From positions 1-43,138 of the forward strand of contig JAJVHV010000044.1 in the NCBI GenBank assembly GCA_022072445.1: a DNA stretch of 43,138 bases, written 5' to 3'. This stretch comes from Phycisphaerae bacterium. Its GTDB lineage: Bacteria; Planctomycetota; Phycisphaerae; UBA1845; Fen-1342. Under the pieces are notes generated by a model. It made no database searches, had not been told where the DNA came from, and saw only the letters and a list, made by a program, of their open reading frames with translations. Within the stretch, counting starts at the first letter, position 1. The number at the start of each line of letters is the position of its first letter. A program made the position numbers and the translations under genes. Shown piece after piece: positions 1 through 43,138 of the stretch.

Positions 1-344
1 TCCGCCGGTTTACACCCCTTCCCGACCACCACCCCTGAAAACCAAAAGGCCCAAAAACCTACTCCAAAAATCGCAACCAGCCTCTTCTATACCGTCGCCG
101 GATAAAGAAAAGGCCAAAGTCGAGACCAGTGACTGAAGTCACTGGCAACCATCGTGCGCCCTCCGGGCGAAAACCGACCGGTTCAGTTTCCGCCGCCAGC
201 GACGCCCTCACCCGCGCCGCCGGCGGCTGCCGGGCGAGAGCGCGTTTTCGTTTATCGGCGTGTCAGGCAAGAAGGAATCGCGCGGGCAAGTCGGCGTCGG
301 CGTGCCCGCTTCTTTTCGCGATGCCGCCTGAATTCACGCGCGGC
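1..344. other. stretch without a recognisable gene
   Basis: No reading frame here looks like a real protein in either direction. The only clear structure is a perfect hairpin at 126-145: the arms CCAGTGAC and GTCACTGG around a TGAA loop. It lacks a T-rich tail on either side, so it is not a convincing terminator. The remainder is GC-rich sequence downstream of the minus-strand DUF1428 gene. Confidence 0.5.
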
Positions 345-704
345 CTACCCCTCGACGATCGTCTTAAACCCCCCGCAAATCATCCGCTTCACGTCGAAGG
401 GCATCTTCGTAACCGCCGCCGGCATCGCCGGGTCGCTCATCACTTTCTTCATGACGGCGTCGCGGTGCGCCTTCGACTTGTAAATGATGAAGGCGAAGAC
501 GACCGTCTCGCCGGGCTTCGTTCGGATACCCTTGGGGAAGGGCAGGCCGCAGCCCTTGGGCACGTTGAGGTCGTGGCCGACGCACTCGAAGTACTGCAGC
601 GCGCCGTACTTCATCCACGTCTTGCGGCCCCAGTTGGCCATCTTCTTGTAGGCCGCGAGGTTCTTCTTCGGAACCGGCAGCACGAATCCGTCCACGTAGC
701 TCAT
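345..704 (-). CDS. DUF1428 family protein (YbaA-like)
   Basis: The 119-residue product begins MSYVDGFVLPVPKKNL and contains the stretches GRKTWMKYGALQYFECVGHD and VVFAFIIYKSKAHRDAVMKKV, which match the DUF1428/YbaA family of small alpha-beta (ferredoxin-like fold) cytosolic proteins. The length is normal for the family. The start at 704 is chosen because AAGGAG lies five bases upstream; a GTG two codons earlier is the alternative. The biochemical role of the family is not known. It lies divergent to the PadR gene, which commonly accompanies small ligand-binding proteins of this kind, but no shared regulation can be shown. Confidence 0.85.
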   Translation of the reverse strand: MSYVDGFVLPVPKKNLAAYKKMANWGRKTWMKYGALQYFECVGHDLNVPKGCGLPFPKGIRTKPGETVVFAFIIYKSKAHRDAVMKKVMSDPAMPAAVTKMPFDVKRMICGGFKTIVEG

Positions 705-749
705 CTGCACTCCTTGACCAGTCAGGCCTTCAGTTACTCGAGGTCGGCG

Positions 750-911
750 TCACGCCGCTCGCTCGACGTCAACCACGCCCTCCTCAGGCGCCGGAGCCGG
801 CTCGTCGAACGACCGGCCGCTCCAGAACAGCAGGCGAACGCACTCCTGACGTTTGTGGTAGCCGACGATCGCGTTGCCGTCCAGGAGCCCAACCCGTTCC
901 GGCTTGACAGG
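750..911 (-). pseudogene. remnant resembling a DUF1801-type C-terminal fragment
   Basis: A minus-strand frame encodes about 54 residues, including GNAIVGYHKRQECVRLLFWS and GRSFDEP, a pattern reminiscent of the core of DUF1801-type proteins. The usual N-terminal half is absent: upstream the frame runs into the PadR promoter and coding region, and no ribosome binding site is seen. It is best read as a decayed fragment left between the DUF1428 and PadR genes. The family match is from memory of the motif only. Confidence 0.3.
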
Positions 912-944
912 GATCGCGGTCCGATGTATTCTAGCACTAGAATA
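904..944 (+). promoter_or_regulatory. PadR promoter with overlapping palindromic operator
   Basis: A consensus -35 TTGACA (904-909) is followed after 17 bases by TATTCT (927-932). The -10 hexamer is the left end of a perfect inverted repeat, TATTCTAG-CA-CTAGAATA (927-944). The ATG of the PadR gene follows at 946, so a start of transcription about seven bases after the -10 leaves almost no 5' leader. A regulator dimer on this palindrome would cover the -10 and the transcription start, which suggests autorepression by PadR. Confidence 0.7.
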
Positions 945-945
945 T

Positions 946-1518
946 ATGCCCGCGCGAGACCTGAAAGCGAGACGCTGCACCGACGCCGAGCTGCTGTTGC
1001 TCGGCCTCGTCGCCGAAATGCCACGCCACGGCTACGAGCTCGACCACGTGATCGTGCAACGCGGCATGCGGCAGTGGACGCCCATCGGCTTCTCTTCGAT
1101 CTACTTCGTGCTCGGCAAGCTCCAGAAACGCGGATTCGTCATCGCAAGGAAGCCGTCCGGAAGCCGCGCCAGCACCAAAGCCCGCAAGGTCTACTCCGTC
1201 ACGCCGGCCGGTCGCCGAGCGCTCGCGACGCAGACGCTGGCCGCATTGCGGGAATTTCGACCCACGTACTCAGCGGTGCTGCTGGGGATGATCAACTGGT
1301 CCGCGCTGACTCGCGGGCCGGCCCTGGCGGCCCTCGAAGCGCGATCTGACGCGCTCGCGGCCGAACGCACGCGTCTGGCCGCCATTCAGGTCGAGCGACA
1401 GCCGCTGCCCGATTACGTGGAAGCGCTGTTCGAGTACGCGCTCGGCCAGTTGGCTGCCGAAGCGGAATGGGTCGCGCGCACCCTGGCCTACATGTCCAGC
1501 AAACCGTGGCTCGAATGA
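946..1518 (+). CDS. PadR family transcriptional regulator
   Basis: The 190-residue protein has an N-terminal winged helix of the PadR type (about residues 10-90). Features are LLLLGLVAEMPRHGYELDHV, IGFSSIYFVLGKLQKRGFV and VYSVTPAGRRAL, the last being the wing. A helical C-terminal half (about 95-185) provides the dimer arm seen in PadR proteins of the virulence-activator-alpha C-terminal type. The start at 946 is chosen because it directly follows the promoter palindrome; an in-frame ATG at 874 would lie upstream of the -35. The GyrI-like gene starts seven bases after the stop, so the two are almost certainly cotranscribed. PadR proteins are usually repressors released by small aromatic or cationic ligands; the ligand here is unknown. 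Confidence 0.88.
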   Translation: MPARDLKARRCTDAELLLLGLVAEMPRHGYELDHVIVQRGMRQWTPIGFSSIYFVLGKLQKRGFVIARKPSGSRASTKARKVYSVTPAGRRALATQTLAALREFRPTYSAVLLGMINWSALTRGPALAALEARSDALAAERTRLAAIQVERQPLPDYVEALFEYALGQLAAEAEWVARTLAYMSSKPWLE

Positions 1519-1525
1519 GGGACCG

Positions 1526-2146
1526 ATGATGGAAGACGCCGACCTGAAGGCAAGACTCCGAGAGCTGTACCTCCCGCCAGCGGACGAATTCGTCCTGGTC
1601 GATGTGCCCGAGATGCGGTACGTCATGATCGACGGGCACGGCGCCGCCGATCGCACGGCGTTGGACCACGCGGTCAAGTGGCTGTTCGCGGCGATCTACC
1701 CGATCAAGCGCATCGCGCGGCAGCGCATGGGAAAGGACTTCGTGGACCCGCCGCTCGAGGGCCTCTGGTGGGCGGACGACGTGCAGGACTTCATCCGCGG
1801 AGATCGGGCCAAGCTGAATTGGCGGATGATGATCGTCTACGAACCCGACTGGCTGACGCGTGAGATGCTGGATGATGGCGTCGCGGCCGCGAAGTCACGG
1901 CTGGGCGCGCCTCCCGGCAGCCTGCGGCTCGAAAGCTATCGCGAGGGCCTCTGCGCGCAGACCATGTACGTCGGCCCGCCCCGTTCCGAAGGGCCAACCA
2001 TCGCTCGGCTGCACCGAGAGTTCCTGCCGGCCCACGCCCTGACGCCGTGTGGGCACCATCACGAGATCTACCTGACCGACCCGAACCGCGTGGCGCCCGA
2101 AAAGATGAAGACGGTGCTGCGCCAGCCGGTGCGCGGCGCTCCGTGA
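1526..2146 (+). CDS. GyrI-like small-molecule-binding domain protein
   Basis: The 206-residue product matches the stand-alone GyrI-like family. Seen are FVLVDVPEMRYVMIDGHGA near the N terminus, VDPPLEGLWWADD and NWRMMIVYEPDWLT in the middle, and HHEIYLTDPNRVAPEKMKTV at the C terminus, the usual closing signature. These proteins have the SOUL/GyrI fold and bind hydrophobic or cationic compounds; some are reported to hydrolyse cyclopropanoid electrophiles. The gene follows the PadR regulator by seven bases, fitting a regulator plus ligand-handling pair. Two adjacent ATG codons (1526 and 1529) can start it. Confidence 0.85.
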   Translation: MMEDADLKARLRELYLPPADEFVLVDVPEMRYVMIDGHGAADRTALDHAVKWLFAAIYPIKRIARQRMGKDFVDPPLEGLWWADDVQDFIRGDRAKLNWRMMIVYEPDWLTREMLDDGVAAAKSRLGAPPGSLRLESYREGLCAQTMYVGPPRSEGPTIARLHREFLPAHALTPCGHHHEIYLTDPNRVAPEKMKTVLRQPVRGAP

Positions 2147-2281
2147 ATCCGAACGGCGGGTGGTGAGTGACGGCGTCACGCCATAAGCGACAGATGCGAC
2201 GGAACTCCGCTGGTGTGTGGGCGTCGCCAGTATACCCGAAGGAGGCCGCAAAGGCGGCGCGATGCGCCGGCGGGCTCCCGC

Positions 2282-5200
2282 TCACCCGCGCCACGCCCGG
2301 CGAAGATCGTCGAGCGCGATCCGCTCGCCGCCCACGATCACGACGCGCTCGCCGAGCACGCGCCCGACCGGCCGCGCCGCGACGCCGGCCGTCGCGAAGT
2401 GCGTCCGCAGCCCGTCGGCCGCCGCCGGTTCGATCAGGTAACTGGCGACGCGCAATCCGAAATCGGCCTCCGCCCTCAGCTCGATCCCCAGGTCGCCGCC
2501 GATCGCCATTTCCGCCGCCGCCACCGGCCAGCCCCCGTCCGACGCATCATGGCACGCCAGCACCAACCCATCCCGAATCGCGCTGCCCACCGCCGCGTGC
2601 ACCCGCGCGGCCGCCGCCGGCTCAAACCCCAGCGGCGAGAATCCCTCGACCAGCCACAGCTCGCCGCCGGCGCGCTTGAGATCAGCGCTGACGCAGCGCC
2701 GCACGTCCGCCACCAGCGCTGCAGCGCTGATCAGCAGCGTCGGCGGAATGCTCAGCCGCCCGCCCCGCCGCACGTTCGCGGCGATCTGCGCCCCAGCGTC
2801 GAACCGCGGCTGACCGGCGAGCTCGAGTACAAAGGCTCCACCCCGCGCGTAGCGCTGAATCGTCTCGAGCAGCGGCGGCACGTCGGCGCCGTCCAGCGCG
2901 AATTCGTTGTTCAACGAGTCTTTGCCGGAGATGAACGGCGTGCCGTACGCCTTGGCGAGGTCGTAACAGGCCTGACAGGCGCGCACCAGCGCGCCGAGAT
3001 GCTGCTCGTCGTCCGTCCGCCCCCAGCAAAAATTGTCGAGCAGCGCCGTTTGAGCCGGGTCGCCGCCAACCGCGACGACGTTTCGCACGGCCTCGTCGAT
3101 CGCCGCCGCCGCCATCCAGTACGGATCAACGTCCGAAAGCTGCGGACACAGACCGCAGCCGAGTGCCACACCGCGCTGCGAGTCGAGCCGCGGCCGCAGG
3201 ACGGCCGCGTCGTTCGGTCCGACACCGGCGCCCGAGAGAGGCTTGATGACGCTGCCGCCCTGCACTTCGTGATCGTAGCGCCGAATCACCCACTCCTTGC
3301 TGGCCACCGTCGCCGCGCCCAGCCTGCGCACAAGTTCCGCCGCGGCAGGCTCGTGCGGGCCGGCCGCGCTGCGGGGCGCATCGCCCGCCTGGGTCGCCTG
3401 CGGCGGTGGATTCCAACGCGCCGTCCGCGCGCTCCGCGGCAGCCCGTGATGCAGAAACCTCACGTCCAGGTCGCCGACGACCGTCCCGCGATAGCGCACG
3501 CGCAACACATCCGACGCGCCCCCGCGCCCGTCGCCAAACTCGCCGATGACGCTCGCCTCCACCTCCTCGGCTCGCATGACGTCGAGCAGCGCCGGCAACC
3601 GCTCCGGCGGAACGGCCAGGACCATGCGCTCCTGCGCCTCGGATATCCAGATTTCGTCGTAGCGCAACCCCGCGTACTTCAGCGGGACGTGCTCCAGGTC
3701 GACGACCGCGCCGACCTCCGCCGCCATCTCGCCCACAGCGCTGCTCAATCCGCCGGCGCCGCAATCCGTCAGCGCCCGATAGAGACAGCCCGTGGGGTGG
3801 TCACGCGCCACAAGCAGCGCGTCGAGAAACCGCTTCTGCGTAATCGCGTTGCCGATCTGGACGGCGTGCGAGAATTCGTCGGCGTGCGAATCGGTCAGCT
3901 CGGCCGAGGAAAACGTCGCGCCGTGAATTCCATCGCGCCCGGTCCTCCCACCGATGAGCACGACCCGATCGCCCGGTCGCACTTCCTTGTCCAGCCGGTC
4001 GCGCGGGATCAGCCCGACGCAGCCGCAAAACACGAGCGGATTGCCGAGATAGCGCGGATCGAAGTGAATCGCTCCGTTGACCGTGGGAATTCCCATCCGA
4101 TTACCGTAGTCCGCCACCCCGCGCACCACCCCGCGCAGCACGCGCCGTGGATGCAGCACACCGGCCGGCAAGCCATCCGCGGGCCAGTCGCGCGGCGCCA
4201 CGCAGAAGACGTCGGTGCTGGCGATCGGCCGCGCCCCCAGCCCGCAGCCCAGCACGTCGCGGATGCACCCGCCGATGCCCGTCGCCGCACCGCCATACGG
4301 CTCGATCGCCGACGGATGATTGTGCGTCTCGACCTTGAAGGCGATGCCATACTGCTCGTCGAAGCCGATCACGCCGGCGTTGTCCACAAACACCGACAGG
4401 CACTCCGGTCCGCGTCCGGCGGCAATGAGCTCGCGCGTGGCGCGGGCGATCGTGTCGCGCAGCAGGTTTTCATATCGGATTTCAACAGGATCGCCCGGTC
4501 GTGCGCTGCCGCGACCTCTGCCCTGTTGGCTGCCCCCTTTCGCTTCGTCGCTCCGTTCTGGCATCGCCTCCCCGCGATACACGATCTCGCTCTTGAGCGT
4601 CTTGTGCACGCAGTGCTCCGACCAGGTCTGCGCCAAGGTCTCCAGCTCGAGATCGGTCGGGTCGCGGCCCAGCCCGCGATAGTGCGACTGAATGGCGCGC
4701 AGCTCCGACAGCGACAGAAACAGGTGCCCCTCGTGCGAGAGCCGCTCCAGACCCGCGTCATCGACGTCACGCAGCGGAATCGTCCGCAGACGGAATTCGA
4801 ACATCGGCGGCGCCGGCGCCGGTCCGACCGGCATCGCGCCGCTGATGACCTCCTCGATGCAATCGTTGGCCAGGCAGCGCCGCACGACCCCCAGCACCGC
4901 CGCCATGTCGACCGCACCGCGCACCGCGAAATGCCGCCCCGTCCGCACCGCACTGACCGGAAAGTCCGCCGAGCGCAGCTCCGCCAGCGTGCTGAGCGCT
5001 ACCGGGTCCATCACGCCTGGGCGTGGATGGATCTCAAATTCCGCCGCCGCCGCGATCGCGGGCGGCGATTCGCCCATCCCAATAACGCCGAACGTCTCGG
5101 TCACCGGATCGGCAAGCAGCGCCGCCGCGATGCGCTCTGCATCGGCACGCGTTAATTCGCCTTCCAGAAAGTAGAGTCGGCTCCGCCACCCGCCGGTTAT

Positions 5201-5299
5201 GCCCGACAAGCCGGCTTCCTGAAGCTCGGCGATCAGCGACGCGTCATGCGGCTCATGCCGGGCAGCGCGCGGCCCGACCGCGATGCGATAGACGTTCAT
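2282..5299 (-). CDS. purL: phosphoribosylformylglycinamidine synthase, PurS-PurS-PurL fusion
   Basis: The 1,005-residue enzyme carries out the ATP-dependent amidation of FGAR to FGAM in purine synthesis. Two PurS-like repeats occupy about residues 1-75 and 85-160. The PurL part follows, with WSEHCVHK (W226-K233, the catalytic-histidine region), ETHNHPSAIEPYGGAATG near 324 and GGRTGRDGIHGATFSSAE near 448, then the second AIRS-like half. The glutaminase PurQ domain of the roughly 1,300-residue proteobacterial PurL is absent, so a separate PurQ should exist elsewhere. The ATG at 5299 is chosen because upstream codons read low-complexity sequence from the 3' end of the neighbouring gene. A short Gly/Arg/Ser-rich insert (KGGSQQGRGRGSARPG) follows the WSEHC region. 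It lies 62 bases after the hydrolase gene on the same strand. Confidence 0.95.
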   Translation of the reverse strand: MNVYRIAVGPRAARHEPHDASLIAELQEAGLSGITGGWRSRLYFLEGELTRADAERIAAALLADPVTETFGVIGMGESPPAIAAAAEFEIHPRPGVMDPVALSTLAELRSADFPVSAVRTGRHFAVRGAVDMAAVLGVVRRCLANDCIEEVISGAMPVGPAPAPPMFEFRLRTIPLRDVDDAGLERLSHEGHLFLSLSELRAIQSHYRGLGRDPTDLELETLAQTWSEHCVHKTLKSEIVYRGEAMPERSDEAKGGSQQGRGRGSARPGDPVEIRYENLLRDTIARATRELIAAGRGPECLSVFVDNAGVIGFDEQYGIAFKVETHNHPSAIEPYGGAATGIGGCIRDVLGCGLGARPIASTDVFCVAPRDWPADGLPAGVLHPRRVLRGVVRGVADYGNRMGIPTVNGAIHFDPRYLGNPLVFCGCVGLIPRDRLDKEVRPGDRVVLIGGRTGRDGIHGATFSSAELTDSHADEFSHAVQIGNAITQKRFLDALLVARDHPTGCLYRALTDCGAGGLSSAVGEMAAEVGAVVDLEHVPLKYAGLRYDEIWISEAQERMVLAVPPERLPALLDVMRAEEVEASVIGEFGDGRGGASDVLRVRYRGTVVGDLDVRFLHHGLPRSARTARWNPPPQATQAGDAPRSAAGPHEPAAAELVRRLGAATVASKEWVIRRYDHEVQGGSVIKPLSGAGVGPNDAAVLRPRLDSQRGVALGCGLCPQLSDVDPYWMAAAAIDEAVRNVVAVGGDPAQTALLDNFCWGRTDDEQHLGALVRACQACYDLAKAYGTPFISGKDSLNNEFALDGADVPPLLETIQRYARGGAFVLELAGQPRFDAGAQIAANVRRGGRLSIPPTLLISAAALVADVRRCVSADLKRAGGELWLVEGFSPLGFEPAAAARVHAAVGSAIRDGLVLACHDASDGGWPVAAAEMAIGGDLGIELRAEADFGLRVASYLIEPAAADGLRTHFATAGVAARPVGRVLGERVVIVGGERIALDDLRRAWRG

Positions 5300-5361
5300 G
5301 CCGGCGATGATATCCGCCGCCGCGCGGCTGGGCGACGCGCCGACCCGGGATCGCGCCGCGG

Positions 5362-6324
5362 CTACGGACCGTCTTTCTTGGTCGGCTTGGCGTCGCGCTC
5401 CGTGCGTTTGTCGGACTTGCCGCGCGGTCCGTCGTCGGGGCCCTTGGACTTGGACGCCCGCAGGCCGCGCGCTTCGGCCTCCTTCGCGGAGGAATAGCTC
5501 CGGAGATTGGTCGGTTTGATCCGCTCGATCCACGCCGAGTCGCGCGGGTGATACACCTCGCTCTTGATGCTCCCGAACACAGGCTCGTCGCTCGCCGGCC
5601 CGACAGCCTTCTGAAGGTAGTCGACAATCGACTTTTCGACGTCGGGTATCGCGTCAAACATGCGCGTACCATGTGCGCTGTACCCGTCGAGGATGCGCGT
5701 CTCGACGCCCTCGGCCTCCTCCTTGAGCTTCTCGCAGGCGTCCCGTTCGTCGCTGGTCGCCATCAACAGGACTTTCCGCCCCGTCACCTTCGCAATGTCG
5801 CGCGCCGAGTTCAGGCCCAGATAATTCGTCCCCGGCGAGAGACACACGATGGCGTCCACGCTGCGATCCTCACCAGCATAGTCCAGCGCAACGCTGCAAC
5901 CGACGCTCGCGCCCACCAGCGCGAATCGTGCCCGATCCACGCCCTTGCGCGCCGCCAGCCAGTCGTACGCCGCCCACACGTCCTCCTTCATCGCCCGGAA
6001 CAGCTTCGCCTCACGCTTCTCCATTTGGCCGCGCGTCGTCTCCGTCGCGCTCTCACCGTGTCCGCGCATGTCCAGGGCCAGCACCGCGAACCCGGACTCC
6101 GACAGCGGTTGGGCCAGCGGTTTCCAACTGCCGCGGTTCTCGCCGTACATGTGCAGCAGGATCACCATCGGTGCCGCATGCTTGCCCGGTTTGGGGGCGT
6201 AGTAATCGGCCACAATCCGTACGCCGTCCGACGTGTCGAACTCGACACGCTCGGCGTCGGCGTGGACGAGTGGGGCGAGCAGCGCGGCGAGGAGCGTGGC
6301 GCTGGCGAACCACCGGCTGGGCAT
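5362..6324 (-). CDS. secreted alpha/beta hydrolase with a degenerate Ada-like tail
   Basis: A signal peptide (about residues 1-22, ending VHADA) precedes an alpha/beta-hydrolase domain. The nucleophile elbow is GASVG with Ser140, the DERD segment near 192 is a plausible acid, and His218 in AHG completes a triad. HMYGENRGSW supplies the oxyanion region and LDMRGHGES the typical strand-4 turn. It looks like a dienelactone-hydrolase or acyl-esterase relative; the substrate is unknown. Residues about 250-296 (VFGSIKSEVYHP ... IKPTNLRSYSSAKEAEARGL) match the small Ada-type metal-binding module, but the expected cysteines are replaced (Ser263, Ser291, Lys294). The last 25 residues are Lys/Arg/Asp-rich. 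AGGAGG lies seven bases before the start. Confidence 0.85.
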   Translation of the reverse strand: MPSRWFASATLLAALLAPLVHADAERVEFDTSDGVRIVADYYAPKPGKHAAPMVILLHMYGENRGSWKPLAQPLSESGFAVLALDMRGHGESATETTRGQMEKREAKLFRAMKEDVWAAYDWLAARKGVDRARFALVGASVGCSVALDYAGEDRSVDAIVCLSPGTNYLGLNSARDIAKVTGRKVLLMATSDERDACEKLKEEAEGVETRILDGYSAHGTRMFDAIPDVEKSIVDYLQKAVGPASDEPVFGSIKSEVYHPRDSAWIERIKPTNLRSYSSAKEAEARGLRASKSKGPDDGPRGKSDKRTERDAKPTKKDGP

Positions 6325-6343
6325 TTCCGACCTCCTGTATCGT

Positions 6344-6370
6344 TTGCACTCTTGCGGAACGTGCTAGAAT
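6344..6370 (+). promoter_or_regulatory. candidate promoter of the sigma factor operon
   Basis: TTGCAC (6344-6349) and TAGAAT (6365-6370) are separated by 15 bases, a little short for a housekeeping promoter. The -10 sits in GCTAGAATAGC, which reads as TATTCT on the other strand, so the element could serve both the hydrolase (minus) and sigma factor (plus) genes. About 150 bases of leader would precede the sigma factor. Confidence 0.35.
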
Positions 6371-6520
6371 AGCGACGGCGACCTTGGTTGATGCACCGAT
6401 TGTGAGCAACGCTGCTGCCCGCGACATCTTAACCATTCTCGGCCCATCCTTGGGAATGGAATCGCCGCGCTGCCTGTTGTTTCATCTGGAGTCGCATACG
6501 CCCCAGGCCGTGGAGAGCTG

Positions 6521-7081
6521 ATGCCGGTCCGAGGCGACAAGTCTTTCGAGGCATTGGCGCTACCCCATCTGGAAGCCGTCTTCCGTATGGCCCGTCGGCT
6601 CTGCCGCTCCGAGCACGAGGCCGAAGACATTGTGCAGGAAACGTTTCTGCGGGCGTTCAAGGCTTTCGACGGCTTCGAGATGCGCGAGTTTGGAATGAAA
6701 CCGTGGCTGCTGCGGATTCTGCACAACACGTTTCTGAATCGCGCCAAGCGCGAATCGCTCGCCCCGCGCCCGGCCGACCACGAGACCCTCGAGCAGCACC
6801 GCTCCGACTCCGCGGGTATGCCGGTCGAGCCGCCCGAGATCGACTATGAGCACTTGGACGAAGAAGTGAAGCGGGCGATCGACGGCCTGGCGCCCGAATT
6901 CCGTTCCGTCGTCCTGCTGTGGGGAACCATGGAACTCAGCTACCGCGAAATCGCCGAGACGCTTGAAGTCCCGATCGGCACCGTCATGAGCCGGCTGCAT
7001 CGGGCGCGGGCCCAACTCGTCGCCGCCCTGTCGGACTTCGCGCGACAGCACCGCGTCGCCATTTCGGAAGGGCAATCATGA
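6521..7081 (+). CDS. ECF-type RNA polymerase sigma factor
   Basis: The 186-residue protein has sigma region 2 at about residues 10-80 (LEAVFRMARRLCRSEHEAED, IVQETFLRAFKAF, WLLRILHNTFLNRAKRE) and sigma region 4 at about 125-175 (LAPEFRSVVLLWGTMELSYR, EIAETLEVPIGTVMSRLHRA). A variable linker of about 35 residues joins them and no region 1 or 3 is present, as expected for ECF factors. GGAG lies five bases before the ATG. The stop overlaps the next start by ATGA, coupling it to the membrane protein that follows, its likely anti-sigma factor. The regulon cannot be read from this window. Confidence 0.93.
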   Translation: MPVRGDKSFEALALPHLEAVFRMARRLCRSEHEAEDIVQETFLRAFKAFDGFEMREFGMKPWLLRILHNTFLNRAKRESLAPRPADHETLEQHRSDSAGMPVEPPEIDYEHLDEEVKRAIDGLAPEFRSVVLLWGTMELSYREIAETLEVPIGTVMSRLHRARAQLVAALSDFARQHRVAISEGQS

Positions 7082-7959
7082 CGGAACAGGAATTCCGAAA
7101 TCTTCTGCCGCTCTACGCCGATGGCGAACTCGCACCCGAACAGCGTCGCGCCGTTGAGGCTCATCTGGCGTCGTCGCCGCGCGACCGCGCCGCCGTCGAT
7201 CGCTGGCGCGCCCTCCGCCGCGCCACGCGCCGTGTCGTCGAAAACCAGCCCATGCCGCCCGCCCTCCGCGGCCGCGTCGCCGGCGTCCTCGCCACGCACC
7301 GCCGCGCCGCCGGTTCGCCTGCCCGCTCTCGCTGGACGCTCGCCGCCGCTGCCGCCATCCTGCTCGCCGCCGCCGGCGTCTGGCAGTTTACCCGCCCGCA
7401 CGGCGGCCCGGCCCAGCCCGCGCCCGCACCCGCCGCCGTCACTCTCGTCGCCGCCCAGGATTTTGGCGCAATTTACAAGCTCTGTGGCGTCGGCTCGCAC
7501 GATACGGAGAGTTGCAGCGGACACTGCCCGAAGGAAGTTCACGATCGCATCGCCCAGGCGCACGGATTCCGCGTGCTCCTGCCCGACCTCAGCGACAGCG
7601 GCTACGCGCTGCGCGGCGTGTGCCCCTGCTTCGGCCGGCACGATCTGCGCGTCGTGCACGCCAGCTATCAAAAGCCCGACGGGGCGGTCGTGTCCGTCTT
7701 CTCGATCGACCAGACCGTCTCGCTGCGGCGCGACGCGCGCGGCTCCAACTGCGACCACGAGCGCACCGGCCGCCGGGACTACGAGTTGGCCGTGCTGGAT
7801 GACAAGGTCGCGGTCGTCAAATGGGACGCCCACCGCCAGAGCTTCGCATTCTGCAGCGAAATTCCGGCCAACGACCTGCGTGTACTGGCCGATTCCGTTG
7901 ACGTGGCCCGCACGATCGACTACTCGGCGTTCGCCATGCTCGCCTTCCTTGGCTACTGA
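7078..7959 (+). CDS. putative membrane anti-sigma factor with Cys-rich outer domain
   Basis: The first 45 residues (LLPLYADGELAPEQRRAVEA, HLASSPRDRA) follow the plan of a zinc-binding anti-sigma domain and keep the histidine of HLxxCxxC, but both cysteines are replaced (Ser and Arg). One transmembrane helix lies at about residues 85-104, followed by a Pro/Ala linker. The roughly 180-residue outer domain contains LCGVGSHDTESCSGHC, GVCPCFGRHDL, SNCDHE and FCSE, seven cysteines plus several histidines. The gene overlaps the sigma factor by four bases. Anti-sigma function is inferred from position and topology. The outer domain is not recognised; it could bind a metal or sense redox state. Confidence 0.7.
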   Translation: MTEQEFRNLLPLYADGELAPEQRRAVEAHLASSPRDRAAVDRWRALRRATRRVVENQPMPPALRGRVAGVLATHRRAAGSPARSRWTLAAAAAILLAAAGVWQFTRPHGGPAQPAPAPAAVTLVAAQDFGAIYKLCGVGSHDTESCSGHCPKEVHDRIAQAHGFRVLLPDLSDSGYALRGVCPCFGRHDLRVVHASYQKPDGAVVSVFSIDQTVSLRRDARGSNCDHERTGRRDYELAVLDDKVAVVKWDAHRQSFAFCSEIPANDLRVLADSVDVARTIDYSAFAMLAFLGY

Positions 7960-7977
7960 CCCGCTGGACCGGAGCTT

Positions 7978-8123
7978 GTGTAGACCAGCCGCCCCCGGCT
8001 GCGCTCCGCGCGTGTAGACCAGCCGCCCCCGGCTGTGGGCTGTCGCCCCCGTCACTCGCCGGCGCTTCGTGGTCATGTGGCACAGCCGCCCGCGGCTGTG
8101 CGCCCCCGACTTGCGTCGGGGGC
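7978..8123. repeat. cluster of REP-like hairpin repeats
   Basis: Two copies of a unit reading GTGTAGACCAGCCGCCCCCG continue into GCTG (7978-8001 and 8012-8035). A third, more symmetrical form is CACAGCCGCCCGCGGCTGTG (8081-8100). A second family follows at 8102-8123: GCCCCCGAC and GTCGGGGGC around TTGC. Related units recur at 12287-12304, 19938-19956, 38462-38493 and 38703-38734. They lie between convergent genes and look like interspersed palindromic repeats. Confidence 0.75.
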
Positions 8124-8168
8124 GCGGATTCCGAACGACGGGCCAGCAACGCGCGAGCGAACCCGCAT

Positions 8169-10007
8169 CTACGGCGCCAGCAGGTCGACGAACCCGTCGA
8201 TGTCAAAACCGTTCGTCGACCCGTCGCCATTCAAATCGCCCTGCTCCAGCGTGCACAGCGGGTAGGTCGCGGCGTATGCCGCCGGATTCGTCATGGCCAG
8301 CACAAACGGATCAATGTCCAGCGCATCGACCGAGCCGTCGCAATTCAGATCGCCGACCGCCGGTGCCAGCCGCAAGCGGTGCACCATGCCGGTGGTGTGC
8401 GAAAAGAGCAGTTGATCCTGGCTGAGCAGATACAGCTCGCCGTCGATGCCCTGTCCGAACGAGTTAATGAATCGGCCTAGCCGTAGTCCCGACTCCGCGC
8501 CGCGCCGAATGATGAATTGCTCGGCCACCCACACGTCGGGCGACTCCTCGTGCAGATGAAAGACGCTGCCGTCGGGCGTGCCGAACGCCTTGCTCCAGTC
8601 GCCGAAGATGTAATCGCCCACGAGATCGGGCATGAGCGCGCCGCGATAGATGAATCCGCCCGTGATCGAAAGTCCCAGGCTGTGGTCGTATTCGTGGATC
8701 GGCAGCTCCAGCCCGGTCTGGTCGCAACCTTCGGACGGCGAGAAGCAGTGGAATCCCTCCATCGTGTTCCAGCCGTAGTTCTTTCCCTTCTCGACGATGT
8801 TGATTTCTTCGAACTGATTCTGACCGACGTCCGCGCAGAACAGCCGCTGCTCGCCGCCCGTGTCGAACGAGAACCGCCACGGATTCCGCAGGCCGTACGC
8901 ATAGATTTCGTCCAGCCCGTCGACGCCGACGAACGGGTTGTCCGCCGGTATGCCGTACGGGTCTCCGCCGTCGACGTCGATCCGCAGGAGCTTGCCCAGG
9001 AAGGTCTCGATGTTCTGTCCATTGCCGCCCGTCGCGTGCCCATAGCCGCTGTCGTTCGCCGCCCCGCCGTCGCCGCTCGAAATGTACAGGTATCCATCCG
9101 GCCCGAAGTTCAATTGTCCGCCGTTGTGGTTGAACTGCGGTTTCCCGTAGGTCAGCAGGATGCGCTCGCTGTCCGGGTCGGCGATGTTGGGGTCGCCGTC
9201 GGACACCTGATACTCCGCCACGACGCTCAGACACTGAAACTCGATCAGCTCGAGCGTGTCGACGAAGAGCTGAAACCCCGCGCCCGCCGCGGCGGTCAGG
9301 CGCAGCCCCTTCATCCCGACGCGCGACTGGTCCATCAGCACGCGATTCGCCGGGTCGCCGAAGACGGTCGCCGCCTTGCTCGAGACCGCCCCGCCGATCG
9401 GCGCACCGTTCGCGTCAAGGGCCTGCGCTGTGCCGGCGGTCCCGCCCGCCGGATGCACCAGGAAGAAACCAGCCAACGCGACGGTCTGCGGAAACGTGAT
9501 CGTCGCGACCTGCCCGGCGGGCACCTGGTAAACCTTCACGCCGGACGATGCCAGCGCCAGGTCTCCCGGGTCGCCGACTTCTCCTCCGACGAATGAGAAG
9601 CCGTTGTATGCAAAATCGGAGTCGCCGTTGGGGATGTCCGCCTCGTCGAAGTTGACGCTGAAGTCCACCGGGTCGGGCGCGCTGTAGAACACGTAGAAGC
9701 GGCCGTTGTTCGCGTAATCGGGGTGGAATGCGAGCCCCAGCAGGCCGCGCTCGTCGAATCCGGCCCGCGGGGGAACCAGCTTGCTGCCGATGTCCAGAAA
9801 CGGCACTGGCAGCAGAACGTCGTTATCGATGATGCGAATCTGGCCGCGCTGCTCGACGACGAACAGCCGTTCGTCGCCGGCGTGGGCCATCGCCACCGGC
9901 GCCGTCAGCCCGGTTGCCACCGTTTCGAGATTCAGCGCCGTCTGTGTCCACGCCACCGCCGCCTGACCCACCGCCAGCGCCGCAGCAAGAGTCCGCGCGA
10001 GTCTCAT
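8169..10007 (-). CDS. secreted PQQ-dependent sugar dehydrogenase-like protein with dockerin tail
   Basis: The 612-residue protein has a signal peptide (MRLARTLAAALAVGQAAVAW) and a six-bladed propeller of the glucose/sorbosone dehydrogenase family. Motifs include LNLETVATGLTAPVAMAHAG, LFVVEQRGQIRIID, LLGLAFHPDYANNGRFYVFY, FNHNGGQLNFGPDGYLYISS, YGLRNPWRFSFD and GGFIYRG. Between the first blades an insert of about 130 residues (from DFSVNFDEADIPNG to LELIEFQC) interrupts the fold and looks like a separate beta-sandwich. The end carries two dockerin-like calcium loops, DLNCDGSVDALDIDPF and DLNGDGSTNGFDIDGF. AGGAG lies five bases before the ATG at 10007. Quinone dependence is inferred from the family. 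Confidence 0.88.
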   Translation of the reverse strand: MRLARTLAAALAVGQAAVAWTQTALNLETVATGLTAPVAMAHAGDERLFVVEQRGQIRIIDNDVLLPVPFLDIGSKLVPPRAGFDERGLLGLAFHPDYANNGRFYVFYSAPDPVDFSVNFDEADIPNGDSDFAYNGFSFVGGEVGDPGDLALASSGVKVYQVPAGQVATITFPQTVALAGFFLVHPAGGTAGTAQALDANGAPIGGAVSSKAATVFGDPANRVLMDQSRVGMKGLRLTAAAGAGFQLFVDTLELIEFQCLSVVAEYQVSDGDPNIADPDSERILLTYGKPQFNHNGGQLNFGPDGYLYISSGDGGAANDSGYGHATGGNGQNIETFLGKLLRIDVDGGDPYGIPADNPFVGVDGLDEIYAYGLRNPWRFSFDTGGEQRLFCADVGQNQFEEINIVEKGKNYGWNTMEGFHCFSPSEGCDQTGLELPIHEYDHSLGLSITGGFIYRGALMPDLVGDYIFGDWSKAFGTPDGSVFHLHEESPDVWVAEQFIIRRGAESGLRLGRFINSFGQGIDGELYLLSQDQLLFSHTTGMVHRLRLAPAVGDLNCDGSVDALDIDPFVLAMTNPAAYAATYPLCTLEQGDLNGDGSTNGFDIDGFVDLLAP

Positions 10008-10272
10008 ATCCGCTCCTGTCTGTCGACGCACGCGCATGCCAAGACCGGTCGGAGTCTTGCCCGGGATTCCCGCGCTGCCGACGCCGCAATGAACGACCGC
10101 CCGCCATTCGTATTTGCAATCTCGAATGTCCCCGGTGCCGCGGCCTATTGCATGAACTGCGGAAATTCGTGCCGCCGCCGCGGTTTCGGGCGCGACGCGC
10201 CCGGCGGTACGATGAATGCCTGGCGCCGCCGCCGGCGCCGCCGAGTTTCGCATTGTCACAGGAGTGCACGTG

Positions 10273-11304
10273 ATGATCCGCCGCATCGCCCCACTGACGC
10301 TGGTCTGTGCCGCCCTGCTGCTGCTCGGGTTTCAAACCGTGCGCGATAGACCGGCGACGCCCGGGTCGGGGCCGTCGCGCGGCGCTGAGTCGGGCGCCGC
10401 CCAGAAGCGCTCTTTGCACAAGAAACTCGAGCACCGCTTCAACGAGACCGGCCGGCCGCTGTCGAATGCCGACGTCATCACCATCGGCGACGTCTCGCGC
10501 GGCATTCCGCAGCCGCGCCGCTTCAAGGGCCAGAAGCTGCTCGGTTACACCTGCCCGACTGTCGTGGTCAACCGCTATGAGACGTGGCAGAACACCGACC
10601 CGAAACTGGCCTACAAGGTGCTTCAGGGCTGGAACGCGCACGAAATGACGCGCTTCGCGCTGGTCCGCGACGAAATCGTCGCACGCGGAACCAACGCACC
10701 CGGCGGCGACCTCGACAGCTCGTTCTACGTGTTCGACGCGCGCAGCCCCAAAGGCCGCGAGCTGGCGCGGCTCACGGCGCTTTCATTTCGCGACATCGGC
10801 TACGACGGCATCTTCGTCGATAACTTCAAGTTCGCCCCGTTCCGCAAACGACGCGACGCCGCCGACACCGCCGGCGGCAATGGCGGCAGCTTTTTCGAGC
10901 GCACCCCGGCGGGCATCGAGCGCGGTTTTGACGAAGTCGCCCATCGCGACGCGCTCGCCGCCGCCATTCAGGCCATGCGCGCCGCCTGGCCCGAGGCCTG
11001 GATCGCCGTCAACACCGGCGACCCATTTCGCTGGGACCGCGGCGACAAGCAGATCGTCGATCTTGACGCCGGCGTGAAGTGGATGGCGGAGCTCGGTATC
11101 GACGCCATCGAGCTGGAAAACGTCGATCGCTTCTACCCGAAGTACGAGAAGACGATCATGGTTTACATTATCGAGTCCGGACGCCGCTGGCTCGCGACAG
11201 GCCGCAGCCTGCAGCTCACGTTCGTGAAGGAGACGCCGGCGGCGCGGATGGTGATCGATGCGCTCGACAGCGAGCGCACCTACGTCGAAATCCGCGAGCC
11301 GTAG
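10273..11304 (+). CDS. putative TIM-barrel glycoside hydrolase-like protein (GHL15 or GH114-like)
   Basis: The 343-residue product starts with a hydrophobic signal segment (MIRRIAPLTLVCAALLLLGF) that has no lipobox. The rest reads as an alpha/beta barrel: LGYTCPTVVVNRYETWQ, FALVRDEIVARG, FRDIGYDGIFVDNFKFAPF, EAWIAVNTGD and LGIDAIELENVDRFYP. The GYDGIFVDNF and IAVN strands resemble those of the GHL15 and GH114-related families, which act on polysaccharides, but substrate and activity are not established. AGGAG lies eight bases upstream; an adjacent GTG at 10270 could also start it. The TAG stop lies inside the first unit of the 28-bp tandem repeat that follows. Confidence 0.6.
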   Translation: MIRRIAPLTLVCAALLLLGFQTVRDRPATPGSGPSRGAESGAAQKRSLHKKLEHRFNETGRPLSNADVITIGDVSRGIPQPRRFKGQKLLGYTCPTVVVNRYETWQNTDPKLAYKVLQGWNAHEMTRFALVRDEIVARGTNAPGGDLDSSFYVFDARSPKGRELARLTALSFRDIGYDGIFVDNFKFAPFRKRRDAADTAGGNGGSFFERTPAGIERGFDEVAHRDALAAAIQAMRAAWPEAWIAVNTGDPFRWDRGDKQIVDLDAGVKWMAELGIDAIELENVDRFYPKYEKTIMVYIIESGRRWLATGRSLQLTFVKETPAARMVIDALDSERTYVEIREP

Positions 11305-11411
11305 CGTCGGCCCTCCGTGGCCACGCCCGTAGCGTCGGCCCTCCGTGGCCACGCCCGTAGCGTCGGCCCTCCGTGGCCACGCCCGTAGCGTCGGCCCTCC
11401 GTGGCCACGCG
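11301..11411 (+). repeat. four-copy 28-bp tandem repeat
   Basis: Units start at 11301, 11329, 11357 and 11385, each beginning GTAGCGTCGGCCCTCCGTGG and continuing CCACGCCC; the last is cut after CCACGC. There are no spacers between units. The first unit supplies the stop codon (11302-11304) of the preceding gene. Confidence 0.95.
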
Positions 11412-11421
11412 GACGATTATC

Positions 11422-11512
11422 GAATAGCGAATATAGAATAGCGAATAACGAATTGGCGCCGCTACCGGCCGTTGCCGTTCATTCGTTATTCTTAACTCGC
11501 TACTCGCTATTC
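11422..11512. repeat. AT-rich imperfect inverted repeat
   Basis: The arms 11422-11453 (starts GAATAGCGAATATAG, ends GCGAATAACGAAT) and 11481-11512 (starts ATTCGTTATTC, ends CTCGCTATTC) are largely complementary over 32 bases. They enclose a 27-base GC-rich loop. The arms are much richer in A and T than their surroundings and consist of GAATAGC-like subrepeats. It could be a small non-autonomous mobile element; no coding capacity is seen. Confidence 0.7.
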
Positions 11513-11525
11513 TCCGTAGCACCGA

Positions 11526-12278
11526 ATGCAAAGCGACCCCTCGTCATCGCCGCCCGCCGACGCCTCGACCGCCGCCGCCTGGCTGGCCGCCTCCCGCGCG
11601 CTGTGCGTCTCCACCGGCGCCGGCATGTCCGCCGAATCCGGATTAGCGACTTTTCGCGACGTCGACGGCCTCTGGTCGAAGTTCAACCCGGCGGAGCTGG
11701 CCACGCCGGAGGCCTTCCTGCGAGACCCGTGCAAGGTGTGGGAGTGGTATCGCCTGCGCCGCGCCCGCCTCGCACAGATCGAGCCGCACGACGGCCACCG
11801 CCTGCTCGCCGCCTGGGAGGCGCGCATCCCCGATTTCACGCTCGTCACGCAGAACGTCGACGGCCTGCATCACCGCGCCGGCTCGCGCCGCGTGCTCGAA
11901 CTTCACGGCCGCCTCGACACCGCGCGCTGCATCGCCTGCCCGTTTCAGATCGTCGGCCTCGACGACCTCGGCGAAGACCCGCGCTGCACCGAGTGCGGCC
12001 AGCGCCTCCGCCCCGGCGTCGTCTGGTTTGGCGAAGCGCTGCCGCAGTCGCAACTCGCCGCCGCATTCGACGCTGCCGAGCGTTGCGACGTGATGCTGGT
12101 CATCGGCACCAGCGGCGTCGTCCAGCCGGCGGCGTCGCTGGTGGACACGGCGCTTCAGCACGGCGCGCGGCTGATTGAAATCAACCCGCACCCGTCGGCG
12201 TTCTCGGGCAGCGCCGATGCATTCCTCCGCTGCACCGCGCTCTCGGGACTTCGTGAAATAGAACGCCACCGGCCGTGA
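11526..12278 (+). CDS. cobB: SIR2 family NAD-dependent protein deacylase (class III type)
   Basis: The 250-residue protein is a sirtuin. It has the NAD-binding motif GAGMSAESGLATFRD (31-45), TQNVDGLHH (109-116), catalytic His127 in ELHG, four zinc cysteines (135, 138, 154, 157) and the late Rossmann motifs VIGTSGVVQPAA and LIEINPHP. Tyr75 and Arg78 in WYRLRRA match the YxxR pair that in class III sirtuins such as CobB and SIRT5 reads acidic acyl groups, so succinyl- or malonyl-lysine removal is likely in addition to deacetylation. It follows the AT-rich inverted repeat directly, is monocistronic and converges on the cytochrome gene downstream. Confidence 0.92.
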   Translation: MQSDPSSSPPADASTAAAWLAASRALCVSTGAGMSAESGLATFRDVDGLWSKFNPAELATPEAFLRDPCKVWEWYRLRRARLAQIEPHDGHRLLAAWEARIPDFTLVTQNVDGLHHRAGSRRVLELHGRLDTARCIACPFQIVGLDDLGEDPRCTECGQRLRPGVVWFGEALPQSQLAAAFDAAERCDVMLVIGTSGVVQPAASLVDTALQHGARLIEINPHPSAFSGSADAFLRCTALSGLREIERHRP

Positions 12279-12286
12279 GCGGGAAA

Positions 12287-12304
12287 GCAGCCGGGGGCGG
12301 CTGC
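12287..12304. repeat. REP-like hairpin
   Basis: The sequence AGCAGCCGGGGGCGGCTG folds into a short hairpin with GCAGCC/GGCTGC arms and lies just after the SIR2 stop. It is the opposite orientation of the GCCGCCCCCGGC units at 7978-8035 and may help end transcription between the two convergent genes. Confidence 0.55.
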
Positions 12305-12379
12305 TCGACACACCTCACGCGTAAGCGAACCTCCCCGCATGCGCGCGGCCCGACCCGCGCGCACGCGGCCCGCAAGCGG

Positions 12380-14794
12380 TTACAGCGTCCCCAGGAACGC
12401 CAGCAATGCCGCCCGATCCGCCTCCGACAACGCCTCATACGCCTGCCGCACGCCGGCCGCTTCGCCATCGTGCAGCCGCACGGCCGCGTCGATTGTGTCG
12501 GCCTCGCCCGTGTGGAAATAGGGCGCCGTCTTCGACAGGCCCCACAACGGCGCCGTGCGAAACTCGCGCTGCCCGGCGTCGCCACTCACAATGCCCGGCT
12601 GATCCGCCGGCAGAATCTCATGCAGCAGCAGGTCGGAGAACAGATTCGCCGTCCCCAGCTCGCTCGACATCGCCGGCACGTGGCACTTCGTGCAGCCCAC
12701 GCTCGCGAACACCTGCTCGCCGAACAACACCAGCGCCGGATCCGACGGCGACTGCCGTGGCGGCGGGGCCAGATGCAGCATGAAGAACGCCAGATCATCC
12801 GCATCGCTGGCCGACAGCTCGGGATCAGGAACCGCGTCCGCGTCGGACGTGAGCCCGAAGCTCAGGCCGTCCTGGCTCTCCACCGTCAGTCCGATCTCCG
12901 CCGCCATCGCGTCGCGCACGAATTCCTCAACGCTCGGCACGTCCGCTTTCCAACCCAGCCGGCCCAGCCGCCCGTTCGCGAGGATGTGCGCCCGCCCGCT
13001 GATCCCGTCGCCATCCGCGTCCGTCGGATCGGCGTGCGACAGGATCTCGGACTCGGGAATGGTGTCGATCAGTCCCAGGCCGAAGTTGTGCGGCGTCTGG
13101 CGGTGCTCGAAGATATTGCAGGCTGGTTCGGGCGTGACGATCGCCTGACCCAGTGCAATCTCCTTGTGCAGTATGGTGTTGAACGTCGTCGCTGGCGCCG
13201 CGAAGTTGCCGCTCTGGTCGATGATGCCGTGCCGCATCACGTTCACGTCACGCGGGCCCGCACCGCCGATCACCGGATCGGAGTGACACGCGCGGCAACT
13301 GTCGCCGTTGAAACGCGTGGCGCCATTTGCACCCGTCATCGCGCCGGCGCCTTCCGAGAAGCCGAAATCGCGGTCATACAGCGCCCGTCCGCGCTCGAAC
13401 TGCGCCAGTTCCTCCTCACTCAACTCGCGGACCGGCCCGCCGTACTCGCCCACCGCTGGTATTTCCGCGTTCGGCGGCAGCAGCCCGGCGCTGGCCTGGC
13501 CGCGCCCGCCCAGCGAAAGCAGGAACTCGATCACGTCGGCCTTCTCCTGCGCGCTGAAGGCGTCAAAAGCATCGCGCGCCGCCTGGGCCTCGCCGGCATG
13601 CGCCAGGATGGCTTCTTCGAGCGTCAGCGCCCGTCCGTCGTGCAGATAGGGGCCGGCCGCAGAGATGCCCCACAGCGGCTGCGTGCGGAATTCCGAGCCC
13701 GTCGCCAGCTTCATGACGATGCCATCGGCCAGCGCCTCGCCCATGTCGTGCAGCAGGAAGTCGCTGTACGCCGGGATCGGCCCGCGCGGCCCGTTCAGCC
13801 GCGGCGTGTGGCACGCCGAGCAGTTCGCCTCGTGGAACAGCAGCCGCCCGCGATTGCTCTGGATGGTCGGCTCGTCGAATTTCGGCGCCGCCAGCAGCAT
13901 CGAGAAGCTCACCAGATCGAACAGCTCCTCACCGGTCATTTCCGGATCGGCCGCCAGGTCGGCGTCGAAATTCGGCCCGTCGGCTGCGGCAGCTTGTGAA
14001 TGCCCGTCGATTTTGTCCACGTCGTCGTTGGCAAACGGAATCTGCGACCCGCCCTGCTTGGCGACCGCCGAACTGTCCACGGGCAGCTTGGCGCGCTGCT
14101 CTTCGGTCAGCGGCACGGTCGTCAGCCCCAGATGATTGAACAGCGGCCCGCGGATGAACCCTTCGATCGAGACGGTCTGACACTTGCGGCCGAACCGGCC
14201 CACAAAGCCGCGATCGTAGTTCGGACGCCCGCTGATCCCGTCCCCGTCCGCATCGTCCGGATCGGCTCGCAACAGAATCTCATCGTCCGGAATCTCCGCC
14301 ACCAGCCCGACCCCGAACATCGGAATCGCGTTGCGCTGCGCAAACACGGTCGTCGTCGCCGGCACCGCCGGCCGTGCCGGCGAATCGTCGCCGTAATGGA
14401 ACACGCGCAGCACGCCGCCCGCGTTCCCGTTCGACTCGCTGAAGACAAATGCGCCATCGGCCGTCTTGCGCCCGGCCAGGAAGAAATTGCGATACAAGCC
14501 GGCCTTGCCGCCCGCCACCGGCTTCTCGTGGCAGCCGCCGCACGAAGTCAGATTGAACGTTGGCCCCAACCCCTCCGACAACAGGAACCGCCGTTGCAAC
14601 ACCTGCTTGCCGCGCTCGAACGTCGCCAGTTGCTCCTCCGTCGCGCTCGGCACCGCTTCGCCCAGCGCCGCCGCGATGTTCTTGGCGATCGGCCCGTCGT
14701 CCATCTCCAGCAGTTGCCACTGCGGGCAACCGCCCGATATCAGCAATCCGCATCCGCTCAACAGCACCAGTGCCGTCAGAATCTTCGTTCTCAT
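12380..14794 (-). CDS. lipoprotein with two fused di-haem oxidoreductase modules (tetrahaem)
   Basis: The 804-residue protein starts with a lipoprotein signal (MRTKILTALVLLSGCGLLIS, Cys in SGGCP). It contains four CxxCH haem sites: CGGCH near residue 85, CSACH near 325, CRACH near 499 and CTKCH near 701. The two halves repeat the same order of motifs (GxGL..IP..ILxxADPxDADGDGISGR, then GEELF/GEQVF, CxxCH, PLWGxS..PYxHxG), so two di-haem oxidoreductase (DHOR, cytochrome c peroxidase-like) modules are fused in tandem. Members of this family are periplasmic and proposed to be peroxidases or oxidoreductases of unknown substrate. The next gene on this strand, upstream at 14907, may be cotranscribed. 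Confidence 0.9.
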   Translation of the reverse strand: MRTKILTALVLLSGCGLLISGGCPQWQLLEMDDGPIAKNIAAALGEAVPSATEEQLATFERGKQVLQRRFLLSEGLGPTFNLTSCGGCHEKPVAGGKAGLYRNFFLAGRKTADGAFVFSESNGNAGGVLRVFHYGDDSPARPAVPATTTVFAQRNAIPMFGVGLVAEIPDDEILLRADPDDADGDGISGRPNYDRGFVGRFGRKCQTVSIEGFIRGPLFNHLGLTTVPLTEEQRAKLPVDSSAVAKQGGSQIPFANDDVDKIDGHSQAAAADGPNFDADLAADPEMTGEELFDLVSFSMLLAAPKFDEPTIQSNRGRLLFHEANCSACHTPRLNGPRGPIPAYSDFLLHDMGEALADGIVMKLATGSEFRTQPLWGISAAGPYLHDGRALTLEEAILAHAGEAQAARDAFDAFSAQEKADVIEFLLSLGGRGQASAGLLPPNAEIPAVGEYGGPVRELSEEELAQFERGRALYDRDFGFSEGAGAMTGANGATRFNGDSCRACHSDPVIGGAGPRDVNVMRHGIIDQSGNFAAPATTFNTILHKEIALGQAIVTPEPACNIFEHRQTPHNFGLGLIDTIPESEILSHADPTDADGDGISGRAHILANGRLGRLGWKADVPSVEEFVRDAMAAEIGLTVESQDGLSFGLTSDADAVPDPELSASDADDLAFFMLHLAPPPRQSPSDPALVLFGEQVFASVGCTKCHVPAMSSELGTANLFSDLLLHEILPADQPGIVSGDAGQREFRTAPLWGLSKTAPYFHTGEADTIDAAVRLHDGEAAGVRQAYEALSEADRAALLAFLGTL

Positions 14795-14906
14795 GACTCT
14801 CGCTCGCTTTGTCGGCTCGCGGCACGCGCTGCCGCGCCGACCTCTGCAATCTCCCGCAACGCCGCGGAGCGACCCACTCCGCGGAAGGACGTGTTCCTCG
14901 TTCGAT

Positions 14907-17270
14907 TCACGGACAATCGTTACAAAAATCTCCACCCGCCACGATCCGCACCGGAAGCGTCAGACTCGCGCGAACGTTGGGATCCGACGACTGCCGAATC
15001 TCCAACGACAGCGTCGCCTCCCGCCCCGCGTGCAGATCGCACCGCGGCCAGATCAGCATCACGTAAACCTCGCTCACCTCGTTAAAGCCGCCCGCCACGT
15101 TCCAGCTCAGCGTCTTGAAGATCGTCAGATTCGGGCTCGAAATCACCTCGCCAGTTGCCAGCGTTACGATCGGCCGGATCTCCACCGCCGCGTCCTGCGT
15201 AAAGCCCGTCACGCGCAGATGCATGTACAGGTCCGCCAGCCCCTGAAAGCCGCAGCAGACCCGCAGATCGCCGTAGTCCAACAGCTTCTCATACGCGCTG
15301 ACGTTGCACGTCCCGTCACGGATGTTGCCGATCTCCAGGTCCGGATCGCTCGTATCCACGCACGCGCCGCCGACGCACTTCTGACCCAGCGCACACTCGC
15401 TCTCGAAGCAGTCGCAGCCGTCCGGCGTCCCATCCGCGTCCACGTCGATGGCGTCGTCGCTGCCCTGGCAGCGATCCAGCGAATCGCACACGCCGTCGCC
15501 GTCGCTGTCGTCCGCCGCGTCCTGCGGACACGTGTCGCAGCCGTCGGGTTTTCCGTCGCCGTCCGCGTCGGCGTGATCGTCGCTGCCCGCGCAGACGTCG
15601 CAGGCGTCTGGCACGCCGTCGCCGTCCGCATCGGACTGGTTGTCTCCGGCGCAGTCGTCGCAGCCGTTCGGCACGCCGTCGCCGTCGGTGTCGAGTCTGT
15701 CGTCCGAGCCCGCACAGACGTCGCACGTGTCGGGCACGCCGTCTCCGTCCGCGTCCAGCCGGTCGTCGCCGCCGGCACACTTGTCACAGCCGTCCGGCAC
15801 GCCGTCACCGTCCGCGTCCACGCCATCGTCGTGACCCGCGCAGCGGTCGCACCCATCCGCGACTCCGTCGCCATCCGCGTCCGCACCGTCGTTGCCCCCG
15901 GCACACGCGTCACACGCGTCCGGCACGCCGTCACCGTCGGCATCGTCGGCGTCGTTGCCCGCACCGCAGCGGTCGCACGCATCCGGCACGCCGTCGCCGT
16001 CCGAATCCGCCTGACACTCGTCCGGCACGCCGTCCGCATCGCAATCGGCGCTCGCCCGCTGCGAAATGTCGGTCGCGTCCTCCACGCCGTTCCCGTTGCA
16101 GTCGTGCACCGGCGGCGGCTCGTCGTCGATGATCGGCAGCGGCGGCGGTGCGTTCTCGATCCGCCCGCCGTCCAGCAGGCGCACCAGCGCCAGACCGGTG
16201 AACGGCGCCGAAAACCGCCCGCCCACGCCGAAGAACCGGTCGGCCGTCTTTCCCCAGATCGCGTGCACAACCAGACTCGAACCGCTCGACTCGCGCGTCA
16301 CCGTTCGCGTTGCAACGTCGAACCGCCCCACGAAACCGTCGACTCCGCCGACGATCGCCTCGCCCGCGCTCACCATGCAGACGGCATTCAACCCCGGCAG
16401 CGCCGCGGGCTGGATCGTCGTCCACTGCGATCCGTCAAACGTCGCGATCCGCGCCGACGAGCGCCCGCCGACCGCGACGATGTTCCGCTCGCTTGTTCCC
16501 CACAGCGAGACGAAGTCGTCGTCCGCCGCCGCCCCCGTCGCAACCTGCTTCCATGCCTGCCCGTCAAACTCGACGATCAGCCCGCGCTCGCCCACCGCGA
16601 AAAGCTTCGAGCCGATCCCCCAGATCTTGAACAGCGCCGTCGCCGCCCGGTCATTCGCCGGCGGCGCGACCGAGGTGAAGGCCGTCCCGTCGAAGTGCAG
16701 CAGAACCGGCTCGACGCCGCCCGAGCCGCCCACCACCCACAGGTCGTTCGACGCCCGGCCCCAAACGCCCCACAGATCCTGCGTCGTCCCGGTCTCGAGC
16801 TTCGTCCAGCGCACGCCGTCGTAGTGGATCGCCCCGCCCCCAACACCGACCGCGTACACGTCCGCCGGCCCGAAGCCAAATACCCACACCAGCAGCCCGA
16901 CGCCCGCCGGAACCTTCATCCCGCGGCACACCGTCCCGTCGAAGTGATACACTTCCCCCTGCGTCGGCGTTCCACCCACGAAGAACACGTCCGACGCACT
17001 GCTGCCCCACACGCCCGACAGCACGCCGCCCCCGCCAGCGTCAAAAATCGCCGACCACGTCCCGCCCAACACCTTTCCGGAGCCGCTGTCGTTCGAGCTT
17101 CCGCCGCCGCTTCCGTTCGATCCGTTGGTATTGGAGTTTCCACCCTGCGAGGTCGGATCGCCGCTGTCGTCCGCCGGCGCATTCCCCGGGCACCCACCCG
17201 GCAACGCGCACACCAAGAGCGCGCAGACCGCGAGCAGCGCCGCACGGCGCATCCCACGTAGAGCTTGCAT
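14907..17270 (-). CDS. lipoprotein with beta-propeller-like domain and thrombospondin type 3 repeats
   Basis: The 787-residue product has a lipoprotein signal with lipobox region ALPGGCPGN, a Gly/Ser/Asn-rich linker, and a propeller-like domain with repeated W-G-x-S/T-x-x-D/N motifs (GVWGSSASDVFFVGG, GVWGRASNDLWVVGG, SLWGTSERNIVAVGG). About ten thrombospondin type 3 repeats of form DADGDGVPDxCDxCAGxxD follow; these bind calcium in known proteins. A C-terminal domain of about 150 residues with several cysteines closes it and is not recognised. The ATG at 17270 is used; 17252 is an alternative. A cell-surface structural or adhesive role is inferred. It lies 112 bases upstream of the tetrahaem gene on the same strand. 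Confidence 0.82.
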   Translation of the reverse strand: MQALRGMRRAALLAVCALLVCALPGGCPGNAPADDSGDPTSQGGNSNTNGSNGSGGGSSNDSGSGKVLGGTWSAIFDAGGGGVLSGVWGSSASDVFFVGGTPTQGEVYHFDGTVCRGMKVPAGVGLLVWVFGFGPADVYAVGVGGGAIHYDGVRWTKLETGTTQDLWGVWGRASNDLWVVGGSGGVEPVLLHFDGTAFTSVAPPANDRAATALFKIWGIGSKLFAVGERGLIVEFDGQAWKQVATGAAADDDFVSLWGTSERNIVAVGGRSSARIATFDGSQWTTIQPAALPGLNAVCMVSAGEAIVGGVDGFVGRFDVATRTVTRESSGSSLVVHAIWGKTADRFFGVGGRFSAPFTGLALVRLLDGGRIENAPPPLPIIDDEPPPVHDCNGNGVEDATDISQRASADCDADGVPDECQADSDGDGVPDACDRCGAGNDADDADGDGVPDACDACAGGNDGADADGDGVADGCDRCAGHDDGVDADGDGVPDGCDKCAGGDDRLDADGDGVPDTCDVCAGSDDRLDTDGDGVPNGCDDCAGDNQSDADGDGVPDACDVCAGSDDHADADGDGKPDGCDTCPQDAADDSDGDGVCDSLDRCQGSDDAIDVDADGTPDGCDCFESECALGQKCVGGACVDTSDPDLEIGNIRDGTCNVSAYEKLLDYGDLRVCCGFQGLADLYMHLRVTGFTQDAAVEIRPIVTLATGEVISSPNLTIFKTLSWNVAGGFNEVSEVYVMLIWPRCDLHAGREATLSLEIRQSSDPNVRASLTLPVRIVAGGDFCNDCP

Positions 17271-17406
17271 GACTGCTTCGACCTCTCGCTCGACGTGCGG
17301 AAGAGAAGTGGGGCCGGACCGCACGCGCAGCACAAAGAAACTGAACAAACGCCCGAGGCGTTTGCGGCATTATACCCGCCCGAGTGCCTCCGGCAAACAG
17401 AAACCT

Positions 17407-18348
17407 CTAGCGCGCTTCCCCCGACTCGTGCGGTCGCCCTTCCCCCGCCTCGGTCCCACGGCGCTCGCCCCCACGCGGTCGTCGCCGCGGAGCGTCCATC
17501 AGGAACGCAATCCGATCAATATCGGACGGGCGGACCGTCTTCACCAGTTGCCGCTTCGCGTCCGAGAGCGCCGTCCGCCGCGACAGATGCGTCAATACGA
17601 TCCGCTCATTCTCCAGCCCCGGCACAATCTCGCGCAGATCGTCGATGTGCAGATGCTTGCCGGCCCGCGCCCGGCTGCGATGATCCGGCTCGATAAACGT
17701 GCATTCCAGCACCAGCACCTTCGCCCGCCGCACGTGCTCCAGTCCTAGAAAGTCTCCCGCCGCCGTATCACCGCAGTACGCGATCAGCGGCATTTCGACC
17801 CGCTCGGTGATCTCGACGCCACGCTTCTTCGCCTCGACCAGCCGCGCCGCCTCCCAGCCGTTGAATTCGCTTTTCAGCTTCTGGCGTACGTCCACGACCG
17901 AATAGCCGAGCGCCTCGACGATCACGCCGTCATGCCGCCGGCACGCGTGATTGACGCGAAACGGCCGCACCGCCAGCCCGCGCCGCAGCTCGAACATCTG
18001 ATCGGGCCACGCCGCCCGGATCATTGCCCGCGGTTCGTGACCGTCAATATCGGCCCAGACGGCGAGCAACCGCTGAAGCGGTCCCACCAGCGGCTCCGGC
18101 GCGTAAAGCTGCCCCGGCGCGTTATCCACGAACATCCGCTGGGCGAAGTAGTAAGCGACACCCGCGGCGTGATCCATGTGGCCGTGCGTCAGAAGCACGT
18201 GATCGATGTTGACGATTTCGCGGGGCGACCGGCCCACGTCAAAACAGACGTTCAGGTCCGGAGCCGCGACGAACGACTCTTCGCCCGCCAGCGAGAATCC
18301 GACCAGCCGGATGCCGGCGTGCACCGCGTCGACAATCTGCTGCGCCAT
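17407..18348 (-). CDS. MBL-fold metal-dependent hydrolase, RNase Z-like
   Basis: The 313-residue protein has the metallo-beta-lactamase motif LLTHGHMDHAAG, with downstream metal ligands plausibly in YCGDTAAGDF and VLTHLSRR, and strands such as VLVLECTFIEPDH. The layout (motif II near residue 55, late His near 270) resembles the RNase Z/ElaC branch, which matures tRNA 3' ends, but shorter relatives with other substrates exist. The C-terminal 30 residues are Arg/Gly/Glu-rich. The ATG at 18348 (MAQQIVDAV) is chosen because upstream codons overlap the divergent nrdR promoter. Confidence 0.75.
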   Translation of the reverse strand: MAQQIVDAVHAGIRLVGFSLAGEESFVAAPDLNVCFDVGRSPREIVNIDHVLLTHGHMDHAAGVAYYFAQRMFVDNAPGQLYAPEPLVGPLQRLLAVWADIDGHEPRAMIRAAWPDQMFELRRGLAVRPFRVNHACRRHDGVIVEALGYSVVDVRQKLKSEFNGWEAARLVEAKKRGVEITERVEMPLIAYCGDTAAGDFLGLEHVRRAKVLVLECTFIEPDHRSRARAGKHLHIDDLREIVPGLENERIVLTHLSRRTALSDAKRQLVKTVRPSDIDRIAFLMDAPRRRPRGGERRGTEAGEGRPHESGEAR

Positions 18349-18405
18349 GACGCGGGTTATAGCAACTCGGGTCGCGAAAATCCTGAATTTCTCCGCGGTT
18401 TTCGC

Positions 18406-18458
18406 TTGACACACAATATGTCGTGGTGTAACCTGACGCATATCTCAATTGGTCGTAA
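18406..18458 (+). promoter_or_regulatory. nrdR promoter with two NrdR-box-like sites 32 bp apart
   Basis: TTGACA (18406-18411) and TAACCT (18429-18434) are 17 bases apart. ACACAATATGTCGTGG (18411-18426) resembles the NrdR box (consensus near acaCwAtATmTwGtgt) and fills the spacer. A second element, TCTCAATTGGTCGTAA (18443-18458), shares CAAT, then GTCGT in register, exactly 32 bases downstream. Paired NrdR boxes about three helical turns apart are the known arrangement, so NrdR probably represses its own operon. Confidence 0.65.
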
Positions 18459-18549
18459 TGGAGGCGGAACACCGATCAGTCTCAAACGCCGTCCGAAATC
18501 TGGGCACGGTCAGCCCACGGCGAGGAGCTGACGTTCGGGTGGCTGCGAG

Positions 18550-19059
18550 ATGCAGTGTCCTTTCTGCAAGGCTAACGATGATCGCGTCATCGATTCCCGC
18601 TCTACTGATGCCGACCGTTGCGTGCGACGGCGACGCGAGTGCCTGGCGTGCGGACGCCGCTTCACCACGTACGAACGCGCCGAAACCGCCGTCCGCCTCT
18701 CCGTCATCAAGCGCGACGGTTCGCGCGTCCCATACGAGCGGTCGAAGCTCGAAGAGAGTGTCCGCCGGTCGGCCTACAAGCGTCCGATTTCGGCTGAGCG
18801 GCTCGAGCAGGTGGTTGACGAGATCGAAGAGCGCATCTTCGCTTCGCATGAGCGCGAGGTCACGAGCCAGGTGATCGGAGAGCGCGTCTCAGAAGTGCTG
18901 CGGCGAGTGGACAAGGTTGCCTACGTTCGGTTCGCCAGCGTGTATCGGCAATTCGAAGACGTCGGCGACTTCATCGACGAGGCTCGCGATGTCCTCGAGC
19001 GCGCGGACGAGGACGTACCCGGGCAGCAGCCGCTCTTCGGCGCGGAGGGGCAAACGTGA
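18550..19059 (+). CDS. nrdR: transcriptional repressor NrdR
   Basis: The 169-residue protein is a typical NrdR: a zinc ribbon with Cys3, Cys6, Cys31 and Cys34 (MQCPFCKANDDRVIDSRST, RRRRECLACGRRFTTYER), then an ATP-cone (about 50-140) with VIKRDGSRVPYERSKLEESV and VGDFID near its end. NrdR binds paired boxes upstream of ribonucleotide reductase genes in response to dATP versus ATP. The gene lies about 115 bases downstream of two NrdR-box-like sites and overlaps the next gene by GTGA. No ribonucleotide reductase gene is in this window. Confidence 0.97.
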   Translation: MQCPFCKANDDRVIDSRSTDADRCVRRRRECLACGRRFTTYERAETAVRLSVIKRDGSRVPYERSKLEESVRRSAYKRPISAERLEQVVDEIEERIFASHEREVTSQVIGERVSEVLRRVDKVAYVRFASVYRQFEDVGDFIDEARDVLERADEDVPGQQPLFGAEGQT

Positions 19060-19643
19060 GCCGGCATCGTCGATTATGGGTCATCAAGGTTGATGGAGCG
19101 TCCGAGCCGTTCTGCATCCCCAAGGTGCAACGCTGCGTCAACCGGGCCCTCCGCGAAGCGAGTTTCGACCCCGCACCGGCCATGCCGCTGGCCAAGGCGA
19201 TCGCCGCCCACCTCGCTCAGACTCGCGAGGTCGAGCGCCCGCAGACCGAGTTCATCTTCCAGTGCGTTCACGGCGTGCTGGCGGAAACCGGATTCCGGCG
19301 GGCGGCCGAGGCACTGGTGCGTCATCGTGACAAGCGCAGCCGAGTGCGCGAGCAGATTCGCATCTTCCGCTTCGACGCCCCCGCGTTGGAGCCCGCGGCC
19401 TGGTCCAAGTCGGCCGTCGTCGCCACGGTGCAGACGGAGTATCGCGTGCGGCCGTCCGTCGCGCGGGTCGTTGCCGCCGAAATCGAAGCCAAGATCGTGC
19501 TCCTGGGCTACCGCTGCCTCTCGAGCGATCTGTTGGAGTCGTTGATTCGAAACGAGCTGTCAGCCTGGGGCCTGCTGCACAGCTTTCGTGCGTGCGAGGG
19601 TGTCGAGTGTGCACCCATCGCGGCCCGGCCGGACATTGACTAG
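19056..19643 (+). CDS. double ATP-cone protein, overlapping nrdR
   Basis: The 195-residue protein begins at GTG 19056, overlapping the nrdR stop. Residues about 7-100 (LWVIKVDGASEPFCIPKVQR through RRAAEALVRHRDKR) align with the ATP-cone of NrdR, keeping the VIKxDG opening. Residues about 112-175 (AAWSKSAVVATVQTEYRVRP, EIEAKIVLLGYRCLSSDLLE, SLIRNELSAWG) look like a second, divergent ATP-cone of the kind found at the N terminus of some ribonucleotide reductases. There is no zinc ribbon, no DNA-binding domain and no reductase domain. A nucleotide-sensing partner of NrdR or a co-regulator of the reductase is a reasonable inference. No named family is known to me. Confidence 0.7.
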   Translation: MSRHRRLWVIKVDGASEPFCIPKVQRCVNRALREASFDPAPAMPLAKAIAAHLAQTREVERPQTEFIFQCVHGVLAETGFRRAAEALVRHRDKRSRVREQIRIFRFDAPALEPAAWSKSAVVATVQTEYRVRPSVARVVAAEIEAKIVLLGYRCLSSDLLESLIRNELSAWGLLHSFRACEGVECAPIAARPDID

Positions 19644-19680
19644 AGCAACCCGTTCCCACTGCGCCACGGCGAGAACGGCC

Positions 19681-19904
19681 GTCGATGTCCTGGTCCGCAG
19701 GTGTTGCCGCCGGCGCGCGGCTCTCGTACCACGCGCGTCGGCCACGAGCGTGCAGGATGCCGGCGCGCAGCGATCATGGAGGACCTGTTTTGCCTCACCC
19801 TGGGTGAAACCGCTGCGTGCCTATTCCAACCAAGCCTCCGTTCCCTGTTGAGGGGGCGAGTCGAGTCCCGCCATCGCCCACTGCTCGACTCGCCCATTCT
19901 TTCC
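19681..19904 (+). repeat. 224-bp duplicated element, copy A, with terminator
   Basis: This segment recurs at 23805-24028 with one visible mismatch (C for T in the tail). Its 3' end is a strong intrinsic terminator on the plus strand: GGGCGAGTCGAG (19854-19865), an 18-base loop, CTCGACTCGCCC (19884-19895) and ATTCTTT. Inside are further self-complementary pairs (GCCGC/GCGGC, CTCGT/ACGAG, GGAGG/CCTCC, TCACC-CTG-GGTGA, CCCT-GTTG-AGGG), suggesting a folded RNA. The minus-strand reading frame runs out of both copies into unrelated sequence without a stop, so it is not a protein gene. The rest of the gap to the MarR gene (19905-20148) holds only a REP-like hairpin at 19938-19956. Confidence 0.9.
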
Positions 19905-19937
19905 GCCAACGACAATCCAGCTAGCGCGGCGCTGTAG

Positions 19938-19956
19938 CACAGCCGCCTCGGCTGTG
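19938..19956. repeat. REP-like hairpin
   Basis: CACAGCCG and CGGCTGTG flank a CCT loop, preceded by TGTAG as in the units at 7978-8035. It lies between the convergent ATP-cone and MarR genes and has no T-rich tail. Confidence 0.7.
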
Positions 19957-20148
19957 ACCCGATGTTGCACATCTCGCGAAATGCCATCCGAGCCCCAAGC
20001 GGCAGCGCGCGGGCATTACTTGAAACTCGCCCCCATGGTCCCGGACCCACGCCAACCCTGAGCGCTTCCGCGCCAAACGTTCCCGCCAGGCGTTTCTCGA
20101 AGGCCCACAACCTCGACACCGGCGGGGCGCGCTCCGGGCCGTGGCGAC

Positions 20149-20703
20149 CTACCGCGCGGCGGTGCGGCCGGCGATCCGCTTGCGCGCAGTGTGCCGCGCA
20201 TTCTGTCCAGCCGTCCTCGTAGTCGCGAGCAGGAGTCGGCGTAGAAGCCCGGCGAGAGATTTCTCCTCGGAGGCGGAAAAGCCGCAGATGTTACGCCGCG
20301 CGTCGTCCAGGCGCACCGCAATGGCTTCATCAACGAGCTTCCGCCCCTCGCGTGTCAGCGCGATTTGGACGCCGCGTCGATCCTCCGGGTCGGCCTCGCG
20401 AACCACGAGGCGCAGATTCTCGAGACGATCGATGCGATTGGTCATGGCGCCGGAAGTAAGCGTGACCAGTTGCATCAGGCGCGTCGGGGATAGTTTGAAC
20501 GGGGGCCCGGCTCGGCGGAGCGCAGCCAGCACATCGAATTGCCACAGCGTCAGTTCGAAGCGTTCGAGCGCGCGATCGGCACTGTGCTCGAGGTGTTTGG
20601 CGAGCATCAGCACGCGGCTGACGACGCCGAGCGCGGAAGGGTCCAGGTCCGGCCGTTGGCGGTTCCACTGTTCGATGAACAGGTCCACCGAGTCACGCTC
20701 CAT
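20149..20703 (-). CDS. MarR family transcriptional regulator
   Basis: The 184-residue protein has the MarR winged helix: ALERFELTLWQFDVLAALRR, SPTRLMQLVTLTSGAMTNRI (recognition helix region), DRLENLRLVVREADPEDRRG and VQIALTREGRKLVDEAI for the wing. The ATG at 20703 is preferred over the TTG at 20754. It is transcribed away from the universal stress protein gene, with a palindrome in the shared control region, so it probably represses itself and that gene. The ligand is unknown; many MarR proteins respond to phenolics or oxidants. The C-terminal tail is unusually Arg/Ala-rich. Confidence 0.9.
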   Translation of the reverse strand: MERDSVDLFIEQWNRQRPDLDPSALGVVSRVLMLAKHLEHSADRALERFELTLWQFDVLAALRRAGPPFKLSPTRLMQLVTLTSGAMTNRIDRLENLRLVVREADPEDRRGVQIALTREGRKLVDEAIAVRLDDARRNICGFSASEEKSLAGLLRRLLLATTRTAGQNARHTARKRIAGRTAAR

Positions 20704-20767
20704 TGGGCAGATGTCCTCGCGCTGATCGGAAGGCGATTCACTGACCGCACGCAAACCAGCCTAAATC

Positions 20768-20812
20768 GACAATGCTTGTTGTCAAGATACTTGACGCGAA
20801 GCTTTATATAAT
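20768..20812. promoter_or_regulatory. MarR-type operator and -10 of the stress protein/MscS operon
   Basis: A perfect palindrome GTCAAG-ATA-CTTGAC (20781-20795) overlaps a second one, GACAA-N6-TTGTC (20768-20783). A consensus -10 TATAAT follows at 20807-20812 on the plus strand. No good -35 is spaced for it. Palindromes of the CTTGA type are typical of MarR binding sites, and this one lies between the divergent MarR and universal stress protein genes. Confidence 0.55.
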
Positions 20813-20896
20813 CTATCTCCAGATGGAGCCATCGGGTCGTCCGCGGCGGCTCCGCCGCGGCCGCCGATGGACGCGGGCGCACGAGAGGCGAGCCGG

Positions 20897-21427
20897 ATGA
20901 TCAGCAGCATACTCATCCCGACCGACTTTTCGGAATTATCCACGCATGCGCTGCGGTACGCCTGCGATCTTGCGCGCGTGTATCACGCGGACCTGCATGT
21001 CTTGCACGTCGTCTCGCCCGCCAGGGAAGCGTCGCTCGCGATCGATGCCGGGGCGGCGGCGGGCACCGGCATGCCGGGCGTGGTCGTGCTGGAATCCCCG
21101 CTCGAGGTCGCCGCCCGCAAGCTGCGTGAATCGCAGGCACAGATCGCGGCTTTGAGCGGCGACCTCCCGCTCAGGCCGGTTGCGGTTGTCCGCACCGGCG
21201 TGCCGTGGGACCAGATTGTCCGCTACGCTGACGAGGTCGGCGTCGATCTGATCGTCATCGGCTCGCACGCGCGGGGAGTGATGAAACGCATCTTGCTGGG
21301 TTCGACCAGCAAGGCCGTGCTCGAACACGTGTTGCAACCGGTGCTCATGGTCCCGATCGCCGCGCTGCCGTGCGACGCGTCGACGGCCAGAAACGTGGAC
21401 GCGACGGCGACGGGCGTCGGAGCTTGA
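20897..21427 (+). CDS. universal stress protein (UspA family)
   Basis: The 176-residue protein has the Usp fold: ILIPTDFSELSTHALRYACD at the start, LHVLHVVSPA, GVDLIVIGSHARGVMKRILL and GSTSKAVLEHVLQPVLMVPI at the end. The G-x2-x2-G...GS pattern is that of ATP-binding Usp proteins. A loop of about 30 residues (SLAIDAGAAAGTGMPGVVVL) is inserted after strand 2. The ATG at 20897 is chosen because the family begins two or three residues before ILIPTD. The MscS-like channel gene follows 36 bases later, so this is likely a stress operon. Confidence 0.92.
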   Translation: MISSILIPTDFSELSTHALRYACDLARVYHADLHVLHVVSPAREASLAIDAGAAAGTGMPGVVVLESPLEVAARKLRESQAQIAALSGDLPLRPVAVVRTGVPWDQIVRYADEVGVDLIVIGSHARGVMKRILLGSTSKAVLEHVLQPVLMVPIAALPCDASTARNVDATATGVGA

Positions 21428-21463
21428 CGACGTCAGCCGTTTTTTGCGTGGACGGGAGCGACA

Positions 21464-23530
21464 ATGGTCAACGGCACTGCGACGCAGCGCTGCGCTTTCC
21501 TCGGCGCGCTGTTGCTGGGGCACTCGACGGCTCTCGCGCAAGAGCAGCCCGACTCTCGTCCCGCGCGCGAGCCCGCGCCGGCGCAAGCTGAACCGCGCAA
21601 GCCCGGGGAATCCGACGCCACGCCGACCGACGCGGAGAAAATCGCAAGGCTCCAGCGGGCAATCGACGACTCGACCCGACAAGTCGAGAAACTCCGCGCG
21701 CAGTTGAGCGACCCGGCTTCCGAGTTTGCGCAGGCGGAGTCGGCGTTCGCCAAACTCGATCAGCAATTGCAGGAGGCAAGGAAGGCGCTCGCAGCGAGCG
21801 GCGATGGCGACGACGGCCGCGCGCGGCAACGTCAAAGTGAACTGAACGACCTGCAGCCCAAGCACAAGCTTGCGAAGGACCGCTTCGATCTCGCGATTCG
21901 CGAGCGCAAGACTCTTCAGGAGCAGATCGCGACGCTTCAGCAGAAAATTCTGCAAGACACAGACGCGCTGAAAAAACTCAAGGGCGAGCACGGCCCGCCG
22001 ACAACTCAACCAGCCGCCGAAACGCACGCCGTTCCGACCCAGACCCCGATTGTGCCCGCCCCGGCGTCTGGCCCACCGTTGACCGATGCCCCGACGCCCC
22101 CGGCGGCGCCGGCTGCGGTGGACGCCCCCGCACCGGCGGTCAACGCCGCCCCCGTTTCGCAGAACCCCGCGCCGACGAGCGCAGCGCCGGACGTTACCGA
22201 AGCACGACAGGAAGCCGACCGTAAGCAAGCTCAGGCTCAAGTCGCTCAGGAGGAGGTCGCATCGATTACCGATCGGATGAGCGCGCTTCGCAAGAGCATC
22301 GAGTTGGAGCAGAAGCAATTCGAAAACAGCCGACGGAAGGCGGAGAACGCGCAGGCCACCGAGCGAACGCTCTACGAATCCCTTCAGAAGAAGTGGGAGA
22401 CGGGAGCCGCGCCGAGTGAACGGAGTGAGCTCCGCGGCCAAATCAACCAGGCACGCGAGCGCCTGCGAGAAGCTCAGGCCGAGATCCGCAACCGGACGGA
22501 CCAACTGGACCAGTACCAGGCCGAACTCTCGGCGCTTCAGACCGAGCATATCGCGGCGATGGAGGAGGCGCAGCGCCGCCAGTCGGACGCGGCACAGGCG
22601 CAGAAGCGCGTCGAACACCTGGAAAGCCCGCTATCCCCTCGAAACCTGTGGCGCTGGTTTCTGCAGCGCGGTCCAAAGGTCGGCGGCATCATCGCCGCGA
22701 TGTTCGGCTTGCTGTGGCTGTCGCGATTGGTCGAGGGACGTGTCGTCCAGCTCATGGCCGGGCGCGGCGGTCAGGGCAGCACCGAGGATCGCGAGAACCG
22801 CGCCAGGACGCTGGTCGGCGTGATTCACAGCGCCGCGACCATCGGCATCTACGCCGGCGGCGGACTGATGATCCTCACGGAGGTCGGCGTCAACATCGTT
22901 CCGCTCATGGGCGGCGCCGCTGTGCTCGGCCTGGCGGTCGCATTCGGCGCGCAGAATCTGATCCGCGATTACTTTTATGGCTTCATGATCCTTCTTGAAA
23001 ACCAGTACACCATCAACGACGTCGTGAAGATCGGCGACGTGGCCGGCCAGGTGGAGCGCATCACGCTGCGCGTCACCGTCCTGCGCGGTCTCGACGGCAC
23101 GGTGCACTTCGTCCCGAACGGCGAGATCACGCGGGTCAGCAATATGACGCACGAGTGGTCGCGGGCCCTGTTCGAGATTCCGGTCGCCTACAAAGTGGAC
23201 GTCGATCGGGTGATGCACGAACTCATGGAATTGGCCAAGGAGCTGCGGCGCGATCCTGAGTTCCGTGGCCTCATCCTCGAAATGCCCGAGATGCTCGGCG
23301 TCGACGAGTTTGCGGATTCCGCCGTGGTGATCAAGTTCCTGATCAAGACGCGCCCGCTGAAGCAGTGGACTGTGAAACGCGAGCTGCTTCGCCGGATCAA
23401 GCGCCGATTCGACGAGCTCGGCATCGAAATCCCGTTCCCGCAGCGCACGATTCATCACCGCTACGAGGATGGCGGCGAAGAGCCACCCTCGTCGCATTCG
23501 GGGCGATTCGAACATGAGCCGCGCCGCTGA
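21464..23530 (+). CDS. MscS-family mechanosensitive channel with coiled-coil extension
   Basis: The 688-residue protein has a signal peptide (ending TALAQEQ), a long periplasmic part with heptad-like coiled coils (about 50-160 and 245-385) split by a Pro/Ala/Thr linker (about 175-240), then membrane helices from about 400. The MscS core starts near 480: VLGLAVAFGAQNLIRDYFYG is the pore-lining TM3, FMILLENQYTINDVVKIGDV the upper beta domain, and VHFVPNGEITRVSNMTHEWS the vestibule. The large N-terminal part recalls MscK/YbdG-type relatives. It releases osmolytes on membrane tension. GGGAG lies six bases upstream of the start. Confidence 0.92.
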   Translation: MVNGTATQRCAFLGALLLGHSTALAQEQPDSRPAREPAPAQAEPRKPGESDATPTDAEKIARLQRAIDDSTRQVEKLRAQLSDPASEFAQAESAFAKLDQQLQEARKALAASGDGDDGRARQRQSELNDLQPKHKLAKDRFDLAIRERKTLQEQIATLQQKILQDTDALKKLKGEHGPPTTQPAAETHAVPTQTPIVPAPASGPPLTDAPTPPAAPAAVDAPAPAVNAAPVSQNPAPTSAAPDVTEARQEADRKQAQAQVAQEEVASITDRMSALRKSIELEQKQFENSRRKAENAQATERTLYESLQKKWETGAAPSERSELRGQINQARERLREAQAEIRNRTDQLDQYQAELSALQTEHIAAMEEAQRRQSDAAQAQKRVEHLESPLSPRNLWRWFLQRGPKVGGIIAAMFGLLWLSRLVEGRVVQLMAGRGGQGSTEDRENRARTLVGVIHSAATIGIYAGGGLMILTEVGVNIVPLMGGAAVLGLAVAFGAQNLIRDYFYGFMILLENQYTINDVVKIGDVAGQVERITLRVTVLRGLDGTVHFVPNGEITRVSNMTHEWSRALFEIPVAYKVDVDRVMHELMELAKELRRDPEFRGLILEMPEMLGVDEFADSAVVIKFLIKTRPLKQWTVKRELLRRIKRRFDELGIEIPFPQRTIHHRYEDGGEEPPSSHSGRFEHEPRR

Positions 23531-23605
23531 AGCACCACACACCCGCGATCCGAGGCGCCGCAAGACGGTTGAGTCGCGACTCGATCTCCCCGCAACCGTC
23601 CCCCC

Positions 23606-23804
23606 CTACTCCGCGTTGCCGCCCCCGCCGCTCCCGTTGCCGCCGCCCCCGTTCGGATCCTGCTCCAGCATTTTGCGCAAATACTCGTTCTCGCGGCGGG
23701 TCGCTTCGAGGTCGAACATCAGGTATTTAATCGACAGCCGGAGCGAATCGATGCTGTCCTGCAGGCTGTTCACCGTTCGCTTGATGTCGTCGTGACGCTT
23801 TTTG
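23606..23804 (-). pseudogene. coiled-coil protein truncated by the 224-bp element
   Basis: A minus-strand frame encodes about 65 residues: KKRHDDIKRTVNSLQDSIDS, LRLSIKYLMFDLEATRRENE and YLRKMLEQDPN, followed by a Gly/Asn tail. The helix has coiled-coil heptads. Immediately upstream the frame enters element copy B, whose first base is 23805, so the native start is gone; the open frame only reaches an ATG at 23869 inside the element. The element probably landed at or near the start of this gene. It may be inactive, or may use a start within the element. The family is not recognised. Confidence 0.55.
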
Positions 23805-24028
23805 GTCGATGTCCTGGTCCGCAGGTGTTGCCGCCGGCGCGCGGCTCTCGTACCACGCGCGTCGGCCACGAGCGTGCAGGATGCCGGCGCGCAGCGATCA
23901 TGGAGGACCTGTTTTGCCTCACCCTGGGTGAAACCGCTGCGTGCCTATTCCAACCAAGCCTCCGTTCCCTGTTGAGGGGGCGAGTCGAGTCCCGCCATCG
24001 CCCACTGCTCGACTCGCCCATTTTTTCC
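23805..24028 (+). repeat. 224-bp duplicated element, copy B, with terminator
   Basis: Copy B matches 19681-19904 at every position except one in the tail (CATTTTTTCC here, CATTCTTTCC in copy A), at a constant offset of 4,124 bases. The terminator stem is at 23978-23989 and 24008-24019. Flanking bases differ completely on both sides of both copies, so the boundaries are sharp. No terminal inverted repeats and no target-site duplication are evident. Confidence 0.92.
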
Positions 24029-24086
24029 TTCGCGCAAACTTTGCTCGCAACTCATCGTTGCCGCGCGAACCGCGCCGCTCTCTTGG

Positions 24087-24208
24087 TCCCTTTGTTCTTT
24101 TTTGTCCGTCCGTCCCTTTGTCCCTCGGTCCCTCCGTCCCTCCCCTCGGTCCCTCCGTCCCTCCCTCGGTCCCTCCGTCCCTCCGTCCCTCCGCCCCTCG
24201 GTCCTTGT
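24087..24208 (-). repeat. GTCCCTCC-type low-complexity tract with G-quadruplex potential
   Basis: The plus strand is built of variants of GTCCCTCC, GTCCCTCG and GTCCGTCC with no coding sense. The minus strand therefore has many GGG runs separated by four or five bases (GGGACCGAGGGACGGAGGG), which could form G-quadruplexes. The tract fills most of the gap between copy B (end 24028) and the promoter at 24246; the rest of 24029-24346 holds no gene. Confidence 0.85.
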
Positions 24209-24245
24209 CTACGCCGCACTCGCCCGATATTGTGTCCTGACAACA

Positions 24246-24289
24246 TTGTGATAGAATTCACAAAGGTCGCCCGGAGCCCTCGCGATAAT
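24246..24289 (+). promoter_or_regulatory. CRP-type activator site and promoter of the respiratory cluster
   Basis: TTGTGA-TAGAAT-TCACAA (24246-24263) is a perfect palindrome and a complete match to the E. coli CRP core TGTGA-N6-TCACA. Downstream, GATAAT (24284-24289) is a good -10. With transcription starting about seven bases later (near 24296), the centre of the palindrome falls at about -41.5, the class II activator position. The first gene starts at 24347. Confidence 0.65.
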
Positions 24290-24346
24290 CTCGCGGCAGC
24301 GCGCGTTGCGGCGTCGAAATTGGCGCTCCGGCCGGGTTCGTAACTC

Positions 24347-25426
24347 GTGATCCAGAAGAATGTTAGCAAGGAATCGTCTGCGCCCGATCCGGTGCCCGAC
24401 TCGTCGCGCGATGGCACCGGAAACACCTTGCGCCCCATGACCCCGGCCCTGCTCTCGCAGCTCTTCGTCGTCCCCGCCCTGATCGTCATTGTCGTGCTCA
24501 CCTGCGCCATGCTCGTGACGCTCATGTTCGGCTGGATCGGATTCGGCCAGCGCGAAGATCTGACGCGACTCGTCGACAAGCTCGCCGCCGGAACGGGCGA
24601 AAAAGTCGTCGGCGTCCTGCTGCTGCCCAAGGAGAAGGAGCTCTGGCTCGCCGCACTGGAGCTGGCCAACCGGCTCCAGAACGCAGACCGCGAAATCCCC
24701 GCCGAGCAACGGCCTGCGCTCGCGGCCCGCCTGGCAGACGTGCTCAGCAAGACCGCCGCCGCTCCGCAACCCAGCGAGGCGACGCGCAACCGCATCACCT
24801 ACATCGCGACGGCCCTCGGGCGGCTGCGTCAGCCGCAAGTCAGCGCCCCGACGCTCGTGGCGTTACTCGATTCAGCCGAAGCTTCGACCCGCGCCGCCGC
24901 CGTCCGCGGCCTCGCCGAACTCGGCCGCGTGTCCCAGACGCAGGCCGCGGCCGGCAAGCTGGCGCAGATGCTGGCCGATGCCAGCCCGCCCGAACTGCGG
25001 ATCATCATCGCCGCCGCCCTCGGGCAGATCGCCACCCCGGGCGATGCGGCGGTGATCGCCGCCCTGCGCCAGGCGCTCGCCGACGAGAATGAGATCCGCT
25101 GGAACGCGGCCCTTTCGCTGGCGCGTCTCGGCGACCGCGGCGGCCTGGCCGACGTCGCCGACATGCTCTCGCGCGACTACTGGAAGTCCGTGAAAGTCCG
25201 CGTCAGCACCGACGACGATCGCACCCGCCCGATGAACGAAGCCGAAATCAGCCGTAACATCCGCGGCGCGCTTTCGGCGCTGCCGGGCATCAACGACTCC
25301 GCGATCGTCGCCGCCGTCGAGAAGCTGAAGTCCGATCCGAATCTGGACGTATCGAAGGCCGCCACGATAATGGCGGGCCAGCTTGGAGCGGGCGGCGGCC
25401 CGCCCGGCACGCCGGAACCCCAGTAA
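24347..25426 (+). CDS. HEAT-repeat membrane protein of the Rieske/cytochrome b cluster
   Basis: The 359-residue product has one transmembrane helix at about residues 36-65 (LFVVPALIVIVVLTCAMLVT), then HEAT-like helical repeats from about 90 to 340 (for example RNRITYIATALGRLRQPQVS, STRAAAVRGLAELGRVSQTQ, ELRIIIAAALGQIATPGDAA, IRWNAALSLARLGDRGGLAD). The repeats probably face one side of the membrane as a scaffold. The GTG at 24347 is the first start codon in frame; the ATG at 24437, which leaves the helix intact, is an alternative. It is the first gene after the CRP-type promoter and ends ten bases before the Rieske gene, so an assembly or accessory role in the bc-type complex is likely. Confidence 0.72.
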   Translation: MIQKNVSKESSAPDPVPDSSRDGTGNTLRPMTPALLSQLFVVPALIVIVVLTCAMLVTLMFGWIGFGQREDLTRLVDKLAAGTGEKVVGVLLLPKEKELWLAALELANRLQNADREIPAEQRPALAARLADVLSKTAAAPQPSEATRNRITYIATALGRLRQPQVSAPTLVALLDSAEASTRAAAVRGLAELGRVSQTQAAAGKLAQMLADASPPELRIIIAAALGQIATPGDAAVIAALRQALADENEIRWNAALSLARLGDRGGLADVADMLSRDYWKSVKVRVSTDDDRTRPMNEAEISRNIRGALSALPGINDSAIVAAVEKLKSDPNLDVSKAATIMAGQLGAGGGPPGTPEPQ

Positions 25427-25436
25427 AGGTCGTCCC

Positions 25437-26459
25437 ATGGCGAATCAGCAGGTTGTGAAGGTCTCGATCGACGCGGGTTGCATCGTCTGCGACGTGTGCG
25501 AAACCGCGGCGCCCACCGTGTTCCACGTCGCCGACGGCAAGTGCGTCGTTCGCCCCGAAGCGCTGAACGCCGAGTTCCTGCGCCCGCTCAGCGCGTCGAT
25601 TCAGGAAGCTGCCGATCGCTGTCCGGTCAGCGTGATCAAATGCGAGCTGGCGGCCGCCGTCGCCACCGCCCCAGCGCCGGCTGCCGCTCCGAAACCTGCC
25701 GCGCCGGCGCCCAGGCCCGCCGCCGCCAGACCCGAACCCGCGCCCGCCGCCGCCAAAGCCGCGCCGTACCCCGATCTCGACCCGACCATGCGCAAGCTGC
25801 TCGAAACCACGCGTTCGCGCGGCGGCACCGCGGGAATCGAGAAAGGCGCGCCCGTCTCGGCCCAGCTCAAGGACACCCCGCTCAGCAAGCTGCCGCCCGA
25901 CGCCCGCTTCCTCAAGATGATGGAAGCCGGAAAGCAAGCCGCCAAACCCGCCGCCAAGCCCAAGCCCGGCGAGCCCACCCGCCGCGACCTGCTCGTCAAG
26001 ACCGCCGGCTGGGGCACCTTCGCGCTCGGATCGGCGGTCGGGCTCTACGGCTGCGGCGTACGTTTCATGTTTCCGAACGTCCTGAACGAGCCGGAGAAGC
26101 GTATTCGCGTGGCCGCGATCGACAAGTTCCGCGAGATGCCGCCGGGCGGCGTGAACGAGGAGTGGAAGCCGCAGGGCATCTGGATCGTGCGGGTGGAGGA
26201 CCAGGTGGCGGCGTTGAGCACGACCTGCACGCACCTGGGCTGCATCCCGTCGTGGCTGGAGGCCGACCGCAAGTTCAAATGTCCGTGTCACGGCAGCGGT
26301 TTCAAGCAGACGGGCATCAACTTCGAGGGTCCCGCGCCGCGTCCGCTGGAGCGGTACAAGGTGTCGGTCGAAGACGGCATTCTGATCGTCGACAAGGGCC
26401 GCAAGTTTCAGTTTGAGAAGGGCGAGTGGGAAAACCCGGAATCGTACGTGCAGGTATGA
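25437..26459 (+). CDS. ferredoxin-Rieske fusion, iron-sulfur subunit of the bc-type complex
   Basis: The 340-residue protein combines two iron-sulfur domains. Residues 1-70 are a single-cluster ferredoxin with Cys15, Cys18 and Cys21 (CIVCDVC) and Cys62 (DRCPVSVI), enough ligands for one [4Fe-4S] cluster. An Ala/Pro-rich linker (about 70-100) and a charged segment follow. At about 181 TRRDLLVKTAGWGTFALGSA forms a twin-arginine-like motif and a membrane anchor. The C-terminal Rieske domain has CTHLGC (264-269) and CPCHGSGF (from 282), giving two Cys and two His ligands for the [2Fe-2S] centre that oxidises quinol. A ferredoxin on the N side of a Rieske anchor is unusual. AAAGG precedes the ATG at 25437. 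Confidence 0.88.
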   Translation: MANQQVVKVSIDAGCIVCDVCETAAPTVFHVADGKCVVRPEALNAEFLRPLSASIQEAADRCPVSVIKCELAAAVATAPAPAAAPKPAAPAPRPAAARPEPAPAAAKAAPYPDLDPTMRKLLETTRSRGGTAGIEKGAPVSAQLKDTPLSKLPPDARFLKMMEAGKQAAKPAAKPKPGEPTRRDLLVKTAGWGTFALGSAVGLYGCGVRFMFPNVLNEPEKRIRVAAIDKFREMPPGGVNEEWKPQGIWIVRVEDQVAALSTTCTHLGCIPSWLEADRKFKCPCHGSGFKQTGINFEGPAPRPLERYKVSVEDGILIVDKGRKFQFEKGEWENPESYVQV

Positions 26460-27172
26460 CGATGGCGCGGCGCGGCAAGCTTGGGTTCGCGATGCTCTTC
26501 ACGACGGGCGTGCTTTGGCTCGCGCCGCTGGCGAAGGCCGATCCGTGTTATCTGCGCTACGACGCCGATGGCGTGTTTCCGGAAGAGGCGGGCTGGACGC
26601 GGTTCTATGATGACGGCGCCGGCGAGAGCAGAAGCATTGACCAAGGAGTCCTCACCCTGGATACCTTGGCCTCCCGCGATATTTTCGACCTTTACGAGGT
26701 CTCGGATGAGGCGCTAACGCCGAATGCTGGCGAGGAGTTCTCGCTGTCTTGGCGGATGCAGACGACGGCGCAGGACGCGAGCTTTCCCAAGAGCGATGTT
26801 GCCGTGGGTGTGATTAACAGTGAGCACTCGTACGCTATCTTGTACATCGGTTCGGATTTCGTGACGGAGGATCGCTTTCTCGCGGGATTCACGGAGCTCG
26901 CAGCCTCTTTCGCTCCCGATGTTGCTCATACCTTTCGCTTTCTGACGCGCGACATGGAGACTTATTCGCTGTTTGTCGATGGGCAGCCGGCGTTTACCGG
27001 TGAATTCCATGACTACGCGTGGCGGGACGTACCTCGCGTGAGCTGGGGAGATGCGTTTGTCGGCTACGCGTCTCTGTCTCAGTGGGACTTTGTAGAAGTA
27101 GCTGTCACACCGGAACCGCCATCCGTACTCGCCGTCGCAGCCTGCTTACTCTTGCGAAAGAGATTTCGATGA
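26456..27172 (+). CDS. PEP-CTERM secreted protein, copy 1
   Basis: The 238-residue protein has a signal peptide (about residues 8-28, ending LAKADP), a beta-rich body (LRYDADGVFPEEAGWTRFYD, EEFSLSWRMQTT, YSLFVDGQPAFTGEFHDYAW), and a PEP-CTERM tail, VTPEPPSVLAVAACLLLRKR, which exosortase systems use for sorting. The body resembles a concanavalin-type lectin/LamG sandwich; this is a guess from strand pattern. Its ATG overlaps the Rieske stop (ATGA), so it is read as part of the respiratory operon, though nothing in it suggests electron transfer. The gene and the three that follow are visibly richer in A and T than the flanking cytochrome genes. Copy 2 lies at 27871. Confidence 0.78.
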   Translation: MTMARRGKLGFAMLFTTGVLWLAPLAKADPCYLRYDADGVFPEEAGWTRFYDDGAGESRSIDQGVLTLDTLASRDIFDLYEVSDEALTPNAGEEFSLSWRMQTTAQDASFPKSDVAVGVINSEHSYAILYIGSDFVTEDRFLAGFTELAASFAPDVAHTFRFLTRDMETYSLFVDGQPAFTGEFHDYAWRDVPRVSWGDAFVGYASLSQWDFVEVAVTPEPPSVLAVAACLLLRKRFR

Positions 27173-27834
27173 GGATCTGGCAGCTTGGGTATTTGTGTGT
27201 CATGGCTTGCGTTTCTGTCGATGCATTCGGGCAAAATTATCGATCGGATAATTTCGGCTCTGGAAAGTGGTGTGTATTTGCCCGAAATGCGCAGGCGCCG
27301 GGTTCAGGAGACTACGATTGGAATCAAGTCTCCGGTGTACTCACGATCAAGAACGATGGTACGTGGCAAATCCGCTACCAAAACGACAGCAGCTTCTTTG
27401 TAGGTACAGCGATCGATATTCCGGGAGTACTCACCCAGTCTAACGCTGGCACCGGGCAAGGATTCGCTGCACGCCTGGAGGGTCGAAGTATCATCGGTCG
27501 CGTCGATCTAGATCTGCTCAATGCTCAGCCCTACGGCGACTTCTATCTTCGCCTCGAACAGGGTGGAGGTGTTCAGGCTGTCGTAACGGCCGGCACACTG
27601 CGCATGACTTGGTCCGAGATTCCCGGCGGCATCACGAGTGCCGGTAACCTCCAGGTCGAGGAAGTATGGAGCCACCCAACATATGGATACGGTGTCAATA
27701 TGGGTGGCAACGTCGCCGGTCAGTTTCGCATTTACGAGGACATCGAAAACGGCTCGGCGGTCAGCATCGCCGGAAACCTCTCCGGCGAACTACGCGTCAA
27801 TCGAGGTTCGCGATCTGCTTGCGAGTTGAGTTGA
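27169..27834 (+). CDS. secreted QNYR-type protein, copy 1, 3' end deleted
   Basis: The 221-residue product has a signal peptide (MRIWQLGYLCVMACVSVDAF) and a repetitive beta-structured body (FGSGKWCVFARNAQAP, VLTIKNDGTWQIRYQND, TLRMTWSEIPGGITSAGNLQ, GNVAGQFRIYEDIENGSAVS). The start overlaps the previous stop by ATGA. Compared with copy 2 (28617-29896), about 614 bases are missing after GELRVNR, including both dockerin repeats; 614 is not a multiple of three, so the last nine codons read the old tail out of frame. The remnant of the original ending (VRDLLAS, stop) is visible in another frame at 27806-27829. The function is unknown and the product may be non-functional. Confidence 0.65.
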   Translation: MRIWQLGYLCVMACVSVDAFGQNYRSDNFGSGKWCVFARNAQAPGSGDYDWNQVSGVLTIKNDGTWQIRYQNDSSFFVGTAIDIPGVLTQSNAGTGQGFAARLEGRSIIGRVDLDLLNAQPYGDFYLRLEQGGGVQAVVTAGTLRMTWSEIPGGITSAGNLQVEEVWSHPTYGYGVNMGGNVAGQFRIYEDIENGSAVSIAGNLSGELRVNRGSRSACELS

Positions 27835-27850
27835 AAACGGCCCCGTGTCG

Positions 27851-27949
27851 GAACAGGACGAGCATCACCCATGAGCATCATGAATCGCGTAGGCGACTGG
27901 ATCACCGGCTCGCAGATCTGGGGCTCCATTTTTCGGCACGGCGCTCCCA
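27851..27949 (+). repeat. 99-bp repeat of the cytochrome b start, copy 1
   Basis: This segment matches 29918-30016 with only about three differences (offset 2,067). It comprises the leader and first 26 codons of the cytochrome b gene. It marks the junction of the tandem duplication: after 27949 copy 1 enters the PEP-CTERM gene while copy 2 continues as cytochrome b. Confidence 0.95.
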
Positions 27950-28626
27950 GTGCGATGGCGTTGCTCATAGCGCCTCTAGCGGCCGCCGATCCGTACTACC
28001 TGCGCTATGACGCGGACGGCGTGTTTCCTGAAGAGTCGGGCTGGACGCGGTACTATGATGATGCCGGGGTCGAAAAACGCTCGATCGAGGAGGGTGTTCT
28101 CTCGCTGGACACGACCGGGGCGCTGGAGATCTTCGACTTGTACGAGGTGGTAATTCCGGCGTTGAACCTCAAGTCGGGCGAGTCGCTCCGCGTATCCTGG
28201 CGCATGCAGACCGTCGACACGAACGCTGAGTTTCCGAATAGCGATGTGAGCGTGGCGATCGTTAATGAGCGCGGCGCTTTTGCCGGCTTCTACATCGCGA
28301 GCTCCTATCTGATCGAGTTCCGGTATCTGCTCGGATACGACGAGCTGCACGTGCCGATTGCTCCCGGCGAGTTTCACACGTATGAGTTTGCAAGCTTCGA
28401 CATGGAGACTTATGATCTCTATGTGGATTCACAGCTTGCCATAAGTGGGGAATTCCATGATTTCGCATGGCGCGATGCGCCGCGAGTAGGTTTTGGCGAT
28501 TCGGTTACGGGGTATACATCGGTGTCGCTCTGGGATCGCGTCGAAGTCTCAGTAACACCGGAACCAGCGTCGCTCGTTGTGCTGTTGGTGCTCGGACTGA
28601 CGAGGAGAATTCTGACATGGCGTTAG
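27871..28626 (+). CDS. chimera: cytochrome b N terminus fused to PEP-CTERM protein, copy 2
   Basis: The first 26 residues ([26 protein letters not shown]) are identical to the start of the cytochrome b protein at 29938. From residue 27 on (AMALLIAPLAAADPYYLRYD) it is a homologue of the PEP-CTERM protein at 26456, ending VTPEPASLVVLLVLGLTRRI. The front of the original signal peptide has been replaced by the amphipathic cytochrome b leader. The remaining hydrophobic stretch is short, so export may be impaired. The frame is intact over 251 codons. This is the expected product of a tandem duplication whose right break lies in codon 26 of cytochrome b and whose left break lies in the PEP-CTERM signal peptide. 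Confidence 0.85.
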   Translation: MSIMNRVGDWITGSQIWGSIFRHGAPSAMALLIAPLAAADPYYLRYDADGVFPEESGWTRYYDDAGVEKRSIEEGVLSLDTTGALEIFDLYEVVIPALNLKSGESLRVSWRMQTVDTNAEFPNSDVSVAIVNERGAFAGFYIASSYLIEFRYLLGYDELHVPIAPGEFHTYEFASFDMETYDLYVDSQLAISGEFHDFAWRDAPRVGFGDSVTGYTSVSLWDRVEVSVTPEPASLVVLLVLGLTRRILTWR

Positions 28627-29896
28627 CGAGAGTTGTTTGTATATCAGTGCTTTTCTCCGGAATCTCGAGTTTTTCCGCGGCGCAGAACTACCGCGCGGAG
28701 ACTTGGGGAAGCGGAAAATGGTGCGTCTTCATCCGAAACGGTCAAGCGCCCACCATGTCCACTACACCTGGGACAGCCAGTTTGGCTTCCTCACTCTTCG
28801 TGATGATGGAACTTGGGTGATTCGATACCAGAACAACAATAGTTTCTTCGCTGGCTCGGCGATCGATATTCCTGGTGTCCTGACCACGCTCAACGCGGGG
28901 CACGGACAAGCCTTCCACGTGCGGCTCGAGGGGCGTGACATTCTGGGTACGGTTGACTTGGATAGGCTGAATGCATCACCCTTTGGGGATTTGTATCTTC
29001 GGCTTGAGCAGGGAGGTGCAGTCAAAGCGCTTGTTGGTGCGGCTAGCATGCTTCGTATGACCTGGTCCGAGATTCCCGGCGGTATCACAAGCGCTGGCAA
29101 TCTCCAAGTCGCGGAGGTTTACAGCCACGCGACGTTCGGCTACGGCGTCAACATCGGTGGCAACGTCGCCGGGCAGTTTCGCATCTATGAGGACATTGAG
29201 AACGGCTCGGCGGTCAGCATCGCGGGAAACCTCTCGGGCGAGCTGCGCGTCAATCGATACCTGGCAGGCGAGATTCGAATCAACGGCTCGTTGATCGACG
29301 GCTCGTACGCCAACGAAATCCGGATTGAGAACGATATTCTTTCCACGGGCGCCATCGCCGTCGACTACAACGGCTGGCAGAGCGGCGACGACTGGCAATC
29401 CGGCGCCCACGTCTTGGTGGGCGGCGACGGCGGGGCCGTATACACAAGCAACACGCCATCCGAACGCATCTGGGAGATCACGCCCTGCAAGGGCGACATG
29501 AATAATGACGGCTCGGTCAACGGGTTTGACGTCGATCCGTTCGTATTAGCGCTCGCTGGCGCAACCGGCTACGCCTCTGCGTACCCAGGGCTGGCTGGCA
29601 GCATGGTCTTTCACGGCGATTTGAACTGCGATGGAAATCTCAATGGCTTCGATGTCGATCCGTTCACCGATCGTGTCATCGAAAGCTGCTGCCTTGCGAC
29701 CTGCGGCTCTTGCGGCGATGGACTGCTTGGCGGCGGGTCACACGACCCAGCGACGATTGCCGATCTCTTCAAGGACAATTTGAGCGAGGGCGGGCTGGGC
29801 GTTTTCCTCAACATACTCGACGATATGATCGCAAGCGCCGACAGCGAGACTGTCGCCGAATTCTGGACCATTGTTCGCGACCTGCTCGCGAGCTGA
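28617..29896 (+). pseudogene. secreted QNYR-type protein with dockerin tail, copy 2, frameshifted
   Basis: The gene starts at 28617, overlapping the chimera by ten bases, with signal peptide MALARVVCISVLFSGISSFS and mature start QNYRAETWGSGKWCVFIRNG. After QAP the frame is lost: the homologous continuation (HHVHYTWDSQFGFLTLRDDG) is one frame back, from 28751. Restoring one C in the run CCC at 28749-28751 gives a full-length protein of about 426 residues. It would include the repeats shared with copy 1, a second beta block (YLAGEIRINGSLIDGSYANE), two dockerin-like loops (GDMNNDGSVNGFDVDPF, GDLNCDGNLNGFDVDPF) and a C-terminal helix region. Whether the shift is real or a sequencing error cannot be told. 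Confidence 0.75.
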
Positions 29897-29917
29897 GTTG
29901 ATATGGGCACAGTGACA

Positions 29918-30016
29918 GAACAGGACGAGCATCACGCATGAGCATCATGAATCGCGTAGGCGACTGGATCACCGGCTCGCAGATCTGGGGCTCCATCTTT
30001 CGGCACGGCGCCCCCA
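29918..30016 (+). repeat. 99-bp repeat of the cytochrome b start, copy 2 (native position)
   Basis: This is the partner of 27851-27949 at the true cytochrome b start. Homology between the two copies also extends leftwards through the QNYR-type gene tails (27806 against 29873, same offset of 2,067 bases) but at lower identity. Confidence 0.95.
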
Positions 30017-30723
30017 AGGATCGCCGCACGCGGGCGATGGTCGTTCTGACGAACGTCTTTCTGCATCTGCACCCGGTCGCCGTGCGCAAAAGCGGCATCA
30101 AGCTGAGCTTCACCTGGTGCATGGGCGGGCTGACGTTCTTCCTGTTCCTGGTGGAGACCATCTCGGGCGTGCTGCTGATGTTCTACTACCGCCCCGTGGT
30201 CGAATACGCCTATACCGACATTCAGGGATTGCGGGCGCACGTGACGCTCGGCCTGCTGCGCGAGATTCATCGCTGGGGGGCACACGCGATGGTGATCGCC
30301 ATCTGGCTGCACATGATGCGCGTGTTTCTGACCGGCAGCTACAAGCCGCCGCGCGAGTTCAACTGGGGCGTCGGCGTCATCCTGCTGGTGTTGACGTTAT
30401 TGCTGAGCTTCACGGGCTATCTGCTGCCGTGGGATCAGTTGGCCATGTGGGCCATCACGGTCGGGTCGAACATGGCCCGCGCCACGCCCGTCCTCGGCAA
30501 CGAAGGCCCCGGCGCCGCCTTTCTCACCATCGGCGGCGCGCCGATCATCCACGCCGGCTCCGACGCGCGTTTCGGCCTGCTGGCCGGCACGTTCGTCGGC
30601 GAGAACGCGCTGCTGCGTTTCTACGTGTTGCACTGCGTCGCGATTCCGCTCGCCGTCTCCGTGCTGATCGCGGTGCACTTCTGGCGCATCCGCAAGGACG
30701 GCGGCATCAGCGGACCGCTCTAA
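29938..30723 (+). CDS. b6-type cytochrome b, N-terminal subunit of a Rieske/cytochrome b complex
   Basis: The 261-residue membrane protein resembles cytochrome b6. Two histidine pairs bind the b haems: IHRW and WLH, 14 residues apart, and LHCVAIP with VHF, 15 apart as in b6. Cys61 in FTWCMGGLT aligns with the Cys35 of b6 that binds the extra haem c-i covalently, so that haem is probably present. [11 protein letters not shown] and the end [11 protein letters not shown] are also b6-like. About 45 extra N-terminal residues form an amphipathic leader. With the Rieske and C-terminal subunits it would oxidise menaquinol or another quinol and pump protons. Four foreign genes now separate it from the Rieske gene. 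Confidence 0.94.
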
Positions 30724-30855
30724 GCGCGGCAGCGGTCAGATGCAGAATCAAGTGACAAGTGACAAATGACTAGTGGCAAGCGAACAAGGCGCCTGGCAGA
30801 CAATGCAGAGCAACACGGCGAATGACAATCGTACGCACGAACCTGAGCGAGAATC

Positions 30856-31953
30856 ATGCTAGCTGAATCCGGCTCCATGCAGGGTCTGATCGACCTCATC
30901 TTCTCCCCGTCGGTCATCTTCCTCGGTTCGTCGGCAATCCTCGCCGCCTATCTCACCTTCCGCCGCGCGCTGGCCCGGCCCACGGCGGCGGTCTTCGCGT
31001 TCTTCATCTTCACCGCGATCTACATCTGGCTGTGCACGGCGATCAAGGACCACGACGGCCGCCTGATCGCGCTCTTCCCCGACAACTTCCCTATCACCCT
31101 CATGCTCTACTCCACCTTCAGCCTCGCCTGGCTGGGATTGTGGAAAGCGGTGCAGAACGACGACCGTGTCGCCCGCGGCGAGCCGCTCATCGAGGCCGGC
31201 GCCGACGACAAGGTCTTCACCTGGCCCGATCTGGTCTACACCGAGCTGATCTGCATGGTGGTGGCCACCGCGGCGATCACGGTCTGGGCAATCGTGTTGA
31301 AAGCCCCCCTCGAACCGCCCGCCAACCCGATGGACATTCCCAATCCGTCGAAGGCGCCCTGGTACTTCCTCGGATTGCAGGAGTTGCTGGTCTACTTCGA
31401 CCCGTGGATCGCCGGCGTGCTGCTGCCCGGCTTCATCATCGTCGGCCTGATCGCCGTTCCCTACATCGACAAGAACCCCAAAGGCAACGGCTACTACACC
31501 TTCAGCGAACGCCCCCTGGCGATCTCGCTCTTCTACTTCGGCTTTCTGATCATGTGGGTCGTGCTGATCATGCTCGGCACGTTCCTCCGCGGCCCGAACT
31601 GGAACTTCTTCGCCCCCGGACACCAGTGGGACCCGCACCAGTCCGCCGCCCTGCTGAATATCAACGTGTCCGACATCTTCTGGATCAAGCTGCTGGGCGG
31701 CGGGCTGCCGTCGAATTTCGTCATCCGCGAGATGCCCGGAATCGTGCTGCTGGCGGTCTACTTCATCCTCATCCCGGTCGCGCTGGCCCGCACGCTCTTC
31801 GCCCGGCTCTTCCGCCAGATGGGCTTCGTTCGCTACGCGATCTTCATGGTGCTGTTCATGACCACCGCCCTGGTCCCGATCAAGATGATCTTCCGCTGGA
31901 CCATCAACCTCAAGTACATCGTCGGCATCACGGAGTACTTCTTTAACGTCTGA
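30856..31953 (+). CDS. cytochrome b C-terminal (subunit IV-type) membrane subunit, extended
   Basis: The 365-residue protein has two extra helices at the front (about 10-60), then the subunit IV-type core: PPANPMDIPNPSKAPWYFLG holds the Qo-site motif as APWY in place of PEWY, and LQELLVYFDPWIAGVLLPGF and IVGLIAVPYIDKNPKGNGYY follow. Three or more further helices reach the C terminus, making it about twice the length of PetD. Loss of the motif glutamate is a known variation in some menaquinol-using complexes. The 132-base gap after the b6-type gene contains a short AAGTGAC/AAATGAC tandem repeat near 30750-30770. ATG 30856 is used; ATG 30886 is possible. Confidence 0.9.
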   Translation: MLAESGSMQGLIDLIFSPSVIFLGSSAILAAYLTFRRALARPTAAVFAFFIFTAIYIWLCTAIKDHDGRLIALFPDNFPITLMLYSTFSLAWLGLWKAVQNDDRVARGEPLIEAGADDKVFTWPDLVYTELICMVVATAAITVWAIVLKAPLEPPANPMDIPNPSKAPWYFLGLQELLVYFDPWIAGVLLPGFIIVGLIAVPYIDKNPKGNGYYTFSERPLAISLFYFGFLIMWVVLIMLGTFLRGPNWNFFAPGHQWDPHQSAALLNINVSDIFWIKLLGGGLPSNFVIREMPGIVLLAVYFILIPVALARTLFARLFRQMGFVRYAIFMVLFMTTALVPIKMIFRWTINLKYIVGITEYFFNV

Positions 31954-32013
31954 CGCCACCGGGACGCCGGCGCGCTCGCCGGCGGCCGTCCGAATGCAGA
32001 TACAGGACAACGC

Positions 32014-35000
32014 ATGCCGGTCCAGAACGAAACACTCTACAACGTCAAACGGCTGAACCTCGTCTTCGCCGTCAGCAGCGTGGCCTTCCTGGTCATCACG
32101 GCCTGGATGATGATCGAAGACCACAACGCCACCTGGAAGTATCACCAGGCCGATTTCCAGCGCAACGTCGCCACGCTCACCGAGCTCGAGCTGCAACGCT
32201 ACGAAAGCCCCGACTTCCAGCGCCAGCTCGACGCCGCCCACCAGCGGCTCGCCGCCGCCGAAACTCAGCTCGCCGCCAATCCGCAGCTCCGCGACATCCA
32301 GCGCGAACTCGCCGCCGAGGAAGCCCGGCTCCAGGGCGTGCTGCTCAAGTACAACGACGCCAAGTCCGTGCTCGACGTCCGCAAGCAGGAATACGAACGC
32401 GCCGACGCGCTCGCCGGCCGGTCGTCGCGCGCCTTCGCCTCCGCCCGGACCGAGTTCGAAGCCCTCGCCGCGACTTTCCAGTCGCTCGCCCGCGAAAAGG
32501 AAAAAGTCGAAGACCGCCTCGCCGAGCTGAAATCCGCCCGCAAGGAGCTCAGCAAGAGCCGCGACGAAGCCAAAAAATCCCTCGCCGCATTGCAGCGCAA
32601 GATCGACACCGCCCAGAAACGCCTGGATACCAACGAGCCCAGCGGCCTGAACTGGATCGCCAACAACCTGCTCGACTTCGCCGTCGGACAGATTCGCGTC
32701 AAGCAGGTCGTCCTGCCCGAAGTCCGCAAACCCCTTAACTTCCTCGATTCCTACCAGGTCGACCGCTGCCAATCGTGCCACGTCGCCATTGACCGGGCCG
32801 AGTTCGGCGACGAGGAGATGTGCGTCAACCTGCTGCTCGCCGTCGCCGCCGCCAACAGCGAGCGCCAAGCCGCCGGAAAAACTCCCGTCTCGCTGCCCAT
32901 TCCGCTCCCGGATGCCCCGCCCGCCGCGGGCTCCGGCGCCGCCCCGCCCAGCGACGACGATCTCAAGAAGCTGGCCGACCTCGAAACCCAGCGCGAACGC
33001 GTCATTCGCGACCACTGGCGCAGGCTCGTCCTCGCCGACGATCGCGACGGCCAGCAGAAGCTGCTCACCGCCGCCCTGGCCGCCATGAACGAAATCCGCG
33101 GGCAGCGCGGCGAATCAGCCCTCTCGCTCGAACACCCGCTCCGCGCCCATCCGCGCCTCGACCTGTACGTCTCGCCCGACTCGCCCCACCCCATCAACAA
33201 GATGGGCTGCACAGTCTGTCACGGCGGCAACGGCGACGAGACGTCGTTCACCACCGCCATCCACACCGCGGAAACGCACGAACAGGAAGAGGAGTGGATC
33301 GACAAGTATCAGGGGCGCATCGACTACACGCTGGCGCATCACTGGTGGACGCGCCCGATGTACGCGAAGAAATACGTCGAAGCCAGTTGCACCAAGTGCC
33401 ACGAGCAGGCCGCCGACGTCGCCCAGTTCGAAAACGAACCGCTCGCCACGCGCATCACCCACGGCCGGCAACTCTACGCCGACCTGGGCTGCATCAACTG
33501 CCACAAGGTCGCCAATATCGACGACTCGCGCCGGGTCGGCCCCGATCTGCGGCACATCAGCTCGAAGCTCACGCCCGAGTTCACGCAACCCTGGGTCTGG
33601 TATCCGCGCGATTTCCGTCCCAGCACCCACATGCCGCACTTCTTCCGCCAGGAGAACAACGCCGCCCACAGCTCGCTGCCCGACGACCCGGACGCCGATC
33701 CCGCCTTGCGCACCGAGACCGAAGTCGCCGCCATCACCCAGTGGCTCTTCAGCTTCAGCACGCCCTATGCCGCTGAGCAGATTCCCGAGGGGCTCGCCGC
33801 CGCCGGCGACGCCGAAAACGGCCGCGTCCTCTTCGAAAAGACCGGCTGCCTCGCCTGCCACGCCGCTCTGAAGCACCGCTCGACGCCCAATGATCCGACG
33901 CTCGGCGAAAAGTGGATCACCGCCGACCTCGCGCATCGCGAGAAGCTCGCGCCTGAAAAAGCCCTCATGCGCGCCCGCGCCATGACCTATGCCGAGCAGG
34001 TCCGCTACGCGATGGAGAAACTGCCGCCCGAAAACCGCGAGCGCGCCGAAAAGCTCAAGGAACACACCCGCTGGGAGATGGAGAAAGCCCGCAAGGACGG
34101 CGACGCCGAAAAGGTCAATCGCCTCTCCGCCGAGCTGGCCAACTTCTACGTTCCGGCGGCCTTCACGCGCTTCGCGCCCGAGCTGTCCGGCATCGGCAGC
34201 AAGACCACGTTGCCCTGGCTCTACGATTGGCTGCGCAATCCGCGGCACTATTCCGAATACACCAAGATGCCCAGCCTGCGCCTCAGCGAGAAGGAAGCCG
34301 TCGACATCGCCAGCTATCTGCTCACGCTCAAGAACGACGAGTTCCAACAGCACACCTTCGAGCTCAACGACCAGCGCCAGGCCATGCTCGATCACCTCAT
34401 CCTCGAGCTGCTCGGCGGCCAGAACTCGCTCGCCACGTCGCAGCGCATCCTCAATGACGAGGACGGCCGTCTGACCGAAATGCTGGCGCGACTGCTCAAG
34501 ACGGCGATTCCCGACCCGTCCCAGGCCCGCGCCAAGGTCGAAGCCCTCGACCTCCCGACGCGCAAGCTGGTCTTCCTCGGCAACAAGATGATCAACCACT
34601 ACGGCTGCTACGCCTGCCACGTCATTCCCGGATTCGAGACCGCGCAGCGCCCCGGCACCGAGATGACCGCCTGGGCCGAGAAGTCCATCAACCAGCTCGA
34701 CTTCGCGTTCTTCACGCACATGTTCGAAGAGAAAATGGGCGAGCGGCTGCATCATCTCTATCCCGAAGAGCCCGAATTCGCACATCTCGTCCAGGACGGC
34801 GGCCAGCGCGACATCCACGTCGGCCACAAACACTCGTCCTTCGCCTGGCACAAGCTCCGCAATCCGCGCATCTGGGACCGCGACAAGTTCAAGAGCCCCT
34901 ATGAAAAGCTCAAGATGCCGAATTTCTACCTCACCGACGCCGAGGCCGACGCACTCGTAACCTACCTGCTCAGCAGGCAGAAACCCTACGTCACGCCGAG

Positions 35001-36189
35001 CATCGTCGCCGGCCCCGACACGCTCATGCCCGACGTCGGCGCCGGGCGGAATCTCGTCGCCGAGCTGAACTGCGTCGGCTGCCACAACATCGAGCACAAC
35101 GCCGCCACCATGCATCAATACATCACCCTCGCCGCCGGAGGTGCCGCCGGCGGAGCTGCGGAGGAAGAAGAGGAGGAGGAGACCGAGGAGACCGAGGAGT
35201 CCGGCGGGAAACCCGCCGCCGCCCCCGCGGCAGCCGGCGCGTCGCTCGCCGACCAGGCCGCTGCCATCCTCGCCGCCCACGGCGCCTTTGACGAAGTGAA
35301 CGGCCCGCCTTGGCTCCGCGGCGAAGGCGCCAAGATTCAGCACGCCTGGCTGGCCGACTTCCTGCACAACGTCCGCACGCTGCGCCCCTGGCTGGCTGTC
35401 CGCATGCCCAGCTTCCACCTCACCAACGATCAGGCCCGCACGATCGCCGCCTACTTCGCTGCCGTCGCTCAGCGCGAATCGCGCCAATTGCAGAAGCAGC
35501 TCGCCGGCGTCGACAAGTACCTCGCCACCAGCCCGTCCGATAAACCCGCCAGCGACTGGCACCGCGATCCCCAATTCGCCAAAACGACCCGATACCTCGC
35601 AAAATATGCGCTCGACAATCGGCTGAAGAACCCGCTCGATTTCCACGGCGACGCCGCCTCCGCCGACATCGCGAAATCGTACGACGACGCCCGCCGGCAG
35701 GCCGCATTTTTTGCCGATCTCTACAACGTCCACTATCCTTTTGTCGCGGCCCCACGCGCGCTCGTCGGCGACGAGCGCTTCGCGTCCGGCCGCGAGCTGG
35801 TGATCGATCGTCTCGATTGCCTCGCGTGTCACGCACTCGGCGACCCCAACGTCCCCGGTGCCAATAAAAGTCCGACCGCGCCCAACCTCTCGCTCACGCA
35901 CCGCCGTTTGCGCTGGGAGTGGGTCGATAAGTGGATGCAAGAGCCGGCCTGGATTCAGCCAGGCACGAAGATGCCGCAGTGGTTCCCGGGCGGCCGCTCC
36001 GCCTTCGTCGATTTCGGCGAGACCCGCGCCGCCTACGAGCAGAAGTTCGGCAGCCAGGGTCCGCAGCAGATCGACGTCCTGCTCGACTTCCTCTACGAGG
36101 CTGGCGAGCGGGCCTATACGGGCGTCAAGGGACAGAAAACCGCGCCGGCCGCTGAATCGAGCGCGGCCGCCAGCCGTCAGAAGCAATAG
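32014..36189 (+). CDS. giant octahaem cytochrome c, membrane-anchored
   Basis: The 1,391-residue protein has one N-terminal membrane anchor (LVFAVSSVAFLVITAWMM), a long coiled coil at about 40-205, then eight CxxCH haem sites at about residues 252 (CQSCH), 399 (CTVCH), 459 (CTKCH), 493 (CINCH), 612 (CLACH), 865 (CYACH), 1020 (CVGCH) and 1269 (CLACH). Class I cytochrome c-like segments with distal Met candidates (TKMPSLRLSEKEAVDIASYL, LKMPNFYLTDAEADALVTYL, VRMPSFHLTNDQARTIAAYF) recur through it. An acidic EEEEEEETEETEE linker lies near 1050. It follows the cytochrome b subunits by 60 bases and is the likely electron acceptor from the Rieske centre. Such large multihaem partners are known in planctomycete complexes; this exact architecture is not one I can name. 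Confidence 0.9.
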   Translation: MPVQNETLYNVKRLNLVFAVSSVAFLVITAWMMIEDHNATWKYHQADFQRNVATLTELELQRYESPDFQRQLDAAHQRLAAAETQLAANPQLRDIQRELAAEEARLQGVLLKYNDAKSVLDVRKQEYERADALAGRSSRAFASARTEFEALAATFQSLAREKEKVEDRLAELKSARKELSKSRDEAKKSLAALQRKIDTAQKRLDTNEPSGLNWIANNLLDFAVGQIRVKQVVLPEVRKPLNFLDSYQVDRCQSCHVAIDRAEFGDEEMCVNLLLAVAAANSERQAAGKTPVSLPIPLPDAPPAAGSGAAPPSDDDLKKLADLETQRERVIRDHWRRLVLADDRDGQQKLLTAALAAMNEIRGQRGESALSLEHPLRAHPRLDLYVSPDSPHPINKMGCTVCHGGNGDETSFTTAIHTAETHEQEEEWIDKYQGRIDYTLAHHWWTRPMYAKKYVEASCTKCHEQAADVAQFENEPLATRITHGRQLYADLGCINCHKVANIDDSRRVGPDLRHISSKLTPEFTQPWVWYPRDFRPSTHMPHFFRQENNAAHSSLPDDPDADPALRTETEVAAITQWLFSFSTPYAAEQIPEGLAAAGDAENGRVLFEKTGCLACHAALKHRSTPNDPTLGEKWITADLAHREKLAPEKALMRARAMTYAEQVRYAMEKLPPENRERAEKLKEHTRWEMEKARKDGDAEKVNRLSAELANFYVPAAFTRFAPELSGIGSKTTLPWLYDWLRNPRHYSEYTKMPSLRLSEKEAVDIASYLLTLKNDEFQQHTFELNDQRQAMLDHLILELLGGQNSLATSQRILNDEDGRLTEMLARLLKTAIPDPSQARAKVEALDLPTRKLVFLGNKMINHYGCYACHVIPGFETAQRPGTEMTAWAEKSINQLDFAFFTHMFEEKMGERLHHLYPEEPEFAHLVQDGGQRDIHVGHKHSSFAWHKLRNPRIWDRDKFKSPYEKLKMPNFYLTDAEADALVTYLLSRQKPYVTPSIVAGPDTLMPDVGAGRNLVAELNCVGCHNIEHNAATMHQYITLAAGGAAGGAAEEEEEEETEETEESGGKPAAAPAAAGASLADQAAAILAAHGAFDEVNGPPWLRGEGAKIQHAWLADFLHNVRTLRPWLAVRMPSFHLTNDQARTIAAYFAAVAQRESRQLQKQLAGVDKYLATSPSDKPASDWHRDPQFAKTTRYLAKYALDNRLKNPLDFHGDAASADIAKSYDDARRQAAFFADLYNVHYPFVAAPRALVGDERFASGRELVIDRLDCLACHALGDPNVPGANKSPTAPNLSLTHRRLRWEWVDKWMQEPAWIQPGTKMPQWFPGGRSAFVDFGETRAAYEQKFGSQGPQQIDVLLDFLYEAGERAYTGVKGQKTAPAAESSAAASRQKQ

Positions 36190-36316
36190 GGCCACGCCCG
36201 ATAGGGTGCGCGGATGTACCGGCGGCGCGTCGCCGCCGCAACGCAGTGAAAAACGGGGTCGTCCCGGGCGGCCGTTGGAGCCGCGCCGCGGCGATCCGGA
36301 ATTGGGAGAAACTCAC

Positions 36317-37051
36317 ATGAACAACCGTCTCATCACCGCTTCGCTCGCTGTGCTCGTCGCGGCGGCGTGTGCCTGCGGCGCGCTGGCCGACGGCAGCGTC
36401 AAGGGCAAGGTCAACTTCAAGGGCAAGCCGCCCAAGTACAAGGCCATCCAGATGAGCGCCGACGCAAACTGCGCGGCGATGCACAAGGACCCGGTGCGTC
36501 CGGAATACATCGTGGTCAACGACAACGGCACGCTTCGCGACGTGTTCATTCACGTCAAGAGCGGCCTGACCAAGAAGGACTGGCCCGTCCCGACCACGTC
36601 GGTCCTGATCGACCAGAGCGGCTGCACGTACAAGCCGCACGTCTTCGCCGTCCAGGCCGGCCAGCCGATTCTGATCCGCAACAGCGATGGTACGTCGCAC
36701 AACATCCACTCGCTGCCCAAGACCAACCAGCCGTTCAACTTCGGCCAGCCGCAGAAGGGCATGGAGAAGACCGAAACGTTCAAGAACCCCGAGCTCGAGA
36801 TCAAGATCAAGTGCGACGTCCATCCGTGGATGGGCGCCTGGTGCCACGTGGTCGATCACCCGTTCTACGCCGTCACCGGCGCCGACGGCACGTTCGAGAT
36901 CAAGGGCCTGCCCGCCGGCGAGTACGAGATCGAAGCCTGGCAGGAGAAACTCGGCACGCAGACCATGAAGGTGAAGGTCGGCGACGGCGAGAGCAAGGAC
37001 ATCGAATTCACCTTCGAGAAGGGCGAGAAGAAGGAAGACAAGGACGAGTAG
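36317..37051 (+). CDS. periplasmic cupredoxin-like protein with carboxypeptidase-regulatory-like tail
   Basis: The 244-residue protein has a signal peptide (ending CGALADG) and an N-terminal beta domain (SVKGKVNFKGKPPKYKAI, with a CAAMH segment). A plastocyanin-like domain follows: ILIRNSDGTSHNIHSLPKTN supplies the first histidine, and CDVHPWMGAWCHVVDHPFYA gives the Cys-His-Met ligand group of a type 1 copper site plus a second Cys-His pair. GADGTFEIKGLPAGEYEIEA is a transthyretin-like CarboxypepD_reg segment, and the tail is Lys/Glu-rich. Related proteins accompany multihaem respiratory clusters. It may carry electrons from the octahaem cytochrome; this is inferred from position. Confidence 0.8.
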   Translation: MNNRLITASLAVLVAAACACGALADGSVKGKVNFKGKPPKYKAIQMSADANCAAMHKDPVRPEYIVVNDNGTLRDVFIHVKSGLTKKDWPVPTTSVLIDQSGCTYKPHVFAVQAGQPILIRNSDGTSHNIHSLPKTNQPFNFGQPQKGMEKTETFKNPELEIKIKCDVHPWMGAWCHVVDHPFYAVTGADGTFEIKGLPAGEYEIEAWQEKLGTQTMKVKVGDGESKDIEFTFEKGEKKEDKDE

Positions 37052-37081
37052 TCGCGCCCCCGCTTCAGGCAGGACACAGGC

Positions 37082-37115
37082 AACGCGTGGGAGCGATCGC
37101 TCGCTCCCACGCGTT
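37082..37115 (+). terminator. strong hairpin ending the respiratory cluster
   Basis: The 15-base arms AACGCGTGGGAGCGA (37082-37096) and TCGCTCCCACGCGTT (37101-37115) are perfectly complementary around TCGC, 31 bases after the cupredoxin stop. The T-tract is short (TTT then CGC), so it may act as a weak intrinsic terminator or an mRNA-protecting stem, possibly in both directions. Confidence 0.6.
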
Positions 37116-37176
37116 TCGCATCATCAGACTTGGACGTCGAATTCTCACTTGCGGTTGAACCCGTCGGAATAGTCGC

Positions 37177-38157
37177 TTGGAAGCACCCGAGAACATTCTG
37201 CCCCAGCGTGCCTCAAGGCCGCACTTCGCGCCCGCCGCACTCGCGCTGCTGCTCACATGTCGCGCGGCCGTCGCGCAGGACGCGGCGCCGCCGTCCGCCG
37301 CTGACGGACGCCCCACGACTCGGCCGGCCACGTCCAGCGCGGCGGGCGTGGTCGCGTTTCAGCCCGGCGTGCGGATCGAATGGACGAACCGCCGCGTGCT
37401 AGTCGACGCGCGCGTTGTGCTGCGGGCCGGGCCGCTGGAATTCTTCGCCTGTGTCGCGCCGAATCGCGCCCATGAGAGCGTGCTGCTGCTCGACGCTTCC
37501 GCCACGCACGTTTACATGGCGCTCGGACTGATCGGCCTGACGCCCGGCCACCCGCCGCGGTGGGACGAGGTGACGGGCCGCATGCTGCCCGCCGACGGCG
37601 AGTGCGTCGACGTGCGCGTCGAGTGGACCGACGTCGCCGGCGTGGCACGCGCCGCCGCCGCGTTCGAGTGGCTGCGCGAGATCGAGTATGGCCGCGCGCC
37701 GCTACCGCGGCCGTGGCTGTTTTGCGGCTCGGTGGTGGGGCGCGACGGCCGGCTCGCCGCCGACGCATCCGGCGCTGGAATCGCGCTGGTGGATTTTGGC
37801 GACAGCCTGCTGACGCTCTCACGCGGGCACGCCGACCGCAACGCCGACCTGTGGGCCGAGGCCCACACGCCGGCGATTCCGCCGCTGGACACGCGCGTGG
37901 TCGTCGTGCTGTCGGCGGCGCGGCCGATGGCGCTGCGCATGCGGCTCGACGTGCTGGGCGAATTATGGGTCAACGATTGCTGCACGACGCCCGCCGACGC
38001 GGCGGACCTGATGCTGCTGAATCGGCGGATGGGAGAGACGTTGCCGCAGCGGATCGACTGCGCGAGCCCGCTGCGCTCGGACGAAGCGGCGCTGCGTGCG
38101 CGGCTGGCGGGCTTAGGCGTACCGGCGGAGGCGCTGCGAGTGGAAGCGCAGCGATAA
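37177..38157 (+). CDS. secreted YdjY-like domain protein
   Basis: The 326-residue product has a hydrophobic signal region (about 17-33, ending AVAQDA), then a domain resembling the planctomycete YdjY family (VRIEWTNRRVLVDARVVLRA, GPLEFFACVAPNRAHESVLL, LLDASATHVYMALGLIGLTP), about residues 60-200. LRPWLFCG-like LPRPWLFCGSVVGRDGRLAA is also typical. The function of these proteins is unknown. The start codon appears to be TTG (37177); no ATG precedes the signal sequence. The C-terminal 100 residues are Arg/Ala-rich and less conserved-looking. Confidence 0.65.
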   Translation: MEAPENILPQRASRPHFAPAALALLLTCRAAVAQDAAPPSAADGRPTTRPATSSAAGVVAFQPGVRIEWTNRRVLVDARVVLRAGPLEFFACVAPNRAHESVLLLDASATHVYMALGLIGLTPGHPPRWDEVTGRMLPADGECVDVRVEWTDVAGVARAAAAFEWLREIEYGRAPLPRPWLFCGSVVGRDGRLAADASGAGIALVDFGDSLLTLSRGHADRNADLWAEAHTPAIPPLDTRVVVVLSAARPMALRMRLDVLGELWVNDCCTTPADAADLMLLNRRMGETLPQRIDCASPLRSDEAALRARLAGLGVPAEALRVEAQR

Positions 38158-38182
38158 CGGTTTCCGGAGTGCCGGGCAATCA

Positions 38183-38198
38183 TGTTTCACGTGAAACA
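38183..38198. promoter_or_regulatory. parS chromosome-partition site
   Basis: TGTTTCACGTGAAACA is a perfect 16-bp palindrome and an exact match to the consensus bacterial parS, the ParB-CTP loading site. It lies 25 bases after the YdjY-like stop, outside recognised genes. parS sites cluster near chromosome origins or on partitioned plasmids, so the window may lie near oriC. No parA, parB or dnaA gene is present here. Confidence 0.85.
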
Positions 38199-38380
38199 CG
38201 GTTGCGCGCCGAAAGTGCCCTGCGCGGCCGCTGTGCTAGGAATTATAGGGATGCGTGAGATTGCGCATGCCTCGGTTGCGCCGTGCGGAACGTATTATGG
38301 GGCGCTGCGGCGTGATGTTTTGTTCGTGGCCGAGGACGCTCTGCGCCGTGGGGACGTTCTGGTACGGCGTGCCTGTCCCG

Positions 38381-38734
38381 CCTGCGGCCCCTCACTGGCG
38401 TGAGGGGTTCGGATGGGTCGATGCCGTCGGGCGGCCGCGTGCGTGCGTCCGACGCTTCGGAGGAATCCGAACCCCCGACGCGAGTCGGGGGCCGGACGGC
38501 GACGGTCCGCAAACGCGGGGACGCCGGCGCGCCCTGGAAACGTCCGTCGTGCGGCGTGGCTGTCGCGCCTGCGACCCCTCACTGGCGTGAGGGGTTCGGA
38601 TGGGACGACGCTGCCCCGCCTGCGACCCCTCACTGGCGTGAGGGGTTCGGATGGGACGACGAGCGGCGGATGGTTCGATGCGTGCGTCCGACGCAGGTCG
38701 GCGGAATCCGAACCCCCGACGCAAGTCGGGGGCC
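38381..38734. repeat. array of two alternating hairpin repeat families
   Basis: Family 1, CCTGCGRCCCCTCACTGGCG continuing TGAGGGGTTCGGATGGG, occurs at 38381-38417, 38568-38604 and 38619-38655 and folds as CCCCTCAC-TGGC-GTGAGGGG. Family 2, beginning GGAATCCGAACCCCCGAC and folding as CCCCCGAC/GTCGGGGG, occurs at 38462-38493 and 38703-38734 and, inverted and altered, at 8102-8132. A shared piece with CGTGCGTCCGACGC precedes both family 2 copies. The stretch 38158-38794 contains no convincing gene. Confidence 0.85.
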
Positions 38735-38794
38735 AAGACGGCGAGGACGCTCTCGCGGCAAGCGGCGAGGCCGATGGCCCGCCCATCGGCGGCC

Positions 38795-41224
38795 TCAGCG
38801 GCGTGAGCGACGGCGATGCCGTCCGAGCAGCAGGCAGCCGGCCGTTGCGGCGGCGAATGTCGGTGCCGTCGCACCGCACGGATCCAGGTCGCCTGCCTCG
38901 GGAATCACCTTGGGCGGAGCCGCCGCGCCGTCAAATTCCGACACCCCGGTCGCCGCCCCGTCCTTGGGCGGCCGCACCTCGACCGCAAACTCGCAGGCCG
39001 CCGAACGGAGCGCTTCGTCAACCAGTTCGCACCGCACCACCGTCCTGCCAATCGGAAACAGACTGCCGGACGGCGCCGACGTCTCGACCTCGACAAACCC
39101 AATGGCGTTGGACGCGCGTGGAGTCGAATACTCGACGAAAGCTCCCTCCGTAAGACGCGCCTCGACTGTGATGTCCCGCGGACAGGTCACGGCCAGCGCT
39201 TCGATCTCGGGCACGCCCACGTAGCGGATCCGCCAGATGTTCGCGCCGGGATCGCCCGGGCTCTCGTAATCAAGGTCCTTGAAGAAGTCGCTGAAGTACA
39301 GACCGTCCGGTCCAAACGCCAATCCGCTGACGGTCGAACGTCCCAGCCGCACGCCGCTGTACGAGAGAAGTCGGGTCGGCGGGCCGGCGAGCTGACCGTC
39401 GGCCGTCATCGCGAACGCTTCGATCCGTTTTCCGCGATGATGACGGCCGGGAGCCCAGGCCGGGCCAAACTCCGGCACCAGCATGTGACCGCGCAGCGCC
39501 TCGGGAAAACCGCCGCGCCCGAAGTTCGAATCCTCGACAAACACGACGCCCACAGGCGCGACCGCCGGATCCCAGATGTGCAGCGCGTCGAAATAGATGC
39601 TGGTATCGGTGCCGTCCCACATGTAGTCGCGCCCGCGCGTCACGCGGATCAACCGATCGATCGCCGGCCCGTTCTCCACCGAGAAGTATGCGCCGTCCGC
39701 CTGCCGCCAACCCGCGCCAAACGCGTTGCGGAAGCCCAACGCGTAAACGTAGTCCGCCGGCCCGATCCCGTCGCTGGCCTCGTAAAACGGGTTGTCCGGC
39801 GGCGGCGAGCCGTCGGGCAACATCCGCAGAATCTTTCCACGGAAGAAGTGCAAGTCGCGCGACACGGTCGTGTCGATCCCGTCGCCGACGTGCGCGTAGA
39901 GCGCGCCGTCGGGACCGATCGTGATTTCGCCGATCTGGTGCGCGGGCCCCGTCGGCTCCGGCATGTCCAGCACGAGCTGCTGCCGGGCCATCGTCCGTCC
40001 GCCATCGTCGCTCGACAGGCGGATCAGCTTGTTGTGAAACACCGTCTCGCCCGTGTTCGCGTCGTGAGCGTGCAGATAAACCAATCCCACGAACAGATCG
40101 CCCGTCGCCGGGTCGATCGCCAGCCCCGTCGCGCCCATCTCGCCGCTGCCCGGGATGTCCTCGCTCGGCTCGAAGTTTGCCAGTCCCTCGGCGTAGGTTG
40201 AGACCGCTCCGTCGCGCGTGATCATGTGGACCTTGCCGAAAAGCGCGGTGGCGTACATGAAAACGCTGTCGGGATCGTCACTGGGCTGCGGCACAACGGC
40301 GATTTTCACCGGCAAGTGCAGTCCGCTTGCGAAATGCTCCAGTCGAAAGCCCGGCTGCTCCAGCCGGAAGGGGAACGGGCTGGCGCGCGCCACGTTGTCA
40401 TAACCGAAGAACGGCCCGCCGGCCTCGTCCGGCCAGTAGCTGCTGCCGTCGTCCGAGATCCAGACCGTTCGCCGCTCTCCCGCCGGAATGGTCAACGCCG
40501 GCAGATAGAGCTGCAGCTCTTGCTGGTCGTGAGCGAACGTCAGCCGCGACGCCGGCACTTCCCACGCCTCCGCCGGCGGGTCCACACCGTTCAGACCGTA
40601 CGAGAGCCGGACGAAGACCGCGCCGTGCTCGCGCAGTCGCCGCGGATTCTCCGCCCGCGACCTCTCCAGCGCCAGCAGCAGATCGCCACGCTCGGTGCGC
40701 ACGCTGAGCTTCGCCGCCGGCGGAAGCGCCAGCGCGCTGCCGTCGTCAAGCGTCCAGCGCGGCGGCGGAACGGGCTGGATGTTGTCCAGCTCCAGCGCGA
40801 ACATCTGATACGGCGAGCCGGTCCGGAACAGCCGCGCCGACCAGTCGCTCCAGTTGCCCAAGTCGTCGGAATAACGTACACGTAGCTCATAGTCGGTGTC
40901 GAACAACAGATCGGTGCGGCCGGCGTGGGCGCCCACGAACGTCCCGTCGCCCAGATGAATGTGCACCTTGCCCGGCCCGCGCACGTCGGCTGCTTCCCAG
41001 GCGGCCTGACCGTCCGATACGTTCACGATCGCCCAGTCGGAAGCCACGTGCCGGCGCTCGGCATCGTCCGACTCGAACGGCGCCGCCTCCATGTGCACGT
41101 CGCAGGGGGCGACGATCTGGCCGTCCACGCGCGGCTCGCGGATCAGCGGGGCGTGCGGCGCGGCGTTCTGCCACGTACAGGCGAGACAAGCGGAAATACA
41201 GGAGAACTGAAACACCGGGCTCAT
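38795..41224 (-). CDS. secreted quinoprotein dehydrogenase-like protein with HYR domain
   Basis: The 809-residue protein begins with a short signal-like segment (MSPVFQFSCISACLACTW), then a fibronectin-like region (about 25-150, WAIVNVSDGQAAWEAADVRG, DTDYELRVRYSDDLGNWSDW). The propeller of the glucose/sorbosone dehydrogenase type follows from about 290 (FRLEHFASGLHLPVKIAVVP, ITIGPDGALYAHVGDGID, YVYALGFRNAFGAGWRQADG, GLAFGPDGLYFSDFFKDL). A HYR domain lies near 690-770 (VTCPRDITVEARLTEGAFVE, FPIGRTVVRCELVDEA). The end, CGATAPTFAAATAGCLLLGR plus an Arg-rich tail, looks like a C-terminal sorting signal. AAGGA lies eight bases before the ATG. Substrate unknown. Confidence 0.82.
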   Translation of the reverse strand: MSPVFQFSCISACLACTWQNAAPHAPLIREPRVDGQIVAPCDVHMEAAPFESDDAERRHVASDWAIVNVSDGQAAWEAADVRGPGKVHIHLGDGTFVGAHAGRTDLLFDTDYELRVRYSDDLGNWSDWSARLFRTGSPYQMFALELDNIQPVPPPRWTLDDGSALALPPAAKLSVRTERGDLLLALERSRAENPRRLREHGAVFVRLSYGLNGVDPPAEAWEVPASRLTFAHDQQELQLYLPALTIPAGERRTVWISDDGSSYWPDEAGGPFFGYDNVARASPFPFRLEQPGFRLEHFASGLHLPVKIAVVPQPSDDPDSVFMYATALFGKVHMITRDGAVSTYAEGLANFEPSEDIPGSGEMGATGLAIDPATGDLFVGLVYLHAHDANTGETVFHNKLIRLSSDDGGRTMARQQLVLDMPEPTGPAHQIGEITIGPDGALYAHVGDGIDTTVSRDLHFFRGKILRMLPDGSPPPDNPFYEASDGIGPADYVYALGFRNAFGAGWRQADGAYFSVENGPAIDRLIRVTRGRDYMWDGTDTSIYFDALHIWDPAVAPVGVVFVEDSNFGRGGFPEALRGHMLVPEFGPAWAPGRHHRGKRIEAFAMTADGQLAGPPTRLLSYSGVRLGRSTVSGLAFGPDGLYFSDFFKDLDYESPGDPGANIWRIRYVGVPEIEALAVTCPRDITVEARLTEGAFVEYSTPRASNAIGFVEVETSAPSGSLFPIGRTVVRCELVDEALRSAACEFAVEVRPPKDGAATGVSEFDGAAAPPKVIPEAGDLDPCGATAPTFAAATAGCLLLGRHRRRSRR

Positions 41225-41283
41225 GGCGGCATCCTTGCAAGAATCGCCGAGCCCGGCACTTGCTTGTTGCGATGCGGCGATAT

Positions 41284-41312
41284 TCTAGGGTACTCCATGT
41301 GCCAGGCAAGGC
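41284..41312 (-). promoter_or_regulatory. candidate promoter of the HYR/quinoprotein gene
   Basis: On the minus strand TTGCCT is followed after 16 bases by TAGAAT, about 60 bases before the start codon at 41224. The -35 matches only in its TTG. The rest of 41225-41511 shows no other clear signal apart from the AGGAGG of the downstream gene. Confidence 0.35.
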
Positions 41313-41511
41313 GCGTCGTCCGTGCGCGTCTCCCGCATCGTCGCGGCATTGTTGCCGGTCCGAACGGCCATGTCATGACGCCGCGGCAGTTTTCTTTTCC
41401 CGGACGGCCGCCGAATGCGGACGAGTCCGAACGCGCTGGACACAGCACGCCGCGTCGTTTGCCCGCAAATGCGTAGCCTGCGCGGTAGAATGGCCAGCAA
41501 GGAGGATGGAC

Positions 41512-42960
41512 ATGAAACGCGCTCTGTTTCGAGTCGCCACGGCGCTCGCGCTCGCCCCCGTGGCCGCCGCGCTCGCCCAGGACTGGAACAACATCGGCGG
41601 GAACAACGCCCGCAACGGACAGTCTCCCTGGAACGGCCCGACGTCCGCCGCCGACCTCATCTGGAACAACACCGCCGACCCGTCGATTATCGCGTGGGCG
41701 CCGTTCACGCTCGGCGATCGCGTCTTCTCCGTCCGCGAAGCGGGCTTCCCGCAGAATGGCGGAGCCGCCAACGACGCGATCGTCTGCTACGACATCGACA
41801 CCGGAAGCGTCCACTGGCGCAAGACGCTTCCATTTGGCGGCAACACCGCGACCGAGTGGATTGCCTGGATTCTCGGCGTCCGCGACGGCCGCGTGTACGC
41901 CAGCCGCAGCGCCCAGGGTACTCCCGCAATCGTCCGCGCCCTGGACGTCACGACCGGTAACCCGCTCTGGCAGTCGACCGTCGTGACGCAGGCATTCGCC
42001 TACGACGGCGTCGTCTTCGCGCCCGACGGAGACTTGATCATCGGCGACTTCCAGAATCTCTGGCGGCTCGACTCGGTTACCGGCAACCAGGTCTGGCACC
42101 TGAGCCGCAGCTCGTCCGTCAGCGGCAACTCGGGCGGCGCCGCGACCGCGAACGCCGTTTTTATCGAGCAAGTGGCCGGCGGCGGGCAGATCATCACCAA
42201 AGTGGACATCGCGACCGGCACGGCGCTTTACAACAGCCCGGTCATGCCGGGATTCACCGAGCAGAACTCCTGCTTCCTCTCGCCGGACGGCTCCGTCGTC
42301 TATTTCTCGCGGACCCAGAACAACGTCGCCGTCGATTTCCTCTACGCGTTTCAGGACACTGGCGCGGCGCTGGTCGAGCTGTGGCACGTGCCGGTCCGTT
42401 GGACGACGTCGCACTCCGCCGGCATCGGCCTCGACGGCAGCATTTACACGTTCACGCAAGCCGACGAGTTCGTGCGGCTCGACCCCGCGACCGGAGCGAT
42501 CACCGCCAACGCCGGCGCGCTTGCGCCGCTCGGCAGTCCGAACTTGAGCGCGTACACCGCGGTCGACGCCGAGGGCCGCGTTTACGTCTCCAACGGATGG
42601 GCGTCCAACCCGGCCAATAGCGGCCGCGTGTGGGCATTCAACGCCGACCTGAGTGCCAACCTGTTCACGCTGACGCTGAGCCGGCCGAACCAGGGCGGCC
42701 CGGCGATCGGCTTGGACCACACGCTGATCATGTGCGATCTGAACGCGGTCCGCGCCTACCGCGGCGCCCCGCCCTGCCTGCCCTGCGACGCGAACTGCGA
42801 TGGCAGCGTGAATGGCTTCGACGTCGACGACTTTGTGGCGCTGCTCGACGGGTCCGGCACGCCGTGCTCGCCCTGCGCCGGCGACATGGACGCCGACGGC
42901 AGCGTCAATGGATTCGACATCGACGGATTCGTCGACGCGCTGACGGCCGGCGGCTGCTGA
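41512..42960 (+). CDS. secreted PQQ-like beta-propeller protein with dockerin tail
   Basis: The 482-residue product has a signal peptide (MKRALFRVATALALAPVAAA, cleavage near LAQ) and a propeller of PQQ-like repeats (DIDTGSVHWRKTLPFGGNTA, ALDVTTGNPLWQSTVV, RLDSVTGNQVWHLSRSSS, RLDPATGAITANAGALAP). It ends with two dockerin-like loops, CDANCDGSVNGFDVDDFVAL and GDMDADGSVNGFDIDGFVDA. AGGAGG (41500-41505) is six bases before the ATG at 41512 and abuts the earlier ATG at 41506, which decides the start. A surface-bound structural or binding role is likely; catalytic use of quinone is not shown. The remaining 178 bases of the window contain nothing recognisable. Confidence 0.85.
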   Translation: MKRALFRVATALALAPVAAALAQDWNNIGGNNARNGQSPWNGPTSAADLIWNNTADPSIIAWAPFTLGDRVFSVREAGFPQNGGAANDAIVCYDIDTGSVHWRKTLPFGGNTATEWIAWILGVRDGRVYASRSAQGTPAIVRALDVTTGNPLWQSTVVTQAFAYDGVVFAPDGDLIIGDFQNLWRLDSVTGNQVWHLSRSSSVSGNSGGAATANAVFIEQVAGGGQIITKVDIATGTALYNSPVMPGFTEQNSCFLSPDGSVVYFSRTQNNVAVDFLYAFQDTGAALVELWHVPVRWTTSHSAGIGLDGSIYTFTQADEFVRLDPATGAITANAGALAPLGSPNLSAYTAVDAEGRVYVSNGWASNPANSGRVWAFNADLSANLFTLTLSRPNQGGPAIGLDHTLIMCDLNAVRAYRGAPPCLPCDANCDGSVNGFDVDDFVALLDGSGTPCSPCAGDMDADGSVNGFDIDGFVDALTAGGC

Positions 42961-43138
42961 AACGGTCGCAGCCGGCCGCTGCGCCAGGGGCTCTCCCAAT
43001 ATCCCGATCGACCAGCAGTTCCGCATCGGCAGGTGGATCGGCGCCGTAACACGCTTTCGGTGCTGGGGTTTGGGTTCCTTTCTGCTGGCTATGGGCAGAT
43101 TCGCATTCGAAATGGGCTTGATTTTTCTGCGGTCTTCT

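Follow-up and report, generated by a model that had tools for sequence, protein, structure and literature searches.

A conserved structured RNA gene behind nrdR in a Phycisphaerae family, with a 5'-truncated duplicate nearby and a candidate link to CsrA

The window analysed here is the whole of a 43,138-nt stretch of a Phycisphaerae genome assembly (GCA_022072445.1, contig JAJVHV010000044.1). The locus under study combines a pair of ATP-cone genes, an RNA gene behind them, and a second, shorter copy of that RNA gene beside a damaged protein gene. The features are as follows.

18550–19059, plus strand: nrdR (Pfam ATP-cone, 1.7e-21; Zn_ribbon_NrdR, 6.3e-19).
19056–19643, plus strand: second ATP-cone open reading frame (ORF), overlapping the end of nrdR (Pfam ATP-cone, 1.2e-10).
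19661–19904, plus strand: copy 1, the full-length ancestral RNA gene (alignment of 22 homologues; covariance model R1, E = 2.3e-25; 5' end placed from conservation).
19661–19681, plus strand: invariant GCGCCACGGC (19661–19670) and hairpin P2 (19667–19681), missing from copy 2.
19682–19761, plus strand: variable region with an extra hairpin, longer in this species than in relatives, which have about 30 nt here.
19762–19821, plus strand: P3 domain, consisting of an outer stem (19762–19772 with 19811–19821), the GGA loop and an inner hairpin.
19775–19782, plus strand: candidate CsrA site C-AUGGAG-G, with an AnGGAn loop (GGA in 20/20 relatives, A two positions before it in 18/20).
19835–19847, plus strand: CCTCCGTTCCCTG, a highly conserved, apparently unpaired strand with the anti-Shine–Dalgarno motif CCUCC (from conservation).
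19852–19904, plus strand: terminator, with stem GGGCGAGTCGAG / CTCGACTCGCCC, a conserved C-rich loop and a T-tract (19896–19904).
23606–23807, minus strand: paralogue of a conserved coiled-coil gene, its 5' end cut off by copy 2 (from similarity to a gene on contig C2 of the same genome, G000).
23805–24028, plus strand: copy 2, a 5'-truncated duplicate of 19681–19904, lacking GCGCCACGGC.

A repeat-family search of the window returned two 224-nt copies, at 19681–19904 and 23805–24028. As the sequence-only reading had described, they differed at a single base (C19899 versus T24023, inside the T-tract) and their flanks were unrelated. A search of the whole 5.25-Mb assembly found only these two full copies, about 4 kb apart; the third match was partial (37 bp, 87%) and lacked the conserved 3' part. 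That reading gave the element an extent of 224 bp, which proved too short: the functional element begins some 20 bp further upstream, where GCGCCACGGC stands (19661).

We searched for homologues by DNA similarity in 101 genomes. They were present in 22 genomes of one family, f1, this genome included, and essentially nowhere else; one further match, in G059, was marginal and partial. From 20 relatives, leaving out the window's own sequences, we built a covariance model, R1. It recovered both window copies at an E-value of about 2e-25 and had matches in 25 of the 27 f1 genomes, which are Phycisphaerae metagenome-assembled genomes (MAGs). Genomes outside the model were matched at 5.5e-33 (G016), 7.5e-33 (G022), 1e-25 (G023) and 1.2e-33 (G026). 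Each of the 24 relatives carried one copy, and this genome carried two. In the two f1 genomes with no R1 match, the contig ended inside nrdR (G020) or the assembly held no nrdR (G025). Among 114 genomes from the rest of the order, searched with stricter filters that can lose weak matches, R1 had no match at E = 0.001 and two weak ones at 0.006–0.007; the match in G045 (E = 0.007) was discarded, as it did not lie at the nrdR locus. A class sample of 397 genomes, searched under the same caveat about weak matches, yielded no R1 match at E = 0.001.

The position of the RNA was constant. In all 25 f1 genomes with a match, nrdR and the ATP-cone ORF immediately preceded it and shared its strand. From the ATP-cone stop codon to the RNA, the distance was 28–49 nt in most of the genomes measured; one genome had 94 nt, and the window had 17 nt. 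Downstream, about 10 of 18 relatives had one conserved codirectional gene of about 200 amino acids, starting roughly 60–190 nt later; the gene at this place differed in the remaining genomes, and in the window it was a convergent MarR gene. As nrdR is constant and the downstream genes vary, the RNA belongs to nrdR and not to the gene that follows. A search for a sigma-70-type promoter of the RNA found none.

The structure of the RNA was assessed via folding energy and covariation. The 224-nt strand folded better than its shuffles (z = −3.06, 0/200), and the effect was less marked for a 250-nt stretch from 19655 (z = −1.80). Because of this drop, folding energy on its own counts for little, and the case rests on covariation. 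A five-helix structure with 42 pairs, picked partly from the same alignment and to that extent somewhat favoured, had 92.7% of alignment cells paired, and 20 of the 42 pairs had changed on both sides. None of 500 shuffles reached any of five measures, and slid controls had 37–44% of cells paired versus 92.7%. The structure proposed by RNAalifold showed two-sided changes in 18 of 37 pairs. Compensatory changes stood above controls, as in a structured non-coding RNA gene. There were 125 G–U pairs on the plus strand versus 15 on the other, which identifies the plus strand as the RNA. The terminator and internal stems that had been noticed in the window are both kept in relatives.

From 5' to 3', the conserved order was GCGCCACGGC with P2, the P3 stem enclosing a hairpin with an AnGGAY loop, the strand AAnCCUCCGUUCCCCUGAUG, and the terminator with its C-rich loop. 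The terminator stem was paired in 100% of cells in the 20 relatives, and its loop was nearly invariant. The P3 outer stem was paired in 97.7% of cells, with two-sided changes in 8 of 11 pairs. P2, with 84% of cells paired, and the GGA hairpin, with 80%, were less certain. The closing stem of the window's own GGA loop is weak. Taken together, conservation, structure, strand and synteny indicate that the nrdR / ATP-cone operon of this Phycisphaerae family ends in a structured RNA gene that has been inherited vertically.

Copy 2 was compared with its surroundings. The window sequence at 23608–23807 was 85% identical in DNA to a gene at G000:C2:43488, and 98% identical over 51 amino acids; homologues of that gene occurred in 37 of the 41 genomes searched. 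The alignment with this paralogue ends at 23807, exactly where copy 2 starts, and the two share GTC, a 3-bp microhomology. Judged from the C2 gene, the window paralogue lacks its first 35 codons. The RNA of relatives starts with GCGCCACGGC, which is present just before the duplicated block at copy 1 and absent at copy 2; copy 1 is therefore ancestral and copy 2 a 5'-truncated duplicate. The edge of the duplicated block differs from the edge of the RNA gene, and the block begins inside the conserved RNA. Copy 2 probably arose by one recent local chance duplication of the microhomology type, without transposition, and probably lost some function along with the GCGCCACGGC element. Less probably, the arrangement at copy 2 is an assembly error in this MAG. 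That the locus holds a structured RNA gene, with an ancestral copy and a truncated duplicate, we consider very probable.

Probable diverged counterparts were found in two other families. In f7, a sister family with seven genomes, the position behind nrdR and the ATP-cone ORF is taken by an RNA of different appearance: a GC-rich stem surrounds usually two GGA motifs and is followed by a terminator that carries GCGCCACGGC in its loop. RNAalifold on six f7 sequences gave 35 pairs, 12 with two-sided changes; the RNA was absent from one f7 genome (G055). In one genome of family f5, nrdR was immediately followed by GCGCCACGGCTAGACC, UCACGGAGG and a hairpin that resembles a terminator and has a T-tract; R1 matched there at only E = 0.005. 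The locus, GCGCCACGGC, an AnGGA motif and the terminator were common to f1, f7 and f5. On the basis of these short motifs and synteny, the three are likely one RNA family. A locus with GCGCCACGGC in family f6 (L138) was judged a coincidence.

The GGA loop was examined for likeness to a known protein-binding site. In the alignment of 20 relatives, the G next but one after GGA was invariant (20/20), as was the triplet itself; the A two positions before GGA was kept in 18/20, and the base between that A and the triplet was free (0.1 bit). The CsrA/RsmE site is an ANGGAN hexaloop, with the SELEX consensus RUACARGGAUGU, in which the loop is flanked by AC paired with GU (PMC7652899). The f1 loop resembles this published site in sequence. 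Of 41 relatives, counting this genome, 40 encode CsrA, and Hfq was detected in none. The pattern C-A-n-GGA-n-G was present in 16 of 22 f1 and 7 of 7 f7 RNAs versus shuffle means of 1.0 and 0.4, counts that come from related and not independent sequences. AnGGA alone was also frequent on the opposite strand. We further searched the genome for the 10-base complement of CCUCCGUUCC (GGAACGGAGG), which was not enriched (nine matches, two of them in the RNA itself, versus six for the control); we therefore claim no target. Another motif, GAGCGCCACGGC, was considered as a high-copy repeat and rejected, at 3–12 occurrences per genome and modestly above control overall.

These observations suggest a working model. 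The RNA, ending in its own intrinsic terminator, would probably be freed from the operon transcript or transcribed from a promoter close by, and its most likely work would be post-transcriptional regulation. CsrA would bind the hairpin loop with the invariant GGA, and CCUCCGUUCC, an invariant unpaired strand, would mask the Shine–Dalgarno regions of target mRNAs with the help of CsrA; alternatively, the RNA might titrate CsrA. For the complete proposal, namely a regulatory RNA of the nrdR operon acting via a CsrA-bound GGA loop and CCUCCGUUCC, with copy 2 as a local duplicate, we would put the chances at about even. Binding of CsrA to this RNA, a prediction from the motif, we rate somewhat short of that.

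Several other readings of the locus were weighed. The RNA could be a cis-acting 3' untranslated region (UTR) belonging to the nrdR mRNA: besides strong termination, it would provide a structure that stabilises or regulates its own transcript only, with neither a free small RNA nor CsrA involved. The nrdR operon always ends in this RNA, 17–94 nt past the last stop codon, and the empty promoter search also fits this view. A mere terminator, however, would have no need of the invariant GGA loop, CCUCCGUUCC, GCGCCACGGC and the terminator loop, and in f7 the sequence of the terminator stem differs, yet AnGGA and GCGCCACGGC are retained; we regard this reading as rather unlikely, though a serious one. 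Less probable still is that the invariant GGA is kept for long-range pairing with a downstream UCC (CCUCC in f1, CAUCC in f7), with no protein involved. The window's GGAGG and CCUCC are perfectly complementary, and in f7 GGAUGAG matches CUCAUCC at two loci (L128 and L130), but the fourth base of GGANG mismatches CCUCC in most f1 RNAs, and the f7 loci L121 and L126 keep AnGGA although they have no CAUCC.

A leader or riboswitch of the downstream gene, which the terminal terminator and the conserved same-strand gene of about 200 amino acids in about 10 of 18 relatives might suggest, is very improbable: no constant regulated gene follows the RNA, since the downstream gene varies among the other genomes, the window included, whereas nrdR is constant. 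Rfam had no match in the window at gathering scores and none at E ≤ 10 around copy 1; on the related f5 and f7 loci there was none save a weak c-di-GMP-II match elsewhere. The sequence-only reading had suggested a mobile small RNA gene, or a non-autonomous element carrying one, given two near-identical copies in this genome whose flanks are unrelated. Its RNA gene part held up, through covariation, strand-specific G–U pairs, the conserved terminator and fixed synteny. Its mobile part did not, and we give it next to no probability: relatives have single copies, always at nrdR, with no dispersed copies, and the left edge of the duplicated block falls within the conserved RNA. The absence of terminal inverted repeats, already remarked on in that reading, was confirmed (no pair in the window at a 40-nt threshold, none visible at the ends), and the flanking bases of the copies had no direct repeat in common, so no target-site duplication was seen. 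The recent copying it proposed fits copy 2 as a probable recent local duplicate; movement by transposition does not fit the 5' truncation and the 3-bp microhomology.

Our preferred reading remains a regulatory RNA of the nrdR operon. Its broadest form is that, in a planctomycete lineage without detected Hfq, the nrdR operon might give rise, at its 3' end, to a conserved small RNA acting via CsrA and an anti-Shine–Dalgarno strand, which would tie the control of ribonucleotide reduction to the global CsrA network, with a sister-family counterpart that keeps the CsrA-like loops while its other sequence is rebuilt; this is a speculative extension that we think rather doubtful. A literature search returned no description of this RNA, nothing on this element in work on NrdR with small RNAs or on Phycisphaerae RNAs, and almost nothing on functional RNAs in planctomycetes. 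It is a new family of RNA, of a kind already known, and would be a CsrA-linked regulatory RNA if the proposed role holds. A covarying RNA fixed at nrdR, in a clade with CsrA and no detected Hfq, offers a concrete, testable starting point for the study of RNA-based regulation in that clade. The locus also illustrates that a recent local duplicate can mimic a mobile element when one genome alone is read.

Four known systems invite comparison. 6S RNA (RF00013) is of similar size, structured and present once per genome, but the element had no RF00013 match and this identity was rejected; the genome has a separate 6S candidate at G000:C3:351926–352110 (45.6 bits, just below the cut-off of 46.4). 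The RNA also resembles bacterial small RNAs derived from 3' UTRs, as it lies on the same strand directly after the last ORF and includes the terminator of the operon, except that processing or release is here only presumed. CsrA-titrating RNAs usually carry several GGA hairpins. Like the CsrB/RsmZ-type RNAs, ours is intergenic and structured, ends in an intrinsic terminator and has GGA in hairpin loops, AnGGAn being found in a covarying hairpin of the predicted structure. It differs from them in having one invariant loop in f1 and about two in f7, in being fixed to nrdR and in lacking an Rfam match; CsrB has about 22 GGA sequences (PMC7652899). As it lacks the many GGA sites of such RNAs, we did not class it as a CsrB-type sponge. 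Base-pairing small RNAs that use CsrA, such as SR1 of Bacillus subtilis, offer a further comparison, drawn from description and not from sequence: the clade studied here also has CsrA, and its RNA joins a CsrA-like site to a strand that is a candidate for base pairing. In this clade, however, no Hfq was detected and no target is claimed, whereas for SR1 CsrA promotes SR1–ahrC pairing and is reported to act on the ahrC mRNA (PMC8501984).

The nrdR RNA, a structured RNA gene directly 3' of nrdR and an ATP-cone ORF, is followed in about 10 of 18 relatives by a conserved gene of ~200 aa (GLYxFxFxxWTxLGYTAEEx...), which starts ~60-190 nt 3' of the RNA at L100, L102, L103, L111 and other loci. Downstream of the f7 RNA, its probable diverged counterpart in a sister family, locus L134 gave a weak match to the c-di-GMP-II riboswitch (506-587, minus strand) at E 0.058, scoring 27.3 bits where the cut-off is 53.5.

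Family f7 carries a further element, CCTCCGGATC...GATCCGGAGGAGCGCCACGGCTAAGA-AGCCGT, near position 1500 of L151, L156, L160, L167 and L172. On the opposite strand it reads as a hairpin followed by T-rich sequence, resembling a terminator. The nrdR-RNA motif occurs within the element as its reverse complement, so the two could, judging from their sequences, pair with each other.

Next to the second, 5'-truncated copy of the nrdR RNA (23805-24028, plus strand) lies a paralogue (23606-23807, minus strand) of a small coiled-coil gene; the paralogue has lost its 5' end, and its reading frame now continues into this copy in antisense. The coiled-coil gene was present in 37 of the 41 genomes searched. 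The window contains other repeats:

26522-30016: neighbouring genes, duplicated
27806-27949 and 29873-30016: 144-nt repeat, 91%
15516-16016: 63-nt repeats inside the ORF at 14907-17348 (minus strand)
11299-11410 and 38362-38662: 28-bp units repeated exactly in tandem; repeats of 50-63 bp around the palindrome CCCCTCACTGGCGTGAGGGG

The 144-nt repeat extends into the beginning of the ORF at 29938, and the 63-nt repeats code for acidic DxDGDGVPD repeats.

Elsewhere in this genome, a 6S RNA candidate (G000:C3:351926-352110) scored slightly under the Rfam cut-off. Many relatives scored similarly with the same model, which may therefore under-score planctomycete 6S RNA.

Follow-up and report, generated by a model that had tools for sequence, protein, structure and literature searches.

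A Rieske protein with a built-in single-cluster [4Fe-4S] ferredoxin in a b6f-like complex of Phycisphaerae-related planctomycetes

The Kustd1480-1485 complex of Kuenenia stuttgartiensis, as set out in the main text of PMC12954380, comprises a b6-like cytochrome b, a subunit IV-like protein, a large multihaem cytochrome c in which long helices occur and, at the inner side, an NAD(P) oxidoreductase. Its Rieske protein, Kustd1480, was measured there at +335 mV, with the tuning residues Ser114/Phe116, and the authors favour a bifurcating reduction of NAD(P); the terms ferredoxin, Phycisphaer and planctomycet are absent from that main text. The other close point of reference is the chloroplast b6f complex, for which direct transfer from ferredoxin to b6f at haem ci is a long-standing question in photosynthesis. 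Transfer by way of haem ci continues to be proposed, as in parts of PMC5683061, PMC10931702 and PMC13287000, and the abstract of PMC10931702 still calls the entity responsible for ferredoxin:plastoquinone reductase activity unidentified.

Here we describe a gene, in a 43,138-nucleotide stretch of a draft Phycisphaerae genome (the window), which encodes a ferredoxin and a Rieske protein as one polypeptide. The domains are known and so is the class of complex; what is novel is the arrangement, conserved across one lineage. No description of the fusion was found among the titles and abstract openings that full-text searches of open-licence papers brought up.

The fusion gene and its operon

The fusion gene is a single open reading frame running from ATG to TGA with zero internal stops, and is separated by 10 bases from the stop codon of a HEAT-repeat gene. 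The features of the window that concern us are as follows.

24347-25426, plus strand: HEAT-repeat protein with an N-terminal membrane helix, first gene of the operon (HEAT_2, E 6.4e-16; hydrophobic segment 39-57; same place in most fusion loci)
25437-26459, plus strand: ferredoxin-Rieske fusion gene, 340 amino acids (open reading frame and Pfam)
25467-25640, plus strand: single-cluster [4Fe-4S] ferredoxin domain, residues 11-68, ligands C15, C18, C21 and C62, extra invariant C36 (Fer4_13, PDB profile matches, conservation)
25653-25976, plus strand: Ala/Pro-rich linker, residues 73-180, with two conserved motifs (alignment)
25977-26072, plus strand: twin-arginine motif R182 R183 and predicted membrane anchor helix, residues 181-212 (conservation; AF2 helix)
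26073-26456, plus strand: Rieske [2Fe-2S] domain, CTHLGC...CPCHGSGF (Pfam Rieske; 9rk3 match; Foldseek)
29938-30723, plus strand: b6-type cytochrome b, four-helix, with haem ci cysteine C61 (Cytochrome_B, E 4e-40)
30856-31953, plus strand: subunit IV-like protein with extra membrane segments (Cytochrom_B_C, E 2.7e-6)
32014-36189, plus strand: octahaem cytochrome c, eight CxxCH motifs, N-terminal helix and coiled-coil region (CxxCH count)
36317-37051, plus strand: secreted cupredoxin-like protein, HNIH...CDVHPWM (motif)

An earlier note on this DNA had proposed a ferredoxin with ligands Cys15, 18, 21 and 62, joined by an Ala/Pro linker to a membrane-anchored Rieske domain. All four cysteines are present in the translation and the proposed order holds: in Pfam searches Fer4_13 matches residues 11-68 (E 7.6e-7, exceeding the curated cut-off) and Rieske matches residues 241-307 (E 2.5e-10), with the twin arginine and the predicted helix between them, and both Rieske cluster motifs, CTHLGC and CPCHGS, are there. 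Fer4_13 was matched at E<=1e-3 by 45/45 members of the ferredoxin domain set, and a profile built from these 45 domains had as its top PDB matches the single-cluster ferredoxins 1iqz, 1rof/1vjw and 2z8q, from Bacillus thermoproteolyticus, Thermotoga and Pyrococcus respectively. The closest solved relative of the Rieske part is 9rk3, which is Kustd1480 of Kuenenia (E 6.8e-36); this entry also ranked first in Foldseek (TMt 0.90), where the 50 matches listed for the whole model were all Rieske proteins, an uninformative outcome. The AF2 model of the window protein has a helix at 182-211 and a good Rieske part; its quality is low for the ferredoxin (pLDDT about 35-60), a domain carried by only two alignment rows.

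The fusion loci repeat one gene order: HEAT protein, ferredoxin-Rieske, b6-type cytochrome b, subunit IV-like protein and octahaem cytochrome c. Of the 53 loci, 50 have the cytochrome b gene, and many of the missing operon genes are accounted for by contig ends; the fusion gene stands alone on a long stretch in one locus (L122, genome G204), and both the HEAT protein and the octahaem cytochrome are absent nearby in another (L102, genome G034). There is no cytochrome f gene in the operon, the octahaem cytochrome c being found in its place. The earlier note had spoken of a bc-type complex: a cytochrome b complex it is, but with cytochrome b split from subunit IV it is better named b6f-type.

In the alignment, C61 of cytochrome b falls on the YCxGG cysteine of b6 (Cys35), the attachment site of haem ci. 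This cysteine is present in 49/50 fusion loci (G034 has Gly) and in 47/59 loci without the fusion, and is thus typical of the whole family rather than a mark of the ferredoxin. In the subunit IV-like gene (region 31318-31380), KAPWYF replaces the PEWY quinol-site motif in 46/46 relatives, so that the usual Glu is missing; the protein has seven hydrophobic segments by hydropathy only, a count that may or may not agree with the five membrane helices of the Kustd1480-1485 type. The N-terminal region of the octahaem cytochrome is charged and helical-looking, with SMC-like matches, and all 39 long octahaem relatives have eight CxxCH motifs. A relative of the cupredoxin-like protein occurs in 30/53 fusion loci, including L003, many of these loci being truncated; judging by its motif, it is a possible electron acceptor.

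Cytochrome b residues 41-46 (30058-30075) read FLHLHP, and H43 and H45 are found in 50/50 fusion loci. A histidine of this motif possibly ligates the extra inner-side haem b that is predicted for Kuenenia (His62 of Kustd1481).

Some further features of the window genome were seen alongside. An insert of about 3.5 kb (26460-29937) separates the Rieske and cytochrome b genes, which lie only about 85 bases apart in L003. The insert holds two tandem pairs of secreted-protein-like reading frames and repeat families of 218, 144 and 143 nt; by the 144-nt repeat (91% identical), the first 26 codons of cytochrome b (29938-30016) are repeated upstream at 27871-27949, fused to another reading frame, as if a tandem duplication had copied the start of the cytochrome b gene. 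Two minus-strand reading frames (about 19700-19990 and 23790-24010) share some 70 residues almost without difference, meaning that two copies of a segment of about 200 bases lie roughly 4 kb from each other. On contig 15 of the window genome (L002), and also in L054, a second Rieske system is seen: a multihaem cytochrome c that ends in a Rieske domain and whose locus also contains a cytochrome b match.

Recurrence, conservation and spread of the fused ferredoxin

A search elsewhere for the same domain order, which the earlier note had put forward as a check, found it in 51 genomes in which the ferredoxin region is covered. This bears on the simplest objection, that an assembly error or a chance reading frame has united two genes. 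The window contig does come from a draft genome, and the fusion was seen in no other of the 27 family genomes that were searched; one neighbouring gene, used to check whether the contig belongs to family f1, matched in 5/27 genomes and was uninformative. However, the 51 genomes include three that are single contigs (G098, G107 and G108), and recurrence on this scale rules out an artefact, for which we see a vanishingly small chance.

Loss of ligands in close homologues was looked for and none was seen: C15, C18, C21, C62 (the CxxCxxC...CP ligand set) and the fifth cysteine, C36, are all kept in 51/51 covered sequences. A degenerate ferredoxin is excluded by these intact ligands. The twin arginine R182-R183 is kept in 53/53 fusion sequences. 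Among 50 sequences (three fragments were dropped), the ferredoxin has a mean pairwise identity of 71%, as against 72% for the Rieske core and 36% for the linker, so that the ferredoxin is as constrained as the catalytic Rieske part. The linker does have conserved motifs, a DPxxxALL...ARGG stretch (about residues 115-134) and LPPDAR (about 152-157); neither these motifs nor C36 and the twin arginine had been pointed out in the earlier note. In the same 50 sequences the reach from C62 to the twin arginine is 118-146 residues in all except G034, where it is only 35.

Strong matches (E<=1e-20) were obtained in 57 of the 114 genomes of the order: 45 with the ferredoxin, 10 without it (of which G077 sits at a contig start) and two (G072 and G073) truncated by the end of the contig. 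When the class was sampled evenly, 19/150 genomes matched at E<=1e-35, and the six of these from outside the order were all fusions. Among other planctomycete classes in the phylum sample, 22 genomes matched and no match reached the ferredoxin residues; larger stretches around 20 of these 22 contained no ferredoxin of the fused kind, and neither did any of 46 further relatives (L004-L049, mostly Acidobacteria) carry one. The same operon order exists without ferredoxin in Acidobacteria and in other planctomycete classes, where 17/20 loci have a cytochrome with 7-8 CxxCH motifs.

In a tree of 108 Rieske domains, 52 fusion rows and four rows from family f6 make up one side of a branch with 100/100 support, and the fusion label needs two changes on it: one gain, and then one change in f6. 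On this sampling, the fusion arose within Phycisphaerae-related planctomycetes, and none of the further classes and phyla in the samples has it.

On the tree, the change in f6 looks like simple loss of the ferredoxin, a reading that we rejected because these genomes turned out to have the ferredoxin as a gene of its own. Four f6 genomes (G037, G041, G042 and G044) have the Rieske protein without the ferredoxin, and in 4/4 cytochrome b/subunit IV is followed, on the same strand, by a separate ferredoxin reading frame; as G041 and G042 belong to a single genus and have an identical copy, the four genomes represent three genera. These frames match the ferredoxin profile at E 1e-12 to 1e-18, with Fer4_13 above its cut-off, and in L103 and L105 the likely ATG falls about 130 bases past the subunit IV frame. 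All four stand-alone ferredoxins keep the four ligands and have Ala in place of C36. They are closest to one another (identity 1.0, 0.64 and 0.55) and at most 46-48% identical to the fused ones, and may have come about by fission of the fused domain or by recruitment of a similar ferredoxin; the fifth f6 genome, G034, retains the fusion. That the ferredoxin is encoded beside the complex in 4/4 of these genomes suggests that it goes with the complex, fused or not, rather than with the Rieske fold, and, as read from the sequences, this exception is the best functional evidence in the dataset.

Possible electron routes through the complex

The ferredoxin is N-terminal to a Tat-type anchor, formed by the invariant twin arginine and the predicted helix, and such an anchor would keep the ferredoxin on the inner side while the Rieske domain is exported. 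The placement of the two domains on opposite sides of the membrane, as the earlier note had claimed, is thus what we predict. Its suggestion of a route for low-potential electrons fared less evenly: a functional tie between ferredoxin and complex is supported by the conserved operon and the four relatives with a neighbouring ferredoxin gene, while for the route, its direction and its potentials we can offer inference.

Building on the fusion, the conservation of its ligands, the operon, the haem ci cysteine and the separate-gene relatives, all of which are established at the level of sequence, we propose that the inner-side ferredoxin could be an electron port to menaquinone, a reading (with its docking, path and direction) to which we give an even chance. 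The protein serves a b6f-like complex of the Kustd1480-1485 kind as its Rieske subunit, and its anchor would hold the [4Fe-4S] ferredoxin at the cytoplasmic face. There it would receive electrons from soluble donors, namely 2-oxoacid:ferredoxin oxidoreductases (POR) or their ferredoxins, and these electrons would pass via haem ci and then haem bN to the inner quinone site, where they would reduce menaquinone; the quinol would then be oxidised at the outer site through the Rieske centre and the octahaem cytochrome c. In favour of this inward route are the invariant ligands and twin arginine, the constraint on the ferredoxin relative to the linker, the conserved operon with its haem ci cysteine, the separate ferredoxin gene in f6 and the chloroplast proposal mentioned above. 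Genome G286, which has the same kind of complex with a different inner-side module, also fits. Donors of the POR family are present in 113/114 genomes of the order, but the family is broad (it also matches 11/14 control genomes) and its presence, being near universal, is uninformative as a test.

Several observations count against the inward route. The ferredoxin is poorly modelled, G034 combines the fusion with Gly at the haem ci position, and Acidobacteria and further classes of planctomycetes have the octahaem complex but no ferredoxin with it. The inner segment of cytochrome b is equally basic (+7) with and without the ferredoxin, and we regard this charge comparison as uninformative. Passing low-potential electrons straight to menaquinone would also waste energy, an objection made with respect to NAD(P)H by the Kuenenia authors in the main text of PMC12954380.

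The Rnf complex is a membrane outlet for ferredoxin electrons. In the window genome there was no RnfC match and no other Fer4_13 domain, and this too is in keeping with the inward route. Within family f7, an RnfC_N match was found in 0/27 fusion genomes and in 7/22 others (Fisher p 0.002, uncorrected for kinship; one of the seven, G089, is below the cut-off). However, Rnf does not generally exclude the fusion: 14/15 fusion genomes of family f8 have an RnfC_N match (three of these RnfC-like proteins, when tested, scored near the NCBIfam rnfC cut-off), and replacement of Rnf by the fusion was rejected as a general rule. Across the order the match is present in 15/45 fusion and 28/67 other genomes (Fisher p 0.55, computed with 27/40 in place of 28/39). 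Both the f7 and the order-wide counts leave out G072 and G073, in which the ferredoxin region is cut off.

The main rival is the reverse direction, in which menaquinol at the outer site would be bifurcated, one electron passing to the high-potential Rieske centre and octahaem cytochrome c and the other reducing the ferredoxin via bP, bN and ci, much as the Kuenenia complexes are proposed to reduce NAD(P). The Rieske centre gives this some grounds, as Kustd1480, the closest solved relative, is at +335 mV (main text of PMC12954380) and its tuning residues have counterparts in Ser287/Phe289 of the window protein (Ser in 52/52 covered sequences; Phe in 29 and Tyr in 23); the exchanged inner-side module of G286 can be counted for this direction as well. 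Yet it would need a very low bP and a control against menaquinone reduction at the inner site, the latter regarded by the Kuenenia authors as by far the greater difficulty (same main text), and these genomes, in which POR is everywhere, are not known to require additional reduced ferredoxin. We consider the reverse direction tentative and rather unlikely. Somewhat more doubtful is its fuller form, a bifurcating menaquinol oxidase that would make reduced ferredoxin, with the high-potential Rieske/octahaem branch driving a low branch from bP through bN and ci to the fused [4Fe-4S] cluster; if true, a bc-type complex would become a source of low-potential reducing power.

Two further readings would deny the ferredoxin any current through the haems. 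It could be a regulatory, sensing or assembly domain, for example one gating Tat export or contributing to the stability of the complex; the complex does exist elsewhere without it, the long linker has conserved motifs that could dock, and the invariant C36 could be redox active. The invariant set of four ligands argues against this, and a free-standing subunit without C36, as in f6, fits electron transfer better than a Tat-linked role, so that we think a regulatory function improbable. Alternatively the ferredoxin could be a mere membrane tether, concentrating exchange between soluble cytoplasmic enzymes with no haem communication, as the long and flexible reach from C62 to the twin arginine in 49/50 sequences would allow. 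The short reach in G034 puts the cluster next to the membrane, however, and the separate ferredoxin genes adjoin subunit IV, which leaves such a tether highly improbable.

With its ferredoxin predicted at the inner side, the complex may exchange electrons directly with the low-potential carriers of the cell. That a lineage has permanently joined ferredoxin to the complex removes the problem of a weak, transient partner, and makes the path directly testable.

Comparison with known complexes

The Rnf complex and the fusion complex have unrelated subunits, and Rnf reduces NAD+. With the single-cluster [4Fe-4S] ferredoxins 1iqz, 1vjw/1rof and 2z8q the fused domain has its sequence family and ligand pattern in common, but it is joined to a Rieske anchor and has the additional invariant C36.

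In common with chloroplast b6f, the complex described here has the split into b6 and subunit IV, the haem ci cysteine and, by prediction, a ferredoxin at the inner face. In contrast to the chloroplast, where ferredoxin is a soluble partner (in the relevant part of PMC10931702), the ferredoxin here is covalently attached and of the [4Fe-4S] type, and the octahaem cytochrome c replaces cytochrome f.

The likeness to Kustd1480-1485 extends to a four-helix b6-like cytochrome b, a subunit IV-like protein, an octahaem cytochrome c with long helices and, as predicted here, an inner-side redox module. The modules differ, Kuenenia having an NAD(P) oxidoreductase inside and the window a single-cluster ferredoxin fused to the Rieske anchor. 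There is no NAD(P) oxidoreductase gene in the window operon, and a scan of the flanks of the 53 fusion loci for Fer4 motifs only gave two unconvincing matches. In G286, whose Rieske protein matches 9rk3 over its full length (E 9e-71), the Kustd1480-type operon (L188) encodes a 570-amino-acid FeS/flavin NAD(P) oxidoreductase at 4692-6401 on the minus strand, with Fer4_20, Pyr_redox_2 and Fer4 matches. Taken with the fusion loci and those without ferredoxin, this points to one family of complexes that have an NAD(P) oxidoreductase, a ferredoxin or no visible module at the inner side; with the Kuenenia complexes added, the picture suggested is of an octahaem Rieske/b family with exchangeable inner-side redox modules.
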